Below, piece after piece: positions 1 to 64,000 of a stretch of 64,000 nt of DNA. Source of the stretch: Microbacterium sp. SORGH_AS_0428 (GTDB taxonomy: Bacteria; Actinomycetota; Actinomycetes; Actinomycetales; Microbacteriaceae). Each line of letters opens with the position of its first letter. Within the stretch, counting starts at the first letter, position 1. The stretch lies in assembly GCF_031453615.1 (NCBI RefSeq), contig NZ_JAVIZT010000001.1:1612001-1676000 (forward strand), read 5' to 3'. The notes below the pieces were generated by a model. It worked only from the letters and a program-made list of their open reading frames with translations, was not told the DNA's origin and searched no databases. Position numbers and translations under genes: made by a program.

Positions 1-524
1 CCCCACTTGCGCGCGATCTTCTCCGCCGACTCTCCGTTGCTGATCGTCCACGGCTTCGGCAGCGCGGGGTTGGTCATGCGCCAGCCGATCGCCGTGTTCC
101 ACAGCGTCTGGTTGCCCACGGCGGGCCACGGCTTCGCCGACTTCTCGACGACGAAGGGGGCGCGGCTCATCGACTCGACACCACCGGCCAGGATGATGTC
201 GGCATCGCCGGACTCGATCGCACGGGACGCCTGGATGACGGCCTCCACGGATGAGGCGCACAGGCGATTGACGGTCGCACCGGTCACTGTGGTCGGGAAT
301 CCCGCCAGCAGCGCGCCGAAACGGGCGACGTTGCGGTTGTCCTCGCCCGCCTGGTTCGCGTCACCGAAGATCACATCGTCGATCCGCGCCGGGTCCAGCC
401 CCGCGCGCTCGACGGCGGCGCGCATGACGAGCGCGGCGAGGTCGTCCGGCCGGGTGCCGGAGAGCGCGCCTCCGGCCCGCCCGAACGGTGTGCGCACGGC
501 GTCGTAGATGAAACTGGCGGTCAT
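1..524 (-). CDS. pcaF: beta-ketoadipyl-CoA thiolase, N-terminal part (runs off left edge)
   Basis: Thiolase-family acyltransferase, last step of the beta-ketoadipate pathway: cleavage of 3-oxoadipyl-CoA with CoA to succinyl-CoA and acetyl-CoA. Only about 174 N-terminal codons are present. The sequence opens with the typical thiolase start (ASFIYDAVRTPFGR) and carries the nucleophilic cysteine at about residue 89 in the motif NRLCASSVEAV, followed by GGVESMSRAP. The ATG at 524 overlaps the stop of the upstream CoA-transferase subunit gene as ATGA, so pcaI-pcaJ-pcaF are translationally coupled. That position makes PcaF more likely than a general acetyl-CoA acetyltransferase. The C-terminal half with the second catalytic cysteine lies outside the window. 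Confidence 0.9.
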   Translation of the reverse strand, partial: MTASFIYDAVRTPFGRAGGALSGTRPDDLAALVMRAAVERAGLDPARIDDVIFGDANQAGEDNRNVARFGALLAGFPTTVTGATVNRLCASSVEAVIQASRAIESGDADIILAGGVESMSRAPFVVEKSAKPWPAVGNQTLWNTAIGWRMTNPALPKPWTISNGESAEKIARKW

Positions 525-1198
525 TTCTCCTCCTCGGACGCGGATGCGGCCGCATCCGTCGCATCGATGAGCGCGAGCCCGGTGAGCTCGCGCAGCTGCT
601 CGAGCGTGTTGTCGCCGAACGCCTCGGTGACGGCGAAGCCCGCCTCCGTGACCTCGAAGACCGCGTGGTCCGTGTACACGCGCGAGACGCAGCCCACGCC
701 GGTGAGCGGGTACGTGCAGGCGGCGACGAGCTTCGGCTCGCCGGCGCGGGTGAGCAGATCGGTCATGACGTAGACCGATTTGGCGCCGATCGCGAGATCC
801 ATCGCACCGCCGACGGCGGGGATCGCACCGGGCTCCCCCGTCGACCAGTTCGCCAGATCGCCGTTCTGCGCGACCTGGAACGCCCCGAGCACGCACACGT
901 CGAGGTGTCCGCCGCGCATCATGGCGAAGGAGTCGGCATGGTGGAAGTACGCGGCACCCGCGACGGCCGTGACCGCCTGTTTGCCGGCGTTGATGAGGTC
1001 CGGGTCGATACGGCCGGGCTCTGGCGCCGGTCCCATCCCCAGCAGACCGTTCTCGGTGTGAAGCACGATCTCGCGGTCGGCGGGCAGGTGGTCGGCGACG
1101 AGCGTCGGCGCGCCGATGCCGAGGTTCACGACCGCGCCGTCGGGGATGTCGGCGGCGATGCGGCGGGCGAGATCCGCGCGGGGGATGCGGGTGGTCAT
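521..1198 (-). CDS. pcaJ: 3-oxoadipate CoA-transferase, subunit B
   Basis: Beta subunit (225 aa) of the family I CoA-transferase that moves CoA from succinyl-CoA to 3-oxoadipate. The catalytic glutamate is in the classic ENGLLGMGP motif near residue 50, and the LGIGAPTLVADHL stretch precedes it. Length matches the family. The ATG at 1198 overlaps the stop of the alpha-subunit gene by four bases, and its own stop overlaps the thiolase start. The C-terminus ends in an alanine/glutamate-rich tail. Scot-type acetoacetate transferases share the fold, but the neighbouring thiolase and the protocatechuate genes 8 kb away support the 3-oxoadipate assignment. Confidence 0.9.
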   Translation of the reverse strand: MTTRIPRADLARRIAADIPDGAVVNLGIGAPTLVADHLPADREIVLHTENGLLGMGPAPEPGRIDPDLINAGKQAVTAVAGAAYFHHADSFAMMRGGHLDVCVLGAFQVAQNGDLANWSTGEPGAIPAVGGAMDLAIGAKSVYVMTDLLTRAGEPKLVAACTYPLTGVGCVSRVYTDHAVFEVTEAGFAVTEAFGDNTLEQLRELTGLALIDATDAAASASEEEK

Positions 1199-1938
1199 CG
1201 CTGCTCCTGGTTCTCGAGGGGTCGGCCTTCCAGGTCGGTGCCGCCGACGAACACGCCGTCCTTCAACCAGCGCCGCTCGCCGACCGCGACTACACGGTCG
1301 ACGTAGAGCCCGGGCGTGACGACCTTCTCCGGATCGATCGAACCCAGCGGCACGATCTCGTCCACCTGGACGATCGTGGTCGTGGCGGCGGCCGCCATGA
1401 TGGGTCCGAAGTTGCGGGCGGTCTCGCGGTAGACCAGGTTGCCCCATCGGTCAGCCGCGCGCGCCGAGACCAGCGCGTAGTCCGCGCGGATGGGGTGCTC
1501 GAGCACGTAGGTGCGCCCGTCGATCTCGCGGTGCTCCTTGCCCTCGGCGAGCGCCGTGCCGACGCCGGTCGGCGAGAAGAAGGCCCCGATGCCCGCGCCT
1601 GCGGCACGGATGCGTTCGGCGAGGTTGCCCTGCGGGACGAGTTCGAGCTCGATCCGGCCGGAACGATAGAGGTCGTCGAAGACCCAGGAGTCGGATTGGC
1701 GGGGGAAGGAGCAGACGATACGACGCACGCGTCCGGCTGCGAGCAGCGCCGCGAGGCCGGTGTCGCCGTTGCCCGCGTTGTTGTTGACGATCGTGAGGTC
1801 GCTCGCGCCGTGCGCGATGAGGGCGTCGATGAGCTCCACGGGCTGGCCGGCACGGCCGAACCCGCCGATCATCACGGTGGAGCCGTCTTCGATCCCGGCG
1901 ACCGCCGATGCGATGTCGGCGACAGTCTTGTCGATCAC
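1195..1938 (-). CDS. pcaI: 3-oxoadipate CoA-transferase, subunit A
   Basis: Alpha subunit (247 aa) of the 3-oxoadipate:succinyl-CoA transferase. It has the CoA-binding glycine-rich region VMIGGFGRAGQP near residues 21-32, the paired motif NNNAGNGDTG, and the FFSPTGVGT segment typical of SCOT alpha subunits. I chose the GTG at 1938 (protein begins VIDKTVADIA) because a purine-rich GAAGGGGG lies just upstream; an in-frame ATG at 1995 would add 19 residues unlike the family. First gene of the pcaIJF unit, it faces away from the hydrolase gene at 2163, leaving about 220 bases for divergent promoters. Confidence 0.88.
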   Translation of the reverse strand: MIDKTVADIASAVAGIEDGSTVMIGGFGRAGQPVELIDALIAHGASDLTIVNNNAGNGDTGLAALLAAGRVRRIVCSFPRQSDSWVFDDLYRSGRIELELVPQGNLAERIRAAGAGIGAFFSPTGVGTALAEGKEHREIDGRTYVLEHPIRADYALVSARAADRWGNLVYRETARNFGPIMAAAATTTIVQVDEIVPLGSIDPEKVVTPGLYVDRVVAVGERRWLKDGVFVGGTDLEGRPLENQEQR

Positions 1939-2131
1939 ACATCCCCCTTCGGAAGTGTTCGCTTTGCGAACGCGGGTGCGTCTAGCGAACATCATATGAC
2001 GACCCCTCGCCGAGCACCACCCCCCATCCCCCTGTTCGAGGGACCCGAATCGCGCCTTCGGGGCCGAAAACGCCGCGTTTCGCGTCTCTCGAACATGCGA
2101 GGAAGCGAAGGGGATCGCATTGGCTATTGTG

Positions 2132-2149
2132 CATAGCTTGAAGGCTATG
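2132..2149. promoter_or_regulatory. Inverted repeat upstream of hydrolase-tetR operon
   Basis: A perfect palindrome, CATAGC-TTGAAG-GCTATG, ends 13 bases before the ATG at 2163, inside the AT-richer stretch of the pcaI/hydrolase intergenic region. Flanking words TATTGTGCA (2125-2133) and TATTGTTCA (2150-2158) form an imperfect direct repeat. The position suits an operator for the TetR regulator encoded second in this operon, but binding is inferred only from position and symmetry. Confidence 0.45.
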
Positions 2150-2162
2150 TATTGTTCACAGC

Positions 2163-2996
2163 ATGACCTCTTCCTTCTCCTCAGCCCCCTCGACGCAGCA
2201 CCTCCGCGTCGAGGGCGGCGAGATCGGCTTCGACGTCGCGGGCGAAGGCCCGCTCCTGCTGCTCGTCCCCGGAATGGGCGAGCTGCGCTCCTCGTACCGG
2301 CACCTCGCCCCCCTGCTCATCGCGCGGGGCTACCGCGTCGCCACCGCCGACCTCCGCGGCCACGGCGACAGCTCCGCAGGCTTCGACAGCTACGGCGACG
2401 TGCCCACCGCGGCCGACATCGCCGCACTCGTGCGGCACCTCGGCGCCCCCGCGACGATCGTCGGCAACTCGATGGCGGCCGGCGCAGCGGTGATCGTCGC
2501 CGCCGAGCACCCCGAGCTCGTGTCGGGGCTCGTGCTCGTCGGGCCGTTCGTGCGCACCCCGCCGAGCCAGAGCGCGGTCGCGGCCCTGATGTTCCGGATG
2601 CTGATGGCCCGCCCCTGGGCCGTCGCCGCATGGAACGCCTACCTCCCCACCCTGTACGCGGGCGCGAAGCCCGCCGACTTCGAGGCCTACCGCGCCGCGA
2701 TGATCCGGGCGATGCGGCGTCCGGGCTACGCGCGGGCGTTCCGCCTCACCACGCGCACCGACCACGGTGACGCCGAACGGAGCCTTGTGCGCGTCACCGC
2801 GCCCGCGCTGGTCGTCATGGGCGGCGCCGACCCCGACTTCGCCGACCCCGCCGCCGAGGCGACGTGGATCGCGCAGACCCTGCACGGCGAGAGCGTCATG
2901 ATCGAGGATGCCGGCCACTACCCGCAGTCACAGCAGCCCGAGCGCACGGCCGACGCCATCCTCGCGTTCCTGCACGAGGGGGACCACCATGCCTAG
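2163..2996 (+). CDS. alpha/beta hydrolase
   Basis: Soluble alpha/beta-hydrolase fold protein of 277 aa. The nucleophile elbow is GNSMAAG with serine at about residue 103, the oxyanion-side motif is LLVPGMGELRSSY near residue 35, DLRGHGDS follows at 63-70, and the catalytic histidine is in DAGHYPQSQQPE near the C-terminus. The elbow GNSMA departs from the usual GxSxG only in having alanine as its last position. The stop overlaps the downstream TetR gene by 8 bases, so the two are co-transcribed. Substrate unknown; an ester, lactone or C-C hydrolase of an aromatic route is possible, but the true enol-lactonase candidate is the gene at 9264-10043. Confidence 0.85.
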   Translation: MTSSFSSAPSTQHLRVEGGEIGFDVAGEGPLLLLVPGMGELRSSYRHLAPLLIARGYRVATADLRGHGDSSAGFDSYGDVPTAADIAALVRHLGAPATIVGNSMAAGAAVIVAAEHPELVSGLVLVGPFVRTPPSQSAVAALMFRMLMARPWAVAAWNAYLPTLYAGAKPADFEAYRAAMIRAMRRPGYARAFRLTTRTDHGDAERSLVRVTAPALVVMGGADPDFADPAAEATWIAQTLHGESVMIEDAGHYPQSQQPERTADAILAFLHEGDHHA

Positions 2997-3558
2997 GGCC
3001 GGACTCACGCCCGCGATCGTCATCGAACGCGCCGCCGCCCTGCTCGACGCTCCGGATGCGGGGCCGTTGAGCTTCGCCGCGCTCGCCGACGACCTCGGCG
3101 TTCGCGCGCCGTCGCTCTACAAGCACGTCGACGGGCTCTCGGGACTGGAACGCGGCGTCATGCTGCGCGCCAAGACCGAGCTGGGGCACACGCTCGCCCG
3201 CGCGACGGTGGGCCGCTCCCGCGGCGACGCCATCCGCGCGATGGGACATGCCTACCGCGACTGGGCACTCGCCCACCCGGGCCAGTACCCGCTCACGATC
3301 ACCGCACCGGTGGCGGGCGACGAGGAGGACGAGCGAGCCTCCGCATCCGTTCTCGAGGTGGTGACGGGCGTGCTCGTCGGCTACGGGCTCGAGGGCGACG
3401 ACGCGATCGACGCGATCCGCTTCCTGCGCGCGAGTCTCCACGGCTTCCTCTCGCTGGAGACCTCGCACGCGTTCGAGCTCCCCGTCGATATCGAGCGCAC
3501 CTTCGCGCGGACGATCGACACCGTCGCCGCGTCCTTCGAGACGTGGGGCAGGGCATGA
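2989..3558 (+). CDS. TetR/AcrR family transcriptional regulator (WHG domain)
   Basis: TetR-type repressor of 189 aa. The N-terminal helix-turn-helix is visible as LSFAALADDLGVRAPSLYKHVDGLSGLERGV (described here as residues 23-53 approximately), and the C-terminal ligand domain resembles the WHG-type TetR_C family (HAYRDWALAHPGQYPL). The ATG at 2989 is used because it overlaps the hydrolase stop; the upstream in-frame ATG lies in the hydrolase gene and encodes unrelated sequence. It likely controls its own operon through the palindrome before the hydrolase. Ligand unknown. Confidence 0.85.
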   Translation: MPRAGLTPAIVIERAAALLDAPDAGPLSFAALADDLGVRAPSLYKHVDGLSGLERGVMLRAKTELGHTLARATVGRSRGDAIRAMGHAYRDWALAHPGQYPLTITAPVAGDEEDERASASVLEVVTGVLVGYGLEGDDAIDAIRFLRASLHGFLSLETSHAFELPVDIERTFARTIDTVAASFETWGRA

Positions 3559-3959
3559 GTACCGCCGCGCATCACCGGGCGACGGTGCCTTCGACGCCGG
3601 TGCCTCTGCTCCACCGCGTCGAGGGCGCGGCCATCGCCGTCGCCACGGTGGTCGTGTTCGTGACGGCGGGTTTCGCGTGGTGGTGGCTGGCCGCGCTCTT
3701 CCTGCTGTTCGATGTGTCGATGCTGGGCTACGCGTTCGGCATCCGGATCGGCGCGCTCGTCTACAACCTCGGCCACAACTACGCGGCGCCTCTGGCACTG
3801 CTGGGTCTCTACGCCGCATTGGCCGCCGCCGGCATCGCAACGCCCGCCCTCGCCGTCATCGCCGCCTGCTGGCTGTTCCACGTCGGTGCAGACCGCGCCC
3901 TCGGTTACGGGCCCCGCCCGAGGGCGTGGGCGGATGCGGGCGCCACCGCCGCCCGGTGA
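3555..3959 (+). CDS. DUF4260 family small membrane protein
   Basis: Protein of 134 aa with three or four hydrophobic helices (roughly residues 24-46, 46-64, 74-96, 98-116) and the conserved DUF4260 words FGIRIGALVYNLGHNY and FHVGADRALGYG. Function of this family is unknown to me. Its ATG overlaps the TetR stop as ATGA, so it is third in the hydrolase-tetR operon. The stop codon lies inside a strong 16-base palindrome. Confidence 0.85.
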   Translation: MSTAAHHRATVPSTPVPLLHRVEGAAIAVATVVVFVTAGFAWWWLAALFLLFDVSMLGYAFGIRIGALVYNLGHNYAAPLALLGLYAALAAAGIATPALAVIAACWLFHVGADRALGYGPRPRAWADAGATAAR

Positions 3960-3970
3960 CATTTGTCACC
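3955..3970. promoter_or_regulatory. Palindrome GGTGACA-TT-TGTCACC before hydrolase gene
   Basis: A perfect 7-base inverted repeat separated by two bases overlaps the DUF4260 stop codon. A further half site TGTCACC sits at 4032-4038, 35 bases before the ATG of the next hydrolase. There is no T-run after the palindrome, so an operator is more likely than a terminator. The cognate regulator is not identifiable here. Confidence 0.4.
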
Positions 3971-4072
3971 CCGGGCGATGACGCGTCGACACTGCCCCGG
4001 CGGCTGGCGGACTGATGTCCTGAAGGGGCGATGTCACCTGCGTCGCGCAGGAGACCCGCACCTCAGGACACC

Positions 4073-5005
4073 ATGAAGAAACGCACCAGGATCACGCTCA
4101 CCGTCGCCGCAGCCCTCGTCCTCGCACCGGCGGTCGCCGTGGGCGCGATGGCCGCCGTGAACGCCATCGCCACGGACTCCGAAGCCGCCCGGATCGAGTC
4201 CTACGGACAGCGCGTGAGCGTCGAGGGCCGCGCCATGAACGTCGTCATCAGCGGCGACCACGACCAGACCATCGTGCTGCTGCCCGGGCTCGGAACGGCA
4301 GCCCCCGGCCTCGACTTCGCTCCCCTCATCGACCAGCTCGACGACGACTACCGTGTCATCGCCGTCGAGCCGTTCGGCACCGGGCTCAGCGACGGCACCG
4401 ACGTTCCCCGCACCTCCGAGAACATCTCCCGGGAGGTGCACGCGGCTCTCCAGCAGCTCGGCGTGCGGGAGTACGTGCTGATGGGCCACTCGATCGCCGG
4501 GATCTACGCACTCACCCACGCCGAGCTCTTCTCCGACGAGGTGACCGCCTTCGTGGGCATCGACAACAGCGTGCCGGATCAGCCGGGATCGGCGGAGCCC
4601 ATCCCCACGGACGCACTGGTGCTGCTCAACGACCTCGGCGTCACGCGCGCGCTGCAGGCCGTCTCGCCGGATCCCTACGAAGGGCTCCCCTACGACGAGC
4701 GGGCCAAGCAGCAGATGCGCATGCTCTCCGCCCGCAACACGACGGCCCCGACCATAGTCGACGAGATGCAGCACGCGAGCCGGAACTTCGCGGACGCCAG
4801 CGGGGCGCGATTCGCCGCATCCCTCCCGGCGCTGCTGTTCGTGCGGGAGAACGACACGGATGTGGCCGACTGGGTGTCGCTGCACGAACGCCAGGCGGCA
4901 TCGGTCGACCGCGGCGAGCTGGTGACCATGACCGGGGACCACTATCTGCACCACACGCTCGCGGCGCAGATCGCCGCCGAGACGAAGCGGTTCCTCGACG
5001 GCTGA
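4073..5005 (+). CDS. exported alpha/beta hydrolase
   Basis: Hydrolase of 310 aa with an N-terminal signal peptide or anchor: basic MKKRTR, then a hydrophobic stretch at residues 8-31. The nucleophile elbow GHSIAG places serine at about 140; LLPGLGTAAPG near 69-79 gives the oxyanion loop and GDHYLHHT near the C-terminus supplies the histidine. The start at 4073 is preferred because AGGA precedes it and it opens a normal signal peptide; an in-frame ATG at 4031 would put 14 polar residues before it. Probably membrane-anchored and facing outside. It is convergent with the next gene over a strong hairpin. Substrate unknown. Confidence 0.85.
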   Translation: MKKRTRITLTVAAALVLAPAVAVGAMAAVNAIATDSEAARIESYGQRVSVEGRAMNVVISGDHDQTIVLLPGLGTAAPGLDFAPLIDQLDDDYRVIAVEPFGTGLSDGTDVPRTSENISREVHAALQQLGVREYVLMGHSIAGIYALTHAELFSDEVTAFVGIDNSVPDQPGSAEPIPTDALVLLNDLGVTRALQAVSPDPYEGLPYDERAKQQMRMLSARNTTAPTIVDEMQHASRNFADASGARFAASLPALLFVRENDTDVADWVSLHERQAASVDRGELVTMTGDHYLHHTLAAQIAAETKRFLDG

Positions 5006-5010
5006 CGCGC

Positions 5011-5048
5011 CGCGGGCGGTGGGGAATCGCACTCCCCCACCGCCCGCG
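5011..5048. terminator. Bidirectional hairpin between convergent genes
   Basis: A perfect 14-bp stem, CGCGGGCGGTGGGG (5011-5024) paired with CCCCACCGCCCGCG (5035-5048), with a 10-base loop sits between the convergent stops at 5005 and 5064. There is no T-tract, but strong GC-rich stems without T-runs are common at actinobacterial gene ends. Confidence 0.7.
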
Positions 5049-5063
5049 TCGACGCCGTCCGGG

Positions 5064-6962
5064 TCAGGCGTCGATCTCGCTCCTGTCGGCGGAGCGCCGA
5101 CGCAGGCGCACGGCCACGACGACGAGAACGAGGGCCAGCAGCAGGGGCAGAACGACGCGGACCGTCATGGCCAGACCGCCCCACTCCTGCACGTCGCCTT
5201 GGACGGCCGTGCCGCCCACGACGTTCCACGTGACCAGCAGCGCCGAGACGAACGCGCCGACGTAGATGGTTCCGGTCTTGTGGAAGAAGTACGTCGACAG
5301 AGCGCCGACGACCGCCAGCACGACGATGAACGGATACCCGATGATCGTGAGGAGCGACTCGCCCGGGAGCGCCAGCTCACCGCCGACGAAGAGCGGGACG
5401 TAGTTGATGATCTCCAGCACGACGAAGCCCGCGGGCAGCACGATCGCGGAGGCGACCATCTCCGAGCGCATCGACGAGGAACGCCCGGTCCACCGCAGCG
5501 TCCGGTGGAGCGTGAAGGTGAGCATCAGGAAGAACGCCGTGAAGGGCAGCAGGTACAGGGTGAACAGCGCGAAGCGCGTCGCCGTCAACGGCTGCAGCTG
5601 CAGGACGTAGAAGCGGAAGTCGCTCTTGAACAGCCAGTCGGAGATCACCACGAGCAGGTAGGCCGCACCCACGCTCAGCAGTGAGAGCACCGCGGCCCGG
5701 CCGATCAGAGCGCCGCGGCGAAGCGCCGGCGCACCCTCCGCCTCGGGCGCGCGCACGGCTGCGAGCGGGTTGCGACGCCGCTGCACCCCCGCCGTGACCG
5801 CGTAGATCGCGAGGCCGATGAGCCCGTTCAGCAGCGCCCAGACGACGATGCCCGTCGAGTAGGACTGTCCGAACACGGGACCTGCCGGGATCCACGCCGC
5901 ACCCCAGGTGTTGAACCAGAAGAAGGTGAACGCCGGGATGCCGGTCGTGAGGATCGCCGACACGATCCACGGCCATCCCCATCGGCTCCCCGCCGCCGCA
6001 GGCACGGGCCGACGGATCGCCGAGAAGAAGCCGGTCGCCAGCAGGAGCCCGCCCGTGGCGAAGATCACGAGCACGCCGCCGATCATCGCGACGAGGGTGC
6101 CGAGCTCCTTGATCCACCAGGTCTGACCGACCGCGTCGTGACCGCCCTCGAGGGTCTTGTCGAACCACGCCACGATCTCCTGGGTCACGGCGGGATCGTG
6201 CGTCACGCCCGGGTGGTTGTTGGCCGGGCGCAGGAGTTCGCGCGCGGTGCCGTCGTCGATCGAGCCGTACAGCTGGCCGGGGACGACGGGTTCATCGGTG
6301 CCGAAGAGGGTCATGAGCTTCGGGCTGGAGGTCAGATCCCGCGTGTTGGGCGAGGCCCACATGGACCCGGAGAACTCCTCCCACTCGGCGAAGACGACGA
6401 GGGTGTTGCGCGGGAAGTCGGGGGTCCCTTCGGGACCGAAGAAGCCGGTGGCGGAGTCCAGCAGGACCATGGACGCGTATCCCTCGGGGAACGCGGCCGC
6501 CGCGTTCATGATGGTCGAGCCGCCGAGCGAATGCCCCTCGAGGCCGATGTTGTCGGGGTCGACGATGTCGAGGGCCCGGAGGTACGCGAGGCCCGCGGGA
6601 CCGTTGAAGCCGTTGCCGAACGCGGGAGCATCCGAACGACCGTGCCCTGCCTGGTCGAGGGCGAGCACGACGTAGCCACGACGGCTCAGCTCGACCGCGT
6701 TCGCGGTCTGCATCTCTCGGGAGTTGACGTAACCGTGCACCGCGAGCACCGCGGGCGCCGGAGTCTCGGGCGTGGCCGTGGCGGGGACGTACAGCAGCCC
6801 GGACACACTCGTGCCCGCGGTGCCGGTGAAGGTGACGTCGCGTACCTGGACGGAACCCGCCGATGTCTGCACGAGGGCGGCCGTGGCACCGCCGGCCAGA
6901 ACGAGAGCCACCGCGATCGCGAACAGCGACCACAGCCTCACGAGGGATCGGGGAGAGGACAT
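5064..6962 (-). CDS. alpha/beta hydrolase fused to polytopic membrane domain
   Basis: A 632-aa protein: N-terminal signal/anchor (residues 8-30), a periplasm-side alpha/beta hydrolase domain (about 40-300) and a C-terminal block with about nine hydrophobic helices (about 320-620). Hydrolase motifs: AVHGYVNSRE near 75, DQAGHGRSD near 103, and nucleophile elbow EGHSLGGST with serine 145; NNHPGVTHD near 265 offers the histidine. Start at 6962 has AAGGAAG ten bases upstream and opens a signal peptide; the longer in-frame extension to 7160 encodes non-conserved sequence. The hydrolase-plus-membrane architecture is rarer than either part alone. Substrate unknown; an envelope ester or peptide is a guess. 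Confidence 0.8.
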   Translation of the reverse strand: MSSPRSLVRLWSLFAIAVALVLAGGATAALVQTSAGSVQVRDVTFTGTAGTSVSGLLYVPATATPETPAPAVLAVHGYVNSREMQTANAVELSRRGYVVLALDQAGHGRSDAPAFGNGFNGPAGLAYLRALDIVDPDNIGLEGHSLGGSTIMNAAAAFPEGYASMVLLDSATGFFGPEGTPDFPRNTLVVFAEWEEFSGSMWASPNTRDLTSSPKLMTLFGTDEPVVPGQLYGSIDDGTARELLRPANNHPGVTHDPAVTQEIVAWFDKTLEGGHDAVGQTWWIKELGTLVAMIGGVLVIFATGGLLLATGFFSAIRRPVPAAAGSRWGWPWIVSAILTTGIPAFTFFWFNTWGAAWIPAGPVFGQSYSTGIVVWALLNGLIGLAIYAVTAGVQRRRNPLAAVRAPEAEGAPALRRGALIGRAAVLSLLSVGAAYLLVVISDWLFKSDFRFYVLQLQPLTATRFALFTLYLLPFTAFFLMLTFTLHRTLRWTGRSSSMRSEMVASAIVLPAGFVVLEIINYVPLFVGGELALPGESLLTIIGYPFIVVLAVVGALSTYFFHKTGTIYVGAFVSALLVTWNVVGGTAVQGDVQEWGGLAMTVRVVLPLLLALVLVVVAVRLRRRSADRSEIDA

Positions 6963-7078
6963 GGGAACCAACTTCCTTGTTGTGTGCGAAGGGCGGTCGG
7001 GGTCGTCTGCGCCCGGCCTGCCTCGGAGTGTAGGGATGCGACGGCACGGAGAACGGACGGCGACGCGCTTCTGCACCG

Positions 7079-7096
7079 ATGTGCATGCGTGCACAT
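7079..7096. promoter_or_regulatory. Palindrome ATGTGCA-N4-TGCACAT in divergent intergenic region
   Basis: Perfect 7-base arms around TGCG lie midway between the divergent starts at 6962 (membrane hydrolase) and 7211 (acetyltransferase). A third TGCACAT half site occurs at 7134-7140. The layout suggests an operator controlling one or both genes; a regulator cannot be assigned, although the AraC gene downstream is a candidate. Confidence 0.4.
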
Positions 7097-7210
7097 CATT
7101 TTCACGTACATTCGGCTCATTTGCTGCACATCGGTTCTTCCCCGGCAACTCGGGTGCCACGTGGGCAACCGGCGACAGCGACGGCGTGCACGACCTGAGA
7201 CGATCGATGC

Positions 7211-7867
7211 ATGGACGCCCTGCATCCCGTCGACCTCGAGGCGTGGCCGCGACGCCAGCACTTCGAGCACTACCTCCGCACCGTGCCCTGCTCGTACGCG
7301 ATCACCGTCGAGGTCGACGCGACGGAGTTCGCCGCCGCCGTCCCACGGACTGGACGACGCACCTACATCTCGCAGATCTGGGCGCTGGCCCGGCTCGTCA
7401 ACCGCCACGACGAGTTCCGGATGACGCTGGACGGCTCAGGCGCACCGGCCGTGTGGGAGCAGACCCATCCCTCCTTCACGACCTTCAACGCCGAACGCGA
7501 GACCTTCGCGAGCGTCTGGACGCCCTTCGATCCGGACTACGCCGCTTTCCACGAGGCCGCCGCGGAGGTCGTCGCGGAGCACGCCGGATCCACCGAGTTC
7601 TTTCCGCAGGGCGCGCCGCCGCCGAACAGCTTCGACGTCTCGAGCCTGCCGTGGACGGCGTTCACCGGCTTCACCCTGAACATCGACGGCGGCTCGCAGC
7701 ATCTCGCTCCGATCTTCACGCTCGGTCGCTACGTCGAACGGGAAGGGCGGCTGCTCCTGCCCCTCGCGATCCAGATCCACCACGCCGTCGCAGACGGGTT
7801 CCACACGGCGCGTCTGATCACCGAGTTCCGCGAGCTCCTCGCCGAGCCCGCCTGGGTGACCGACTGA
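7211..7867 (+). CDS. chloramphenicol acetyltransferase-like (CATA fold) acyltransferase
   Basis: Type-A CAT family protein of 218 aa, the normal length for the trimeric enzyme. The active-site motif is IHHAVADGFHT with catalytic histidine at about 191 and the structural aspartate at 195. SYAITVEVDATEF near residue 28, LARLVNRHDEFRMTL near 60, and PWTAFTGFTLNI near 148 also match CAT. Many chromosomal homologues in soil actinobacteria have not been shown to confer resistance, so chloramphenicol acetylation is possible but not proven. It is followed closely by an AraC regulator on the same strand. Confidence 0.85.
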   Translation: MDALHPVDLEAWPRRQHFEHYLRTVPCSYAITVEVDATEFAAAVPRTGRRTYISQIWALARLVNRHDEFRMTLDGSGAPAVWEQTHPSFTTFNAERETFASVWTPFDPDYAAFHEAAAEVVAEHAGSTEFFPQGAPPPNSFDVSSLPWTAFTGFTLNIDGGSQHLAPIFTLGRYVEREGRLLLPLAIQIHHAVADGFHTARLITEFRELLAEPAWVTD

Positions 7868-7899
7868 GATCCGGGCGCGACCGGCAGAATGGGCACATC

Positions 7900-8868
7900 A
7901 TGGTGCCGCGCGAGGAGTCGATGGGTCCGCAGGGGCCCGACCTCGTCTACGGGTGGCTGAATCCCGCATCCGCTGAGAAGGACGCGCGGGACAACGACGA
8001 CGTCATCGTCGTATCGGGGATGACGGGCGAACCCCCGTCCGTGCGGGCGAGCTTCGCTCTCGGCGCGTTGGAGGTCGCTCTCGTCGCGGGCGGAGCGGTC
8101 GAGGTCGAGCCGTGGGAGACCTCGCGCCAGTGGCAGGGCGTCGTCGTGGGCTACCTCGTCTCGGGCTCGATGCGCGTCTCGCAGGAGGAGCGTACGGTCG
8201 ATCTGGCACCCGGCGACGTCGTGCTCTACACCGGCGCCCACGGCTACCGCATCAGCGCGCCGGATGCGCACGAGTACCTGCTCGTGCGCATCCCGACCTC
8301 CGTCCTGGCGCTGCGCCACGGCGAGCTGACGACGCTGCTCGCCGCCGACCTCACCTCGCTGGGCGCCACACGCCTGCTCCGGGCGGTGATGTCGACCCTG
8401 GCCTCGCCGGATTCCCGACCGTCCGACGCCGCTGCCGGTCATGTCGCGGACGCGCTCGTCGCCGCCGTGCACGCGGTGCTCGCCGACGGCCGCGCGCCCG
8501 GCACCGCGACCGTGCTCTCGCTGTTCCACTCGCTCGTGCTGTGGATCGAGGAGCATCTCCAGGATGCGGAACTCGACGCCGTGCGCATCGCACGAGCGCA
8601 CGAGCTGTCGCCCCGCACGGTGCGGCGAGTGTTCGCCGCCAACGGCGTGACGGTGTCGAGTCTCGTGCGCGAGCGCCGCCTCGAGCGCATCCGCGACGAA
8701 CTCGTCGACCCCGGCCACGCCCGCGAGAGCATCGGCACGATCGCCGCGCGCTGGGGGTTCCCCGACCCCGCCACCCTCTCGAGCGCCTTCACACGACGGT
8801 ACGGCGCCTCGCCGCGACGGTACCGCGCCGACCTGCAACGACAGGGACAGCCCGGCGCCGCCGACTGA
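7900..8868 (+). CDS. AraC family transcriptional regulator
   Basis: Regulator of about 322 aa with an N-terminal cupin-like ligand domain (YLVSGSMRVSQEERTVDLAPGD near residues 86-107) and a C-terminal double helix-turn-helix (about 225-315): VRIARAHELSPRTVRRVF and IGTIAARWGFPDPATLSSAFTRRYG, ending SPRRYR. The AraC-binding-like N-domain with this C-terminus is common in regulators of aromatic catabolism. ATG at 7900 is taken; another in-frame ATG at 7921 would shorten it by seven residues. Its stop abuts the convergent pcaC stop with no gap. It may regulate the acetyltransferase or pca genes; the sequence does not decide. Confidence 0.87.
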   Translation: MVPREESMGPQGPDLVYGWLNPASAEKDARDNDDVIVVSGMTGEPPSVRASFALGALEVALVAGGAVEVEPWETSRQWQGVVVGYLVSGSMRVSQEERTVDLAPGDVVLYTGAHGYRISAPDAHEYLLVRIPTSVLALRHGELTTLLAADLTSLGATRLLRAVMSTLASPDSRPSDAAAGHVADALVAAVHAVLADGRAPGTATVLSLFHSLVLWIEEHLQDAELDAVRIARAHELSPRTVRRVFAANGVTVSSLVRERRLERIRDELVDPGHARESIGTIAARWGFPDPATLSSAFTRRYGASPRRYRADLQRQGQPGAAD

Positions 8869-9267
8869 TCATTCCTCGGCGAAGACGTCCTTGACGATGC
8901 GGAACGCGGTGTTCGCCGCGGGCACGCCGCAGTAGATCGCCGACTGCAGCACGACCTCGACGATCTCGTCACGGCTCAGTCCGTTGCGCTGCGCGGCGCG
9001 CACGTGCATCGCGAACTCCTCGTGGTGGCCGAGGGCGATGAGCGCCGTCAGCACCGCGATCGAGCGGTCGCGCCGGGCCAGACCCGGCCGCGACCAGATG
9101 TCGCCCCACGCGTAGCGCGTGATGAGGTCCTGGAAGTCCGCTGTCTCGGGTGCCGTGCCGGCGACCGCGCGATCGACGTGCGCGTCGCCGAGCACCTCGC
9201 GGCGCACCCGCATCCCGTCGTCGTAACGCTGCTCGTCGGTGCGGCCCTCACCGTTCGGCCGGCTCAT
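8869..9267 (-). CDS. pcaC: 4-carboxymuconolactone decarboxylase
   Basis: AhpD-like alpha-helical decarboxylase of 132 aa that converts 4-carboxymuconolactone to 3-oxoadipate enol-lactone. The conserved family signature is visible: RREVLGDAHVDRA near residue 22, ITRYAWGDIWSRPGL near 48, ALGHHEEFAMHVRAA near 76 and QSAIYCGVPAAN near 107. The ATG at 9267 overlaps the pcaD stop as ATGA. It is last gene of the pcaHGBDC unit. In Rhodococcus and Streptomyces pcaC and pcaD are often fused as pcaL; here they are separate and in the order D then C. Confidence 0.93.
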   Translation of the reverse strand: MSRPNGEGRTDEQRYDDGMRVRREVLGDAHVDRAVAGTAPETADFQDLITRYAWGDIWSRPGLARRDRSIAVLTALIALGHHEEFAMHVRAAQRNGLSRDEIVEVVLQSAIYCGVPAANTAFRIVKDVFAEE

Positions 9268-10043
9268 CGCGCGACCTCGCGGAAGAACTCGCGCAGCACG
9301 GCCGCGGTCTGCTCAGGCTGTTCGGCCGGCGGGAGGTGCGCGGCAGACTCGATCACCGCGACGCGCCCGTCGCGGACGCCCTCGGCGATCTCGACGCTCT
9401 TCGCCTCCGGCGCCACCTGGTCGTCGCGCCCGAACACCGCGAGCACGGGAGCCGCGATCTCGCCCAGCCGCGGGCGCACGTCGTACGCGGCGAGCGCTTC
9501 GCAGCACCGGGCGTACCCCTCGTCGTCCGCATCCTGCAGCGCGTGCAGCAGCCGGCCGCTCAGCTCCGGGCGGCGCTCGATCGAGCCCGGGGCGAACCAG
9601 CGCTGCGCCGAGCCGATGATCACCGACGAGGTGGACTGGGCGCGCACCTGGGCCGCCCGTTCGTGCCAGCTCGCCGCATCTCCCAGCTGAGCGCCGGAGG
9701 CGACGATCGCCGCGCCGCGCACGAGGCTCGCATGGCGCAGGAGCAGTTCGAGTCCGGTCGCGCCGCCGAGCGACACTCCCGCGTAGAGGATGCGGTCGCC
9801 GCCGATCGAGCGGACGGCATCGGCGACGGCATCGGCGATCTCGGCGACCGTGAACGGCGCGGTCGCCGCGGGCGCAGCTCCGTGGCCGGGAAGATCCCAA
9901 CTCACGACGCGGTAGTCGTCCACGAGGAGAGGCACCACGTCCTCCCACAGGATCGTCGACGTGCCCAGCGACGGACCGAGCACGACCAGCGGCGCGTCGG
10001 CAGGGCCGGTCGGCTCGGTCAGGGCGATCACGGGTTGCGTCAT
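9264..10043 (-). CDS. pcaD: 3-oxoadipate enol-lactonase
   Basis: Alpha/beta hydrolase of 259 aa that opens 3-oxoadipate enol-lactone to 3-oxoadipate. Motifs: LGPSLGTSTILWEDVV near residue 22 (typical PcaD N-terminus), DLPGHGAAP near 50, nucleophile elbow GVSLGG with serine 91, aspartate in FGRDDQVAP and histidine in SAAHLPPAEQPE. The start at 10043 overlaps the pcaB stop and the end overlaps pcaC, so the three are tightly coupled. The hydrolases at 2163 and 4073 lack this N-terminal signature and context. Confidence 0.93.
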   Translation of the reverse strand: MTQPVIALTEPTGPADAPLVVLGPSLGTSTILWEDVVPLLVDDYRVVSWDLPGHGAAPAATAPFTVAEIADAVADAVRSIGGDRILYAGVSLGGATGLELLLRHASLVRGAAIVASGAQLGDAASWHERAAQVRAQSTSSVIIGSAQRWFAPGSIERRPELSGRLLHALQDADDEGYARCCEALAAYDVRPRLGEIAAPVLAVFGRDDQVAPEAKSVEIAEGVRDGRVAVIESAAHLPPAEQPEQTAAVLREFFREVAR

Positions 10044-11479
10044 GCAGGCTCCTCCGTCGGCGCTTCGATGCTCTCGCGGGCCGCATCCGCCGGCGCGTCG
10101 GCGACAGCCCGGTCGACGAGGGCACCCGCGAGTCCCGTGTAGGCGGCGGGATCCAGCAGGGCGTCGACGTCGTCGGCGGGATGCGGCGCGCCGGGCACCC
10201 GATCGAGCGCCGCCTCGAGCGCCTCGCGCACGAGCGCGCGGAGGTCGCCGCCGGCGGTCGCGGCCCCGACGATGCGGCGCACCTCGTCGGACCCGATCAC
10301 GGGCGAGAGCACGAGGGACAGCCGTTCCGACACCAGTAGGCCGTCGGTCGCGGCGAGCGCACGGGCCACGGCGCCCTCGTCCACCTGCAGTCCGGTCACG
10401 AGCGCAAGGGTCGTCTCGGCGGCACCGAGCGCGAGGCGCAGCAGTTCCCGCAGCGTCGGCCACTCCGCGTGCCACGCCCCGTCGGGGCGCTCGTCCGCGG
10501 CGAGCGCGGCCGCGAGGTGCAGCGTTGCTCCCAGCTGCGGCGCACGCAACGCCGCCGAGCGTACGAGCACGGCACCGGTGGGGTTGCGCTTCTGGGGCAT
10601 CGCACTCGACCCGCCCCCGACGCCCTCCGCGAGCTCGCCGATCTCGGTGCGCGAGCCGGTGGCGACATCCGTGGCGAGCTTGCCCACTGCGTCGATCGCC
10701 TGCACGAGTGCATCGCCGAGCTCGGTCACGGGCCATCGCGAGACGTGCCACGGCGCGTCCGGGGCGGCGAGCGCGAGCTCTGCGGCATACGCGGACGGAA
10801 GAGCGGCTGCCGCATCCGTTCCGCCGATCTCGACGAAGGATGCGAGGGTGCCGCCCGCGCCTGCCAGCTGCGCGGGAAGCTGCTCGACGGCGTCGCCGAG
10901 CCGGACGCGTGCGCGTGTGACACCGCGCAACCATCCCGCGGCGCGGGCGCCCACGGTGGTCGGCACGGCCTGCTGCGTCAGCGTGCGGGCGGCGGCGACC
11001 GTGTCGCGGTGGACGACGGCGAACCCGGAGAGCTGCGCCTCGACCTGCCGCAGCACCCCCAGCAGGTGCAGCCCCGCACGCCGGGAGACCAGCATGAGCG
11101 CCGAGTCGAGGATGTCCTGGCTCGTGGCGCCGCGGTGCAGCCACGGACGTACCTGGATCGACGCGCGATCGTCGAGCCGGGCGATGAGCGGGATGACCGG
11201 ATTCCCGCCCGCGACGGCCGCGCTCGCCAGCCGGGCGGTGTCGAGCCAGTCGGCATCGACGAGCGTGCCGCCCCCGGACCACCCGAACTCCTCGGATGCG
11301 GCCGTGGCGACGGCATCCGGCGCGACACCGACGCCCGCCCAGGCCCGCACGAGGGCGACCTCGGCGGTCACGAGGGCGGCAGCCACGGCATCGTCGGCCA
11401 CGAGAGCGTCGTGCGACACCGTCACCGGGGACAGCAGCCCGACATCCGTGAAGGGCGCCCCGGGTTCGTCAGAAGGCAA
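10040..11479 (-). CDS. pcaB: 3-carboxy-cis,cis-muconate cycloisomerase
   Basis: Fumarase/aspartase superfamily enzyme (479 aa) that lactonises 3-carboxy-cis,cis-muconate to 4-carboxymuconolactone. The superfamily signature GSSAMPQKRNP is at about residues 288-298, with RGATSQDILD near 115 and TQQAVPTT near 160. I propose the TTG at 11479 as start: AAGGAG lies ten bases upstream within pcaG and the TTG overlaps the pcaG stop by 11 bases, which fits the coupled operon. The longer in-frame reading to 11812 lies wholly in pcaG. Alternative GTG starts near residues 18-20 would cut into the conserved N-terminus. Confidence 0.9.
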   Translation of the reverse strand: MPSDEPGAPFTDVGLLSPVTVSHDALVADDAVAAALVTAEVALVRAWAGVGVAPDAVATAASEEFGWSGGGTLVDADWLDTARLASAAVAGGNPVIPLIARLDDRASIQVRPWLHRGATSQDILDSALMLVSRRAGLHLLGVLRQVEAQLSGFAVVHRDTVAAARTLTQQAVPTTVGARAAGWLRGVTRARVRLGDAVEQLPAQLAGAGGTLASFVEIGGTDAAAALPSAYAAELALAAPDAPWHVSRWPVTELGDALVQAIDAVGKLATDVATGSRTEIGELAEGVGGGSSAMPQKRNPTGAVLVRSAALRAPQLGATLHLAAALAADERPDGAWHAEWPTLRELLRLALGAAETTLALVTGLQVDEGAVARALAATDGLLVSERLSLVLSPVIGSDEVRRIVGAATAGGDLRALVREALEAALDRVPGAPHPADDVDALLDPAAYTGLAGALVDRAVADAPADAARESIEAPTEEPA

Positions 11480-12026
11480 GGAAAACGGTCTCCTTCTCGC
11501 CCTGCAGGTGGATGTCGTGGGTGAGATCACCCTCGGGCGTGCGCGTCGCGATGAGCGTAGCGCGCTCATGGGGCTCCAGCGAGGCGAGCAGCGGATCCAC
11601 TGCGAGCAGCTCCTCGTCGTCGGGCAGGTAGATGCGGGTGTGCAGCTTGTTCGGGAGCCCGCGTGCGAAGACGACGGCCGCGAAGAACGGCGCCTTGCCG
11701 TCGATCGGACCGGGGTTGCGCGTCCAGAAGTCGTACGCGCCCTCATCCGTCGTGAAGCTGCGGCCGAAGCCGGTGAAGGTGTGGTCGTCGCGGCGACGTG
11801 AACCGCGCGCACGGGAGATCGTGCCGTCGGTGTCGGCGCCCCAGATCTCGATCACGGCGTCGGGGATCGGAGCCCCGGCTCCGTCGTAGATCGTGCCCGA
11901 CAGCACGATCGCGCCGCTGGAGTGCGGGAAGACCACCTCGTGCATCTTGGGGTACTCGAGGCCGAAGGCGAAGAAGGGGCCGACCGTCTGGCCGGAGGTC
12001 GCGGGAAGGCGCGTGGCTTCGGACAT
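11469..12026 (-). CDS. pcaG: protocatechuate 3,4-dioxygenase, alpha subunit
   Basis: Intradiol ring-cleavage dioxygenase alpha chain (185 aa). It shows the alpha-type N-terminus PATSGQTVGPFFAFGLEYP, the beta-barrel segment VIEIWGADTDG and the KLHTRIYLPDDEE region, where the beta subunit carries the two iron histidines; the alpha chain lacks the full iron set, as expected. The ATG at 12026 is one base from the pcaH stop at 12028. The longer in-frame start at 12062 lies inside pcaH. It assembles with PcaH to cleave protocatechuate to 3-carboxy-cis,cis-muconate. Confidence 0.93.
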   Translation of the reverse strand: MSEATRLPATSGQTVGPFFAFGLEYPKMHEVVFPHSSGAIVLSGTIYDGAGAPIPDAVIEIWGADTDGTISRARGSRRRDDHTFTGFGRSFTTDEGAYDFWTRNPGPIDGKAPFFAAVVFARGLPNKLHTRIYLPDDEELLAVDPLLASLEPHERATLIATRTPEGDLTHDIHLQGEKETVFLAF

Positions 12027-12027
12027 C

Positions 12028-12846
12028 TCAGTGCTCTCCCTCGGGCTCGAACCAGGTGGCATCCGGGCCGTCGACCACGATGTCCCACCGGTAGCCCATC
12101 GAGAACTCGGGCACCGTGAGGTCGTGGTCGTAGGCGGCGACGAGGCGGTCGCGATCGCGCTGATCGCGGATGGTGTTGTAGATCGGGTCGAGCGCGAACA
12201 GCGGGTCGCCGGGGAAGTACATCTGCGTGATCAGGCGCTGCGTGAAGCCGCCGCCGAAGAGCGAGAAGTGGATGTGGGCGGGCCGCCAGGCGTTGATGTG
12301 GTTCTTCCACGGGTACGGGCCGGGCTTGATGGTGGTGAACATGAAGCCGCCGTCGTCGCCCGTGATGGTGCGACCGGCGCCGGTGAAGTTCGGATCCAGC
12401 GGAGCGGGGTGCTGGTCGCGCTGATGGATGTAGCGGCCGGCCGCGTTGGCCTGCCAGATCTCGACGAGCTGGTTGGCCAACGGACGGCCCCAGCTGTCGA
12501 GCAGGCGCCCCGTCACGGTGATGCGCTCGCCCTGCGGCTCGCCGCGGTGCTGGAGGGTCAGGTCGGACTCGATCTGCGCGACGTCGCGCTGACCATAGGC
12601 GGGCGAGAACAGCTCGATGGTCTCGGGATCGACGAGCCGCGGGTTCTTGGTGGGGTGGCGCAGCAGGCTCGAGCGGTAGGGCGCGAAGTCGTAGAGCGTG
12701 GTGGGCACGTCCTCGCCGGCGGCCACGCGGCGTGCGGCGTCGGCGTGCGCGTCGGCGATCTCCTGGTTGATCTTCGACTGCGTCGGCATGTCGGCCGAGG
12801 CCAACAGCGACTCGGGAGCCGCAGCCTGGGGCGGAGGGGTGGACAT
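12028..12846 (-). CDS. pcaH: protocatechuate 3,4-dioxygenase, beta subunit
   Basis: Catalytic beta chain (272 aa) of the non-haem Fe(III) intradiol dioxygenase. The four iron ligands of the Pseudomonas enzyme (Tyr408, Tyr447, His460, His462 in its numbering) map to Tyr139 (AAGRY), Tyr178 (GPYPW), His191 and His193 (RPAHIHFS), with the same spacing. The ATG at 12846 has AAGGAGACGG upstream. First gene of pcaHGBDC; the promoter region contains a perfect IclR-type palindrome 73-93 bases before the start. Confidence 0.95.
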   Translation of the reverse strand: MSTPPPQAAAPESLLASADMPTQSKINQEIADAHADAARRVAAGEDVPTTLYDFAPYRSSLLRHPTKNPRLVDPETIELFSPAYGQRDVAQIESDLTLQHRGEPQGERITVTGRLLDSWGRPLANQLVEIWQANAAGRYIHQRDQHPAPLDPNFTGAGRTITGDDGGFMFTTIKPGPYPWKNHINAWRPAHIHFSLFGGGFTQRLITQMYFPGDPLFALDPIYNTIRDQRDRDRLVAAYDHDLTVPEFSMGYRWDIVVDGPDATWFEPEGEH

Positions 12847-12918
12847 GGAACCGTCTCCTTCGACGTCACACGGGTGGGGTGTCCAGCGTTGCATCGGCGG
12901 GCCGCATCCGACCGCCGT

Positions 12919-12939
12919 GATTCTCATTCAGTGAGAATC
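12919..12939. promoter_or_regulatory. IclR-type operator candidate, pca operon
   Basis: Perfect 8-base arms GATTCTCA and TGAGAATC around TTCAG. The palindrome overlaps the stop codon of the IclR gene and lies upstream of pcaH. PcaR/PcaU-type IclR regulators activate or repress pca operons from palindromes near the promoter, so this is the best operator candidate for pcaHGBDC. Confidence 0.55.
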
Positions 12940-13689
12940 TGATCCGCGGAGAGCCTTCGTCAGGTCCTTCGCCGCCTGGACGACCAGAGGAGCGAGACGT
13001 CGCTCGTCGGCGCCGTCGAGGTGTGTGACGACGCCGAGCGCGGTGGCCGGGAGCCCGGAGATCGTGCCGAGAGCGGCGGCGACCGAGATGTTGCCGAGCG
13101 TCATCTCCTCGCGGGTCACGGCGTAGCCACGGCGGCGAGTGAGCCCGATGTCGGCGCGGAGCACGTCGGGGTCGGTGATCGAGTGCCGCGTCTCGGGCAC
13201 GAGAGGGGCGGCGAGGTACGTGTCGAGCCAGCCCTCGTCGCACGTCGCGAGCAGCGCACGACCCACCCCCGTCGTGTGCAGCGGGTGCCGCCCGCCCGCG
13301 CGCCCGAGGGTCGGAACCGAGGCGCGCCCGGTGATCCGCCCCGCGAACAGCACGACCCCCTCCGGCGGGGTCGGAGCCTCGAGCACCGCGAGGTGGACGT
13401 TCTCCCCCGTCGCCTCGTACAGCCGCACGAGGTGGGGCAGCGACTGCTCCCGCAGCCGCAGTGCGAGAGGCGAGAGCTCGCCGAGCTCCCACATCCGCGC
13501 TCCGACGGCGTACGTGTGCGCCGAGGTGCGTTCGACGAGGCCCTCGCCGATGAGCTGCGCGAGGAGGCGATGCACCGTGGAAAGCGGCAGGCCCGCACGT
13601 TCGGCGAGCTCGGCGGCGGTGAGCTCGGGGGCGTCTTCATCGAATGCCCGCATGAGCGCCATCGCCCGACGCAGCACGCCATCCGCCAT
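12928..13689 (-). CDS. IclR family regulator, probable pca operon regulator
   Basis: IclR-type protein (253 aa): N-terminal winged helix with LTAAELAERAGLPLSTVHRLLAQL at about residues 23-46, then the effector domain with LPHLVRLYEATGENVHLAVLE, GGRHPLHTTGVGRALLA and GYAVTREEMTLGNISVAAAL. It lies directly upstream of and parallel to pcaH (81 bases apart), with an operator-like palindrome at its 3' end, so it could also be co-transcribed with pca genes. It is divergent from a second IclR gene across a repeat block. Likely effector is protocatechuate or beta-ketoadipate by family analogy, not shown here. Confidence 0.88.
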   Translation of the reverse strand: MADGVLRRAMALMRAFDEDAPELTAAELAERAGLPLSTVHRLLAQLIGEGLVERTSAHTYAVGARMWELGELSPLALRLREQSLPHLVRLYEATGENVHLAVLEAPTPPEGVVLFAGRITGRASVPTLGRAGGRHPLHTTGVGRALLATCDEGWLDTYLAAPLVPETRHSITDPDVLRADIGLTRRRGYAVTREEMTLGNISVAAALGTISGLPATALGVVTHLDGADERRLAPLVVQAAKDLTKALRGSDSH

Positions 13690-13721
13690 GCCCTCACCCT
13701 AGCCGCGGGGGTGCCGCGCGG

Positions 13722-13850
13722 GCGCATGTCCCACTTGCCGCAGCGCATGTCCCACTTGCCGCAGCGCATGTCCCACTTGCCGCAAGAATCGACCCCCAAA
13801 CCTGCAGAAAGTGGGACATGCGCGACGGGGACCTGCAGAAAGTGGGACAC
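13722..13850. repeat. Three 21-bp tandem repeats plus two inverted copies between iclR genes
   Basis: Three exact tandem copies of a 21-bp unit (13722-13742, 13743-13763, 13764-13784) beginning GCGCATGTCCCACTT. After 16 bases two inverted copies follow: AAGTGGGACATGCGC at 13809-13823, a perfect 15-base complement, and AAGTGGGACA at 13840-13849, each preceded by CCTGCAGA. The block fills the intergenic space between divergent IclR genes (starts 13689 and 13885). It could be a multi-site operator, a long hairpin, or a degenerate mobile repeat. Confidence 0.75.
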
Positions 13851-13884
13851 GGGATGCGGGGAGGATGCGTGAGATGGTGGCGGC

Positions 13885-14637
13885 ATGGCCAACTCACCGA
13901 GCGGCGACTCGATGACGGCACGCATCGTGCGCGTGCTCGAGACGTTCACCGCCGACCGCACGGTGCAGACAGCGGCGGAGATCGGCCGGCGCGCGCAGCT
14001 TCCCGCATCCACCGCGCACCGCATCGTCGACGACCTCGTCGCCGAGGGGCTGCTCGAGCGCGACGAGGAACGCCGCATCCGCATCGGCATGCACCTGTGG
14101 GAGCTCGCCCTGCGCAGTTCGACGGCGCTGCGGCTGCGGCAAGCGGCGCTTCCGGCGATGTCGGCCGTGCAGGACGTCGTCCGCGAGCACACGCAGCTGG
14201 CCGTGCTCGAGGCCGATGAGGCGCTGTTCGTCGAACGGCTCTCGCATCCGGATGCGGGTGCGAACATCACGCGCATCGCCGGCCGGCTTCCGCTGCACGC
14301 GTCGTCCGCGGGGCTCGTGCTTCTCGCCCACGCCCCCGCTGCCCTCCGCGAGCGGGTACTCGAGGCGCCCCTGCGACGCGTGGCCCGCGAGACCGTGACG
14401 GATGCCGCCGAGCTGCGCCGCATCCTCACCCGCATCCGGCGCGACGGGTACGTGATCGCGCCGGGTTCGATCGAGTCGGTGTCGACGGGGGTCGCCGTTC
14501 CGCTGCGAGAGGAGGGCGAGGTGATCGCGGCGCTGTCGGTCGTGCTGCCCCGCGACGCCGAGGCGGAGCGAGCCCTCCCGCCGCTGCGCACCGCCGCCGC
14601 CGAGATCGAGGCGGGACTGCGCGGCACCCGCGCCTGA
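13885..14637 (+). CDS. IclR family regulator, probable pobA regulator
   Basis: Second IclR protein (250 aa). The winged helix is around residues 25-48 (TAAEIGRRAQLPASTAHRIV), and the effector domain shows LPAMSAVQDVVREHTQLAVLE, RLPLHASSAGLVLLAHA and GYVIAPGSIESVSTGVAVPL. It lies upstream of pobA in the same direction, with a 250-base gap that contains a long palindrome. PobR-type IclR proteins respond to 4-hydroxybenzoate, so a PobR role is plausible but inferred from position. Confidence 0.86.
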   Translation: MANSPSGDSMTARIVRVLETFTADRTVQTAAEIGRRAQLPASTAHRIVDDLVAEGLLERDEERRIRIGMHLWELALRSSTALRLRQAALPAMSAVQDVVREHTQLAVLEADEALFVERLSHPDAGANITRIAGRLPLHASSAGLVLLAHAPAALRERVLEAPLRRVARETVTDAAELRRILTRIRRDGYVIAPGSIESVSTGVAVPLREEGEVIAALSVVLPRDAEAERALPPLRTAAAEIEAGLRGTRA

Positions 14638-14727
14638 GCGCACCCGGGCCCGGCGCCGCATCCCCGGGGCTGCGGTCCGCCCCGCATCCGCCACACTCTT
14701 CCGCATCCGCCACAGTTCGCGACTGCC

Positions 14728-14762
14728 GCATCTGCGCAAAGGTGTCGCAGCTGCGCAGATGC
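14728..14762. promoter_or_regulatory. Palindrome upstream of pobA
   Basis: Perfect 11-base arms GCATCTGCGCA (14728-14738) and TGCGCAGATGC (14752-14762) flank 13 bases, about 130 bases before the pobA ATG. It may be the operator of the adjacent IclR protein, or the terminator of that gene; the absence of a T-run leaves both open. A weaker inverted repeat CCATTC/GAATGG lies at 14802-14827. Confidence 0.4.
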
Positions 14763-14890
14763 GACGCAACTCGGGCAGACCCCGGGACGACACCCACGAG
14801 TCCCATTCAACGGGAGAGTGCGGAATGGATGCGGGAGCGCGCGGCACACTGGTGCGCAGCATCAACAGGCCCGTCGTCGAAGGAGACGCC

Positions 14891-16075
14891 ATGACCGTTA
14901 CCCGCACCCGCGTCGCCATCGTCGGCGCCGGCCCCGCCGGACTCCTGCTCTCGCACCTGCTCGCCGATGCCGGCATCGAGTCGGTCATCGTCGACTCCCG
15001 CACGCGCGAGCAGATCGAGACCACCATCCGCGCCGGCATCCTCGAACAGGGGACCGTGGATCTGCTCGTTGCCAGCGGCGCCTCCACACGCGTGCTCACC
15101 GACGGCAACCGGCACGACGGCATCGAGCTGCGCTTCGCCGGCGAGGGCCACCGCATCGACTTCCCCTCCCTGACCGGCCGCAGCGTCTGGCTCTACCCGC
15201 AGCACGAAGTGCTCAAGGATCTCGTCGCCACGCGACTCGCCGCCGGTCAGGACCTGCGCTTCGAGGTGCGCGTCGACGCGGTGACGGACGCCGCATCCGA
15301 TCGACCGCGCGTCATCGGCCAAGATGCCGACGGGCAGCGCGTGGAGATCGAGGCCGAGTTCGTCGTGGGCGCGGACGGCTCGCGCTCGGTCGTACGCCAG
15401 ACGCTCGGCGGATCTGCGGCCGGGTCGTTCCGCGAGTACCCGTTCGCCTGGTTCGGCATCCTGTGCGAGGCGCCCCCGAGCTCCGAGGAGCTCATCTACA
15501 GCAATTCGGATGCGGGTTTCGCCCTCATCAGCCAGCGCAGCAGCACGGTGCAGCGCATGTACTTCCAGTGCGACCCCGAGGCCGACCCGGACGCACTGAG
15601 CGAGGCGCAGATCTGGGACGAGCTGCAGGCGCGCGTGCCCGGCACGACCCTCAACGAGGGACCCATCTTCCAGCGGGACGTGCTGCGCTTCCGCAGTTTC
15701 GTCGCCGGCGAGCTGCGCCGCGGCCGCGTCGCGCTGATCGGCGATGCCGCGCACACCGTCCCGCCGACGGGCGCGAAGGGCATGAACCTCGCCGTCGCCG
15801 ACGTGGTGCTGCTCGACATCGCGCTGCGCGCGCTGCTGCTCTCCGGTGACGAACGACCGATCGACGCCTTCGCCGAGACGGCCTCGCGGCGGATCTGGAA
15901 GGCTCAGCACTTCTCGTGGTGGATGACCAGCATGCTCCACAACACCCCCGACGCATCCGACTTCGACCGTCGGCGGCAGCTCGGCGAGCTCCGCTCGATC
16001 ATCGACTCGGATGCCGGCCGCACCTACCTCGCCGAGGCGTACACCGGCTGGCCCTTCGAGACGCGCCTCGGCTGA
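14891..16075 (+). CDS. pobA: 4-hydroxybenzoate 3-monooxygenase
   Basis: FAD-dependent aromatic hydroxylase (394 aa) turning 4-hydroxybenzoate into protocatechuate with NAD(P)H and O2. The N-terminal dinucleotide fold VGAGPAGLLL is at residues 11-20, the PHBH word IRAGILEQGTVDLL follows near 45, the DG motif FVVGADGSRSVVRQ near 160, and GDAAHTVPPTGAKGMNLA near 285. Length equals the Pseudomonas enzyme. The ATG at 14891 has GGAGA upstream and starts the flavin fold; the longer reading to 14759 is non-conserved. It supplies substrate to PcaHG encoded 2 kb away. Confidence 0.95.
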   Translation: MTVTRTRVAIVGAGPAGLLLSHLLADAGIESVIVDSRTREQIETTIRAGILEQGTVDLLVASGASTRVLTDGNRHDGIELRFAGEGHRIDFPSLTGRSVWLYPQHEVLKDLVATRLAAGQDLRFEVRVDAVTDAASDRPRVIGQDADGQRVEIEAEFVVGADGSRSVVRQTLGGSAAGSFREYPFAWFGILCEAPPSSEELIYSNSDAGFALISQRSSTVQRMYFQCDPEADPDALSEAQIWDELQARVPGTTLNEGPIFQRDVLRFRSFVAGELRRGRVALIGDAAHTVPPTGAKGMNLAVADVVLLDIALRALLLSGDERPIDAFAETASRRIWKAQHFSWWMTSMLHNTPDASDFDRRRQLGELRSIIDSDAGRTYLAEAYTGWPFETRLG

Positions 16076-16261
16076 CGCGCCGCGCCCGCCCCCACCGGGT
16101 ACCGCGACATCCGCACGACCGCCCGCCCCCACTCTGCCCCAGCAGCCACACCGGGACCCATCCGCACCACGCGCCGTGCACACGTCGCACCGCCCCGGGC
16201 ACATCCGCCGCGCGGAAGCGGGCGCTGCGGCCGCCGACAGGCAGGGTAGAGTCCGGTGCTC

Positions 16262-17485
16262 GTGAGCATCCAGACCCCCGGCGAGCGCCGAAGCCGACGC
16301 GGCCGGGCGTTCCTGCTGCTCATCGCCGTAGCGCTGGTCGCCGCGAACATGCGCGCGACCATCACGGGCGTCGGGCCGCTCCTCGAGGAGATCGCGGACG
16401 ATCTCGGCACGACGACCGCAGCCCTCGGCTCCCTCGCCGCGGTGCCCCTGCTCGCCTGGGCGATCGTCTCGCCGCTGACCCACGGCCTGTCGCGCCGGTT
16501 CGGGATGTCGCGCGTGCTGCTGTGCGCCCTCATCGCGCTCGGGGCGGGAACGGCCTGGCGCTCGCTGCCGGGCACGGAGGTCAATCTGTGGCTCGGAACG
16601 GGCCTGATCGGCGCCTCCCTCGCCGTCGCCAACGTGATCATGCCCGCCGTGATCAAGCGCGATTTCCCGGGGCGGGTGCCGGTCATGATGGGCATGTACA
16701 CGGCGCTCCTGGGCGGCGTGGGAGCGATCGCCTCGGCCGTCGTCGTGCCCATCTCGCACGCCGTCGGCGATCCGGATGCCGGTTGGCGCGTGGCGTTGGC
16801 CGCGACCGCCGCACTCCTGCCCCTCACGATCGCCCTGTGGGCGTGGGCCCAGCACGGCCGCAGCCCGCGGACCGCACCGGCGCCTTCCTCACCCGGCACC
16901 TCGCGCAGCACCGGGATCTGGCGCGACCGCCTGGCGTGGCAGATCGCCGCCTACATGGGAGCACAGTCGGCGTCGTTCTACATGCTCGTGACGTGGATGG
17001 CCCCGCTCGCCGCGTCGACCGGCAAGTCCCCCGTCGCCGCCGGCGTCGACGTCGCGCTCTACCAGATCCTCGGCGTCGTCGGCTCGTTCGCCGTCGCCTT
17101 CGCCCTGCAGGGGCGCCTGCGCCGGGCCGTGCCCGCCGCACTCCCCCTGCTCGCGATAGCCGCCGCGATCGGCATGATCCTCGCGCCGCAGCTCCTGACG
17201 GCGTGGGCCCTCGTCTCCGGCCTGTCGGCGGGTGCGTCGCTGAGCATGTCGCTGACGCTGATGGCGCAGCGCGCGAAGGACGCGGCCGCATCCTCCGCGC
17301 TTTCCGGGATGTCGCAGTCGGTCGGATATCTCCTCGCCGCGGCCGGCCCCATCTCCTTCGGAGCCCTCCATGCACTCGACGGCGGATGGACCGCGCCTCT
17401 GCTCCTCTACATCGCCGTGCTCGTCGGACAGTGCGTGGTCGGCGTCTCGGTCGGTCGCGACAGGTACGTGCTCGACGGCCGATGA
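16262..17485 (+). CDS. MFS transporter, CynX/NimT family
   Basis: Twelve-helix major facilitator protein (about 407 aa). The start ALVAANMRATITGVGPLLEEI and the segments SRRFGMSRVLL and GMYTALLGGVGAIASAVVVP match the CynX/NimT branch (cyanate and nitroimidazole-associated carriers). Position after pobA suggests an aromatic-acid carrier, but the family does not prove it. Two GTG starts (16256, 16262) are possible. A -10-like TAGAGT at 16247-16252 lies nine bases before the second, which would give a nearly leaderless transcript. A 180-base gap separates it from pobA. Confidence 0.82.
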   Translation: MSIQTPGERRSRRGRAFLLLIAVALVAANMRATITGVGPLLEEIADDLGTTTAALGSLAAVPLLAWAIVSPLTHGLSRRFGMSRVLLCALIALGAGTAWRSLPGTEVNLWLGTGLIGASLAVANVIMPAVIKRDFPGRVPVMMGMYTALLGGVGAIASAVVVPISHAVGDPDAGWRVALAATAALLPLTIALWAWAQHGRSPRTAPAPSSPGTSRSTGIWRDRLAWQIAAYMGAQSASFYMLVTWMAPLAASTGKSPVAAGVDVALYQILGVVGSFAVAFALQGRLRRAVPAALPLLAIAAAIGMILAPQLLTAWALVSGLSAGASLSMSLTLMAQRAKDAAASSALSGMSQSVGYLLAAAGPISFGALHALDGGWTAPLLLYIAVLVGQCVVGVSVGRDRYVLDGR

Positions 17486-17518
17486 GGGGATGTCGGCGGC
17501 ACCTGCGACGCTCACATC

Positions 17519-17857
17519 ATGCGTGCGCAGCTCACCGCCGACCATGAGATCCCCGAACGCGCCCCGCTGAACGTGCGCCCCGGCGAGCGGGTGACGGTCG
17601 GCGAGCGCGACACCGAGTGGCCTGCGTTCGTGTTCGTCACCGCGGCGAACGGATGCGGGTGGGTGCCGGCCCGGCACCTCGACATCGACGGGGCTACGGG
17701 CCTCGTCCGCACCGGTTACGACACGACGGAGCTCGCCGCACGGACGGGCGATGTCGTGCAGATCCTGGCCGACGACGTCGAGAGCGGCTGGTCGTGGTGC
17801 CGCGACGCGGCGGGCCGCGAAGGATGGGTTCCGAACCGCGTGCTCGCGCGGGAGTAG
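17519..17857 (+). CDS. SH3-like domain protein
   Basis: Small soluble protein (112 aa) with two SH3-like halves. The first spans residues 1-55 and ends CGWVPARHLDI, the second spans 60-112 with YDTTELAARTGDVVQILADD and ends EGWVPNRVL. The repeated G-W-V-P element is the conserved core of bacterial variant SH3 domains. No signal peptide, so it is probably cytoplasmic. Convergent with the MarR gene. Function unknown; binding of peptides or proteins is only a family expectation. Confidence 0.75.
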   Translation: MRAQLTADHEIPERAPLNVRPGERVTVGERDTEWPAFVFVTAANGCGWVPARHLDIDGATGLVRTGYDTTELAARTGDVVQILADDVESGWSWCRDAAGREGWVPNRVLARE

Positions 17858-17870
17858 CCGCAGCCGAGAC

Positions 17871-17935
17871 TCAGGAGAGATCCGTCCCGCCGGACGATGT
17901 GCGGCGAGACGTCCTGTGGGGCGGAGATCTCCTGA
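17871..17935. repeat. Inverted repeat between convergent SH3-like and marR genes
   Basis: TCAGGAGA (17871-17878) and TCTCCTGA (17928-17935) are perfect complements around a 49-base GC-rich centre. It may be part of a terminator structure for both convergent genes or an intergenic repeat. No copy was found elsewhere in this window. Confidence 0.35.
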
Positions 17936-17998
17936 CGAACGGATGCGGCCCGCTGCGCCATGGAGCGCGCCCCGTGCGCCCGCAGCGCGCACCCCCGC

Positions 17999-18457
17999 TC
18001 AGGGGAAGGCGATGCGGCGCAGGAGATCGGCCAGCTGCACACGCTCGGCGGCCGAGAGGTCTCCGTGCAGGTCACGCTCGGCGGCCTGCGCGGCGGCGAG
18101 CGCGCGTGCGTGGAGGGCAAGGCCGTCGGCGGTCGCGACCACGACGTTGGCCCGGCGGTCGGCGGGATCCGGTCGCCGTTCGATGAGTCCCCGGCGCTGC
18201 AGGTCGTCCACGAGGGCGACGACCTGGCTGGGGTCGAGGCGCAGGAACTCCGCGAGCTCCCGCTGCGATGGACCGGCCGCGGTGTCGCAGGCGAGTGCCA
18301 GCACCGAGTACGACCGGACCTTCAGCCCGAGAGCCGCCAGGGCCGCGTTGCCCGCGGCGAGCGACAGGGCGTTGGCGCGGGCGAGCAGGAAACTGACGTC
18401 GTCGGTGAGCCGGGCGCGCGCATCCGGCCGAGCTGCAGCTTCCTCGCTCTTCGCCAT
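17999..18457 (-). CDS. MarR family transcriptional regulator
   Basis: MarR-type winged-helix protein (152 aa). The DNA-binding core is SQRELAEFLRLDPSQVVALVDDLQRRGLIERRPDPADRR, near residues 64-102, with the beta-wing DPADRRANVV. Divergent from the SDR-acyl-CoA operon, it is the obvious regulator of that operon; aromatic acyl-CoA responsive MarR proteins control comparable operons. A -10-like TAGGAT ends six bases before the ATG on this strand, so its mRNA is probably leaderless. Confidence 0.88.
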   Translation of the reverse strand: MAKSEEAAARPDARARLTDDVSFLLARANALSLAAGNAALAALGLKVRSYSVLALACDTAAGPSQRELAEFLRLDPSQVVALVDDLQRRGLIERRPDPADRRANVVVATADGLALHARALAAAQAAERDLHGDLSAAERVQLADLLRRIAFP

Positions 18458-18463
18458 GGGCAG

Positions 18464-18521
18464 ATCCTAACAAAAGGTGCGGGATACAATAATTGACAAT
18501 TTCAACTAGTCCCGTTTCAAT
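18464..18521. promoter_or_regulatory. Divergent marR/SDR-operon promoters with palindromic operator
   Basis: Plus strand: -35 TTGACA (18493-18498), 17-base spacer, -10 TTCAAT (18516-18521), 25 bases before the SDR ATG. Overlapping palindromes CAAT-A-ATTG (18487-18495) and AATTG-A-CAATT (18491-18501) cover the -35 box, as expected for a MarR repressor site. Minus strand: TTATTG, 17 bases, TAGGAT (complement of 18464-18469) directly before the marR ATG. Repression of both genes from this site is inferred. Confidence 0.6.
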
Positions 18522-18546
18522 GAGAGCACGAACGAAGGAGTCCCCC

Positions 18547-19473
18547 ATGTCCCTCGACGGCAAAGTCGCCATCGTCACCGGATCCGGCCGCGGCCTCGGC
18601 CTCGCCTACGCCCAGGAGCTCGCCCGCCAGGGTGCGCGCGTCGTCGTCAACGACGTGGATGCGGCCACCGCCGCCGAGGCGGTCGCATCGATCGAGCGCG
18701 AGGGGGGCCAGGCTGTCGCCGTCGTCGCCCCCGTGGGCTCCTCGGAGACGGCGAAGGAGCTCGTCCGCACGGCCGTCGACACCTACGGCCGGCTCGACAT
18801 CCTCGTCACCAACGCCGGCGTCCTGCGCGACACGGTGCTCTGGAAGATGAGCGACGAGGCCTTCGACACCGTCATCGACGTGCACCTGCGGGGCACCTTC
18901 ACGTGCGTCCGCGAGGCCGCCACCTACATGCGCGAGAACGAGATCGCGGGCCGCATCATCTGCATCGGCTCCCCGACCGGTCAGCGCGGCAACTTCGGCC
19001 AGACCAACTACGCCGCCGCGAAGGCCGGCATCGTCGGCATGGTGCGCACCTGGGCGCTCGAGCTCAAGAAGGCCGGGATCACGGCCAACGCGGTGATCCC
19101 GGTGGCCGCCACCGCCATGACCGCCACCCTGCCGTACTTCGCCGCGGCGGTCGAGGCGGAGGAGGCGGGCGAGCCCATGCCGGCGTTCTACCGTCACGAC
19201 CTCGGCTTCGGAACCTCCGACGACGTCGCAGGTCTCGTCGCCTTCCTCGCCTCGGATGCGGCCGCGAACGTCTCCGGCCAGGCCATCGGCGTCGGCGGCG
19301 ACCGCATCCAGCTCTGGTCGCACCCGGAGCCCGTGGTCACCACGTACCGCGAGGGCGGCTGGAGCGCTGAAGCCCTGGAGTCGGAGTTCGTCGACTTGGT
19401 CGGCGACAACCTGCAGTCGGTCGGCGAGCGCTTCCCCGCCCTGCCGGAAGAGCTGCAGCGCCCCCGCCCCTGA
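18547..19473 (+). CDS. short-chain dehydrogenase/reductase, first gene of CoA-ester operon
   Basis: SDR protein (308 aa), NAD(P)-binding motif TGSGRGLG at residues 11-18, NAGV near 90, catalytic tyrosine and lysine at about 155 and 159 (NYAAAKAG). It resembles hydroxyacyl-CoA dehydrogenases of multifunctional beta-oxidation proteins; the C-terminal 45 residues extend beyond a normal SDR. The ATG at 18547 is the first plausible start after the promoter, with GAAGGAG upstream. A GC hairpin follows the stop, before the amidohydrolase gene. Probable role: oxidation of a 3-hydroxyacyl-CoA intermediate. Confidence 0.85.
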   Translation: MSLDGKVAIVTGSGRGLGLAYAQELARQGARVVVNDVDAATAAEAVASIEREGGQAVAVVAPVGSSETAKELVRTAVDTYGRLDILVTNAGVLRDTVLWKMSDEAFDTVIDVHLRGTFTCVREAATYMRENEIAGRIICIGSPTGQRGNFGQTNYAAAKAGIVGMVRTWALELKKAGITANAVIPVAATAMTATLPYFAAAVEAEEAGEPMPAFYRHDLGFGTSDDVAGLVAFLASDAAANVSGQAIGVGGDRIQLWSHPEPVVTTYREGGWSAEALESEFVDLVGDNLQSVGERFPALPEELQRPRP

Positions 19474-19477
19474 GACA

Positions 19478-19503
19478 CGGGGGTCCGGGCCACCGGACCC
19501 CCG
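19478..19503 (+). terminator. Intercistronic hairpin after SDR gene
   Basis: Perfect 11-bp stem CGGGGGTCCGG/CCGGACCCCCG with a 4-base loop directly after the SDR stop and 31 bases before the next ATG. With no T-run and downstream genes on the same strand, it may be a partial terminator or an mRNA-stabilising 3' end. Confidence 0.5.
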
Positions 19504-19534
19504 CACCACGCATCCCCGACGACGAGGAACGCCC

Positions 19535-20422
19535 ATGACCACGCGCTACGAGCCCGCGATCGACCTGTCCGCCATCACGGCGATCGACGTGCATGTGCAC
19601 ATCGAGGTCGACGCGCACGGTCACTCCTCGCTTCCCGAGGATCTCGCCGAGGCCGCATCCGCGTACTTCAGCGCCGACGCCGGCCGCCCCGACCTGGACT
19701 CGGTCGCGGCGTACTACCGCGAGCGCTCCATGGCCGCCGTGGTGTTCACCGTCGACGCGCAGACGGAGCTGAAGCACGCGGCGCTGTCGAGCGAGGAGAT
19801 CGCGGAGGGCGCGGCGCGCAACAACGACGTGCTCATCCCGTTCGGCTCCGTCGACCCGCGTCAGGGGCAGGCCGCGATCGATCGAGCGCGGCACCTGATC
19901 GAAGACCACGGAGTGCGCGGCTTCAAGTTCCACCCCACCGTGCAGGGCTTCGACCCGAGCGAGGAGCAGTATTTCCCGCTGTACGAGACGCTGCAGTCGG
20001 CCGGCGTCGTGGCGCTCTTCCACACGGGGCAGACGGGGATCGGCGCGGGCATGCGGGGCGGCCGCGGCTTCCGCCTCGCCCTGTCGAACCCGATGCTGCT
20101 CGACACGGTCGCAACGCGGTTCCCCGATCTGCAGATCATCATGGCCCACCCCTCGGTGCCGTGGCAGGACGAGGCGATCTCGGTCGCGACCCACAAGCAC
20201 AACACCTGGATCGACCTGTCGGGCTGGAGCCCGAAGTACTTCCCGCCGCAGCTCGTCCGGGCGGCCAACTCGTTCCTGAAGAACCGCATCCTGTTCGGCT
20301 CGGACTTCCCGCTGCTCACCCCCGACCGATGGCTGCGCGACGTCGAGCAGATCGACATGAAGCCCGAGGTCATGCCCGGCATCCTCAAGGACAACGCCGC
20401 GCGTCTGCTCGGACTCGGATAG
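19535..20422 (+). CDS. amidohydrolase family 2 (TIM-barrel metal hydrolase/decarboxylase)
   Basis: Amidohydrolase_2 protein (295 aa). Metal ligands are visible: H20 and H22 in IDVHVH, H133 in FKFHPT, H205 in MAHPSVPW and D257 in GSDFPLL. This family holds decarboxylases such as ACMSD and gamma-resorcylate decarboxylase as well as hydrolases. The HxH motif is intact, unlike the homologue at 42809. Placed between an SDR and an acyl-CoA dehydrogenase, its substrate is probably an acid or its CoA-thioester-derived product of this route; this is inference. Confidence 0.85.
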   Translation: MTTRYEPAIDLSAITAIDVHVHIEVDAHGHSSLPEDLAEAASAYFSADAGRPDLDSVAAYYRERSMAAVVFTVDAQTELKHAALSSEEIAEGAARNNDVLIPFGSVDPRQGQAAIDRARHLIEDHGVRGFKFHPTVQGFDPSEEQYFPLYETLQSAGVVALFHTGQTGIGAGMRGGRGFRLALSNPMLLDTVATRFPDLQIIMAHPSVPWQDEAISVATHKHNTWIDLSGWSPKYFPPQLVRAANSFLKNRILFGSDFPLLTPDRWLRDVEQIDMKPEVMPGILKDNAARLLGLG

Positions 20423-20425
20423 CCC

Positions 20426-21619
20426 ATGAACCCGAGACTGCGCAGCGAGGCGCCTTTCGGTCACGATCCGCTCGGGTACGCCGAGGCGATGCTCAGCGAG
20501 GGCGCCCGCGCGGCCCTCGCACGCCTCGACGACACGCTGCGCACGCGGATCGCCCCCCTGCTGCCCGCCGCGTGGGAGAGCGCGACGCTGCCGGGCGCCG
20601 TCATCGACGCCCTCGCACCTCTCGATCTCATGCAGCCGGTCGGAGTCGAACCCGCCGAGGCCGCATCCTCCGTCTTCTCCGGCTACCGCGCGTTCGTGCT
20701 CGCGCGCACCGACGTGTCGGTCGCGACGGCGTACAACGCGCAGTCGGGGCTGTTCCGCACCGCCGTGCGCCGCGGGGGCTCGCCCGAACAGGTCGCCGCA
20801 CTCGACGACGCCATCCGCAGCTTCGCCCTGCGGGGCGTCTTCGCCCTGACCGAACCCGATCACGGCTCCGACATCGCGGGCGGGCTCGCCACGACCGCGA
20901 CCCGCGAGGGCGACGGCTGGGTCATCGACGGTGCGAAGCGATGGATCGGGGGCGCCGACGCCGCCGACGTGCTCGTCGTGTTCGCGCGCGCCGCCGACGA
21001 CGGCGAGGTCAAGGCGTTCCTCGTGCCGCGGAGTGCGCCCGGCGTCACGCTCACCCGCATCGAGGGCAAAGTGTCGCTGCGCCCCATGCAGAACTTCGAC
21101 ATCCGCCTCGACGGCGTGCGCGTCGACGAGAGCGCACGGCTCCAGCGCGTCGACAGCTGGCGGGACGTGGCCGAGATCCTGCGGTCGCTGCGCTCGGATG
21201 TGGCCTGGATCGCGACCGGCCTGCAGGCGGGCGCCCTGGATGCGGCGGTCGCGTATGTGCGCGAGCGCGAGCAGTTCGGCTCGCCGCTGGGCGGCTTCCA
21301 GCTCGTGCAGGAGAAGCTCGCCCGCATCCTCGGCAACCTCACCTCATCCCTCGGCATCGTCACGCGCCTGTCCGCCCGACAGGATGCGGGCGTGCTCCGT
21401 GACGAGGACTCGGCACTGGCGAAGATGCAGACCGCCCGCCTCGCGCGTGAGAGCGTCGCGCTCGCCCGCGAAGTGCAGGGCGGCAACGGCATCCTCCTCG
21501 AACACGGGGCGGCACGGTTCTTCGCCGATGCGGAAGCCGTCTACTCCTACGAGGGGACGCACGAGATGACCGCCCTGATCGTCGGGCGGGGACTCACCGG
21601 CTCGTCCGCCTTCGTCTGA
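20426..21619 (+). CDS. acyl-CoA dehydrogenase
   Basis: FAD-dependent acyl-CoA dehydrogenase (397 aa) starting three bases after the amidohydrolase stop. Signatures: FALTEPDHGSDIAGG near 140, KRWIGGADAADVLVVFARA near 170, and YEGTHEMTALIVGRGLTG at the C-terminus, where glutamate at about 376 is the catalytic base. The C-terminal motif and placement of the base resemble glutaryl-CoA dehydrogenase-like members. It should introduce a double bond into an acyl-CoA made by the ligase encoded two genes later. Confidence 0.88.
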   Translation: MNPRLRSEAPFGHDPLGYAEAMLSEGARAALARLDDTLRTRIAPLLPAAWESATLPGAVIDALAPLDLMQPVGVEPAEAASSVFSGYRAFVLARTDVSVATAYNAQSGLFRTAVRRGGSPEQVAALDDAIRSFALRGVFALTEPDHGSDIAGGLATTATREGDGWVIDGAKRWIGGADAADVLVVFARAADDGEVKAFLVPRSAPGVTLTRIEGKVSLRPMQNFDIRLDGVRVDESARLQRVDSWRDVAEILRSLRSDVAWIATGLQAGALDAAVAYVREREQFGSPLGGFQLVQEKLARILGNLTSSLGIVTRLSARQDAGVLRDEDSALAKMQTARLARESVALAREVQGGNGILLEHGAARFFADAEAVYSYEGTHEMTALIVGRGLTGSSAFV

Positions 21620-21642
21620 ACATCCATCGAAAGGAACCCACC

Positions 21643-22095
21643 ATGACCACGACCGCCGCATACGCCGACGCCGCATCCCTCGCGGGCACCGACCTCGGCT
21701 TCACCGACTGGCTCGAGGTGACGCAGGATCGGGTGAACCTCTTCGCCGACGCGACCGACGACCACCAGTGGATCCACGTCGACCCGGAACGCGCCAAGGA
21801 GGGCCCCTTCGGTGGCCCGATCGCGCACGGCTTCCTGTCGCTCTCGTTGACCGTGAAGTTCTGGTCCGACCTGTTCGATCTCGAGGGCGTCAGCACCAAG
21901 GTGAACTACGGCCTCGACAAGGTGCGCTTCGTCTCGCCCGTCGCCGTGGGTGCCCGCATCCGCGGCGGCGCCGTCATCGCCGAGGTCACGGAGGTACCCG
22001 GCGGGTACCAGTTCGCCGTCGACCAGACGATCGAGATCGAGGGCGCCACCAAGCCCGCCGTCGTCGCTCGCGGGCTGTACCGCTTCTACGCCTGA
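21643..22095 (+). CDS. MaoC family dehydratase (enoyl-CoA hydratase 2-like)
   Basis: Hot-dog fold protein (150 aa) with the hydratase-2 motif: DATDDHQWIHVDPERA near residues 37-52 (catalytic aspartate and histidine) and FGGPIAHGFLSLSL. Single-domain MaoC hydratases act on trans-2-enoyl-CoAs, so this gene follows the acyl-CoA dehydrogenase logically and precedes the SDR step. AGGAA stands before the ATG at 21643. Confidence 0.9.
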   Translation: MTTTAAYADAASLAGTDLGFTDWLEVTQDRVNLFADATDDHQWIHVDPERAKEGPFGGPIAHGFLSLSLTVKFWSDLFDLEGVSTKVNYGLDKVRFVSPVAVGARIRGGAVIAEVTEVPGGYQFAVDQTIEIEGATKPAVVARGLYRFYA

Positions 22096-22105
22096 CCCCT
22101 CCCCA

Positions 22106-22120
22106 CGGGGCTCTGCCCCG
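22106..22120 (+). other. Short intercistronic hairpin
   Basis: CGGGGC-TCT-GCCCCG forms a compact stem-loop between the MaoC stop and the ligase start. It is probably a processing or stability element within the operon rather than a full terminator. Confidence 0.35.
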
Positions 22121-22145
22121 AACCCACCACCACGAGGATGCAACG

Positions 22146-23678
22146 ATGCATGATCACGGACTGGGATCCTGGATCACCAAGAGACGACTGAAGAGCCCCG
22201 GCAAACCCGCGATCATCGTCGACGGCGGCGAGACGCTGTCGTACGGCGAGTTCGCCGACGCCGTCGATCGCACGGCGGCCGTGCTGCGCGAGCGCGGCGT
22301 CGGCAAAGCGGATGCGGTGGCCTATCTCGGCGAGAACAGCCCGGCGTTCCTGCAGGTGCTCTTCGCCTGCGCCCGACTGGGGGCCGTGTTCGTGCCGGTC
22401 AACACGCGCCTGGCGGCACCCGAGATCCAGCACGTGCTGACGGACTCCGGCGCCCGGGTGCTCATTCATGACCCGGAGTTCGCGGAACGCATCATCCCGG
22501 GGATCGAGGCCGCATCCATCGGCGAGGTCATCCTGACCGGGGAGGGCATCTCGTACCACCCCGGTCTGTCCGCGCTGGTGCGCGACGCCGACGTCACCTC
22601 GGTCGGCACGACCGAGGTGACGCTGGAGGACCCGGCTGCGATCGTCTACACCTCGGGCACCACGGGTCGCGCGAAGGGCGCCGTGCTCACCCACGGCAAT
22701 CTCACCTGGGTCGCGCTGAACTGCATCATCGACTACGACGTGGTCTCGACCGACATCGCGCTGATGATCTCGCCGCTGTTCCACGTGGCCTCCCTCGGCA
22801 TGGGCGCGCTGCCGGTCATCCTCAAGGGCGCGACGCTCGTGCTGGAGAAGGGATTCGACGCGGGGCGTGCCCTCATGCTCATCGAACGCCACCGCATCAC
22901 GATGCTCAGCGGCGTGCCGACGACGTACCAGCTCATGGCCGATCACCCCGGCTGGCCCACGACCGACCTGTCGAGCCTGCAGAAGCTGACGTGCGGCGGC
23001 TCCGCGGTGCCCACGCGCATCCTCAACGCCTTCGAGGCGCGGGGTCTGTCGTTCTCGCAGGGGTACGGCATGACCGAGACCTCCCCCGGCGCCACCTCCC
23101 TGGCACCGGCGATGACCCGCGCGAAGCAGGGCAGTGTGGGCGTGCCGCACTTCTTCACCGAGGTGCGCGTGACCGACGACACCGGCGCCGTCGTGCCTCC
23201 CGGCGTCGTGGGGGAGATCGAGATCGCAGGGCCCAATGTGTTCCCCGGGTACCACGGGCTCCCGGACGAGACCGCGGCGTCGTTCCGCGAGGACGGCTGG
23301 TTCCGCTCCGGCGACCTCGGGTATCTGGATGAGGACGGCTACCTCTTCATCTCCGACCGGCTGAAAGACATGATCATCTCCGGCGGGGAGAACATCTACC
23401 CCGCCGAGGTCGAGAACCTCATCAACGACATCCGCGGGATCTCCGGGGTCGCCGTGATCGGGGTGCCTGACGAGCGGTGGGGTGAAGTCCCGTGGGCCGT
23501 GGTGACCGTCAAGGAGGGGGCCGAGGTCACGACCGAGTCCGTGCGCACCCAGCTCGACGGCGTGCTCGCCCGGTACAAGCTCCCCAAGAACGTCGTCGTG
23601 GTCGAGGACCTGCCGCGCACCGCGTCCGGCAAGGTCCGCAAGGCCGCGCTGCGCGAGCTGTTCGGCCGGAAGCACTGA
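22146..23678 (+). CDS. acyl-CoA synthetase (AMP-dependent ligase)
   Basis: ANL-superfamily CoA ligase (510 aa). The phosphate loop YTSGTTGRAKGAVLTH is near residue 168, GYGMTETSPG near 305, SGDLGYLDEDGYLFI near 385, the hinge region RLKDMIISGGENIYP near 402 and the C-terminal lysine motif RTASGKVRK near 493. It activates a carboxylic acid to its CoA thioester with ATP and should start this pathway. Chain or aromatic specificity cannot be read. The ATG at 22146 follows a GAGG element; the longer reading is inside the MaoC gene. Confidence 0.9.
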   Translation: MHDHGLGSWITKRRLKSPGKPAIIVDGGETLSYGEFADAVDRTAAVLRERGVGKADAVAYLGENSPAFLQVLFACARLGAVFVPVNTRLAAPEIQHVLTDSGARVLIHDPEFAERIIPGIEAASIGEVILTGEGISYHPGLSALVRDADVTSVGTTEVTLEDPAAIVYTSGTTGRAKGAVLTHGNLTWVALNCIIDYDVVSTDIALMISPLFHVASLGMGALPVILKGATLVLEKGFDAGRALMLIERHRITMLSGVPTTYQLMADHPGWPTTDLSSLQKLTCGGSAVPTRILNAFEARGLSFSQGYGMTETSPGATSLAPAMTRAKQGSVGVPHFFTEVRVTDDTGAVVPPGVVGEIEIAGPNVFPGYHGLPDETAASFREDGWFRSGDLGYLDEDGYLFISDRLKDMIISGGENIYPAEVENLINDIRGISGVAVIGVPDERWGEVPWAVVTVKEGAEVTTESVRTQLDGVLARYKLPKNVVVVEDLPRTASGKVRKAALRELFGRKH

Positions 23679-23680
23679 TC

Positions 23681-24598
23681 GTGTCGCTGCTGTCGCGCCC
23701 CGCCGTCGCACGATTCGTCGCGCGACGGTTGCAGAAGGCCATGCCGCGCATGATGGCGGCGCAGACCGGCGGACTCGACCCGCGCGAGCGACTGCCGGAG
23801 TTCGCGGCCGACCGGCGCGAGCTGATCATCCCCGCCGACCCGCCGGCGCCCGCCGTGATCTATCGCGCGGCGGATGCGGCCGCCACCCCCGGCGTGCACG
23901 TGAACTTCCACGGGGGCGGCTACATCCTGGGCCAGCTGCACGGCGACGACGCGCTCTGCCGCGCGATCGCGAGCCGGGCGGGCGTCGTGGTGATCGACGT
24001 CGACTACGCGGTCGCGCCCCAGCATCCGTTCCCGACCGCGGTGCACCAGGCGATGCGGGTCGTGCAGTGGGCGATCGACAACGCCGACGCGCAGGGATGG
24101 GACGCCACACGGCTCACGGTCGGCGGGCAGAGCGCGGGCGGGGCGATCGCCGCCGCGGTCGCACGGCAGGCGCTGGATGCGGGCGGTCCCCGCATCCGTC
24201 TGCAGGTGCTGCACTACCCGCCGCTCGATCTCACCGTCCCCGCGGCCGAGAAGCACTCGCCCCTCGCGAAGCCGCTCCTGCGACCGTGGATGTCCGAGGT
24301 CTTCGACAGCTCCTACGTGCCCGAGCCGGCCGGCCGCGCCGATCCGCTGGTCTCTCCGGCGGGCGCGTCCGACACCGCCGATCTCACGCGAATCGCCCCG
24401 GCCGTCGTCATCGCCGCATCCGATGACATCCTGCGCGATGAGGACGAGCGCTACGCGCGGCGGCTCGAGCGCGTGGGCGCGTTGGCGGAGTTCTGGCAGG
24501 TCGAAGGCGCGGACCACGGCTACGACGGCGGCGACGACGCGCTCGCCAGGGAGAGCTACCTGCGCATCGCCGAGCACATCCGCGCCGCGCAGGGCTGA
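23681..24598 (+). CDS. alpha/beta hydrolase, hormone-sensitive lipase (HSL) family
   Basis: Esterase of 305 aa with the HSL-family oxyanion motif FHGGGY at residues 77-81, the nucleophile elbow GGQSAGG with serine 151, aspartate in SDDILRDEDE and histidine in VEGADHGYDG. The GTG at 23681 lies two bases after the ligase stop. It may release an acid from an ester that then enters this operon's CoA-dependent route. Confidence 0.85.
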   Translation: MSLLSRPAVARFVARRLQKAMPRMMAAQTGGLDPRERLPEFAADRRELIIPADPPAPAVIYRAADAAATPGVHVNFHGGGYILGQLHGDDALCRAIASRAGVVVIDVDYAVAPQHPFPTAVHQAMRVVQWAIDNADAQGWDATRLTVGGQSAGGAIAAAVARQALDAGGPRIRLQVLHYPPLDLTVPAAEKHSPLAKPLLRPWMSEVFDSSYVPEPAGRADPLVSPAGASDTADLTRIAPAVVIAASDDILRDEDERYARRLERVGALAEFWQVEGADHGYDGGDDALARESYLRIAEHIRAAQG

Positions 24599-24634
24599 GC
24601 ACTCCACCGCTGCGTGGGGCAAGCTGGCTTCATC

Positions 24635-25687
24635 ATGGACGTGCACGAGGAGCTGCTGCGCGGGCCGCGGGGTCGGCGATGGTGCCTGAACTGCGTGAGC
24701 GACGTCGATGAGGCGGTGGCGAGCAGCCTGTTCTGGCTCGCTCGAGAGCGCGACCCGCATCCGGGGACGCTGCTGCGTTTCGGGAGCGGCGAGCCCGACA
24801 CGCACGACGATCCGTCGTTCACCGACCTCGAGGTGGCCGATGCGATCGGGCGCGCCGACGTGGGCGCCGTGACGCCCGCGATCGCGCGGGCTGCCCTGGC
24901 CTCGTCGGTGGACATCGCGCGCTACTGGCAGGAACCCGACGGCACCGACATCGTCGCGGCGCTGCCCTCCGTACGTGCATCGCTGTCGACCGCGGCGAGG
25001 AGGCTGGTCGCACTGTCGCCGGAGCTGACCGCATCCGCCGCGGTCCACCAGTGGACGGCGCAGTGGTGCCCGGTGTCGGAGAGCGCGCCGATCGAACGGA
25101 GCGCCGCGCAGATCCTCGAACGATGGTCGGACGAGCAGCACGAGGACGAGCGACGATCACTGCGGGAGCGCCCCACCGATCCGCGCGCGAACTGGTCGGG
25201 GACATGGTGGTCGGTGCCGCAACAGCTGCTCACGAGCCGAGGGAGCCCGCTCGCCGCGCTCGACATGGTCGAGGACCCGATGGGATGGACGGTCGCCACC
25301 GTCATCCCCATCGCCGGCCGGGGCGAGGTCCTCGAGATCCGCTCTGCGAAGGACTGGGCGCAGCTGTGTCGCGGGTACCCGATGGAGGTCACCGCGTCGC
25401 GACGGCACGACTGGTTCCGCGTGACCGGACGCGACGGGCGATGGCTCATCCCCGACTGGGAGCGCGTCGCTCAGCGCTGGGATGCGGTGCACCTGACGAC
25501 GCTGGGGTACCTGTCCGCGGCGACCGCCCTCATCCCGATCGATGAGGACTACGCCTCCGTGATCGCCGGCTGGGGCCCGGATTCCACGATCTGGCTCACC
25601 GACTCCGCCCGCGAGACGGACGGCCCGCGCGACCAGTGGGAGCGCGCCGTGATCAGTGCGGAGTGGACGCCGAGCTCGTCGGTCTAG
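24635..25687 (+). CDS. hypothetical protein
   Basis: A 350-aa protein I do not recognise. It is rich in tryptophan and acidic residues, with no signal peptide or transmembrane helix. Features: CLNCVSDVDEAVASSLFWLA near residues 18-36, WSGTWWSVPQQLLTSRG near 188, a central beta-rich region (VATVIPIAGRGEVLEIRSAKDW) and WFRVTGRDGRWLIPDWERVAQRWDAVHLTTLGYL near 265-295. The latter half resembles immunity-like or SMI1-type small domains only vaguely. ATG at 24635 chosen over GTG 24614. Strong GC3 coding bias supports it as a real gene. Confidence 0.7.
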   Translation: MDVHEELLRGPRGRRWCLNCVSDVDEAVASSLFWLARERDPHPGTLLRFGSGEPDTHDDPSFTDLEVADAIGRADVGAVTPAIARAALASSVDIARYWQEPDGTDIVAALPSVRASLSTAARRLVALSPELTASAAVHQWTAQWCPVSESAPIERSAAQILERWSDEQHEDERRSLRERPTDPRANWSGTWWSVPQQLLTSRGSPLAALDMVEDPMGWTVATVIPIAGRGEVLEIRSAKDWAQLCRGYPMEVTASRRHDWFRVTGRDGRWLIPDWERVAQRWDAVHLTTLGYLSAATALIPIDEDYASVIAGWGPDSTIWLTDSARETDGPRDQWERAVISAEWTPSSSV

Positions 25688-25726
25688 GCTCCGTGAGGGG
25701 GTCGCGCCGCGACGGATGGGGGACGA

Positions 25727-26845
25727 ATGCGGTCATCACACAGGATCTGGTGGGTGGGCGGCGCTGCCGGCGCCCTCTGGTTGCTCGTCGTCGGGCTGGC
25801 AGCGGCCGTGTCGCTCACGCCGTTGCAGCGAGTGCAGCAGGCGGCGCTGCCGACGCCGAGCCCGTACGTCTGGTCCTGGCCCGCCCCGTGGTCCCTGCTC
25901 TCCCCGCTCATCGCCGCCGTCGCCGTCGCCGCGTGCGTCGCGGCGATCCTGCATATCGTTCGCCACGGCTCGTTCGCCGCGACCTGGCTCGCCGTCGTCA
26001 GCGCCGGCGCCGTCACCGGAATGACGATCGACGCGCAGCTCGTCTTCGGCACCCTCTTCACCCACGGGTGGGCCCTGTGGGCCGTGGATCTCGGGAGCCG
26101 AGCCGCGATCGGTGCGTACTGGGGACTGCTCTACGGGTGGCTGCCGGCACTGCTCGCGTCCCACCTGTCGCGACGGGATGCCCTCGGCACGGCGGCGCAC
26201 GGCCCGTCGCGCCCTCGCGCGGCGCTGGCCGTGGGAGCTGCGGTCGCGGCGCTCGCCCTCCTCGTCGCGACGCAGACGCTGGGCGGCGACGCCTCACAGG
26301 CCCAGGTGCGGGCCGACCAGGCCGCCGCCGAGCCCGCTCCGCCGGACGGTTCGATCCCGGCCGATCCCCAGGCGGAGGGCGAGCCGGTCCCGGAGCGCTC
26401 CGCCGGTGCCGGTGTGACGGGCGAGGACGGCTGCACTCCGGATCGCGCCATGATCCTGAAGGGCGAGCCCGATGCGGCGACCGGGCATCGGGGGCTCCGC
26501 CTCGAGCTCCTGAACTTCTCCGACGCGCCATGCACGATCGAGGGATATCCCGACATCGCGTTCGGCGACCAGAACGGTCATCTGCTCGACACCACGATCG
26601 AGCACGGCGGTTCCTTCATGGCGACCGATCCGGGACCCGCATCCGTCGTCGTTCCGGCGGGTTCTTCCGCGGTCGCCTACCTCGGCTGGGATGCCCAGTC
26701 CACCCACGGCGCCCTCATCGCGCGCACGCTGTGGGCGGCGGTCGTCGCGGGAGAGACGCGCGGCTCCTGGCCGGTCGAGCTCGATGTGGTCGCCGGCACC
26801 ACCGTCGCTGTGACCGCATGGCAGGCACCAGACGCGACGCCCTGA
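25727..26845 (+). CDS. DUF4232 membrane-anchored protein
   Basis: Protein of 372 aa. The N-terminal half has about five hydrophobic helices (residues 8-30, 52-78, 82-104, 122-145, 165-187). After an Ala/Pro/Glu-rich linker (190-230), the C-terminal DUF4232-type beta domain carries CTPDRAMILKG, APCTIEGYPDIAFGD and WAAVVAGETRGSWPVELDV, with cysteines at the start and centre that could pair outside the membrane. Function unknown. RBS-like GGGGGA precedes the ATG. Confidence 0.75.
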   Translation: MRSSHRIWWVGGAAGALWLLVVGLAAAVSLTPLQRVQQAALPTPSPYVWSWPAPWSLLSPLIAAVAVAACVAAILHIVRHGSFAATWLAVVSAGAVTGMTIDAQLVFGTLFTHGWALWAVDLGSRAAIGAYWGLLYGWLPALLASHLSRRDALGTAAHGPSRPRAALAVGAAVAALALLVATQTLGGDASQAQVRADQAAAEPAPPDGSIPADPQAEGEPVPERSAGAGVTGEDGCTPDRAMILKGEPDAATGHRGLRLELLNFSDAPCTIEGYPDIAFGDQNGHLLDTTIEHGGSFMATDPGPASVVVPAGSSAVAYLGWDAQSTHGALIARTLWAAVVAGETRGSWPVELDVVAGTTVAVTAWQAPDATP

Positions 26846-26855
26846 CCGCTCGGAC

Positions 26856-27221
26856 TCAGCGCTGCCCTCGCTCGGGCTCCTGGTCGATCGCGTCTGCGAG
26901 CGGATCGACGGGTAGTGGGCCGCCGATCTGCGACGTGGGCTTCGTGTCGCGATGCGGGTGCGTCGGCGCGGTGCGACCCAAGTACGCGTCGCTGTAGGGG
27001 TCGGATGCGTACAGACCGTCGCTCTCGATCCTGTTCCTGCTCTTGCGCCGGGGCCGGGGCCGGAACGACAGGAGTGACACCGCGATCAGAGCAAGGGCGG
27101 CCCCCAGGATCACCGCCCACAGCGGGATTCGCCACGCGAAGGCGATGGAGGCCCAATACAGGCCGAAGCCGCCGAGGACGATCGCGGCGATGAGCGCCCG
27201 CCGCCAGCGATAGAGCGCCAT
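26856..27221 (-). CDS. small membrane protein, hypothetical
   Basis: Protein of 121 aa with two adjacent transmembrane helices (about residues 7-29 and 32-52), a basic RPRPRRKSRNR segment after them, and a hydrophilic C-terminal tail of about 60 residues. It is convergent with the DUF4232 gene with a 10-base gap. I do not recognise the family. Coding bias and a clean N-terminal helix support it. Confidence 0.6.
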   Translation of the reverse strand: MALYRWRRALIAAIVLGGFGLYWASIAFAWRIPLWAVILGAALALIAVSLLSFRPRPRRKSRNRIESDGLYASDPYSDAYLGRTAPTHPHRDTKPTSQIGGPLPVDPLADAIDQEPERGQR

Positions 27222-27265
27222 GTTCCACGGTAACCCGGCATCGGCGAGGTGGCCAGGGGGTCAGC

Positions 27266-27649
27266 TCAGCCCTCGCGCCGATCGAGAAGCACGAACACGG
27301 CGGACGCTGCGGCCGGGTCGTCGACATAGACCTGTGCGATGTACTCTCCCGCATCCGGCAGCGGGATCTCGGCGAGCTCGCCCGAAAGGAAGCTTCCGAA
27401 ACGTACCGACCTCGTCGGCACCGACAGGACATGCTCGAACACCTTCTCGCCCTGTGGTGCCACCTCGTCGACCAGTACACGCACTGTGACGTCTCCGGCG
27501 AGGTCCTCTCGAGTCGCCACCATGATCGCGGAGTCGGTTGCAACGGCCGGCTCCTCGCCGGTCACCCACTCGGGAAACTCCGCGCCCTCCGAAGCGAACA
27601 GCACGACCTGCGCGTTCAGTGGCGTCACCGAGATCTCGGACTCGCTCAT
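27266..27649 (-). CDS. hypothetical protein, beta-rich
   Basis: Soluble acidic protein of 127 aa with no signal peptide or membrane helix. Alternating beta-strand patterns (ISVTPLNAQVVLFAS, DVTVRVLVDEV, GEYIAQVYVDD, AASAVFVLLDRR) suggest a small beta-sandwich. AGGAGA lies just before the ATG at 27649. No family recognised. It reads away from the repeat arrays that begin 77 bases upstream. Confidence 0.65.
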   Translation of the reverse strand: MSESEISVTPLNAQVVLFASEGAEFPEWVTGEEPAVATDSAIMVATREDLAGDVTVRVLVDEVAPQGEKVFEHVLSVPTRSVRFGSFLSGELAEIPLPDAGEYIAQVYVDDPAAASAVFVLLDRREG

Positions 27650-27725
27650 CTCTCCTCCTCGAAGGGCCAGGCTACTGTCCTCGGGCGCGGCTCAGCCGCA
27701 TCCGGACACCACGGACCTCCCCGCG

Positions 27726-28037
27726 CCCGAACTCCTGCAAAACGGGCAGCCGCCGCCCGGGTAGCCCACCGGCGGGCGGGTTCTGCAGGAGTTGGGGCAC
27801 AGCTCAGCCGGAACCAGCCTCACCCACAGCACCCCGCACGGACCCGGTCGGTACCGGCTGAGACGTGCCGACCCCGCTGCGCCACCCCGCATCCGTGCCC
27901 GAACTCCTGCAGAAGCGACCACTGGCACCCCGAGCGGGAAGGCCACCCACGTTCTGCAGGAGTTCGGGCACAACTCCCGCATCGGACACCACTCGCAACA
28001 CAGGGCACCGACCCGGCCGGTTCCGCCTGAGCTGTGC
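27726..28037. repeat. Double-hairpin repeat array 1 (units A and B)
   Basis: Unit A (27726-27868) and unit B (27898-28037) are each about 143 bases, start-to-start distance 172. Each begins with a long-looped hairpin: arms CCGAACTCCTGCA and TGCAGGAGTT about 45 bases apart. A second inverted repeat follows, GCACAGCTCAGCCGGAACC paired with GGTTCCGGCTGAGCTGTGC-like sequence; its left arm is eroded in B. These units account for the gene-free stretch 27650-28114; I see nothing else in it. Reading frames through them are artefacts of the repeat. Confidence 0.8.
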
Positions 28038-28114
28038 AGCAGACCCGCGGCCCAGCCGCCCCGAGCTCACGCGGCGGGCGGGGCATTCGTCTGATGCGCG
28101 CCGGATGCGGGCCC

Positions 28115-28387
28115 TCAAAACGGTGGGATCAGGAACAGATCATGAGAGCTGATGCGGTGCTTCCCGTCACGCATCTCCCGCGGTCCGAGCCACCTCAGCG
28201 GTGACCTGAACAACGGACGAAACAGGACCCTTTGAAGAAGGACGACGTTGTTGAAGGCCAACCACCCCAAGAATGCGCCCGGGCGGATCGGACGCCGGAA
28301 TGTGAAGGGCACGACGACCAGCCACGCGACGAAGCCCACCGGGACCAGTACCCAGAGAGTGAGGCTGTGCACAAGGACAACGATCAT
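28115..28387 (-). CDS. small hydrophobic protein flanked by repeat arrays
   Basis: Protein of about 90 aa with one or two N-terminal transmembrane helices (residues 1-28 and 42-58 region), followed by a basic segment (RPLFRSPLRWLGPREMR) and ending FLIPPF. Not recognised. The start could be ATG 28387 or GTG 28417 (100 aa); neither has a strong ribosome site. Longer in-frame readings run into repeat units C and D and are rejected. The gene is bracketed by two repeat arrays in the same orientation. Confidence 0.5.
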   Translation of the reverse strand: MIVVLVHSLTLWVLVPVGFVAWLVVVPFTFRRPIRPGAFLGWLAFNNVVLLQRVLFRPLFRSPLRWLGPREMRDGKHRISSHDLFLIPPF

Positions 28388-28500
28388 CACGGCGATCTTC
28401 GAGTTCTCCGACCACACGAGAAGCCCCCTGGTTCGACAGCCGGGCGGATGCCGGTGTCGCAATGGTGTCACTTCTCCCGCATCCGACGGCGCACTCCGCG

Positions 28501-28816
28501 CCCCAACTCCTGCAAAACCGGCCACCAGCACCCGGGCAACCACCGGCGGGCGGGTTCTGCAGGAGTTCGGGCAAGACGCAGCCAGAACCAGCCTCACCGA
28601 CAGCACCCCATCCCGACCCGACCGGTTCCGACTGAGTTGTGCCGCAGACCCGTTGTGCCACCGCACACCCGACCCAAACTCCTGCAGAACCGACCACCAG
28701 CACCCGGGCAACCACCGGCGGGCGGGTTCTGCAGGAGTTTGGCGCGCAGCTCAGCCAGAACCAGCCTCACCGACAGCCCCCCGCACCGACCCGACCGGTT
28801 CCGACTGAGCTGTGCT
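28501..28816. repeat. Double-hairpin repeat array 2 (units C and D)
   Basis: Unit C (28501-28642) and unit D (28675-28816), start-to-start distance 174, same orientation as units A and B. Unit D is the cleanest: perfect 15-base arms AAACTCCTGCAGAAC (28676-28690) and GTTCTGCAGGAGTTT (28726-28740), then a 19-base imperfect pair (28744-28762 with 28797-28815, 16 of 19 matching). The inner sequence CACCCGGGCAACCACCGGCG is shared exactly by C and D. With array 1, these explain the gene-free stretch 28418-28854. Confidence 0.8.
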
Positions 28817-28854
28817 GCAGGCCCGCACCCCCGCGGCGCGCGCCGAAGCGGGGA

Positions 28855-29697
28855 TCAGTCGCCGGGGATCGCAGCGGCCAGCGCCTCGGCGGCTGCAGCC
28901 GACCAGGCGGCCCGGCGGGCGCGGTAGATCTCCGTCGTGCGCTGGGCGGGCCAGTCCTCGCCGAGATAGTCGAACGGAAGGCGCGGGTCGCTGCGCAGCA
29001 GCTCCAGCCAGTCGGCGACGAGCATCGTCAGCGCCGCCAGCGGCGGGGCCTCGATCGCCTCGGCAGTGTTCCACTCCATGGCGAAGCGCTCGTGCGCGGA
29101 GCGGATGCGGGCGAGATCCCATGCGGTGCGGGCCGCGTCTGCCACCGGGAACGCGGCGAGGTCCCGAGCGCGAAACGCGATCACCGCGCCGGCCGGCAAC
29201 TCCTCTTTGAGGCCGCCGAGGGCCGCGACAAGATCGACCTCTCCCGGCGCGATCCACAGTCCGTCGCGCACTGCGGCGAACCCCTCCCACGCGAGCGCCG
29301 CGCGCAGGCGGTGACGAAGCGTGCGCTGGTCCTCCGGCACCGTGAAGGTCACGAGCGTCCATCCGCTGCCGACCGGATCGAACGGATGCGGTGAGTGCAC
29401 GCGCTCGGAGGCCTCCTCCAGCACCGCGCGCCCGTGATCCGTGAGGGCGAACTCGACGCCCCGACCGACCCGCGCGCGCGAGAGCAGCCCGGTGACGGCC
29501 ATCCGGTCCAGGGCGGCCCGCGTGGTCGGAGCGGCGACCCCCGCACTCTCGAGCACGTCGAGATAGAAGCTCGCTCGCACGGGTCGGGAGATCCCCCGTT
29601 CGAGGAGTTCGCCCAGCAGGGCGAGCAGCAGGCGCTGCGGCGCACGCTGGGTCGCTTCGACCTCTCGCGAGAGGGATTGCACCGATGTCACCGACAT
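28855..29697 (-). CDS. PaaX family transcriptional regulator
   Basis: PaaX-like protein (280 aa): N-terminal winged helix with LLERGISRPVRASFYLDVLESAGVAAPTTRAALDRM near residues 30-66, then the C-terminal PaaX domain with GSGWTLVTFTVPEDQRTLRHRLRAALAWEGFA near 110-141 and GLWIAPGEVD. PaaX represses phenylacetate genes and responds to phenylacetyl-CoA; homologues regulate other aromatic routes. The ATG at 29697 is one base after the ABC ATPase stop, so the regulator is last in the transporter operon. Confidence 0.85.
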   Translation of the reverse strand: MSVTSVQSLSREVEATQRAPQRLLLALLGELLERGISRPVRASFYLDVLESAGVAAPTTRAALDRMAVTGLLSRARVGRGVEFALTDHGRAVLEEASERVHSPHPFDPVGSGWTLVTFTVPEDQRTLRHRLRAALAWEGFAAVRDGLWIAPGEVDLVAALGGLKEELPAGAVIAFRARDLAAFPVADAARTAWDLARIRSAHERFAMEWNTAEAIEAPPLAALTMLVADWLELLRSDPRLPFDYLGEDWPAQRTTEIYRARRAAWSAAAAEALAAAIPGD

Positions 29698-29698
29698 A

Positions 29699-30491
<793 letters not shown>

Positions 30492-30499
<8 letters not shown>

Positions 30500-31316
30500 G
30501 CTCGACCTCCTTGATTCCGTGGTACCAGCGCAGGACCCTGCGCTCGACGATGGTGAAGATGACCGACAGGACGATGCCGACCAAGCCGAGCAGCACGATG
30601 CCGCTCCACATCTCTGCGATGAGGTAGTTGCGCTGGAAGTAGGCGATCTGGAATCCGAGGCCCGACGAGGAGAAGAACATCTCGGAGATCACCATCATGA
30701 TCAGCGCGACCGACAGCGTCTGACGCACGCCGGCCATGATGCGCGGGCTCGCCGCCGGGAGCACGAGCGAGAACAGACGCTGCGCGGGAGTCAGGGAGAA
30801 CGACTTGGCCGTCTCCGTCATGACCGAGTCGGTGCCACGCACGCCGTCGACGGTGTTCAGCAGGACGGGCCACAACGATCCGAAGACGATGACGACGATC
30901 TTCATGTTGTCGGTGACGCCCAGCAGGGCCACGAAGACGGGGATCAGCACGGGCGGCGGGATCGCGCGGAAGAACTCCAGCAGCGGCTCGGCCAGTTCGC
31001 GCAGCCAGCGCGTGAGGCCGATGAGGGTTCCGACGGCGACGCCGATCACGATCGCCAGCACGATGGCGAGTGCCAGGCGCGTCAGGCTCGGCACGACGTC
31101 GGTGAGGAACGCCGGACCGACCCAGGTCTTGACGAAGGCCTCGGCGATCCGCCCGGGCGCGGGGAAGAACTTGCCCGGCGCCAGCGTGCCCCACACGCCC
31201 CAGATGATCAGCAGCACGATCGGCAGGGCGAGCGCGTAGGCGGTGCTCGCGGCAAGGCGCGCCCAGACCCGCGGCGCGCGCGGCGGCGTGCGGACGGTGC
31301 TCGTGTACAGGGTCAC
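30492..31316 (-). CDS. ABC transporter permease 2, importer 1
   Basis: BPD-type inner-membrane permease (274 aa) with about six helices and the EAA loop DTAKSFSLTPAQRLFSLVLPAASP-like region near residues 160-185 (here ETAKSFSLTPAQRLF). The GTG at 31316 overlaps the stop of the first permease as GTGA and has GGAGGAAG upstream. Two non-identical permease genes suggest a heterodimeric channel. Confidence 0.88.
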
Positions 31317-32152
31317 AGCACTTCCTCCCCTCGTATCGACTGGTGCCAGGCGAGCGCGCGGCGCTCGAGCACGCGGAAGACGAGGTTGATGATGAGGCCG
31401 AGCAGACCCGTCACGATCACGACGGCGTAGACCGTGGCGATGTTGCCGTTGCTGGCCGCGAGGATGATCACCTTGCCGAGACCGGGGTTGCCGATCGTCA
31501 TCTCCGCGGTGATGGCCAGGATGAGGGCGACGGATGCGGCGAGACGCAGCCCGGTGAAGATGTAGGGGAGCGCGGTCGGCAGCACGAGCGAGCGCAGCTG
31601 CGCGGCGCGCGTGAGGCCGTAGCTGCGCGCGGTGTCGCGGGCGACCGTGTCGATGTCGGCGACGCCGTACAGCACCTGCACGAACACCTGCCAGAAGCAG
31701 GCGTACACGATGATCACGAGCGCAGCCGGGATCTGGATGCCGTACGTCAGGATCGCCAGCGGGATGAGGGCGACCGACGGGATGGGGCGCAGGAACTCCA
31801 CCATGGTGTTGGTTCCCCGCCGCAGCACCGGGACGAGGCCGATGAGCCCGCCGAGGAGGATGCCGAGCACCGAGGCGATCGCGAGACCGATCGCCCACGC
31901 GGTCAGGGTGCGCCCGACGTTGCGCCAGAACTCGAGGTCGCCCGCCATCGTGCCGAGGCGCGTGAACGTGTCGACCGCCGAGGGCAGCCGCGAGGGGTTG
32001 ATGAGTCCGGCAGCGGAGATGAGCTGCCAGATGCCGAGGAACACGACGACACCGAGCAGGCCGAGCAGCGGGGCTCGGAACGATCGTCGGCGTCGACGAC
32101 GCGGCACGACGACCGTCGACGTGTGCACCGGCGCAGGCGGAGCGAGGGTCAT
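31313..32152 (-). CDS. ABC transporter permease 1, importer 1
   Basis: Permease (279 aa) with an Arg-rich N-terminus (PRRRRRRSF) before the first helix, about six helices, and the EAA loop DTARSYGLTRAAQLRSLVLP near residue 170. ATG at 32152 has GGAAGG six bases upstream; the longer reading to 32215 covers the intercistronic hairpin and is rejected. Upstream lies the binding-protein gene. Confidence 0.88.
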   Translation of the reverse strand: MTLAPPAPVHTSTVVVPRRRRRRSFRAPLLGLLGVVVFLGIWQLISAAGLINPSRLPSAVDTFTRLGTMAGDLEFWRNVGRTLTAWAIGLAIASVLGILLGGLIGLVPVLRRGTNTMVEFLRPIPSVALIPLAILTYGIQIPAALVIIVYACFWQVFVQVLYGVADIDTVARDTARSYGLTRAAQLRSLVLPTALPYIFTGLRLAASVALILAITAEMTIGNPGLGKVIILAASNGNIATVYAVVIVTGLLGLIINLVFRVLERRALAWHQSIRGEEVL

Positions 32153-32175
32153 GGGGGGCCTTCCGGAGGGGATGC

Positions 32176-32203
32176 GGGGGATGCGGCGCGTGCCGCATCC
32201 CCC
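32176..32203 (-). other. Intercistronic hairpin between binding protein and permease genes
   Basis: Perfect 11-bp stem GGGGGATGCGG/CCGCATCCCCC with a 6-base loop follows the binding-protein stop (32212) and precedes the permease start (32152). Such hairpins commonly protect the binding-protein mRNA 3' end and lower permease expression in ABC operons. Confidence 0.6.
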
Positions 32204-32211
32204 GCTCGGGA

Positions 32212-33198
32212 TCACTGCGGCTGGATCAGCTTCGTGAAGTCGGGCTCGGCGTCGATGTACTTGTACTGCACGGCGAGGGCTGCGAGCTTCTCGATGCCGG
32301 CGTCGCCGAGGTCGGAGGTGAAGTTCGGCAGGGTGATGCCGGCCGCTGCGGCCTCCGGGATCTCGAGGTTCTTCACGATCGCGGCGCGCACGGCGTCCTC
32401 GTTGTCGGTCGCGTACTGCTGGGCCTCGGCCATCGCCGCCGCGTAGTCGGCGACGAGCTGCGGGTCGGCGTCGATCTTCTCCTGCGTGGTGAAGTTGGTG
32501 AGCACCGTCAGGCCGGGGATGGTGGCCTGGTAGGGCGAGACGACGTCGACGCCACCGCCGGAGACGATGAGCCCGCGGAAGGGGTCGGGCACCCAGCCGG
32601 CGTCGATGTTGCCGGCTTCGAGCTGGGCCTTCACGTCCGGGAAGGCGACCTCGACGAACTGGATGGTGGAAGAGTCGCCGCCGGCGTCGTCGACGGCCTT
32701 GCGGATGGTGAGGTCACCGGCGGCGCCGATGCTGTTCACCGAGACGCGCTTGCCGGCGAGATCGGCAGGGCTCGTGATGCCCGAGTCGCCGAGGGCGACG
32801 ACGGAGTTGACGTCTTCGCCGTCGGCGTGGCTGGAGGCGTAGTTGCTGAAGATCACGACGCCGAGATCCTGCAGAGCTGCGCGGATCGGTCCCATGGGCT
32901 GCCCGATCGCGAAGTCGATGTCGCCGCTGAGCAGCGCGGGGATGGCCTGCGCACCGCCCTGGGCGGGGACCACCTCTACGTCGAGGCCGTGGTCTTCGAA
33001 GATGCCCGCGTCGATGGCCGCCCACAGGGCGCCCGTCTCGGCGATGGGCAGAGCGGCGACGCGCACCTTGCGCACCTCGCCGCCTCCCGCGGTGGAGTCG
33101 CCCGAGGGGGACGTGGCGGGCGCGGCGGAATCGGTGCAACCGGACAGGGTCAGAGCGGCCACGGCTGCAAGAGCGATGGCGGCAAGGGTCTTCTTCAT
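32212..33198 (-). CDS. ABC substrate-binding lipoprotein, NMT1/TauA-like, importer 1
   Basis: Lipoprotein (328 aa) with signal peptide MKKTLAAIALAAVAALTLSGC; the lipobox cysteine is residue 21. The mature part fits NMT1/THI5-like periplasmic folds: VRVAALPIAETGALWAAIDAGIFEDHGL (from residue 45), ALLSGDIDFAIGQPMG and AGKRVSVNSIGAAG. These bind taurine, sulfonates, nitrate-like anions, pyrimidine precursors or aromatic acids. With a PaaX-like regulator in the operon an aromatic acid is plausible. ATG at 33198 has a GAGAGGCACTTCG upstream; the longer reading is not a signal peptide. Confidence 0.88.
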   Translation of the reverse strand: MKKTLAAIALAAVAALTLSGCTDSAAPATSPSGDSTAGGGEVRKVRVAALPIAETGALWAAIDAGIFEDHGLDVEVVPAQGGAQAIPALLSGDIDFAIGQPMGPIRAALQDLGVVIFSNYASSHADGEDVNSVVALGDSGITSPADLAGKRVSVNSIGAAGDLTIRKAVDDAGGDSSTIQFVEVAFPDVKAQLEAGNIDAGWVPDPFRGLIVSGGGVDVVSPYQATIPGLTVLTNFTTQEKIDADPQLVADYAAAMAEAQQYATDNEDAVRAAIVKNLEIPEAAAAGITLPNFTSDLGDAGIEKLAALAVQYKYIDAEPDFTKLIQPQ

Positions 33199-33320
33199 CG
33201 AAGTGCCTCTCAGTGACGGGTAAGCAGGACGCCAACGCGAAGCATCCGTCACGCGGAGTCACCACCTCGAGCCCCCGACGCGTCGGCACCGCAGCGTGCT
33301 GACCCCCTCATGGTGCGGGG

Positions 33321-33372
33321 TTCAACGGGTGAAAGTCAAGAGATTCGTGACGCCCGTTTGCTTTTCGTTGAA
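33321..33372. promoter_or_regulatory. Inverted repeat in leader of importer 1 operon
   Basis: TTCAACG (33321-33327) and CGTTGAA (33366-33372) are perfect complements 38 bases apart, in the 207-base gap between the importer-1 binding-protein start and the reductase stop. A TTGACT box on the minus strand lies between them. This may be the operator/promoter region of the ABC operon, perhaps for the PaaX-like protein. Confidence 0.35.
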
Positions 33373-33405
33373 TCCGTGTCGGGCGTCAGGCCATGTTTCC
33401 TCTCC

Positions 33406-34314
33406 TCACCCCGGACCGTCGCTCGCCGCGGCCAGAAGCGGCACCACGACGTCGCTGATCGGAGTCAGCAGCCCGTGGCGGCGCGCGAGACGCGAGATGA
33501 CCTCATTGCGGACCTCCCACTCCAGCGGCCGGCCGGCCTCGCGATCCACCAGGATCGACGTGCCCATGTCCGCCGGCGCGTCCCGGAACCCGGCCAGGAT
33601 CTCCTCCAGGATGCGGTCCTCGACGAGCGCTCCCTCGGCGCGCGCGACGCGCGCGCATTCACGCAGATACGCCAGGGCAAGCTGCGCGATATCCGGCCGG
33701 GCGAACATCCCCGACCGCCGACCGGCGAGCACCATCAGGCCCGCCGTCGCGTTCTGCAGAAGCTTGCGCCACGCGGTCGTGACGTAGTCATCCTCGAGTC
33801 CCACGGCGCAGCGCGTGCCGCCAAGCGTCGCCGCGACGCGAAGGGCGGCGGGGGTGCGAGGCAGGCTGATGCGCGCGTCGCCGCGCAGCAGAACCGCGCC
33901 GTCAGACTGTCTCTGCGCGGGAAACCATACGACCGCCGGCACGATCTCGGTACCGCTCGGGACCAGTGGGGCGACGAGCTCGACCTGCTCGATACCGTTC
34001 TGCAGGACGCAGACCACGCTTCCCCGCCCGCAGAGGGCTGGCAGCCAATGCGCGGCAGCCTCGAGCTGCGTCGCCTTCACCGCCAGGAACACGATGTCTG
34101 CGACGGTCACAGACCGTCCGGGCTCGGTGCGCACCGGGCCTGGCACCTGGATGCGATGCTCACCCTCCCGGAACTCCAGGTGCGCCTGTCCGGTGCGGCC
34201 GTAGAGTCGGGGCGTCCGTCCGGCGTCGTGGAGCGCGGCGGCGATGGTCGTGCCGATGGCTCCCGGCCCCACGACGGCGACGGTCGGCGAATTCAGATCC
34301 TCGCGAGATGACAT
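33406..34314 (-). CDS. ketopantoate reductase family protein
   Basis: NADP-dependent ApbA/PanE-type reductase (302 aa). The Rossmann motif VVGPGAIGTTIAAAL is at residues 14-28, VKATQLEAA near 80 includes the family lysine, LQNGIEQVE near 104 the NG motif, and the C-terminal ketopantoate-binding domain shows WRKLLQNATAGLMVLAGR near 182. Many paralogues reduce 2-keto acids other than ketopantoate. Its position opposite an RpiR regulator, not near pantothenate genes, argues against housekeeping PanE. The ATG at 34314 lies seven bases after a TAACGT box, suggesting a leaderless message. Confidence 0.85.
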   Translation of the reverse strand: MSSREDLNSPTVAVVGPGAIGTTIAAALHDAGRTPRLYGRTGQAHLEFREGEHRIQVPGPVRTEPGRSVTVADIVFLAVKATQLEAAAHWLPALCGRGSVVCVLQNGIEQVELVAPLVPSGTEIVPAVVWFPAQRQSDGAVLLRGDARISLPRTPAALRVAATLGGTRCAVGLEDDYVTTAWRKLLQNATAGLMVLAGRRSGMFARPDIAQLALAYLRECARVARAEGALVEDRILEEILAGFRDAPADMGTSILVDREAGRPLEWEVRNEVISRLARRHGLLTPISDVVVPLLAAASDGPG

Positions 34315-34321
34315 GGATTGA

Positions 34322-34367
34322 ACGTTACGCTGTTACACATGTCTTCCCATAAGAGTAACCGCGTTAC
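34322..34367. promoter_or_regulatory. Overlapping divergent leaderless promoters with GTTAC operator cluster
   Basis: Only 24 bases separate the divergent ATGs. TACGCT (34326-34331, plus) is seven bases before the rpiR-type ATG, and TAACGT (complement of 34322-34327) is seven bases before the reductase ATG. No ribosome site precedes either. GTTAC half sites occur at 34324-34328 and 34332-34336, and a perfect palindrome AGTAAC-CGC-GTTACT lies at 34353-34367 in the first codons of the regulator gene. A shared operator for autorepression is likely. Confidence 0.6.
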
Positions 34368-35223
34368 TGAGCCTGCCGAGCCATTGCAACAGTGGCTCGG
34401 CGCGGTACGCGCTCGCAGCGGTGACCTCGCGACCAGCGAGGCGAAGGTGATCGCGCTGCTGATCGCCGACCCGCTCTTCGTGGGGACGAGCACCACTGCT
34501 CAGGTCGCGGCCCGAGCCGGCGTCTCGGCTCCGAGCGTGGTGCGCGCGGCTCGGGCCATCGGGTTCGAGGGGTTCGCGGATCTGAAGCTGGAGATCGCGC
34601 GGGCTCGCGGCAGTGCGGACTTCTTCGCCCCGCCGCCTTCTCTTCATGCGGACAGCGATGCCGCGAGCGTCATGGACAACGCCGTCCGATCCGGAATCGA
34701 CGCACTGTCCGCACTGAGAGGCGCCCTGATCGCTGACGACGTGCGCGCGGCGGTCAAGGCGATCCGCGATTGCGGTCAGCTGCTCTCCTATGGCGCGGGG
34801 CCTTCGGCCACGGTCGCCGCCGATGCCGTCTTCCGGATGCGCGCGCTGGGGGTGCGCACGGCGGGCGTCGTCGACCACGAGTCGGCGATGATCGCTGCCC
34901 GCCTCATGAGCCCGGGCGATGTCTCGGTCATCGTCAGTTCGACGGGCCGCACGCAGACGACGCTGGCCGTCGCCGACGCCGCGGCATCGTCGGGCGCCAC
35001 CGTCATCGCGATCACCGACCGCCGCGCCACCCCTCTGACGGAGCTCGCCCGCATCACGCTCCTCACGGGAGCGGCTCCCCTCTCGACGCAGCTGGCGGCA
35101 TCGGCGAGCCGTCTCGCACAGCTGACGGTCGTCGATGTGCTCGTTGCGACGCTCGCGCTCAGTGATCCGGGGCGAGTCCGACGGGCGGAGCGCGCCGGCA
35201 TGGACCTCCCCGACATGCCCTGA
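34339..35223 (+). CDS. RpiR/MurR family transcriptional regulator
   Basis: Regulator of 294 aa: N-terminal RpiR helix-turn-helix (VAARAGVSAPSVVRAARAIGFEGFADLKLEIARA near residues 55-90) and a C-terminal SIS domain (about 125-270) with LLSYGAGPSATVAADAVFR, SSTGRTQTTLAVADAAA and ITDRRATPLTELA. SIS domains bind phosphosugars or related effectors. A TTG at 34318 would add seven residues, but the ATG at 34339 fits the promoter. Downstream EamA gene starts in its stop codon (TGATG). Confidence 0.87.
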   Translation: MSSHKSNRVTEPAEPLQQWLGAVRARSGDLATSEAKVIALLIADPLFVGTSTTAQVAARAGVSAPSVVRAARAIGFEGFADLKLEIARARGSADFFAPPPSLHADSDAASVMDNAVRSGIDALSALRGALIADDVRAAVKAIRDCGQLLSYGAGPSATVAADAVFRMRALGVRTAGVVDHESAMIAARLMSPGDVSVIVSSTGRTQTTLAVADAAASSGATVIAITDRRATPLTELARITLLTGAAPLSTQLAASASRLAQLTVVDVLVATLALSDPGRVRRAERAGMDLPDMP

Positions 35224-36083
35224 TGCCCATCGGAACGTTCGCGATCGTTCTGCTCGCAGCGTTCGCGCACGCCGGCTGGAACCTCGCATCGAAGTACAAG
35301 CGCGGCGACACCATCCTCTTCGTCGGCGCGTACACCGTCGGCTCGGCGATCCTGTGCGCACCGCTGGCCGTGTGGTTCGCTGCAGCCGGTATCCAACCGA
35401 TCACACCGGCCTTGATCGGAGCGAGCGCCGTCTCGGCCGCGTTGCATGCGGGGTACTCCCTCGCCCTGCAGGCCGGCTACGATCGCGCCGCCTTCGGTGT
35501 GGTCTACCCCGTCGCCCGGGGCAGCGGCCCCCTGCTCTCGATGGGGGTCGCGGTGGCGGTGCTGGGTGAGTGGATCGGTTGGACGTCCGCAGTCGGCGGT
35601 CTGCTCGTGGTCGGCGGGATCCTCGTCGTCGCGGGTGATCCTCGGAAGATGCGCGGGGGCGACGCGCGACGCGGTGTGCTGTGGGGCGTAATGACGGGGA
35701 TCGCGATCGCGGCCTACACACTCTGGGACGCCCACGCGGTCGGCCGACTCGGCCTCGCACCGGAGAGCTACTACGCGGGGACCCTCCTCTTCCAGTGCGC
35801 CCTGCTCACCCCCGGCATCCTGCGGCGTCGCGCGGGCGTGCGCACGACGCTGCGCGCGGACTGGCGGCCCCTCATCCTCATAGCCGTGCTCTCTCCGCTC
35901 GCCTACATCCTCGTGCTCACGGCGATGCAGGAGTCGCCCGTCGCCCTCGTTGCGCCGCTCCGGGAGTCGTCCATCGTCATCGGATCGCTCGTCGCCTGGC
36001 GTCTGTTCGATGAACACGACCTCGGCCGCGGCGTCCTCGGCGCGGTGGTCGTCGTGGCCGGCATCGTCGTCATCGGTCTGTGA
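35223..36083 (+). CDS. EamA/DMT superfamily transporter
   Basis: Ten-helix drug/metabolite transporter (286 aa) built of two EamA halves: AHAGWNLASKYKRGDT near residue 15, AAFGVVYPVARGSGPLLSMGVAVAVLGEWIG near 88, and the repeat LVAPLRESSIVIGSLVAWRLFDE near 240. Its ATG shares one base with the regulator's stop, so it is co-transcribed. Probably exports a metabolite or amino-acid-like compound under control of the RpiR protein. Confidence 0.85.
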   Translation: MPIGTFAIVLLAAFAHAGWNLASKYKRGDTILFVGAYTVGSAILCAPLAVWFAAAGIQPITPALIGASAVSAALHAGYSLALQAGYDRAAFGVVYPVARGSGPLLSMGVAVAVLGEWIGWTSAVGGLLVVGGILVVAGDPRKMRGGDARRGVLWGVMTGIAIAAYTLWDAHAVGRLGLAPESYYAGTLLFQCALLTPGILRRRAGVRTTLRADWRPLILIAVLSPLAYILVLTAMQESPVALVAPLRESSIVIGSLVAWRLFDEHDLGRGVLGAVVVVAGIVVIGL

Positions 36084-36144
36084 GCGCGCGCCGATCCCGC
36101 TCCATTCACCGGGATGCATAATCGGTGCAGACGAAGGGGTCTGG

Positions 36145-38391
36145 ATGATCGCCGAACCGCGCAGCGAGTTCGTGGGCCGCAGGGCCGAGCTCGACACGAT
36201 CGGCACGCTGCTGCGCACCAGCCGCCTGGTCACTCTGACCGGCGTGGGCGGGGTCGGGAAGACGCGTCTGGCCGCGCGGGCCGCCAACGAGTTCGTGGCC
36301 GCTGCGGGGGTGACCGCCTGGTTCGTCGGACTCGACACTCTCCAGGATGCGCGCCGCGTGCCCCTGGCCGTCGCGCGTGCCCTGCCGGTCGGTGAACACT
36401 CGGCCCGAGATCCACTCGATTTCCTCGCCGATGTCCTCGCCGAGACACCGTCTCTGGTCGTGCTCGACAACTGCGAGCACCTCATCGACGCGGTGGCGGT
36501 GTTCGCCGACGAACTCCTGGATGCGGTCCCGCAGCTGACCATCCTTGCCACGAGCCGACGCCGGCTCGACGTCGACGGCGAGCAGGTCTTCGCCGTTCCC
36601 CCACTGTCGCTCACCGACGACGCCTCCCGCCCCTCCGACGCCCTCGCCCTGCTGATGGCGCGCGCCCGTGCCGCCGACGCGTCCTTCACGCTGTCGGAGC
36701 AGGAGCGGTCCGTCGCAGAGGAGTTGTGCCGCTCACTGGACGGCCTCCCGCTCGCGATCGAGCTGGCGGCGACGAGGCTGCGATCGCTGCCGCTGTCCGA
36801 GCTCAACGGTCGTCTGTCGTCGCGCTTCACGCTGCTGCGGGCCGCATCCCGCTCGGCCGTCGCCCGCCAGCGAACCCTCGGCGCGGTCGTCGACTGGAGC
36901 TATGAACTGTGCAGCCCCGAGCAGCGCCGGGCGTGGGAGGCCCTGAGCGTCTTCCGTGGACCCTTCGACCTCGCGGCCGCCGCATCGGTGGCGGAGCTCG
37001 AGGAGTCGGAGGTCGTGGATGTGGTCGACGATCTCGTCGCGCAATCGGTCATCGAGGCCGACCGCGAGAGCGGGCGCTTCCGCATGCTCGAGACCATCCG
37101 CGCCTACGGACGCCAGCGCGCGGAGGAGAACGGCGTGTGGCCGCTGCTGCTGCACCGCCATCTCGCCCACTACCGACGCCTCGCCGACGTCGCCGACGCA
37201 CAGTGGTACGGCCCCGACCAATCGCGGATCATCGCGACCCAGCGCGCCGACCGGGCCGAGCTGCACGCGGCGCTCAGCACCGCGACGAAGGTGGGGGCGG
37301 ACACGGCGCTCGCGCTGTTCGCCGCGCTGCGCTACCACTGGGGCGTCGGAGGGTTCCTGCCCGAGGGACGCGCGTGGGCGACGCGTGTGCTGGCACTGCC
37401 CGGCGCGGGCGCGGTGCCACGGATGCGGGGTTGGATCACGGCGGCGTGGCTGTGTCTGCTGCAGGGCGATCTGGACGAGGCGGACCTCCACCTCCGCGAC
37501 GCAGAGGCGCTGCTCGCATCCGTTCCCCCACCGGAGCGTGTCGTGTTCACCGTGGAGCTCCAGCGGTGGCGCGGAACGCACGCGCTGTTCTCGGGCGATC
37601 CGGCGGCGGCGGTGGTCGACTTCGAACGGTCCATCGGCAGCGCCCTCGGCGCAGGCCTGGCGGACGAGGCGCTGCTCGCGCAGTTCCAGCTCACGACGGC
37701 ACGAAGCCACCTCGGCGAGCGGGGAGCGGGGACGTCGGCCGAAGCGGCCGCGCGACACAGCGAAGCGATCGGCGAGATGTGGATGCGCTCGCTCGCGCTG
37801 TGGTCGCTCGCTCTGTCGGCGTTCTGCGACGGTGAGCTCGATCTCGCGGAGACGCAGGCGCGCCAGTCGCTGCGGGCCGAGGACGGCATCGATGATCCGG
37901 TCGGGGACTGCCTCGTGCTCGAGCTGCTGAGCTGGATCGACGCGGCACGCTCACCCACCGAGCGCTCGGCCGTGCTGCTCGGGGCGGCCCGCAGCCGCTG
38001 GCGCCGCGTCGGCTCCGACATCGCGGTGCACGGCCCGCAGATGGCGGCCCACCACGAACGGTGCGTGGCCCGGGTGCGGGCCCGCCTCGGCGACCGCGCG
38101 TTCGAGCGCGCCGCCGCGGTCGGCGAGCGCCTGACCCCCGCCGAGGCGGTGTCGTTCGCCGCATCCGCTCGCAGCGTTGCAGGCGGACTCAGCGACCGGG
38201 AGCGGGAGGTCGCCGCCGGCGTCCACGAGGGGCTGAGCAATCGCGAGATCGCCGAGCGGCTCGTGCTGTCGGTGCGCACCGTCGACACGCATGTGCAGCG
38301 CATCCTCGGCAAGCTCGGGTTCGGCTCCCGCGCGCAGATCGCGGCGTGGTTCGAGTCCAGCCGCGCTGCGGTCACGGGTGAGGTTACGTAG
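36145..38391 (+). CDS. LuxR-type regulator with AAA/NB-ARC-like ATPase and TPR-like region
   Basis: Large regulator of 748 aa. Domains: P-loop ATPase at the N-terminus (GVGGVGKTRLA at 33-43, Walker B SLVVLDNCEHL near 112, TSRRRLDVDGEQVFAVPPL), helical repeat region (about 370-640) and a C-terminal LuxR helix-turn-helix (LSDREREVAAGVHEGLSNREIAERL, ending VDTHVQRILGKLGF near residue 725). It is a STAND/LAL-type signal-responsive activator. GAAGGGGT precedes the ATG. A palindrome overlaps its stop, upstream of an esterase gene it may activate. Confidence 0.87.
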   Translation: MIAEPRSEFVGRRAELDTIGTLLRTSRLVTLTGVGGVGKTRLAARAANEFVAAAGVTAWFVGLDTLQDARRVPLAVARALPVGEHSARDPLDFLADVLAETPSLVVLDNCEHLIDAVAVFADELLDAVPQLTILATSRRRLDVDGEQVFAVPPLSLTDDASRPSDALALLMARARAADASFTLSEQERSVAEELCRSLDGLPLAIELAATRLRSLPLSELNGRLSSRFTLLRAASRSAVARQRTLGAVVDWSYELCSPEQRRAWEALSVFRGPFDLAAAASVAELEESEVVDVVDDLVAQSVIEADRESGRFRMLETIRAYGRQRAEENGVWPLLLHRHLAHYRRLADVADAQWYGPDQSRIIATQRADRAELHAALSTATKVGADTALALFAALRYHWGVGGFLPEGRAWATRVLALPGAGAVPRMRGWITAAWLCLLQGDLDEADLHLRDAEALLASVPPPERVVFTVELQRWRGTHALFSGDPAAAVVDFERSIGSALGAGLADEALLAQFQLTTARSHLGERGAGTSAEAAARHSEAIGEMWMRSLALWSLALSAFCDGELDLAETQARQSLRAEDGIDDPVGDCLVLELLSWIDAARSPTERSAVLLGAARSRWRRVGSDIAVHGPQMAAHHERCVARVRARLGDRAFERAAAVGERLTPAEAVSFAASARSVAGGLSDREREVAAGVHEGLSNREIAERLVLSVRTVDTHVQRILGKLGFGSRAQIAAWFESSRAAVTGEVT

Positions 38392-38398
38392 TCCTACG
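38387..38398. promoter_or_regulatory. Palindrome CGTAG-TC-CTACG at luxR-type stop
   Basis: A perfect 12-base palindrome overlaps the TAG stop of the LuxR-type gene and lies about 100 bases before the esterase start. Actinobacterial LuxR-type regulators often bind short GC/TA palindromes of this kind; assignment to this regulator is inference. Confidence 0.35.
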
Positions 38399-38499
38399 GA
38401 TACCGCGGCTGCGGGCACCGGTCGACACTGAGCGTCAGACATCGTCGTCACGGAGCCGCCACCCGACGCCGGCTCCCCGGATCAAGGAAGACCGGAATC

Positions 38500-39207
38500 A
38501 TGAGCCAGAGCCCGCATGTGCTCTTCGTCCACGGCGCGTGGGTCGGAGGGTGGGAGTTCGCCCCCGTCATCCCCCTGCTGCAGGCGCTCGGCTGGACGGT
38601 CGAGACCCTCGAACTGCCCGCCACGGGATCGACCGGGTCCCTCGCCGCCGACGCCGCGGCGCTGCGCGACCGCCTGGATCTCGCAGAGGATCCCGTCCTG
38701 CTGGTCGGCCACTCGTACGGCGGGGTGCCGGTGACCGAGGCCGGCGACCATCCCGCGGTCGCCGGGCTCGTCTACATCGCCGCGTTCGCACTGGATGCGG
38801 GAGAGAGCGTCCGGGGATCCGTCGGCGGCGAGTTCCCACCCGGGTGGCACGTCACGGGCGGCCAGGTCACCCTCGGCGCCACCCGCGAGGAGCGCGTCGC
38901 GATAGTCTCCGCCGACTTCCCGCCGGGCACTCCGGCGGAGGCGGGCGAGCAGCTCGCCGACATGTTCCGTCCGCAGTCACTCGCTTCTCTGACCGACCCC
39001 GTGACCGCGGTCGCCTGGCGCACGAAGCCGAGCTGGTACCTGCTCACCGAGAAGGACGTGCTCGTGCCGCCCGCGTTCCAGCAGGCGCTCGCCGAGCGCG
39101 CCGGATCCGAGATCGTTCGCCTCGCCAACGGACACGCACCGTTCCAGGAAGACCCGCAGGGCTTCGTCGATGCGCTGGCGCGCGTCGCCGCGAGCGCACT
39201 GGTCTGA
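38500..39207 (+). CDS. alpha/beta hydrolase (EstC-like)
   Basis: Hydrolase of 235 aa: FVHGAWVGGWEF at residues 9-20, nucleophile elbow GHSYGGV with serine 72, and NGHAPFQEDPQGF at the C-terminus with the histidine. It belongs to the compact esterase/hydroxynitrile-lyase-like group (EstC, PhaZ-like esterases). Followed 24 bases later by an aldehyde dehydrogenase, which together with the alcohol dehydrogenase may process the alcohol freed from an ester. Confidence 0.85.
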   Translation: MSQSPHVLFVHGAWVGGWEFAPVIPLLQALGWTVETLELPATGSTGSLAADAAALRDRLDLAEDPVLLVGHSYGGVPVTEAGDHPAVAGLVYIAAFALDAGESVRGSVGGEFPPGWHVTGGQVTLGATREERVAIVSADFPPGTPAEAGEQLADMFRPQSLASLTDPVTAVAWRTKPSWYLLTEKDVLVPPAFQQALAERAGSEIVRLANGHAPFQEDPQGFVDALARVAASALV

Positions 39208-39231
39208 CCCCACCCACCGAAGGAGCACCTC

Positions 39232-40731
39232 ATGACCCTCACCGACCCCGCATCCACCGCGACGGATGCGCACCCGCGCTCACGCGGGCAGCTGTTCATC
39301 GGCGGCGTCTGGCGCGACGCCTCCGACGGCGCCGTCATGGACGTCGTATCCCCCGCCACCGGCCGCAAGGTGGGCGAGGTCGCACGAGCGACCACCGCCG
39401 ACGTCGACGACGCCGTCGCCGCCGCGCGGGCCGCTTTCGACTCCGGCGTCTGGTCCCGCCTGTCGAGTCGGGAACGCGCCCGCATCCTGCAGCGCGCCTA
39501 CGCGCTCATGCGCGAGCGAACGGAAGAGCTCGCGCAGGCGGAGAGCCTGGATGTCGGCAAGCCCATCACGTTCGCGCGGATCATCGACGTGAACAACGCC
39601 GCGGAGCTCTACGAGTTCTACGCGAGCCTCGGCCACCATCTGGACGGCGACGTACGCGAGACGACCGGCAACACCCACGCCTATGTGAAGCGGGAGCCGA
39701 TCGGCGTGGTCGCGGCCATCACGCCGTTCAACTTCCCCCTCATCCTCTCCAGCTCCAAGATCGCTCCCGCCCTGATCGCCGGCAACACGATCGTCCACAA
39801 GCCCGCGAGCGACACCCCCCTCTCGGCCCTCATCATCGCCGACATCCTGCAGGAGGCGGGCGTGCCGGACGGCGTCTTCAACGTCGTCACGGGCCCCGGC
39901 GCGGCACTCGGCGACCACTTGGTCGGCCACCCGGGTGTCGACAAGATCGCCTTCACCGGATCGACCGAGATCGGCGCACACGCGGCGGCGATCGCCGGGC
40001 GCACGCTGAAGCCGTTCACGGCCGAGCTCGGCGGCAACGCGGCCAACATCCTGTTCGCCGATGCGGACCTGAGCGCCGCGATCAACACGGTGATCTCGGC
40101 ATTCGTGTTCAACTCCGGCCAGTTCTGCATGGCGGGCCCGAGGCTCCTCGTTCAGCGCCCGCTCTACGACACGGCGCTGGGCATCCTCGCCGATGCTCTT
40201 CCCCATGTGCCGTTCGGCGACCCGACGGATGAGGCGACCGTCATCGGTCCGCTCGCGAGCGCCACCCAGCTCGAGAAGGTGGCGGCGATGGTGGATCGTG
40301 CCCGCGCGGCGGGTGCGCGCATCGTCACGGGTGGCGAGCGCGCCGATCTCGGGGGCGGCTTCTACTACCGCCCGACCGTGATCGCCGACGTGCCGAACGA
40401 CGCGGAGGTCGTGGCCGAGGAGGTCTTCGGCCCCGTCCTGACCGTGCAGCCCTTCGACACCGAGGAGGAAGCGATCGTCCTCGCCAACTCGACGCCGTAC
40501 GGCCTGGCCTCCGGTATCCAGACCGCCGACCTCGCCAAGGCGCACCGCGTGGCCGCGCGCCTGGATGCGGGCATCACGTGGGTCAACGGCTGGGCACTGC
40601 TCGATCCCTCCGTCCCGTTCGGCGGCGTCAAGGCCTCCGGCTGGGGGCGCGAGAACGGACCCGAGGCGATGGCCTCGTACCAGCGCACCCATTCGATCGT
40701 CTTCAACCTCGAGACGGGAGCGTCGGCGTGA
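39232..40731 (+). CDS. aldehyde dehydrogenase
   Basis: NAD(P)-dependent aldehyde dehydrogenase (499 aa). Substrate-oxidising motifs: ITPFNFPLIL near 165, FTGSTEIGAHAA near 245, TAELGGNAANI with the general-base glutamate near 265, and catalytic cysteine 299 in NSGQFCMAGPR. Coupled to the alcohol dehydrogenase by a GTGA overlap, it should oxidise the aldehyde made by that enzyme to the acid. RBS AAGGAG precedes the ATG. Confidence 0.9.
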   Translation: MTLTDPASTATDAHPRSRGQLFIGGVWRDASDGAVMDVVSPATGRKVGEVARATTADVDDAVAAARAAFDSGVWSRLSSRERARILQRAYALMRERTEELAQAESLDVGKPITFARIIDVNNAAELYEFYASLGHHLDGDVRETTGNTHAYVKREPIGVVAAITPFNFPLILSSSKIAPALIAGNTIVHKPASDTPLSALIIADILQEAGVPDGVFNVVTGPGAALGDHLVGHPGVDKIAFTGSTEIGAHAAAIAGRTLKPFTAELGGNAANILFADADLSAAINTVISAFVFNSGQFCMAGPRLLVQRPLYDTALGILADALPHVPFGDPTDEATVIGPLASATQLEKVAAMVDRARAAGARIVTGGERADLGGGFYYRPTVIADVPNDAEVVAEEVFGPVLTVQPFDTEEEAIVLANSTPYGLASGIQTADLAKAHRVAARLDAGITWVNGWALLDPSVPFGGVKASGWGRENGPEAMASYQRTHSIVFNLETGASA

Positions 40732-41825
40732 CCGCCGGCCGCGCGGCTGTTCTCCAAGACGGCGCGCTGCGCGTCGAGGATGTGGAGTACGGGGCGCCGG
40801 GCCACGGCGAGGTGCTCGTGCGGCTCGTCGCGACGGGGCTGTGCCATACGGATCTCGGCGTGATCGCCGGCGGCATCCCGTTCCCCTCGCCCGGCGTCAT
40901 CGGGCACGAGGGCGCGGGCGTCGTCGAACAGGTCGGGGCGGGTGTGAGCTCCGTGGCACCCGGCGACAAGGTGCTGCTGAGCTTCACCTCGTGCGGAGCG
41001 TGCAGCGGATGCGCGGGCGGGCATCCCGCCTACTGCGAGACCTGGCAGGCGCGGAACCTCTTCGGCATGATGCGCCCCGACGACTCGGGCACCATCACCC
41101 ACGAGGGCGTCCCGGTGGCCGGGCACTTCTTCGGGCAGTCCTCGTTCGGGACCTACGCGATCGCCGACGAACGCTCCCTCGTCGCGGTGGACGCGACCGC
41201 CGATCTCACCGTGCTCGCACCGCTCGGTTGCGGCATCCTGACCGGCTTCGGATCGATGTGGAACGTGCTGGATCCGACCCCCGCCGACACGGTCGCCGTC
41301 TACGGCTCCGGCGCGGTCGGACTGTCGGCGATCATGGCGGCGGCGCACCGCGACCCCGCCGCGCTCGTCGCGATCGATCTCGTCGACGAGCGACTCGCGC
41401 TCGCCCGGCGGCTCGGTGCGACCCACACGATCAACGCGGGCATCGAGGACGTCGCGGCCCGGCTCGCTGAGATCACCGGCGGACACGGTGTCGACCTGAG
41501 CTTCGACACGACCGCGAGCCCGCGCGTGGCTCGGAGCGCGCTGGATGCCGCCGCCATCCGCGGCACGGTCCTCGTGTGCGGCGCACCCCCTCCCGGCACG
41601 GAGATCCCGGTGGACATCCAGGGGATCCTGACCGGGAAGGTGCTGCGCGGTGTCACGATGGGCGACACGCTGCCGCAGCAGCTCATCCCCGAACTCGCCC
41701 GTCTGCACGGCGAGGGCAGATTGCCGCTGGAGCTGTTGGAGAAGACGTACACGCTCGATGAGATCGAGCAGGCGGTCGCCGATATGCACCACGGCGTGAC
41801 GGTCAAGCCGGTCATCGTCTACTGA
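40728..41825 (+). CDS. zinc-dependent alcohol dehydrogenase (aryl/benzyl alcohol type)
   Basis: Medium-chain zinc dehydrogenase (365 aa), GTG start overlapping the aldehyde dehydrogenase stop. Catalytic zinc ligands in TGLCHTDLG (Cys, near 37) and GHEGAG (His); structural zinc site with four cysteines in CGACSGCAGGHPAYC; nucleotide motif VYGSGAVGLSA near 190. The N-terminal pattern and spacing resemble aryl-alcohol dehydrogenases (XylB/AreB), so benzyl-type alcohols are plausible substrates. Confidence 0.88.
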   Translation: MTAGRAAVLQDGALRVEDVEYGAPGHGEVLVRLVATGLCHTDLGVIAGGIPFPSPGVIGHEGAGVVEQVGAGVSSVAPGDKVLLSFTSCGACSGCAGGHPAYCETWQARNLFGMMRPDDSGTITHEGVPVAGHFFGQSSFGTYAIADERSLVAVDATADLTVLAPLGCGILTGFGSMWNVLDPTPADTVAVYGSGAVGLSAIMAAAHRDPAALVAIDLVDERLALARRLGATHTINAGIEDVAARLAEITGGHGVDLSFDTTASPRVARSALDAAAIRGTVLVCGAPPPGTEIPVDIQGILTGKVLRGVTMGDTLPQQLIPELARLHGEGRLPLELLEKTYTLDEIEQAVADMHHGVTVKPVIVY

Positions 41826-41830
41826 CCCGT

Positions 41831-41883
41831 CGCCGAACGGATGCGGGCGGCCGCCGACAAGGCCCGTCCGCATCCGTTCGGCG
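41831..41883. terminator. Strong hairpin after alcohol dehydrogenase gene
   Basis: Perfect 16-bp stem CGCCGAACGGATGCGG / CCGCATCCGTTCGGCG with a 21-base loop directly after the alcohol dehydrogenase stop and just before the IclR promoter. Compare the near-identical GGATGCGGGCGG stem at 52564. Confidence 0.7.
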
Positions 41884-41889
41884 CGCGCA

Positions 41890-41895
41890 TACGAT
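41890..41895 (+). promoter_or_regulatory. Leaderless -10 box of iclR gene
   Basis: TACGAT ends six bases before the ATG at 41902, and no ribosome binding sequence precedes that ATG. This fits the actinobacterial leaderless TANNNT pattern and confirms the chosen start. Confidence 0.5.
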
Positions 41896-41901
41896 GTCAC
41901 G

Positions 41902-42675
41902 ATGTCGATGACGACATCGGAACCCCCTCCCCCACCCGCCCTCGCCTCAGTGGACCATGCGCTGCGCCTGCTGCTGCTGCTCGGCGATCGACCCGAACTT
42001 CGCGTGACCGAGGCCGCCGCTCGCCTCGGCGTGGCCCCATCGACCGCGCACCGCCTGCTGACGACTCTCGCCGCCCGTGGATTCGTCACCCAGGACCGGA
42101 TCTCGAAGGTCTATCGCGTAGGACCGGCGCTGATCGAGATCGGGGTGCACAGCACCAGCTCCATCGACCTGCGCGCTGCGGGTGAGCCGCACCTGAAGGT
42201 GCTCAGCCAACGGATCTCCGAGACGGTCAATCTCCTCGTCCGGCAGGGGGACTCCGTACGCTTCGTCGCGGGTTTCGAGGCGGACCAGCAGGTGCGCACG
42301 CAGGTGCTGACCGGCGCACTGCTGCCCGCCTACGCCACCTCGGGAGGCAAGGTGCTGCTGGCGGAGCTGTCCCGCGAGGAGCTGCGCGCCCTGTACCCGC
42401 GCGGCCTCCGGCGCCTGACACAGCGCACCCGGACCTTCACCCAGCTCATGGCGGAGCTTCCGCTCGTGATGATGCGCGGCTTCGCCGTCAACGACCAGGA
42501 GAGCCGCGACGGACTGTCGGCGATCGCCGTCCCGTTGCGCGCCCGGGACGGACGCGCGATCGCCGCGGTGGCGATGTCCGCCCCCAGTGCACGCCTGGGC
42601 GCCGAGCGGATGCGGGAGCTGGTCGTCGAGCTGCGCGCGTGCGCGTCGGCGATCCGCGGCGACCTGGCCCGGTGA
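41902..42675 (+). CDS. IclR family regulator of the decarboxylase/importer operon
   Basis: IclR protein (257 aa): winged helix with LRVTEAAARLGVAPSTAHRLLTTL near residues 33-56, effector domain with LKVLSQRISETVNLLVRQG, LPAYATSGGKVLLAE and GFAVNDQESRDGLSAIAVPL. It lies 133 bases upstream of the amidohydrolase-ABC-ThDP operon on the same strand, with a perfect palindrome between. It probably senses the operon's aromatic acid substrate; effector unknown. Confidence 0.88.
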   Translation: MSMTTSEPPPPPALASVDHALRLLLLLGDRPELRVTEAAARLGVAPSTAHRLLTTLAARGFVTQDRISKVYRVGPALIEIGVHSTSSIDLRAAGEPHLKVLSQRISETVNLLVRQGDSVRFVAGFEADQQVRTQVLTGALLPAYATSGGKVLLAELSREELRALYPRGLRRLTQRTRTFTQLMAELPLVMMRGFAVNDQESRDGLSAIAVPLRARDGRAIAAVAMSAPSARLGAERMRELVVELRACASAIRGDLAR

Positions 42676-42692
42676 GCCCCGCGCACCCGCCC

Positions 42693-42713
42693 GGATTCCG
42701 CAGGGCGGAATCC
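42693..42713. promoter_or_regulatory. IclR-type palindrome upstream of decarboxylase/importer operon
   Basis: Perfect 8-base arms GGATTCCG and CGGAATCC around CAGGG, 96-116 bases before the ATG at 42809 and 18 bases after the IclR stop. The GATTC...GAATC outer words match those of the pca palindrome at 12919. An operator is more likely than a terminator because the stem is short and a promoter is needed here. Confidence 0.5.
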
Positions 42714-42808
42714 GCCCCCGCGCGCCCTTGCCCGCTCCGGGCGACGGGGATTGGCTTGCTCGCGTTCCGGCCACGACGAGGTGAGCCGGCGAGAGAGGAT
42801 CCGAGCCG

Positions 42809-43831
42809 ATGAAGATCGACGCCTTCTGCCACCTGTTGCCGGCCGAGTACGCCAAGCGACTCTTCGCCATCGACGACAGCCCCGTGGCCCGCAACATCCA
42901 GAAGCGGGTGAGCGGTGTTCCTGCCCTCGTGGACATGGACGAGCGGTTCCGGATCATGGACGAGTTCGGCCCCGACTACCGGCAGATCGTGAACTCGGCA
43001 GCACCGCCGCTGGAGGATCTCGGACCCACGGCGCGGACGGTGGAGCTCGCGCGGATCGCGAACGACGGGATGGCGGAGCTCACCCGGGACAACCCCGACC
43101 GCTTCGCCGGGTTCTGCGCCGCGGTGTCGCTCAGCGACGTCGACGCCGCGATCGCGGAGGCGGAGCGCGCCTTCGACGAGCTGGGCGCGGTGGGCGTCCA
43201 GATCTACACGCACGTCAACGGCGGCCCGATGGACCAGGAGCGGTTCTTCCCGTTCTACGAGGCGGTCGCCGCACGCGGCGACAAGATGATCCAGGTCCAC
43301 CCCTGCCGCGACTCCAGCTGGTCGGACTACAAGACCGAGGCGCGCTCGAAGTTCGAGATCTGGTGGACGTTGGGCTGGGAGTACGACCTGTCGGCCTTCA
43401 TGTCCCGGCTCGTGTTCTCCGGAGTGTTCGAGCGGCTGCCCGACATCAAGATCCTGATCCACCACGGCGGCGCGATGATCCCCCACTTCGCGGGCCGGAT
43501 CGGACCGGGCTGGGACCAGCTCGGCTCGCGCACCCCCGCCGATCAGGCGGAGGACATCGAGGGCTATCCCCTCACCGAGCGCCCCATCGACGCGTTCCGC
43601 CGCTTCTACGTCGACACCGCGTACTTCGGAGCGGGCGACGCGATGCGCACCGCCATCAAGTTCTTCGGCGTCGATCACACGCTCTTCGCCAGCGACACGC
43701 CCTTCGATCCCGAGAAGGGCCCCGGATACATCCGCTCCACGATCGCCAACCTCGAGGAGATGGACATCATCGACGACGCCGACCGAGCCGAGATCTACCA
43801 CGGCAACGTGTCGCGTCTGCTGGGGCTGTGA
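42809..43831 (+). CDS. amidohydrolase family 2 protein, ACMSD-like, altered HxH motif
   Basis: TIM-barrel protein (340 aa) resembling 2-amino-3-carboxymuconate-6-semialdehyde decarboxylase relatives. Expected metal ligands map to H8, H164 (QVHPC), H218 (ILIHHGG) and D296 (FASDTPFD). The first histidine of the usual HxH is Phe6 (sequence IDAFCHLLP), so the metal site is atypical. First gene of the operon that continues with the ABC importer. Probable decarboxylase or hydratase of an acidic substrate; activity without the first histidine is uncertain. Confidence 0.82.
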   Translation: MKIDAFCHLLPAEYAKRLFAIDDSPVARNIQKRVSGVPALVDMDERFRIMDEFGPDYRQIVNSAAPPLEDLGPTARTVELARIANDGMAELTRDNPDRFAGFCAAVSLSDVDAAIAEAERAFDELGAVGVQIYTHVNGGPMDQERFFPFYEAVAARGDKMIQVHPCRDSSWSDYKTEARSKFEIWWTLGWEYDLSAFMSRLVFSGVFERLPDIKILIHHGGAMIPHFAGRIGPGWDQLGSRTPADQAEDIEGYPLTERPIDAFRRFYVDTAYFGAGDAMRTAIKFFGVDHTLFASDTPFDPEKGPGYIRSTIANLEEMDIIDDADRAEIYHGNVSRLLGL

Positions 43832-43880
43832 CACCCGCACCACCCGACCGAGCTCCCGCTCACACAGAAAGAGGCAGACA

Positions 43881-44900
43881 ATGACGTTCCTGACCCTCCG
43901 CCGGACCGTGGCCCTGACCGCGGCCGCACTGATGACCCTCTCCCTCGCGGCCTGCGCGGGAGCCGCCGAGCCCGCTGGCGGTGATGAGACGGGCGCTCCG
44001 GAGAAGGCGAATCTGACCATCGCCATCAACCCGTCCTCGCAGTTCGCACCGCTGTACTACGGCATCGAGGAGGGCATCTTCGAGAAGCACGGGCTCACGC
44101 TCGAGATCACCCCGCAGACGGACGTCGCATCCATCGTCTCCGGTGTCGCCAGCGGAACCTACGACTTCGGCTTCGCCACCGTCGTGCACGTGCTCACCGC
44201 GAATGCGAACGGCATCCCGCTGCGCGCCGTGTCCACGATCGAAGGGCAGATCCAGCCCGACGACGAGGGGACGATCACGATCGCCTCGCCCACCTCCGGG
44301 ATCACCGACTACGGGGATCTCAAGGGCAAGCGCGTAGCCACCGTGGGACTGTCCTCTCACAACACGCTGACGCTGTGGGAGCTGGCGAGCCGCGACGGCG
44401 TGGACGCGAGCTCGATCGAGCTCGTGCAGATGCCCTTCGGCCAGATGGCGGCGGCCCTCGCCAACGGCGATGTCGACGCGGCGGTCATGCAGTGGCCGTT
44501 CGCGGCCGACGCGCTCTCGGCGGGCGGTGTGACGCTCGGGTACAACAACCGCGAGATCTTCAACGGCGCGGCGACGACGCTCTTCAACACGTCGCAGTCC
44601 TTCATCGATCAGAACCCGAAGACCGTGCGAGCGTTCTCGGACGCGATGATCGAGTCGATCGAAGGGGCATCGGCGAACGAGGATGCGGCGCGCTCCGCTC
44701 TGGAGAAGGGGATGGGAGTGACGGCCGAGCAGGCCGCGGCCGCGCGCTGGAACATCGGCGGCGATCCCCGCCTGACCGTCACCGGATTCGAGACGGCGCG
44801 CGACCTGCTCGTCAAGTTCGGCACCGACCAGTCCCTGACCGACGCCCTGAAGAACCTTGACGTCGACTCGGTCGTGTGGCCCGGCGCCCTGGAGAACTGA
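43881..44900 (+). CDS. ABC substrate-binding lipoprotein, NMT1/TauA-like, importer 2
   Basis: Lipoprotein (339 aa) with signal peptide ending LSLAAC (cysteine near residue 26). The mature protein follows the NMT1 pattern: LTIAINPSSQFAPLYYGIEEGIFEKHGL near 49-76, GVASGTYDFGFATVVH, LKGKRVATVGLSSHNT and the acidic C-terminus. AGAAAGAGG precedes the ATG. Paralogue of the importer-1 binding protein but in a different operon; an aromatic carboxylate is the likeliest ligand given the decarboxylases around it. Confidence 0.88.
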   Translation: MTFLTLRRTVALTAAALMTLSLAACAGAAEPAGGDETGAPEKANLTIAINPSSQFAPLYYGIEEGIFEKHGLTLEITPQTDVASIVSGVASGTYDFGFATVVHVLTANANGIPLRAVSTIEGQIQPDDEGTITIASPTSGITDYGDLKGKRVATVGLSSHNTLTLWELASRDGVDASSIELVQMPFGQMAAALANGDVDAAVMQWPFAADALSAGGVTLGYNNREIFNGAATTLFNTSQSFIDQNPKTVRAFSDAMIESIEGASANEDAARSALEKGMGVTAEQAAAARWNIGGDPRLTVTGFETARDLLVKFGTDQSLTDALKNLDVDSVVWPGALEN

Positions 44901-44942
44901 CATGACGTCGCACTCCTTCCCCGCCCGTGAGAAGGCCGGCGG

Positions 44943-45758
44943 ATGAGGGGCGCAGCGCGTGAGCGCGGCCTCGCCGTGGTGCTGCCCCTGCTGGCCGTGG
45001 CGATCGTCCTCGTCGCCTGGCAGCTGGCGACATCGACGGCGCTGGTGAGCCCGACGCAGTTCCCCTCCATGACAGACTCCCTCGCGGCCCTCCTCCAGGA
45101 ACTCACGACGCCGCGACTGTGGTCCGCCGTGGGGGCGACGCTCATCGGCTGGTTCTTCGGCATGGTCATCACGATCACGCTGGGCCTGGTCGTGGGCACG
45201 GCGCTGGCACACAGCGACATCGCCCGCCAGAGCGCAGCACCCGTGATCGAGACCTTCAAGGCGATCCCCGCGATCGCCGTACTGCCGCTGGTGATCCTCG
45301 TCGCCGGCTCCACGCTGCCGATGAAGATCTTCCTCATCTGCTTCGCCGCGTTCTGGCCGTTCGTCATCCAGGTGATCTACGGCGTGCGCTCGATGGATCC
45401 CGTCGTGGCGGACACCGCCAAGGCGCTCGGAGTGCGCGGCATCCGGCGTTTCCTCGTGGTCAGCATCCCGAGCGCGTCGCCGTACCTCGTCACCGGGATG
45501 CGGATCGCCTCGGCGCAGGCGCTCATCCTGGCGGTGGTGGCGGAGATCGTGGGCGGCGCCGCGGGCGTCGGGCGCAACATCCTGCTCGCCGAGAACGCCG
45601 GGGTGAGCGCCTACCCCACGATGTACGCGTACATCATCGTCGCGGGACTGCTGGGCATCGCCCTCACCGGAGCGTTCTTCCTCATCGAGAAGCGGTTGAT
45701 GCACTGGCACGAGTCGCAGCGCAACATGCGGCTCGAGGCGAAGGGGGCGCGCGCATGA
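44943..45758 (+). CDS. ABC transporter permease 1, importer 2
   Basis: Permease (271 aa), about six helices, EAA loop DTAKALGVRGIRRFLVVSIP near residue 155. Its stop overlaps the next permease as ATGA. Pairs with a different permease to form a likely heterodimer. Confidence 0.88.
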   Translation: MRGAARERGLAVVLPLLAVAIVLVAWQLATSTALVSPTQFPSMTDSLAALLQELTTPRLWSAVGATLIGWFFGMVITITLGLVVGTALAHSDIARQSAAPVIETFKAIPAIAVLPLVILVAGSTLPMKIFLICFAAFWPFVIQVIYGVRSMDPVVADTAKALGVRGIRRFLVVSIPSASPYLVTGMRIASAQALILAVVAEIVGGAAGVGRNILLAENAGVSAYPTMYAYIIVAGLLGIALTGAFFLIEKRLMHWHESQRNMRLEAKGARA

Positions 45759-46582
45759 GCCGGCTCACCACCAGCACCGTTCCCGTGCCGCGCCGCCGCT
45801 CGGGTCCGTTCGCCTCCCGCCTCGTCGGTGTGCTGCTCGCGCTGTGGCTGCCCGTCGTCCTGATCGCGGTGTGGTGGTTCGTCTCGGCCGGCAGCACGTC
45901 GCCGTTCTTTCCTCCGCTGTCGCGAATCGTGCAGGAGACCTGGAACCAGTGGGTCGTCTACGGGGCGTGGACGAACCTCATCGCGAGCGTCCGGAACCTC
46001 GTCCTGGGCTACCTCGCGGGCGTCGTCATCGGCCTGGTCGGCGGCACCGTGCTGTGGCGGTGGCGACGGGTGCGCCAGGCGGCGAACCCGCTCATCTACT
46101 TCCTCTACGTCCTGCCCGCACCGGCTCTGCTTCCGGCGATGATCGCGATCTTCGGGATCGGCGAGATGCGGCAGATCGCGCTCATCGCGCTGGGGTCCAT
46201 CTGGCCCACGCTGCTGAACACGCTGGACGGGATGCGGGGGATCTCGGGCACGGCGTTCGACACCGCACGCGTGCTGCGCCTGGGCGGGATCCGTACCTTC
46301 TTCCGCGTGGTGCTGCCCGCCGCTGCGCCGCAGATCGCGGCGGGGATGCGGGCGAGCCTGACCATCGCCATCGTGCTGATGGTCGTGAGCGAGATGGTCG
46401 CTGCCCGCTCGGGCATCGGCTACTTCATCCTGCAGGCGCAGGCGGAGTTCGCGATCGTGAAGATGTGGACCGGCATCCTCGTCCTCGCACTGCTCGGCAC
46501 TGTCCTGAACTACCTCTTCGTCGTCGTCGAGCGCCGCGCCCTGCGCTGGTACTACCGCTCGCGGGCCGCGAACGGATCCTAA
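45755..46582 (+). CDS. ABC transporter permease 2, importer 2
   Basis: Permease (275 aa), about six helices, EAA loop DTARVLRLGGIRTFFRVVLPA near residue 170 and a C-terminal basic tail (RRALRWYYRSR). Located between permease 1 and the ATPase, which starts nine bases after its stop. Confidence 0.88.
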   Translation: MSRLTTSTVPVPRRRSGPFASRLVGVLLALWLPVVLIAVWWFVSAGSTSPFFPPLSRIVQETWNQWVVYGAWTNLIASVRNLVLGYLAGVVIGLVGGTVLWRWRRVRQAANPLIYFLYVLPAPALLPAMIAIFGIGEMRQIALIALGSIWPTLLNTLDGMRGISGTAFDTARVLRLGGIRTFFRVVLPAAAPQIAAGMRASLTIAIVLMVVSEMVAARSGIGYFILQAQAEFAIVKMWTGILVLALLGTVLNYLFVVVERRALRWYYRSRAANGS

Positions 46583-46591
46583 GGAGGATCG

Positions 46592-47398
46592 ATGTCCCAC
46601 CCCACATCCACCGTCCCCGTCCTCGAGGTCGAAGGACTGCGAAAGACCTACAACGAGGGCACCGATCAGGCCAACACCGCCGTCGCGGACGTCAGCTTCG
46701 AGGTCGCGAAGGGCGAGCTGGTCTGCATCGTCGGCCCCAGCGGCGCGGGCAAGACGACGCTGCTGCGCTGCATCTCCGGGCTCGCCTCTCCCAGTGGCGG
46801 CGAGGTGCGCTTCGAGGGCGACCGCCTCACCGACGTTCCCGCCGAGCTCGGCCTCGTCTTCCAGGACTACAGCCGCTCGCTGTATCCCTGGATGACGAAC
46901 GCGAAGAACGTCGCCATCCCTCTCGCCGCGCGCGGCGTGGGGCGGCGAGAGCGTGAGCGACGCGCCGAGGAGGTGCTGGAGAGCGTGGGCCTCGCGCACG
47001 TGGGCAAGAAGTACCCGTGGGAGCTGTCGGGAGGCATGCAGCAGCGGGTCGCCATCGCGCGCGCCCTGTCGTACCGCCCCGAGCTCCTCCTCATGGACGA
47101 GCCCTTCGCGTCGGTCGACGCGCAGACCCGGTTCGACCTCGAGGATCTCGTCCTGCGGGTGCGCAACGAACTCGGGATCACGGTCGTCGTCGTCACCCAC
47201 GACATCGACGAGGCCATCTACCTGAGCGACCGCATCGTGGTGCTCTCGAAGAACCCGAGCGTGGTTCGCGAGGTGGTTCCCGTGCCCCTCGGACGCACCC
47301 GCGACCAGGTGCGCACCCGCGCCAGTCAAGAGTTCCTGGATCTTCGCGCGCATCTCCTCTCGCTCGTCATGCCTGCATCCACGGCGGCTCTCTCGTGA
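46592..47398 (+). CDS. ABC transporter ATPase, importer 2
   Basis: ATPase (268 aa): Walker A GPSGAGKTT at about 49-57, VFQDYSRSLYPW, signature LSGGMQQR, Walker B LLMDEPFASVD, VTHDIDEAIYL. An AAGGAGG lies before the ATG. The same layout (SBP, two permeases, one ATPase) as importer 1, with clearly diverged sequence. Confidence 0.9.
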   Translation: MSHPTSTVPVLEVEGLRKTYNEGTDQANTAVADVSFEVAKGELVCIVGPSGAGKTTLLRCISGLASPSGGEVRFEGDRLTDVPAELGLVFQDYSRSLYPWMTNAKNVAIPLAARGVGRRERERRAEEVLESVGLAHVGKKYPWELSGGMQQRVAIARALSYRPELLLMDEPFASVDAQTRFDLEDLVLRVRNELGITVVVVTHDIDEAIYLSDRIVVLSKNPSVVREVVPVPLGRTRDQVRTRASQEFLDLRAHLLSLVMPASTAALS

Positions 47399-48906
47399 GT
47401 GGCCCCGGCATCGTCGCGGCGTTCCCCGTCGTCGACGCGCACAGCCCGGTCGAGCTCGGGCACCTCATCGACGCGGAGGAGCGCGCGGGCGGCGCGCGCA
47501 TCGACGTGCGCAACCCCGCCCGCGTCAGCGAGATCGTCGGCGTCGTGTTCGACGGCGGCGCGGCCGAGGTGACCGCGGCGGTGGATGCGGCGGCGCGCGC
47601 AGCCGCATCCTGGTCCCGCTCGGACATCGCGGATCGCGAACGCCTGCTGCGCCGCGCAGCGGACGTGATCGACGAGCACGCCGATCGTCTGGCGGTCTTG
47701 ACGGCGAGGGAGAACGGATCGCCGCTCGCGACCGTCCGCGCCGAGACCGGCGCCGCTGCGACCGTGTTCCGTGCGATCGCCGACGCCGTCGCCGAGCGTC
47801 TCGAACCCGAGCTGCATCGCCGCGGCGCCGACGACGCCTACGTGCGGGTCGAGCGCCGAGGGTTCGGGGTGGTCGGCTGCATCGTGCCGTGGAACGCCCC
47901 GCTCGTGCTCACCGCCAACAAGATCGCGCCCGCGATCGCGGCCGGCAACGCGGTCGTGGTCAAGCCCTCGCCCACGTCCCCGCTGGGGGTGACGGTGCTC
48001 GCGCGCCTGGTCGGCGCCGTCTTCCCCCCGGGTGTCGTCTCGGTGGTGAACGGCACGGCCGCCGCCGTCGAGGCGCTGATCGACGACCCACGGGTGGGCA
48101 AGGTGTCGTTCACGGGGGGCGGGCAGACCGCGCGCCACGTGCTGGCGCGGGCCGCGACGGCGCTGAAGCCCGTCCATCTGGAGCTGGGGGGCAACGATCC
48201 CGCGATCGTGCTGGCGGACGCGGACCTGGCCCACGCTGCGGAGGGGATCGTCGCCTCCGCGTACCGCCGCGCCGGTCAGGTGTGCTTCGCCGTCAAGCGC
48301 GTCTACGTTCCGCGCGGGCAGCACGCGGAGCTCTCCGCGCTTCTCGCGGAGCGGATCGACGGGATGCGCGTGGGCGAGTCGCTGCATCCGCAGGCGACGA
48401 TGGGCCCGCTCAACAACGCCGCCCAGCTGGAACGCGTGCGCGGGATCGTCGAACGTACCCGCGCTGCGGGCCGCGAGGTGCGTGAGCTGGGGCGTCCGGT
48501 GTCCACGACCGACTGGGACGGCGGGCACTTCCTGCTCCCCCACCTCGTGACGGATGCGCGTCAGGAGGACGAGCTCGTGCGGGACGAGCAGTTCGGCCCC
48601 GTGCTGCCGGTGGTCGCCTACGACGACGTCGCCCAGGCCGTCGCCTGGGCCAACGACACCCCCTTCGGCCTGGCCTCGTCCGTGTGGTCGCGCGATCCGG
48701 TCGCGAGCGCTGCCGTGGCCCGCGAGATCGAGGCCGGGGTCACCTTCGTGAACAGCCACCTGTTCTCGCCCGAAGGCTCGCGCTGGATCCCGTTCGGCGG
48801 CTGGAAGCAGAGCGGCATGGGCTGGGAAGGCTCGCCCCATGGGATCGACGAATACCTCCGCTTCCACAGCGTCGACGGTCACGTCCTCGCCGGGGGCCGC
48901 TCATGA
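47395..48906 (+). CDS. aldehyde dehydrogenase
   Basis: Aldehyde dehydrogenase (503 aa) with GTG start overlapping the ATPase stop. Motifs: GCIVPWNAPLVLTANKIAPA near 160, VSFTGGGQTARHV, HLELGGNDPAIV with glutamate, and catalytic cysteine 297 in GQVCFAVKR. In the operon it precedes the ThDP enzyme, consistent with oxidation of an aldehyde released by decarboxylation of a 2-keto acid; that sequence of steps is inferred. Confidence 0.88.
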   Translation: MSGPGIVAAFPVVDAHSPVELGHLIDAEERAGGARIDVRNPARVSEIVGVVFDGGAAEVTAAVDAAARAAASWSRSDIADRERLLRRAADVIDEHADRLAVLTARENGSPLATVRAETGAAATVFRAIADAVAERLEPELHRRGADDAYVRVERRGFGVVGCIVPWNAPLVLTANKIAPAIAAGNAVVVKPSPTSPLGVTVLARLVGAVFPPGVVSVVNGTAAAVEALIDDPRVGKVSFTGGGQTARHVLARAATALKPVHLELGGNDPAIVLADADLAHAAEGIVASAYRRAGQVCFAVKRVYVPRGQHAELSALLAERIDGMRVGESLHPQATMGPLNNAAQLERVRGIVERTRAAGREVRELGRPVSTTDWDGGHFLLPHLVTDARQEDELVRDEQFGPVLPVVAYDDVAQAVAWANDTPFGLASSVWSRDPVASAAVAREIEAGVTFVNSHLFSPEGSRWIPFGGWKQSGMGWEGSPHGIDEYLRFHSVDGHVLAGGRS

Positions 48907-50657
48907 CGACGACCGCCGCCGCCATGCTGGTCGACACCCTCCGCGCGGCCGGCGTCGAGCACGTGTTCGCCAATCTCGGCAGCGACCATCCGGCGCTCAT
49001 CGAGGCGCTCGCCGCGGATCGTGCACGCGGCGAGCGCGTCCCCCGGGTCATCGTGTGCCCGCACGAGTACACGGCGCTGAGCGCGGCGCACGGTTACGCC
49101 CTCGCCACGGGGCGCCCCCAGGCGGTGTTCGTCCACACGGATGTGGGGACCGCCAACCTCGGCGGCTCCGTACACAACGCGGCACGCGCGCGCGTGCCGG
49201 TCCTGATCTTCGCGGGGCTCACGCCCTACACGCTCGAGGGCGAGGAGCAGGGGGGCCGTGACACCCACGTGACCTTCCTCCAGGACGTGCCCGACCAGCA
49301 CGCGCTCGTGCGGCCATATGCGAAATGGTCGTACGACCTGCGCACCGCGGCGAACGTTCCGCAGGTCGTCCTCCGCGCCCTGCAGCTGACACGCAGCAGC
49401 CCCGCAGGCCCGGTGTATCTCACCGCCGCGCGCGAAGTGCTCGCCCAGAGCGCCCCGGCCCCCGAGACGGCGATCGAGCGCTGGCCGCGCATCGCCCCCG
49501 CCGCGGCCGGCGCCGATGTCGTGCGTTCGATCGTGGACGCGCTCGCCGGCGCCTCCCGCGCGACGATCGTGACGACCTCCGTCGGGCGGGACCGGGATGC
49601 GGTCGCCCGCCTCGTGACGCTCGCGGAGAGATGGGGCATCGGCGTCGTCGAGCACAACGCGGAGGTGCTGAGCTTCCCGCACGATCACCCACTGCACCTG
49701 GGCGACGCCCCGGCCGCGGCGGTGGAGACATCCGATGTCCTGATCGTGCTGGACGCCGACGTGCCGTGGATCCCCGCCGCCGTGCAGCCCGCCCCCGACG
49801 CACGCATCTTCGTGGTGAGCGACGACCCGCTCCAGGAGCGCATCCCCCTCTGGTACCTGCCGGCCGAGGCGCTCATCCGCGCCGATGCGCTCACCTTCCT
49901 CGACCAGCTGCTGGAACATGCCCCCGATGCCGCTCAGGCCGAGGCCGCGGCTGCGCGCCGCGAGAGCGTGGCGGCCGACGCCCACCGCGCCCGGGCCGAG
50001 CGGGCCGAGCGCATCGCGGCGGACGTCGCAGAGCGACGCCTGTCTGCGGGCAGCGTCGGCGCCACCCTGTCGCGGCTGATCGACACCGAGACGATCATCG
50101 TCAATGAGGCCATCACGGCGGCACCGGACATCTGGCGATCCCTGCCGCGCACCTTGCCGGGCACGGTGTTCGGCAACCGCGGAACATCTCTGGGCTGGTC
50201 GGGCGGCGGAGCCCTCGGCATCAAGCTCGCCGAGCCGAACCGGCGCGTCGTCAGCATCGTCGGCGACGGCACGTTCTACTTCAGTGCACCTTCCTCCGCC
50301 GCATCCGTCGCCGCGCGCTACGGTCTCGCCACGCTCACCGTCATCCTCGACAACGGCGGCTGGAACGCGACCAGGCGCAACGCGGTGCGTCAGTATCCGG
50401 ACGGCGTCGCCCAGCGCGATGAACGGTTCTGGGTCGGGCTCGGCCGTGAGGCCGACCTGCCCGGAATCGCTCGCGCCGCGGGCGGCGGCTGGGCGGCCAC
50501 CGTCACGGACTTCGACGACCTGGAGGACACCCTGCGCACGGCGCTCGGCCATGTCGACGGCGGCGTGCCCGCGACGGTCGCCGTGCGCCTGCCGGACATC
50601 TCCACGCACGACATCGACGAGCCGGCTGCCGCCGCAGAAAGGATCCACGTTCCATGA
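48903..50657 (+). CDS. ThDP-dependent 2-keto acid decarboxylase/acetolactate synthase family enzyme
   Basis: Three-domain ThDP enzyme (584 aa). The cofactor-activating glutamate is in VCPHEYTALSAAHGYA near 55, the central domain near 200-350, and the ThDP-Mg motif is GDGTFYF...LDNGG near 455-485, with DN where NN is usual and 26 residues instead of 24 between. It is most like benzoylformate decarboxylase / acetolactate synthase relatives. Neighbouring decarboxylases and an aldehyde dehydrogenase favour a keto-acid decarboxylase; a ligase-type reaction is the alternative. ATGA overlap with the aldehyde dehydrogenase. Confidence 0.8.
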   Translation: MTTTAAAMLVDTLRAAGVEHVFANLGSDHPALIEALAADRARGERVPRVIVCPHEYTALSAAHGYALATGRPQAVFVHTDVGTANLGGSVHNAARARVPVLIFAGLTPYTLEGEEQGGRDTHVTFLQDVPDQHALVRPYAKWSYDLRTAANVPQVVLRALQLTRSSPAGPVYLTAAREVLAQSAPAPETAIERWPRIAPAAAGADVVRSIVDALAGASRATIVTTSVGRDRDAVARLVTLAERWGIGVVEHNAEVLSFPHDHPLHLGDAPAAAVETSDVLIVLDADVPWIPAAVQPAPDARIFVVSDDPLQERIPLWYLPAEALIRADALTFLDQLLEHAPDAAQAEAAAARRESVAADAHRARAERAERIAADVAERRLSAGSVGATLSRLIDTETIIVNEAITAAPDIWRSLPRTLPGTVFGNRGTSLGWSGGGALGIKLAEPNRRVVSIVGDGTFYFSAPSSAASVAARYGLATLTVILDNGGWNATRRNAVRQYPDGVAQRDERFWVGLGREADLPGIARAAGGGWAATVTDFDDLEDTLRTALGHVDGGVPATVAVRLPDISTHDIDEPAAAAERIHVP

Positions 50658-51706
50658 ACGCCGACGCACACCGCCCGCCGTATCTGCGCATCGCGACGGA
50701 GGAGGCCTGGGCGCCGCCCGAGGCGATCGCGCTGTACCGCGACCATCTCGCGCGCCGCGACCTGGACGACGTCGGCTTCAACAGCCTGATGGGCTACTTC
50801 CTGAACTCCCCTCACCCGCAGCCGCGTGCGGTCGTGGAGCGCCTGCAGGACGCGGCCGAGCGACGCATCGCCGACATGGATGCGACCGGCATCGACCACC
50901 AGGTGCTCGCCCTCACCTCGCCGGGAACCCAGGTGCTGCCCGCCGATGAGGCCGTGGCGCTGGCCGAGACCGCCAACGCACGGCTCGGTGAGATCTGCCA
51001 GGCGCGGCCGGAGCGCTTCTCCGGGCTGGGGACGGTGTCGTTCACGGATGCCGCGACGGATGTCGCGGCACTGCGCCGCGCGGTCGGGGAACACGGGCTG
51101 AAGGGCCTGATGCTGAACGATCACGTGCGCGGCGATCACCTGGACCATCCGCGTTTCGCGCCGCTGCTGCGTGAGCTGGAGGATCTCGACGTGCCGCTGT
51201 ATCTGCATCCAGGCACACCCCCGAACGCCATGATCGCCCCCTATCGCGAAGCCGGGCTCGACGGGGCGATCCTCGGTTTCGGTGCCAGCGCGGGGCTCCA
51301 TCTGCTCCGGATCATCACGTCGGGCGTCTTCGATCGCCATCCGCGTCTGCGGCTCGTGGTCGGGCACCTGGGCGAGGCGCTTCCGTTCTGGCTGCACCGC
51401 ATCGATCACATGCATGCCAAGCAGGTCGCCTCCGGACGCTACGAGGCGATCAAGCCGCTCGCGCAGCGGCCCTCGGAGTACTTCCGCTCCCACATCTGGC
51501 TCACGACCTCGGGGATGCCCTGGGAGCCGGCGATCCTGTTCACCCGCGAGGTGACGGGTCCGGACCGCGTGATGTACGCGATGGACTATCCGTATCAGTT
51601 CGAGGCCGATGAGGTCGCGGCGCAGGACGCCCTGCCGATCTCGGATGCGGAGAAGGCCGACTTCTTCGAGAACACCGCGCGGCGGGTCTTCAACCTGACG
51701 TTCTGA
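50654..51706 (+). CDS. LigW-like aromatic acid decarboxylase (amidohydrolase family)
   Basis: Protein of 350 aa closely resembling, from memory, 5-carboxyvanillate decarboxylase LigW and gamma-resorcylate decarboxylases: N-terminal YLRIATEEAWAP with metal glutamate E16, LYLHPGTPPNAM with H185, VVGHLGEALPFWLHRIDHMH near 236, and MYAMDYPYQFEADEV with D311. Amidohydrolase decarboxylases use Glu-x-x in place of the HxH motif, as here. It likely removes a carboxyl group from a hydroxylated aromatic acid and acts with the ThDP enzyme of the same operon. ATG overlaps the ThDP gene stop. Confidence 0.85.
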   Translation: MNADAHRPPYLRIATEEAWAPPEAIALYRDHLARRDLDDVGFNSLMGYFLNSPHPQPRAVVERLQDAAERRIADMDATGIDHQVLALTSPGTQVLPADEAVALAETANARLGEICQARPERFSGLGTVSFTDAATDVAALRRAVGEHGLKGLMLNDHVRGDHLDHPRFAPLLRELEDLDVPLYLHPGTPPNAMIAPYREAGLDGAILGFGASAGLHLLRIITSGVFDRHPRLRLVVGHLGEALPFWLHRIDHMHAKQVASGRYEAIKPLAQRPSEYFRSHIWLTTSGMPWEPAILFTREVTGPDRVMYAMDYPYQFEADEVAAQDALPISDAEKADFFENTARRVFNLTF

Positions 51707-51766
51707 ATCTGCGGGACGCGCGGACTTGTCACGGCGATCGTCCGGGCCTCCGGCGGCCCGTCGGCC

Positions 51767-51772
51767 TACGGT
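51767..51772 (+). promoter_or_regulatory. Leaderless -10 box of SRPBCC gene
   Basis: TACGGT ends six bases before the ATG at 51779, with no ribosome site between, suggesting that the SRPBCC/VOC pair has its own leaderless promoter. No clear -35 was seen. Confidence 0.35.
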
Positions 51773-51778
51773 GGCGGT

Positions 51779-52213
51779 ATGCGCGCCGTCGGGACGATCC
51801 GGGTCGAACGTGAGCCCCGGGAGGTCTTCGACTTCCTCGAGCTCGTGGAGCATGAGACGTCCTGGCGGCAGTCCGTGACGGGCTCGCGATACGTCGACGC
51901 CACGCGTCCCGCAGTCGGCACCGTCGGCGAGACCATCGCCTCGATGGGATCGCGCAGCGTACGGATGGGGTGGACGGTGATCGCGCTCGAGCCGGGCCGT
52001 CGTGTGGCGTGGGAACTCGACGGCGATCCCTGGCTCGGTGGCGGGAGTTACACCGTCGCGGCCTCGGGCGGCGGCTCGACGGTGACGGCGGAGCTCACCA
52101 TCAGGCTCCACGGGGTCATGCGAGCCGCGGAGCCCCTTCTGTGGCTGCCGTTCCGGAAAGGGCTCCGCGATGATCTGCGTCGCTTGAAGCAGAGGATGGA
52201 GCAGCATGCCTGA
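51779..52213 (+). CDS. SRPBCC (START-like) family protein
   Basis: Small cytoplasmic polyketide-cyclase-like protein (144 aa): VEREPREVFDFLELVEHETSWRQSV at the start, GWTVIALEPGRRVAWEL near 63, and a helix at the C-terminus (LRDDLRRLKQRMEQ). These folds bind hydrophobic ligands. It is followed in an overlap by a VOC protein; substrate unknown. Confidence 0.75.
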   Translation: MRAVGTIRVEREPREVFDFLELVEHETSWRQSVTGSRYVDATRPAVGTVGETIASMGSRSVRMGWTVIALEPGRRVAWELDGDPWLGGGSYTVAASGGGSTVTAELTIRLHGVMRAAEPLLWLPFRKGLRDDLRRLKQRMEQHA

Positions 52214-52553
52214 GCCGCGCGGGATCGACAACGTCTTCGTCGAGGTCGGCGATCTAGACGAAGCGGTGGGCTGGTACGAACGGGTGGTCGGACTGACGCT
52301 CAAGGTGCGCACGCCCGATATGGCGGTACTCGACGTCGGAGGAGACGTGGCCGGGATCGTCCTCAGCAGTGCTGACCAGGTCTCGCCGACGAAGGTCTGG
52401 TTCGAGGTGGCGGACGCCCGCGACGCGGCCACGGAACTCGGCGTGCAGACCTTCCCGATTCCGACCGGGCTGACGGCAGAGGTCGTCGACCCCTGGGGCA
52501 ACCGCATCGGCTTCACCGACTACACGGCACGTCCGGATCTCGCCCGCTCATGA
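52206..52553 (+). CDS. VOC/glyoxalase-bleomycin resistance superfamily protein
   Basis: Single VOC domain (115 aa), metal-site pattern in IDNVFVEVGDLDEAVGWYERVVGLTL and VVDPWGNRIGFTDY. Such proteins range from dioxygenases and epimerases to antibiotic-binding proteins; the short single-domain form does not decide. Overlaps the SRPBCC stop by 8 bases. Confidence 0.78.
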   Translation: MPEPRGIDNVFVEVGDLDEAVGWYERVVGLTLKVRTPDMAVLDVGGDVAGIVLSSADQVSPTKVWFEVADARDAATELGVQTFPIPTGLTAEVVDPWGNRIGFTDYTARPDLARS

Positions 52554-52563
52554 TGCCCCGGTG

Positions 52564-52612
52564 ACCGACGGATGCGGGCGGCCCCGCGAGAGGACCGCCC
52601 GCATCCGTCGGT
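52564..52612. terminator. Bidirectional hairpin between VOC and aldehyde dehydrogenase genes
   Basis: Perfect 18-bp stem, ACCGACGGATGCGGGCGG (52564-52581) with CCGCCCGCATCCGTCGGT (52595-52612), 13-base loop, between convergent stops 52553 and 52614. Strongest terminator-like structure in the window. Confidence 0.75.
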
Positions 52613-52613
52613 A

Positions 52614-54101
52614 TCAGAGCGGGTACTGTCCCGGCTCGCGGCGCATCGTGATCCAGCGGGTCTCGGTGAAGGCGTCGATGTTCGCCTGCGCACCGCCGTG
52701 GCGGGATCCGGTACCGGAGGCGCCGACGCCGCCGAAGGGCGAGTTCGCCTCGTCGTTGACCGTCTGATCGTTGATGTGCACGATGCCGGTCGGGATGCGC
52801 TTCGCGAGGTCGTAGGCCTTCATCGCGTCACGGCTGACGATCCCCAACGAAAGCCCGTAGTCGGTCGCGGCGGCCAGCTCGACGGCCTCGTCGTCGGTCG
52901 CGAAGGAGACCACCGAGGCGACGGGACCGAAGACCTCGTCGCAGTACGCGGCCGCATCCTTCGGGGGATTCGCCAGCACCGTCGGGCGGTAGAACAGCTG
53001 CTCGTAGGTACCACCGGCCGCGAGGCGGGCGCCTTGGGCCACGGCGTCCTGCACGAGCGTGTGCACGCGGTCCCGCTGCGTCTCGTCGATGAGGGGTCCG
53101 AGGTGCACCTGCCCTGCCGCCGGGTCGCCGACGACCATCGAGTCGGCCTTCGCCGCGAGCTTCGCGACGTACTCGTCGAACAGCGACTCGTGCACGATGT
53201 GCCGGCCCACGGTCATGCAGATCTGCCCCTGGTGCAGGAAGGCGCCCCACGTGGCGAGGTTGACCGCCTGGTCGACGTCGGCATCCTCGCGCACGAGGAA
53301 GGCGGAGTTGCCGCCGAGCTCGAGGTGGGCACGAGTCAGGTGACGGCCGGCGAGCTCGCCGACGGCGCGCCCCGCCCGGGTCGACCCCGTGAAGGCGACC
53401 ACGCGCACGCGGGGGTCGGCGACCATGGCTTCGCCGACCTCGGCGCCGCCGGGCACGAGCTGCAGGATGCCCTTGGGCAGGCCCGCCTCCTCGAAGATGC
53501 GCACCATCGAGACGCCGCCGGTCACGACCGTGCGGGGGTCGGGCTTGAGCAGCACGGCGTTGCCGAGCGCGAGGGCCGGCGCGACCGCACGGATACCGAG
53601 GATGAGCGGAACGTTGAAAGGCGAGATGACGCCCACGACGCCCACGGGAACCTGCTGCGCGAGCGAGAGGCGGGGCTCCTCGCTGGAGAGGATCGTGCCC
53701 AGCGGCGCCGAGGGCAGAGACGACGCCTCGTAGCACTCGGCCGCGGTGACGTGCAGGGCGAAACCGGCGAGCGGCGGGATGGCACCGACCTCGCGGATGT
53801 TCCACCCCATGATCTCCTCCGCGTGCTGCTCCCACAGCTGCGCGGCCTTGCGCAGCACGGCCGCACGGGCCGGATGCGGCGTGGCCGCCCACTCCTGCTG
53901 CGCCCGCGCGGCGGATGCGGCGGCGCGGGCGACGTCCGCGGCATCCGCCATCCCGACGTGCACGAGGGTCTCACCGGTGGCGGGCTCGATGGAGGGGATG
54001 GAGCCTCCCCCGCCTTCGACCCATTCGCCGTCGATGTAGATGCGGCCCTCGAAGACGTGGGGATCGATCAGGGTGGCGGTGTCCTGCGTTGCGGTCGACA
54101 T
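52614..54101 (-). CDS. aldehyde dehydrogenase (benzaldehyde/vanillin type)
   Basis: Aldehyde dehydrogenase (495 aa). Motifs: VGVISPFNVPLILG near 155, FTGSTRAGRAVGELAG, HLELGGNSAF with glutamate, catalytic cysteine 295 in HQGQICMTVGRH. The N-terminal region and LAQQVPVGVVGVISPFN resemble benzaldehyde and vanillin dehydrogenases. Start at ATG 54101 with AAAGG upstream; a GTG at 54110 is the alternative. Last gene of the minus-strand sugar-type operon; it could also have its own promoter at 54131. Confidence 0.87.
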   Translation of the reverse strand: MSTATQDTATLIDPHVFEGRIYIDGEWVEGGGGSIPSIEPATGETLVHVGMADAADVARAAASAARAQQEWAATPHPARAAVLRKAAQLWEQHAEEIMGWNIREVGAIPPLAGFALHVTAAECYEASSLPSAPLGTILSSEEPRLSLAQQVPVGVVGVISPFNVPLILGIRAVAPALALGNAVLLKPDPRTVVTGGVSMVRIFEEAGLPKGILQLVPGGAEVGEAMVADPRVRVVAFTGSTRAGRAVGELAGRHLTRAHLELGGNSAFLVREDADVDQAVNLATWGAFLHQGQICMTVGRHIVHESLFDEYVAKLAAKADSMVVGDPAAGQVHLGPLIDETQRDRVHTLVQDAVAQGARLAAGGTYEQLFYRPTVLANPPKDAAAYCDEVFGPVASVVSFATDDEAVELAAATDYGLSLGIVSRDAMKAYDLAKRIPTGIVHINDQTVNDEANSPFGGVGASGTGSRHGGAQANIDAFTETRWITMRREPGQYPL

Positions 54102-54131
54102 CGGTGTCACCTTTCCGGGCTTCCCTGCCCT

Positions 54132-54145
54132 ATACGTATGAATAC
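54132..54145. promoter_or_regulatory. Overlapping palindromes upstream of aldehyde dehydrogenase
   Basis: ATACGTAT (54132-54139) and GTAT-GA-ATAC (54136-54145) overlap within an AT-rich island about 30-45 bases upstream of the aldehyde dehydrogenase start on the minus strand, in the 93-base gap after the epimerase gene. They could be a GntR/PadR-type operator for a separate promoter of this gene. Confidence 0.35.
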
Positions 54146-54194
54146 ATCCTCAGCGACGCGGGGTCCGCGCGCAATGGGAGGGGGTGCTCCCGGG

Positions 54195-55091
54195 TCAGCC
54201 CGTCGCGCGGGCCAGGCGGTGGGACCTGCGGCCCGGGATGCTCTCCGCCCATCCCCGGCGGATGACGCCGATCGCGTCCCGGGCGAGAGCGAGGCCGTCG
54301 GCGTAGGGCGTGCGCCAGATCGAGAGCACGTCCGCCGCACCTCCGGCCAGCGGCCGCGAGAAGGCCTCCACACCCCATCGGCCGCGGTAGCCCGCGTCCA
54401 GCGCCTCCCGCACGAGCGCGGGCACATCCACCGCGCCGCTCTCCAGCGGACCGCGACCGGACTGGCCGAGCTCGAGATAGCGCAGGCGCGGCATCGCGGT
54501 GCGGATCGCCTGCACGGCGTCCGCCTCCTCGATCGCCATGTGGAAGCTGTCGAGGTGGACGCCGAGGTGGGCGGAGCCGCTCGCGGCGACGTAGTCCATG
54601 GCCTGAGCGGCCGTGTTGAGCGCGGCCTCCTCGTAACGGTTCAGCACCTCGAAGGTCATCTGGATGCCGCGTTGCGCCGCCTCATCGGCGACCGCTCCCA
54701 CTGCCCGCGCGCTCTCGACGAGAAGCACCGGGTCGATCGGTTCGGACGCGGGTCCGAAGAGCCCGTACGGCACCCCGTTCAGCTGATCGGCGCCGAGCCG
54801 CTCGGCGAAGCGCACGCTCTCGCGCAGCAGCTCGACCCCCGCCCGACGCACGTCGGCGTCGGGCGAGGAGACGTCCGCGTCCGGCGTCTGCCCGCACATG
54901 GCGATCGGCAGCATCCCGGTGCGCAGGAACGCATCCGCGAGGGCGTCCGCGTCGGTCGAAGCCGCGTCCAGCGGGGGCAGCACGGCACGTCGGTAACCCA
55001 TCTCCCGCAGATCGTGCAGAACCGGCACCAGCTGCGCCGGCGCGAGCTCGGGCGTGATCGCCGAGAGGTGGCACGCGAGGTCGAGGTCCAT
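54195..55091 (-). CDS. sugar phosphate isomerase/epimerase family protein (TIM barrel)
   Basis: AP-endonuclease-2-like TIM barrel (298 aa), starting MDLDLACHLSAI. Features: FEVLNRYEEAALNTAAQAMDY near 148 with metal glutamate, HLGVHLDSFHMAIEEAD near 178 with metal ligands, RGRWGVEAFSRPL near 250 with the last glutamate. Relatives are D-psicose/tagatose 3-epimerases, hydroxypyruvate isomerases and xylose-isomerase-like enzymes. Nine bases follow the SDR stop. Confidence 0.82.
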   Translation of the reverse strand: MDLDLACHLSAITPELAPAQLVPVLHDLREMGYRRAVLPPLDAASTDADALADAFLRTGMLPIAMCGQTPDADVSSPDADVRRAGVELLRESVRFAERLGADQLNGVPYGLFGPASEPIDPVLLVESARAVGAVADEAAQRGIQMTFEVLNRYEEAALNTAAQAMDYVAASGSAHLGVHLDSFHMAIEEADAVQAIRTAMPRLRYLELGQSGRGPLESGAVDVPALVREALDAGYRGRWGVEAFSRPLAGGAADVLSIWRTPYADGLALARDAIGVIRRGWAESIPGRRSHRLARATG

Positions 55092-55099
55092 GACGCGCC

Positions 55100-55882
55100 T
55101 CAGAACACCGGCAGATCGAGCCGCTGCTTGAACACCGAGTAGCCGTCATCGACACTCACGACAGTGCCGTTGATCGCGTTCGCCTCGTCCGAGGCCAGGA
55201 AGGCGACCACGTCCGCGATCTCCTCCGGGGCCGTCAGGGTGTTGCGCATCTGCTCGGCGGCGAACGTCGCCCGCAGCTCCTCGCTGAACTGGTTGATGAT
55301 CGGGGTCCCGACCCGCCCCGGCGTGATGGCCACGGCGCGGACGCCGTACTGCGCGAGCTCGTAGGCCGCGGAGCGGGTGAAGGAGATGACGGCGGCCTTG
55401 GCGGCGCTGTACGAGAACGAGAGCTCCGCCGCCTGCTGGCCGTAGATCGACGACGTGCTGATGATGACGCCGCCCGTCCCCTGCTTCCGGAACTGCCGTC
55501 CGGCGGCGAGGATGCCGTAGTACACGCCGTCCTGATCGATGCGGATCATCGGCTCGTAGTCGACCGCGGGGTCGTGCTCGAGCAGGGGCTTGCCACCGGC
55601 GATGCCCGCGTTGTTGAAGATGACGTCGAGCGAGCCGAACACCTCGACGGTCCGCGCGACGGCGGCCTCCACGTCCTCATAACGGGAGACGTCGGTGCGC
55701 ACGGCCGCGACGGAGCCCGTGAAGCCGAGGCCCTCGAGCTCCGTGACGACCTGGTCGGAGCGCGCCAGGTCGACATCGGCGATCATGACCTTCGCGCCCT
55801 CGCGGAGGAACTTCTCGACGGTCGCGCGACCGATTCCGCTGCTGCCACCCGTGATGAGGGCGGTCTTCGATTCCAGTCGCAT
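55100..55882 (-). CDS. short-chain dehydrogenase/reductase
   Basis: SDR of 260 aa: TGGSSGIG at residues 11-18, NNAGIAGG near 90, catalytic tyrosine 158 and lysine 162 in FSYSAAKAA, C-terminus NGTVVSVDDGYSVFK. Typical sugar or polyol NAD(P) dehydrogenase. Preceded in the operon by the ribose-type binding protein with a GC hairpin between them. Confidence 0.85.
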   Translation of the reverse strand: MRLESKTALITGGSSGIGRATVEKFLREGAKVMIADVDLARSDQVVTELEGLGFTGSVAAVRTDVSRYEDVEAAVARTVEVFGSLDVIFNNAGIAGGKPLLEHDPAVDYEPMIRIDQDGVYYGILAAGRQFRKQGTGGVIISTSSIYGQQAAELSFSYSAAKAAVISFTRSAAYELAQYGVRAVAITPGRVGTPIINQFSEELRATFAAEQMRNTLTAPEEIADVVAFLASDEANAINGTVVSVDDGYSVFKQRLDLPVF

Positions 55883-55908
55883 GTGCGACCTCCATCCATG
55901 TCTGGGGT

Positions 55909-55937
55909 GGGGCGGGGTGCTCTCGGCACCCCGCCCC
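55909..55937 (-). other. Intercistronic hairpin after sugar-binding protein gene
   Basis: 12-bp perfect stem GGGGCGGGGTGC/GCACCCCGCCCC with a 5-base loop between the binding-protein stop (55944) and the SDR start (55882). Likely mRNA-stabilising or partly terminating, as at 32176. Confidence 0.55.
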
Positions 55938-55943
55938 GAGGGG

Positions 55944-56924
55944 TCAGCCGAGCTTGTCGGAGGGGGTGATGCTGTCCGCGTTGTCGACGGTCACGAGGGT
56001 CGTGGCGACCGCGTCGAAGCGGGAGGAGGGCAGCGTGCCGTCCTTGCGGTAGGCCTCGATGTCACCCACGACCGTGTCGAGGATGCTGGGCCAGGGCTGC
56101 TCGATGGTGGCGAGGAAGGGTCCGCCGGCCTTGATCGCGGCGATCGCCTCGCTGGTCGCGTCGACGCCGGTGACCTTCGCCTTCGAGCCCGCCTCGCTGA
56201 CCGCCTGGGCGGCGCCGAGCGCCGCGTCGTCCCAACCGACCCAGACGCCGTCGAGGCCGCCGGGGTTCGCCGACAGGTAGTCCGCGACGAGCGACAGCGC
56301 CTCGGTGCGTCCCGTCGCGGGAGAGGCGACCTTCTGGATGTCGCCGCCGGCGATGTTCGCGCCCGCCGCGGTCAGCGCCTTCTCGGCGAGGCTGGCCCGC
56401 AGCCGGATGCCCGGGTGCGGGTCGTGCCCGATCACCATGATGTTCTTGCCCTTCAGGCCGCCCAGCGCGTCATCCAACGCACCGACGGTCTGATCGACGA
56501 TGCCCTGCTGATCGGCGGTGACGTTGATCGCGAACGCGTCGTTCTCCTCGGTCGCGGAGTCGATCGCGAAGATCGGGATGTTCGCGTCCTTGGCGGCCGT
56601 GACGATCGAGCCGATCGAGGCGACGTCGGTGTAGCCGTCGAAGATCGCGTCGGCGCCCTGCCCGATGGCGCTCTCGACCGCGGGGTTCATCTTCTGGAAG
56701 TCGAAGTCGCCCTGGATGACGGTGAGGTCCCAGCCGAGTTCGTCGGCCTTGTCCTGCACGGCCTTGACCCACCAGGCACCCACCGGCGTCTGGTTGCCGG
56801 AGGTGAAGGCGATCACCTTGAACTTGTCGTCACCGCCGCCCCCCGAGCCGCCCGACGAGCATCCGGTCAGGACGAGGGCCGCTGCGGCGGCCACGGCCGC
56901 GAGGGCCTTGAATGATGTGCGCAC
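55944..56924 (-). CDS. ABC sugar-binding lipoprotein (ribose/autoinducer-2 type)
   Basis: Lipoprotein (326 aa): signal peptide with lipobox LVLTGC (cysteine near 22), then a GSGGGG linker and a periplasmic-binding-protein type 1 fold: VIAFTSGNQTPVGAWWVKAVQDKADELG near 36, GADAIFDGYTDV near 90, DSATEENDAFAINV near 122, VIGHDPHPGIRLR near 163. The W-W and aromatic residues at the binding cleft suit sugars or polyols. A separate gene from the permease and ATPase genes of the same operon. Confidence 0.87.
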   Translation of the reverse strand: MRTSFKALAAVAAAAALVLTGCSSGGSGGGGDDKFKVIAFTSGNQTPVGAWWVKAVQDKADELGWDLTVIQGDFDFQKMNPAVESAIGQGADAIFDGYTDVASIGSIVTAAKDANIPIFAIDSATEENDAFAINVTADQQGIVDQTVGALDDALGGLKGKNIMVIGHDPHPGIRLRASLAEKALTAAGANIAGGDIQKVASPATGRTEALSLVADYLSANPGGLDGVWVGWDDAALGAAQAVSEAGSKAKVTGVDATSEAIAAIKAGGPFLATIEQPWPSILDTVVGDIEAYRKDGTLPSSRFDAVATTLVTVDNADSITPSDKLG

Positions 56925-57003
56925 GTGTTACTCCTTTGTGTTCGTGGCGTTGTGATGGTGCACGGTCGTGGGGCGACCGCTTCGGGAAAGTGGATGCGGA
57001 GCG

Positions 57004-57996
57004 TCAGCGCTCGCGATGCCGCAGCGACGACAGCGTCACCGCGGCGATGATGATGAGGCCTGTCACGACCTGCTGGACGTAGGCGTTGACGCCCAGGATG
57101 TTCAGACCGTTGCTCATGACGCCGATGATCGCGACGCCGACCATGGTGCCGCCGAGATTCGCGGCGCCCGAGCGGACCACCGTCATGCCGAGGAAGACGG
57201 CGGCGACGGAGAACATCATGTTGTCGCTGCCCTGCACGGCGCTCGCGCTGCCGAGACGTGCCGCCAGGAGCACGCCGCCGAGCGCCGAGATCGCGCCGGC
57301 CGCCGTGAATGCGATGAGCCGGGCCCGACGCACGTTGATGCCGGACAGGCGCGAGACCTCGACGTTGCCGCCGGTCGCGTACCAGCGCCGACCCATCGTG
57401 GTGAAGCGCAGGACGAACCACAGCAGCAGCGAGATGACGATCGCGATGTAGACCGGGATCGGGATCTCGAACAGCTTCCCCTGCCCCATGGAGTTGAACT
57501 CCGGCGGCAGGTTGAACAGTGTCGTCCCCGCGGTCACGAGGTAGGCGAGACCCACCACGGAGGTCATCGTGGCGAGCGTCGCGACGAAGGCGGAGAGATT
57601 CACGTAGGCGATCAGCAAGCCGTTGACGAGCCCGACGAGCAGGCCCACCAGGATTGCGACCGCGACCGCGACGGTCACGGGGACGCCGTTGATCATCATG
57701 GATGCGGCGACCGCGCCCGCGAGCGCCGATGTGGCGCCCACCGACAGATCGAAGTCGCCGACGACCATGACGATGGTCTGCGCCCCGGCGATGATCGCGA
57801 GGATCGAGACCTGGTACAGGATGTTCTTCACGTTCGTGAAGGTCAGGAACACGTCCGGTCGCATCGCGAAGAAGAAGATGACGAGCACGATGAGGGCGAC
57901 GACCGTGCCGCCGTGGAGGAAGATGCGCCCGAACGACTCGGCACGCGCGGTCACGATGCTGCGCGTGGTGAGCGTGGGGTCCGTGGTGGTGGCCAT
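57004..57996 (-). CDS. ABC sugar permease (RbsC-like)
   Basis: RbsC/XylH-type permease (330 aa), about ten helices, with the conserved GDFDLSVGATSALAGAV near 86 and the EAA-like ATGGNVEVSRLSGINVRRARL near 212. Single permease gene, so a homodimer. Start at 57996 lies one base after the ATPase stop; a longer reading to 58104 covers the ATPase 3' end and is rejected. Confidence 0.9.
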   Translation of the reverse strand: MATTTDPTLTTRSIVTARAESFGRIFLHGGTVVALIVLVIFFFAMRPDVFLTFTNVKNILYQVSILAIIAGAQTIVMVVGDFDLSVGATSALAGAVAASMMINGVPVTVAVAVAILVGLLVGLVNGLLIAYVNLSAFVATLATMTSVVGLAYLVTAGTTLFNLPPEFNSMGQGKLFEIPIPVYIAIVISLLLWFVLRFTTMGRRWYATGGNVEVSRLSGINVRRARLIAFTAAGAISALGGVLLAARLGSASAVQGSDNMMFSVAAVFLGMTVVRSGAANLGGTMVGVAIIGVMSNGLNILGVNAYVQQVVTGLIIIAAVTLSSLRHRER

Positions 57997-57997
57997 G

Positions 57998-59527
57998 TCA
58001 CTCTGACTTTCCGTAGCAGTAGGAGAGGAGCAGCTCGTCGTCGGCGTCTGCCGCGGCGACCTGTCCGGAGATGCGCCCCTCGTGCATGATGACGACGCGG
58101 TCACTCATGCCGATGAGCTCGGGGAGTTCGGAGCTGACGGCGATCACGGCGGTGCCGGTCGCCGCCAGGCGACGGATGAGGCGGTAGATCTCGGCCTTGG
58201 TGCCGACGTCGATCCCGCGCGTGGGCTCGTCCATGAGCAGGACAGCCGGTTGACGCTCGAGCATCTTGGCCAGGACGACCTTCTGCTGGTTGCCGCCCGA
58301 GAGCTCCCCCACGCTCTGGCGCGGGCTGCGGGCCTTGATCTGCAGGTCCGACATGCCACGGCGGGCGATGTCGGCGATGCGTGCCTGGGAGACGACACCG
58401 GCCGAACTCACCGAGGAGAGGTTCGCGATCGTGATGTTGTCCTGGATCGAGGCCCCCAGGATCACACCCTGGCTGCGGCGCTCCTCGGGAACGAGCGCGA
58501 TGCCGGCCGCGAGCGCACGACCCACCCCGGGCGAGCGCGGCAGCGTCTTCTCCCCCACCGTGATCGTGCCGGCCTGGTGCTTCTGCGCTCCGGCCAGGAT
58601 GCGCAGCAGCTCGCTGCGTCCGGCGCCGGCGAGCCCGCCGATGCCGAGGACCTCCCCGGCACGCACCTCGAACGACACGTCCTGCACGCGACGACCGGTC
58701 AGGCCGTCGACCCGCAGCACGACGTCTCCGCCGCCTGAGCCGCGTTCGGGATAGAGCTGACCCGCTTCGCGGCCGACCATGAGGGAGATGACCTCGTCGA
58801 TGTGCGAGTCGGCCACATCCTTCGTGATGATGGTCTCGCCGTTGCGCATGATCGTCAGCCGGTCGCACAGCTCGAAGACCTCCTCGAGGCGGTGCGAGAC
58901 GTAGACGATGGCGACGCCCCGCTCGCGCAGGGAGCGCAGCACCGCGAACAGGTCGGTGATCTCGGTGTCCGTGAGCGACGCGGTCGGCTCGTCGAGGATG
59001 AGCACCCGCGCGTCGGTGGCGAGGGCTCGGGCGAACGCCACCATGGTCTGCTGCACGGGCGACAGGTCGCCGGCGAGCTTGCCCAGCGGGATGCGCTGAT
59101 TGATGCTGTCCAGCTGCTCCTTCGCCCGCCGGCGGAGCTCCCGCCAGTTGACGACTCCCCCGCGGCGCGGCGTCTGCTCACCCAGCAGGATGTTCTCCGC
59201 CACCGTCAGCGACGGGATGATGGACAGCTCCTGGTAGAGCGCGACGATCCCCTCGCCGCGCGCGGTGCGCACGCTCTGGAACTCGACCTCCTGGCCTGAG
59301 CGCAGGATGGTCCCGCCGTCGGGGGCGTACAGCCCCGTGACGACCTTGATCAGCGTGGACTTGCCCGCACCGTTCTCGCCGAGCAGGGCATGGATCTCGC
59401 CGGGGAGCACCGACAGCCGGGCGCCCTTCAAGGCGTGGACCCCGTCGAAGCGCTTGACGATGTCGCGGGCTTCGAGCGCGGGGGCGGTCTCCACCGGCGC
59501 CGCCTCCCGTTCCAATGCGGTGGTCAT
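57998..59527 (-). CDS. ABC sugar transporter ATPase (RbsA/MglA type, two domains)
   Basis: Fused two-domain ATPase (509 aa). First domain: Walker A GENGAGKSTLIKV near 54, signature region LSPVQQ, Walker B ARVLILDEPTASLTDTE near 165. Second domain: GLAGAGRSELLRI near 298, signature LSGGNQQKV near 407, LLMDEPTRGIDVGTKAE near 430. This is the usual sugar-type architecture (RbsA, XylG, MglA). Its start overlaps the alcohol dehydrogenase stop as ATGA. Confidence 0.92.
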   Translation of the reverse strand: MTTALEREAAPVETAPALEARDIVKRFDGVHALKGARLSVLPGEIHALLGENGAGKSTLIKVVTGLYAPDGGTILRSGQEVEFQSVRTARGEGIVALYQELSIIPSLTVAENILLGEQTPRRGGVVNWRELRRRAKEQLDSINQRIPLGKLAGDLSPVQQTMVAFARALATDARVLILDEPTASLTDTEITDLFAVLRSLRERGVAIVYVSHRLEEVFELCDRLTIMRNGETIITKDVADSHIDEVISLMVGREAGQLYPERGSGGGDVVLRVDGLTGRRVQDVSFEVRAGEVLGIGGLAGAGRSELLRILAGAQKHQAGTITVGEKTLPRSPGVGRALAAGIALVPEERRSQGVILGASIQDNITIANLSSVSSAGVVSQARIADIARRGMSDLQIKARSPRQSVGELSGGNQQKVVLAKMLERQPAVLLMDEPTRGIDVGTKAEIYRLIRRLAATGTAVIAVSSELPELIGMSDRVVIMHEGRISGQVAAADADDELLLSYCYGKSE

Positions 59528-60594
59528 GACAGTTCTCCGAGCCGGGCCTCGTCGTTGCAGGCGATGATGACCTTCGGATAGCGCCCGGTGAGGTGCGCCT
59601 CGAAGGCCTCCGCGGCCTGCTCGAGGGGGAAGACGGCCTGCGTGAACTCAGCCAGGTCGAGGTGAGGCAGCAGGTTCAGCGCACGCGGGAACGCGTACGG
59701 CGACACGAAGAGGCCCGTGAGCGTGAGCTCCTTCAGATAGAGGTAGTCCGAGATGTTCAGCGGCAGCTCGTAGTCGCTCGGGTACATCGCCGCGTAGATG
59801 ACCGTGCCGCCCTTGGCCGCCAGATCGAGAAGTCCGCGGGTGGCCCGCGTCGATCCCGAGGCGTCGATGACGATGTCGTAGCCGCGGCCCTCGGTGAGCT
59901 CGTCCGCGACGGCGGCCTGGTTCTCGGTCGTGGGGTCGATCGTGTACTGCGCGCCGTGGCGCCTGGCCATCCCTCGCCGGTCGGCGATCGGCTCGATCAT
60001 CGTGAGCGCGGTCGCACCGTAGCGGGCCATGACCTGCACCGCGAGCTGCCCGATCGGCCCGCCGCCGCAGACGACGACGCGGTCGCCGACGCGGATGCGG
60101 GTCTTGTCGGCGATGCGCACGGCGACAGAGGTGGGCTCCAGCAGGCATCCTTCGAGCAGGCTCACGCTTTCGGGCAGGCGGTACACCTGCGACTCGTGCC
60201 AGGTGACGGTCTCGGCCATGCCCGGACGGTTGTAGTCCTGGATGTGCTCGCAGAACTGCTGACGTCCGTCCTGACAGGGTCGGCACGAGCCGCAGAAGCG
60301 GAGGAAGTTGCCGGCGACCCGGTCGCCGACGCGGAGACCGCCCCGTCCGGCGCGCTCCCCCAACGCCTCGATGACGCCGGACACCTCGTGGCCGAGTCCG
60401 ATCGGGACGTCGGTGCCGAAGAAGCCTTCGGCCAGGTGCGGGTCGGAGCCGCAGATGGCGGCGTAGGCGACGCGGATGCGGACATCCTCCGGACCCAGCT
60501 CGGGCTGCGGCATGTCGACGACGCCGATGCGGCCGCGGGTGGCCTCGTCGGGATCGCGCAGGTTGCCGATGCGCGTGACGGCGACGGTGCGCAT
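59524..60594 (-). CDS. zinc-dependent medium-chain dehydrogenase
   Basis: MDR enzyme (356 aa): catalytic zinc from CGSDPH (near 46) and GHEVSG, structural zinc four-cysteine site in CGSCRPCQDGRQQFC, cofactor motif VCGGGPIGQLAVQV near 183. Related to sorbitol/threonine dehydrogenases and L-idonate-type enzymes. ATG at 60594 has GAGGGGTG upstream; the GTG at 60606 overlapping the transketolase stop is a possible alternative. Likely oxidises a polyol or sugar hydroxyl. Confidence 0.85.
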   Translation of the reverse strand: MRTVAVTRIGNLRDPDEATRGRIGVVDMPQPELGPEDVRIRVAYAAICGSDPHLAEGFFGTDVPIGLGHEVSGVIEALGERAGRGGLRVGDRVAGNFLRFCGSCRPCQDGRQQFCEHIQDYNRPGMAETVTWHESQVYRLPESVSLLEGCLLEPTSVAVRIADKTRIRVGDRVVVCGGGPIGQLAVQVMARYGATALTMIEPIADRRGMARRHGAQYTIDPTTENQAAVADELTEGRGYDIVIDASGSTRATRGLLDLAAKGGTVIYAAMYPSDYELPLNISDYLYLKELTLTGLFVSPYAFPRALNLLPHLDLAEFTQAVFPLEQAAEAFEAHLTGRYPKVIIACNDEARLGELS

Positions 60595-60602
60595 GGTGGC
60601 GC

Positions 60603-61568
60603 TCACCCCTCGGCCGCGATCACGCGACGCAGCGCCGCGGTCGTCGCCGACAGTCCGTAGCCGTACTTGTCGCGCAGCTGCTCGTCCTCGCCGAAGCCGG
60701 CGTAGACCTGCGGGATCCCGAGTCGCTCGAACGCCGTCAGACGGATGCCGCGATCGGCCACGACATCGGCGATGCGGGTGGCGAGGCCGCCGTAGGCGAG
60801 GTGATCCTCGAGCACGACGAAGCGCCCGCCCGTCTCGGCTGCGGAGCGCACGATGAGCTCCTCGTCGATCGGCTTCAGCGTGAACATGTCGACCACGCGC
60901 ACCGAGCGGCCGTCCGCGGCGAGCTCGTCCGCAGCGTCCAGCGCCTGAGCGACGGTCGTGCCGTGCGTGAAGATCGTCGCATCGGTGCCCTCGCGCGCCA
61001 CGATGCCCTTGCCGATGCGCACCTCGTGCTGACCGGGCTCGTAGAGCACCTTGTCCTTCTTGCCGACGGCCAGGCGGATGTAGATGGGGCCCTGCATCGT
61101 CATGGACTGCCGGATGATCTCGCCGACCATGAGCGGGTCGCCGATCGAGGTCACGGTCATGTTGGTCAGGGCGCACATGAGCGCGAGGTCCTCGACCGCG
61201 TAGTGCGTCGATCCGCCGTTGCCGACGAGCCCGCCGTGCGTGCCGATGATCTTGACCGGGAGGTTGGGGTAGCAGACGTCGGTGCGCACCTGCTCGAGCG
61301 CGCGCATGCTGAGGAACGGGAGCATGCCGGAGACGACGGGGATGTTGCCGTCGTAGGCCAGGCCGGCGGCGATCCCGACGCACGCCTGCTCGGCGAGACC
61401 GACATCGATGAACCGGTCGGGGAAGGTGTCGCGGAACTCGACGAGGGTCGCCCCGATGTCGGGGGTGAGCACCCACAGGTTCTCGTACTCGGCGCCGAGC
61501 TCTGCGAGCGTCGAGCCGATGACCGATCGCGCTCCGAGGAACTCTCCGAAAGTGAAGGTCACAGGCAT
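60603..61568 (-). CDS. transketolase, C-terminal subunit
   Basis: Pyrimidine-binding and C-terminal domains of a two-subunit transketolase (321 aa). Motifs: LTPDIGATLVEFRDTFPDRFIDVGLAEQACVGIAAGLA near 34-71 with the conserved glutamate, FLSMRALEQVRTDVCYPNLPVKIIGTHGGL near 85-114, and GRFVVLEDHLAYGGL near 245. Whole transketolases are one chain; split forms are typical of specialised pathways. Starts in the stop of the N-terminal subunit (TGATG). Confidence 0.9.
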   Translation of the reverse strand: MPVTFTFGEFLGARSVIGSTLAELGAEYENLWVLTPDIGATLVEFRDTFPDRFIDVGLAEQACVGIAAGLAYDGNIPVVSGMLPFLSMRALEQVRTDVCYPNLPVKIIGTHGGLVGNGGSTHYAVEDLALMCALTNMTVTSIGDPLMVGEIIRQSMTMQGPIYIRLAVGKKDKVLYEPGQHEVRIGKGIVAREGTDATIFTHGTTVAQALDAADELAADGRSVRVVDMFTLKPIDEELIVRSAAETGGRFVVLEDHLAYGGLATRIADVVADRGIRLTAFERLGIPQVYAGFGEDEQLRDKYGYGLSATTAALRRVIAAEG

Positions 61569-62443
61569 CAGACGGACTCCTTCTCACGCGAGGCGGTGAG
61601 CGCCGCGAGGGCGCGTTCGAGGTCGGCGGCGCCGAGAGATCCGGCGTGCCAGGCGAGGTTGCGCTCCATGAAGTCGACGCCCTTGCCCTTGATGGTCTCG
61701 GCGATGATGACGGTGGGCGTCTCGCTGTCGGGCTCGGGCAGGGCATCGAGCGCCTCCACCAGCTGAGCCATGTCGTGGCCGTCGATGTGCACGACGTTCC
61801 AGCCGAAGGCGCGCCACTTGTCCGGGTAGGGCTCGAACGCGACGCGCTCCTCCGCGAAGCTCGTCATGAGCTGGCGGTTGCGGTCGACGAAGGCGACGAG
61901 GTTGCCGAGACGGTTGCTGCGAGCGGCCATGACCGCCTCCCAGACCGACCCTTCGCCCGTCTCGCCGTCACCGAGGAGGGTGAAGACGCGGTGGGCGTCG
62001 CCGCGGTGGCGGGCACTGAGCGCCATGCCCACGGCGAGGGGAAGGCCGTGTCCGAGCGAGCCCGTCGACGCCTCCACGCCGGGCAGCTGCACCTTGCACG
62101 GGTGCATGCCGTACGCGCTGTCGAGCTGGCCGTAGGTGTCGACGATGCCGTCGTAGGAGAAGAAGCCGCGCATCGCCATAGCGATGTACATGCAGACGGC
62201 GGCGTGACCCTTGCTGAGCACGAAACGATCGCGCGCGGGGTTGGCGATGTCGGTCGGATCGACGTTCAGGCCGTAGTGGAAGAGAGCGGTGAAGATGTCC
62301 GCCGAGGACAGGTCTCCGCCGATGTGGACGGCGCCCTCGTAGGTGCCGCACAGCTGCAGGAGCTTGCGCCGCAGCTCGAACGCCAGATCCTCCAGTTCGG
62401 CCACGTTCGGACGCTGGTCCGTCTGCAGGGGGGAACTGCTCAT
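61568..62443 (-). CDS. transketolase, N-terminal subunit
   Basis: ThDP-binding domain (291 aa): RDRFVLSKGHAAVCMYIAMAMRG near 66, SLGHGLPLAVGMALSAR near 121 and GDGETGEGSVWEAVMAARSNRLGNLVAFVDRN near 150 (GDG...N ThDP/Mg motif). First gene of the operon. ATG 62443 is taken; ATG 62446 gives one more residue and is closer to GAGGAGG. Together with the C-subunit it transfers two- or three-carbon ketol groups, substrate unknown. Confidence 0.9.
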   Translation of the reverse strand: MSSSPLQTDQRPNVAELEDLAFELRRKLLQLCGTYEGAVHIGGDLSSADIFTALFHYGLNVDPTDIANPARDRFVLSKGHAAVCMYIAMAMRGFFSYDGIVDTYGQLDSAYGMHPCKVQLPGVEASTGSLGHGLPLAVGMALSARHRGDAHRVFTLLGDGETGEGSVWEAVMAARSNRLGNLVAFVDRNRQLMTSFAEERVAFEPYPDKWRAFGWNVVHIDGHDMAQLVEALDALPEPDSETPTVIIAETIKGKGVDFMERNLAWHAGSLGAADLERALAALTASREKESV

Positions 62444-62548
62444 CATGCCTCCTCGTCGATGGCAGGGAGACGTCGAATGTGCGCAGAATCGCGTCTTCAT
62501 CGACGTCGTTTCGGGTGTCGCCATCCGACTCTGGAGGGCGACCCGGTG

Positions 62549-62595
62549 AACGTAGCACGATCTCATTTACATGTAAACAGGAATGGACGTAAACT
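62549..62595. promoter_or_regulatory. Divergent promoters sharing palindrome TTTACATGTAAA
   Basis: TTTACATGTAAA (62566-62577) is a perfect 12-base palindrome. On the minus strand TTTACA (complement 62572-62577) has a 17-base spacer to -10 TACGTT (complement 62549-62554), toward the transketolase operon. On the plus strand TTTACA (62566-62571) has 18 bases to -10 TAAACT (62590-62595), toward the aldehyde dehydrogenase. A second GTAAAC half site is at 62589-62594. A single repressor bound to the palindrome would block both -35 boxes. Confidence 0.6.
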
Positions 62596-62658
62596 CGTGC
62601 CGCGGGGGTGGCGACGGTCGCGATCCCGCACATATCCGAGACACAGAGAGGTGCAGGG

Positions 62659-64000
62659 ATGTCGAGTTCGATCGCCCAAACGTCCGCCGGAGTGCGGACA
62701 GGGCTCTACATCGGAGGCGCGGAGCGCTTCACCGATGACGTTCTACAGATCGCCGATCCGGGAAAGCCCGGAGTCGTCGTCGGCGAGGCCGCGGCGGCCT
62801 CGCCCGCAGATGTCGCGGATGCGGTCGCCGCCGCATCCGCTGCCTTCGGGTCGTGGAGCGCACTGTCGGCGGCGGAGCGCGCGGATGCGATGGCGGCAGC
62901 CATCGCCGGCATCGCCGATGAGCGCGACACCGACGCCGCCGTCTTGTCGCAGGAGAACGGCAAGATCCGCTTCGAGGGGTGGGTGGATGCCCTCGTCTTC
63001 GAGATCCGGTGGAACCTCGCCCTCATGCTGAAGGACGAGGTCGAGAAGGGGCACACGCTCCCCGTGGTCCCCGGCGCGATCCCGGTGACGACGGAGGTGG
63101 CGTACCAGCCCCTCGGTGTCGTGACGATCATCGTGCCCTTCAACTGGCCGATCGCCATCCTCGGCGCGGCGCTTCCCCACGCGCTGCTCGCGGGCAACAC
63201 CGCGATCGTGAAGCCGCCGCCCTCCGCGCCGCTCGCGACGACCCGCGTGGTGCAGCGCATCGCCGAGAAGCTGCCCCCCGGCGTGCTCAACGTGGTCACG
63301 GGCCGCGACGAGAACATGTCGGAGCTCATCCAGAGCCCCGACGTCGCGAAGGTGTGTTTCACGGGCAGCGTGAACGGCGGGAAGCGCATCATGCAGATGG
63401 CGGCGCAGACCCTCACGCGTGTGACGCTCGAGCTCGGTGGCAACGACGCGGCGGTGTTCCTCGAGGACGCGATCCTCGACGACGCGCACCTCGACCGCCT
63501 CTACGCCGCGATCTACGACACCACCGGCCAGATCTGCATGAACGCCAAGCGCGTGTTCGTGCACCGCTCGCGTCTGGACGAGCTGGTCGCGGGGCTCGAA
63601 GCGCGCCTCGAGAAGGTCGTGATCGGGTACGGGCTCGACGAGGGCACGACCATGGGCCCGCTGCACCAGCCGGCCCAGAAGGCGTTCGTCGAGGAGATCA
63701 TCCAGGAGGCGAAGGACGCCGGCGCCGACGTGCGCGAGTACGGCACTCTGCCCGGAGGCGAGCTCGCAGGCGGCAACTTCCTGCGCCCGGCGATCGTCGT
63801 CGACCCCGACCCGTCGCTGCGGGTCGTGACCCAGGAGCAGTTCGGCCCGGTCATCCCGATCATCCCGTTCGACTCCGAGGAAGAGGCGATCAGCCTCGCC
63901 AACGACACGTGGGGCGGGCTGTGCGGCTCGGTGTGGACCGCATCGCCCGAGTCCGCGCAGCGCGTGGGGTCGCAGCTGGTCTGCGGCTACGTGTGGGTCA
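62659..64000 (+). CDS. aldehyde dehydrogenase, N-terminal part (runs off right edge)
   Basis: Partial aldehyde dehydrogenase of 447 codons. MSSSIAQTSAGVRTGLYIGG starts it; cofactor site IIVPFNWPIAILGAALPHALLAG near 153, CFTGSVNGGKRIM near 232, TLELGGNDAAVF with glutamate, and catalytic cysteine 293 in GQICMNAKR. GAGAGG precedes the ATG at 62659. It is divergent from the split transketolase operon and shares its regulatory palindrome, so it likely belongs to the same pathway. Confidence 0.88.
   Translation, partial: MSSSIAQTSAGVRTGLYIGGAERFTDDVLQIADPGKPGVVVGEAAAASPADVADAVAAASAAFGSWSALSAAERADAMAAAIAGIADERDTDAAVLSQENGKIRFEGWVDALVFEIRWNLALMLKDEVEKGHTLPVVPGAIPVTTEVAYQPLGVVTIIVPFNWPIAILGAALPHALLAGNTAIVKPPPSAPLATTRVVQRIAEKLPPGVLNVVTGRDENMSELIQSPDVAKVCFTGSVNGGKRIMQMAAQTLTRVTLELGGNDAAVFLEDAILDDAHLDRLYAAIYDTTGQICMNAKRVFVHRSRLDELVAGLEARLEKVVIGYGLDEGTTMGPLHQPAQKAFVEEIIQEAKDAGADVREYGTLPGGELAGGNFLRPAIVVDPDPSLRVVTQEQFGPVIPIIPFDSEEEAISLANDTWGGLCGSVWTASPESAQRVGSQLVCGYVWV

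What the first reader, a model, noticed from the sequence alone, without database searches (positions are those of the whole stretch)
42809..51706. Candidate aromatic acid import and decarboxylation operon with LigW-like, ACMSD-like and ThDP enzymes
One IclR-linked operon encodes an amidohydrolase, a complete NMT1-type importer, an aldehyde dehydrogenase, a ThDP decarboxylase-like enzyme and a LigW-like decarboxylase, all tightly coupled from the importer genes on. I know no named pathway with this set. One reading: import of an aromatic 2-keto acid or polycarboxylate, decarboxylation, oxidation of the aldehyde, then entry to protocatechuate through the pca genes at 1-17 kb.
Basis: partly seen in the sequence, partly recalled or inferred. 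Interest (0 to 1): 0.7.

Follow-up and report, generated by a model that had tools for sequence, protein, structure and literature searches.

The report
Lignin-type aromatic acid uptake and decarboxylation operon
An actinobacterium carries one operon that appears to import a plant-derived aromatic acid, cut carbon dioxide off its side chain, oxidise the resulting aldehyde and cut off a second carbon dioxide; each enzyme type is known, but the combination does not match any described pathway that I found.

Summary
An IclR gene precedes AH1 (amidohydrolase superfamily), an NMT1-type ABC importer, an aldehyde dehydrogenase (ALDH), a ThDP enzyme and AH2 (LigW-like), tightly coupled. AH2 is 51% identical to Novosphingobium LigW and keeps 7 of 8 reported active-site residues. 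The ThDP enzyme is PRK08327; its nearest solved relatives are benzoylformate decarboxylases. In relative G091 a non-orthologous benzoylformate-decarboxylase-like enzyme lies between ATPase and ALDH. ThDP and AH2 relatives share 12 longest-contig lengths, offset mean 0.51. LigM O-demethylases and gallate-type genes lie 15-47 kb downstream; G364 repeats this about 26 kb from its operon. Best reading: import of a lignin-type aryl-C2 acid, ThDP decarboxylation to an aryl aldehyde, oxidation, then LigW-type decarboxylation; AH1 is a second probable decarboxylase. This joins the benzoylformate pathways of R. jostii and Pseudomonas to the FerD-LigW pair. Substrate and step order are inferred. AH2 is missing beside two sister operons, so a linear chain is unproven. 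New variant of a known kind.

The parts
41902..42675 (+). IclR-family regulator
   Evidence: PF01614 and PF09339; kept next to AH1 in L004, L005 and G364 and next to AH2 in G091
42809..43831 (+). AH1: amidohydrolase-superfamily enzyme, probable metal-dependent decarboxylase
   Evidence: PF04909; predicted model pLDDT 90.4, Foldseek neighbours 3ij6, then gamma-RSD, ACMSD, LigW and iso-orotate decarboxylase
43881..44900 (+). NMT1/SsuA-type substrate-binding lipoprotein
   Evidence: PF09084; SsuA family below cut-off, 98.7 of 163.5 bits; lipobox LAAC read by eye
44943..45758 (+). ABC importer permease 1
   Evidence: PF00528
45755..46582 (+). ABC importer permease 2
   Evidence: best NCBIfam match is ABC permease SaoP, 103.5 of 295 bits; 4-base overlap with permease 1
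46592..47398 (+). ABC importer ATPase
   Evidence: PF00005; 9 bases after permease 2
47395..48906 (+). Aldehyde dehydrogenase, probable aryl-aldehyde oxidation
   Evidence: aldehyde dehydrogenase families in NCBIfam, the 25 listed all below their cut-offs; GQVC with Cys297 and ELGG motif at 263; 4-base overlaps on both sides
48903..50657 (+). ThDP enzyme, probable aryl-2-oxoacid (benzoylformate-type) decarboxylase
   Evidence: PRK08327 605.3 bits, cut-off 456; family profile nearest to benzoylformate decarboxylase; E55 and H78 invariant in 43 sequences, position 27 Ser or Thr
50654..51706 (+). AH2: LigW-type decarboxylase
   Evidence: 51% identity to 4inf over the aligned stretch; Glu19, His188, Phe212, His241, Arg252, Asp314, Tyr317 kept, Arg58 is Gln

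Best explanation
The operon takes up and strips down a lignin-type aromatic acid. The NMT1-type ABC importer brings in a hydroxylated, probably methoxylated aryl-C2 acid. The ThDP enzyme decarboxylates the aryl-2-oxoacid (an arylglyoxylate, as benzoylformate decarboxylase does) to an aryl aldehyde. The ALDH oxidises this to an aryl carboxylic acid. AH2 then removes a carboxyl group that sits ortho to a phenolic OH, with LigW chemistry. AH1 is a second metal-dependent decarboxylase for a related carboxyl group or intermediate. The products enter O-demethylation by LigM-type enzymes and the protocatechuate or gallate-type routes in the same region. Shown: gene order, families, conserved residues, linkage. 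Inferred: substrate, order of steps, direction, AH1 reaction, induction through IclR.
For: LigW residues kept in AH2 (residues from PMC8187880 and PMC6031855 passages). ThDP profile best against benzoylformate decarboxylase, 164.6 bits, versus 121.8 for the best acetolactate synthase; the best Foldseek hits are BFDC variants, with the 4-hydroxybenzoylformate decarboxylases 6qsi and 7orx among them (model pLDDT only 75.9, TM about 0.5). G091 has AH1 (68%), AH2 (63%), IclR (51%), ALDH (39%) and importer (SBP 31%, ATPase 62%), with a BFDC-family ThDP (PRK07092, 315 bits, cut-off 493) in place of PRK08327. ThDP and AH2 lists (120 best each) share 12 contig lengths against an offset mean of 0.51, max 4; two of the contigs (11511 and 3323969) appear in the AH1 list too. 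LigM: 2 copies over cut-off and 2 below lie 15-43 kb downstream in the own genome; G364 has the same island about 26 kb from its operon. AH2 relatives lie within about 8 kb of a LigM gene in M. halotolerans L042 and in G234, the latter also 1.7 kb from a lignostilbene-dioxygenase-like gene below cut-off. Sagittula has AH1 (46%) and ALDH with a divergent ThDP (36%), a TRAP importer and an alpha-hydroxy acid oxidase.
Against: L005 and G364 carry the first eight genes but no AH2 in the stretches held, so AH2 is not needed for the core. AH2 relatives occur without an intact ThDP neighbour in L042, G234 and G1028. AH1 relatives occur without the ThDP gene in the 20 kb held of G406, G215 and G515. 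LigW Arg58 is not kept at the aligned column. The region of BFDC His281 shows no aligned His, though that part of the alignment is weak. The ThDP enzyme fails the benzoylformate decarboxylase model, 157.8 of 493 bits. PRK08327 has no tested function known to me; relatives lie near an amidohydrolase of another type in L037 and L072 and an amidase-like gene (by eye) in L036. LigM is absent from G215, G515 and G1028 and present in 2 of 7 same-genus controls. The AH1-AH2 contig coincidences (4) lie within the null (max 4). No biochemical data.
Confidence: 0.5

Rival explanations
1. Two routes share one operon: importer, ThDP and ALDH handle benzoylformate-type acids, while AH2 and AH1 serve other substrates such as 5-carboxyvanillate or 5-carboxyferulate. 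The steps are parallel, not in series.
For: AH2 relatives occur without the ThDP gene near LigM and ALDH (L042, G234) or next to a FAD hydroxylase read by eye (G1028); core operons lack AH2 in L005 and G364; LigW is known to act after an ALDH without a ThDP enzyme (PMC11323797 passages).
Against: ThDP and AH2 relatives share 12 contig lengths, one only 3389 bases, and the genes overlap by 4 bases here.
Confidence: 0.3
2. The ThDP enzyme is a lyase or carboligase on aryl alpha-diketones or alpha-hydroxyketones rather than an oxoacid decarboxylase.
For: Benzaldehyde lyase and cyclohexane-1,2-dione hydrolase are also in the match list.
Against: They score about 121 bits against 164.6 for benzoylformate decarboxylase; a BFDC-family enzyme stands in for it in G091.
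Confidence: 0.12
3. A non-aromatic substrate, for example a sulfonate or a nitrogen heterocycle, imported by the SsuA/TauA-like system.
For: Importer parts match sulfonate and taurine families below cut-off; PRK08327 relatives lie near other amidohydrolase or amidase-like genes in L036, L037 and L072.
Against: All listed importer matches are below their cut-offs; LigW site in AH2; LigM/gallate-type island nearby in two genera.
Confidence: 0.08

Closest known systems
4-Hydroxybenzoylformate (aryl-C2) pathway of Rhodococcus jostii RHA1
   Same: ThDP decarboxylase turns arylglyoxylates into vanillin or 4-hydroxybenzaldehyde, with a vdh gene in the cluster; proposed for lignin aryl-C2 fragments (PMC9811514 passages)
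   Different: The RHA1 enzyme (7orx) is a weaker match than other BFDCs, and PRK08327 is another family; ABC importer and two amidohydrolase-superfamily enzymes added; no alpha-hydroxy acid oxidase among the nine genes
bzf cluster of Pseudomonas sp. LLC-1
   Same: Benzoylformate decarboxylase, transporter and multifunctional ALDH beside vanillate genes (PMC7760541 passages)
   Different: MFS transporter and porin instead of ABC importer; LysR instead of IclR; no LigW-like or AH1-like gene named in the passages seen
FerD-LigW pair of Novosphingobium aromaticivorans and Sphingobium SYK-6
   Same: ALDH makes an ortho-hydroxy carboxylate that LigW decarboxylates (PMC11323797 passages)
   Different: The aldehyde comes from lignostilbene cleavage there, not from a ThDP enzyme

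Membership tests
LigW-type 5-carboxyvanillate decarboxylase (AH2) | Metal ligands Glu19, His188, Asp314 and catalytic Tyr317 | tested here: met
   All kept in the window protein and in the four relatives aligned (roles in PMC8187880 passages)
LigW-type 5-carboxyvanillate decarboxylase (AH2) | Pocket residues Phe212, His241, Arg252 | tested here: met
   Kept (residues named in PMC6031855)
LigW-type 5-carboxyvanillate decarboxylase (AH2) | Pocket residue Arg58 | tested here: inconclusive
   Gln at the aligned column, an Arg two residues later; 4icm (5-carboxyvanillate decarboxylase of Sphingomonas) has Ala at that column
LigW-type 5-carboxyvanillate decarboxylase (AH2) | Activity on 5-carboxyvanillate or 5-carboxyferulate | not testable with these tools
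   Needs an assay
Benzoylformate decarboxylase (ThDP) | ThDP-activating Glu and the GDG...N cofactor motif | tested here: met
   E55, G454-D455-G456 and N484 each 43 of 43
Benzoylformate decarboxylase (ThDP) | Active-site Ser26 and His70 (numbers recalled; mutants of them named in PDB titles) | tested here: met
   H78 43 of 43; position 27 Ser in 7 and Thr in 36; the window protein has Ser; pairing from the alignment
Benzoylformate decarboxylase (ThDP) | Active-site His281 | tested here: inconclusive
   No His aligned there, but the two chains printed are engineered variants and the alignment is weak in that part
Benzoylformate decarboxylase (ThDP) | NCBIfam PRK07092 benzoylformate decarboxylase cut-off | tested here: not met
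   157.8 bits, cut-off 493; it passes PRK08327 instead, 605.3 of 456
ACMSD (AH1) | HxH metal motif near the N terminus | tested here: not met
   Motif is D4-x-F6-x-H8, Phe in place of the first His, nearly invariant (His-x-His pattern of ACMSD recalled)

The most novel reading that the evidence does not exclude
The operon is a side-chain removal line for ring carbon 5 of lignin units: an ortho-hydroxyarylglyoxylate (from beta-5 or related linkages) is decarboxylated, oxidised to an ortho-hydroxybenzoate and decarboxylated again, so that a whole two-carbon substituent leaves the ring, with AH1 as a second decarboxylase of a family whose reaction is not known.
Probability: 0.22. Interest if true: 0.7.

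Novelty: new variant of a known kind. Interest (0 to 1): 0.5.

Why it matters
In the papers that I saw, worked-out routes for 5-substituted lignin fragments come from sphingomonads. This operon would give Gram-positive bacteria an import-and-trim route that joins the aryl-C2 (benzoylformate) logic to LigW chemistry, and it would assign a role to PRK08327 and to the AH1 family, both without a tested function known to me. It is directly testable with a small set of candidate acids.

Tried and rejected
Isatinate/auxin-type decarboxylation by the ThDP enzyme was considered because Novosphingobium capsulatum has a relative near cat genes and a MarR regulator; two paper searches gave nothing, and the LigM island fits better. 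Sulfonate import was considered from NCBIfam names and set aside because the listed matches are below their cut-offs. The Polyketide_cyc2 and VOC genes at 51779-52553 were dropped from the operon: L004 has no room for them between AH2 and the convergent ALDH. Two further strict paper searches gave no paper. Four plasmid stretches carried no annotation and were not used; four more (Aneurinibacillus, Rhizobium etli, Thermus, Thermomicrobium) and Halobaculum were seen and not counted: their ThDP or AH1 relatives lie outside a comparable cluster, though R. etli has an aromatic-looking one. Searches of the order at stricter limits found no AH1 beyond the own genome (1 of 396, E <= 1e-120) and one further AH2 (2 of 376, E <= 1e-100). 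Of the shared contig lengths, 6039 (AH1 and ThDP lists) and 2513 (AH1 and AH2 lists) may be chance. A gene that I took by eye for FolD and a PIG-L-like gene gave no NCBIfam match at 1e-25.
Full report
Check of the observation. The nine genes from IclR to AH2 are complete and in frame, with start and stop codons and gaps listed. Permease 1 and 2, ATPase and ALDH, ALDH and ThDP, and ThDP and AH2 overlap by 4 bases. Pfam confirms the families of the seven operon proteins given to it; permease 2 and the ALDH were checked by NCBIfam only. The window is bases 1612001-1676000 of a 3.30 Mb single contig.

The decarboxylases. AH2 matches LigW of Novosphingobium best (366.7 bits) and gamma-resorcylate decarboxylase far less (151.2 bits for 2dvt). 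On an alignment of seven sequences, seven of the eight residues that two papers place in the LigW active site are kept and Arg58 is not (passages of PMC8187880 and PMC6031855). AH1 is a different branch: its nearest solved chain is 3ij6, an uncharacterised protein, and a confident model (pLDDT 90.4) resembles 3ij6, gamma-resorcylate decarboxylase, ACMSD, LigW and iso-orotate decarboxylase. In 51 sequences H164, H218, H219 and D296 are invariant and H8 nearly so, while the first His of the usual HxH motif is Phe. I therefore call it a probable decarboxylase of unknown substrate.

The ThDP enzyme passes NCBIfam PRK08327 (605.3 bits, cut-off 456) and fails the benzoylformate decarboxylase model (157.8 of 493). 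A profile of 20 relatives finds benzoylformate decarboxylases first among solved structures (164.6 bits against 121.8 for the best acetolactate synthase). Foldseek agrees, with a model of moderate quality (pLDDT 75.9) and TM-scores of only about 0.5. In 43 sequences (the window and 42 loci) the ThDP glutamate (E55) and the histidine matching BFDC His70 are invariant and the residue matching Ser26 is Ser or Thr. No His lines up with His281, but the alignment is weak there.

Conservation. One scan of GTDB genomes by the ThDP protein gave 39 loci. L004 holds all nine genes; L005 (Microbacterium SYP-A9085) holds the first eight and no AH2 in the 10 kb after the ThDP gene. The own genome counted, AH1 at E <= 1e-90 occurs in 4 of 398 genomes of the family and 4 of 396 of the phylum (two genomes are in both counts), and AH2 at E <= 1e-70 in 3 of 398 (at most five candidates scored per genome). 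Only the own genome and G091 have both. G364 has the first eight genes in order, some frame-split; G091 has AH1 (68%), ALDH (39%), importer (SBP 31%, ATPase 62%), IclR (51%) and AH2 (63%) in another arrangement, with a BFDC-family ThDP (27%) between ATPase and ALDH. So the role of an oxoacid decarboxylase seems to be kept while the gene is exchanged. In three lists of the 120 best protein clusters each, ThDP and AH2 share 12 longest-contig lengths (offset mean 0.51, max 4), AH1 and ThDP 6 (0.65, max 4), AH1 and AH2 4 (0.89, max 4). The last count is within the null; the first is not. Equal length is indirect evidence of the same contig.

Setting. The own genome has four LigM/DesA-family O-demethylases at 1678.7-1707.0 kb, two over the LigM cut-off (926 and 876 bits) and two below (517 and 444), and a fifth weak partial match elsewhere (26 bits). 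With them lie PurU (352 of 286 bits), a CHA aldolase (277 of 179 for one model, 247 of 304.5 for the other), an oxalomesaconate tautomerase just under cut-off (437 of 440) and an extradiol dioxygenase below its cut-off (289.5 of 320). G364, of another genus, has the same island at 1953-1969 kb and the operon at 1995-2004 kb. LigM was sought in 13 further genomes: present in the AH1/AH2 carriers G091, G234 and G364, absent in the more distant carriers G215, G1028 and G515, and present in 2 of 7 same-genus controls; in G091 no LigM lies within 100 kb of the operon. AH2 relatives lie within about 8 kb of LigM in M. halotolerans (871.6 bits) and G234 (581.7 of 580), the latter also near a lignostilbene-dioxygenase-like gene below cut-off (438 of 800).

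Wider contexts. On plasmids, Sagittula stellata has AH1 (46%) and ALDH with a divergent ThDP gene (36%), a TRAP importer, an alpha-hydroxy acid oxidase, a FAD monooxygenase and IclR; Pacificitalea has IclR, a class II aldolase, a ThDP protein (33% over part), ALDH, a TTT importer and AH1 (49%); Rhizobium WYJ-E13 has AH1 (50%) one LysR gene away from pcaGH; Comamonas 7D-2 has an ALDH-ThDP pair on a plasmid with ligA. These point to aromatic acids, with importers of different kinds.

Mechanism. Known precedents are the 4-hydroxybenzoylformate pathway of R. jostii (ThDP decarboxylase to vanillin or 4-hydroxybenzaldehyde, vdh in the cluster; passages of PMC9811514; glycolate oxidase in the same cluster, passages of PMC10167727, and PMC10795516), the bzf cluster of Pseudomonas LLC-1 (passages of PMC7760541), and FerD then LigW on 5-formylferulate (passages of PMC11323797; passages and abstract of the review PMC12997858). 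Joining them gives import, ThDP decarboxylation, oxidation and LigW-type decarboxylation. The join is inference. Against a strict series stand the sister operons without AH2 and the AH2 genes without ThDP.

Novelty. Searches of the held library found no paper that joins a benzoylformate decarboxylase and 5-carboxyvanillate decarboxylase in one operon, as far as listings show: one search listed two overview articles, one paper with Microbacterium and 5-carboxyvanillate, two with Microbacteriaceae, LigM and lignin; I saw these five in listing only. Most subscription papers are not held. I file it as a new variant of a known kind.

Noticed in passing
own genome C1:1675001-1711000 (L079, L080), just right of the window: Island with four LigM/DesA-family O-demethylases, PurU, CHA aldolase, oxalomesaconate tautomerase and an extradiol dioxygenase; the LigM hit reported with one TGA corresponds to an uninterrupted 464-aa ORF in L079 (12152-13546).
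   Followed up: partly
window 28855-34314: A second NMT1-type importer on the minus strand (binding protein by Pfam, other parts by eye) with a ketopantoate-reductase-like gene beside it; similar reductases lie in the ThDP clusters of Sagittula and Novosphingobium capsulatum.
   Followed up: no
window 38500-41825: Alpha/beta hydrolase, ALDH and zinc alcohol dehydrogenase directly upstream of the IclR gene; the ALDH and alcohol dehydrogenase are kept in L004, the hydrolase there only in part.
   Followed up: no
window 51779-52553: Polyketide_cyc2 and small VOC genes after AH2 that are absent from the otherwise collinear L004.
   Followed up: partly
window 60603-62566: Transketolase split in two subunits, about 4 kb from a Peripla_BP_4 binding-protein gene and its neighbours.
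   Followed up: no
window 7211-7867: Chloramphenicol-acetyltransferase family protein (PF00302) inside the pca-type region.
   Followed up: no
L042 10001-10595: Microbacterium halotolerans shows only pieces of the ThDP gene (residues 21-101 and 454-567), near an NMT1 importer and LigM.
   Followed up: no
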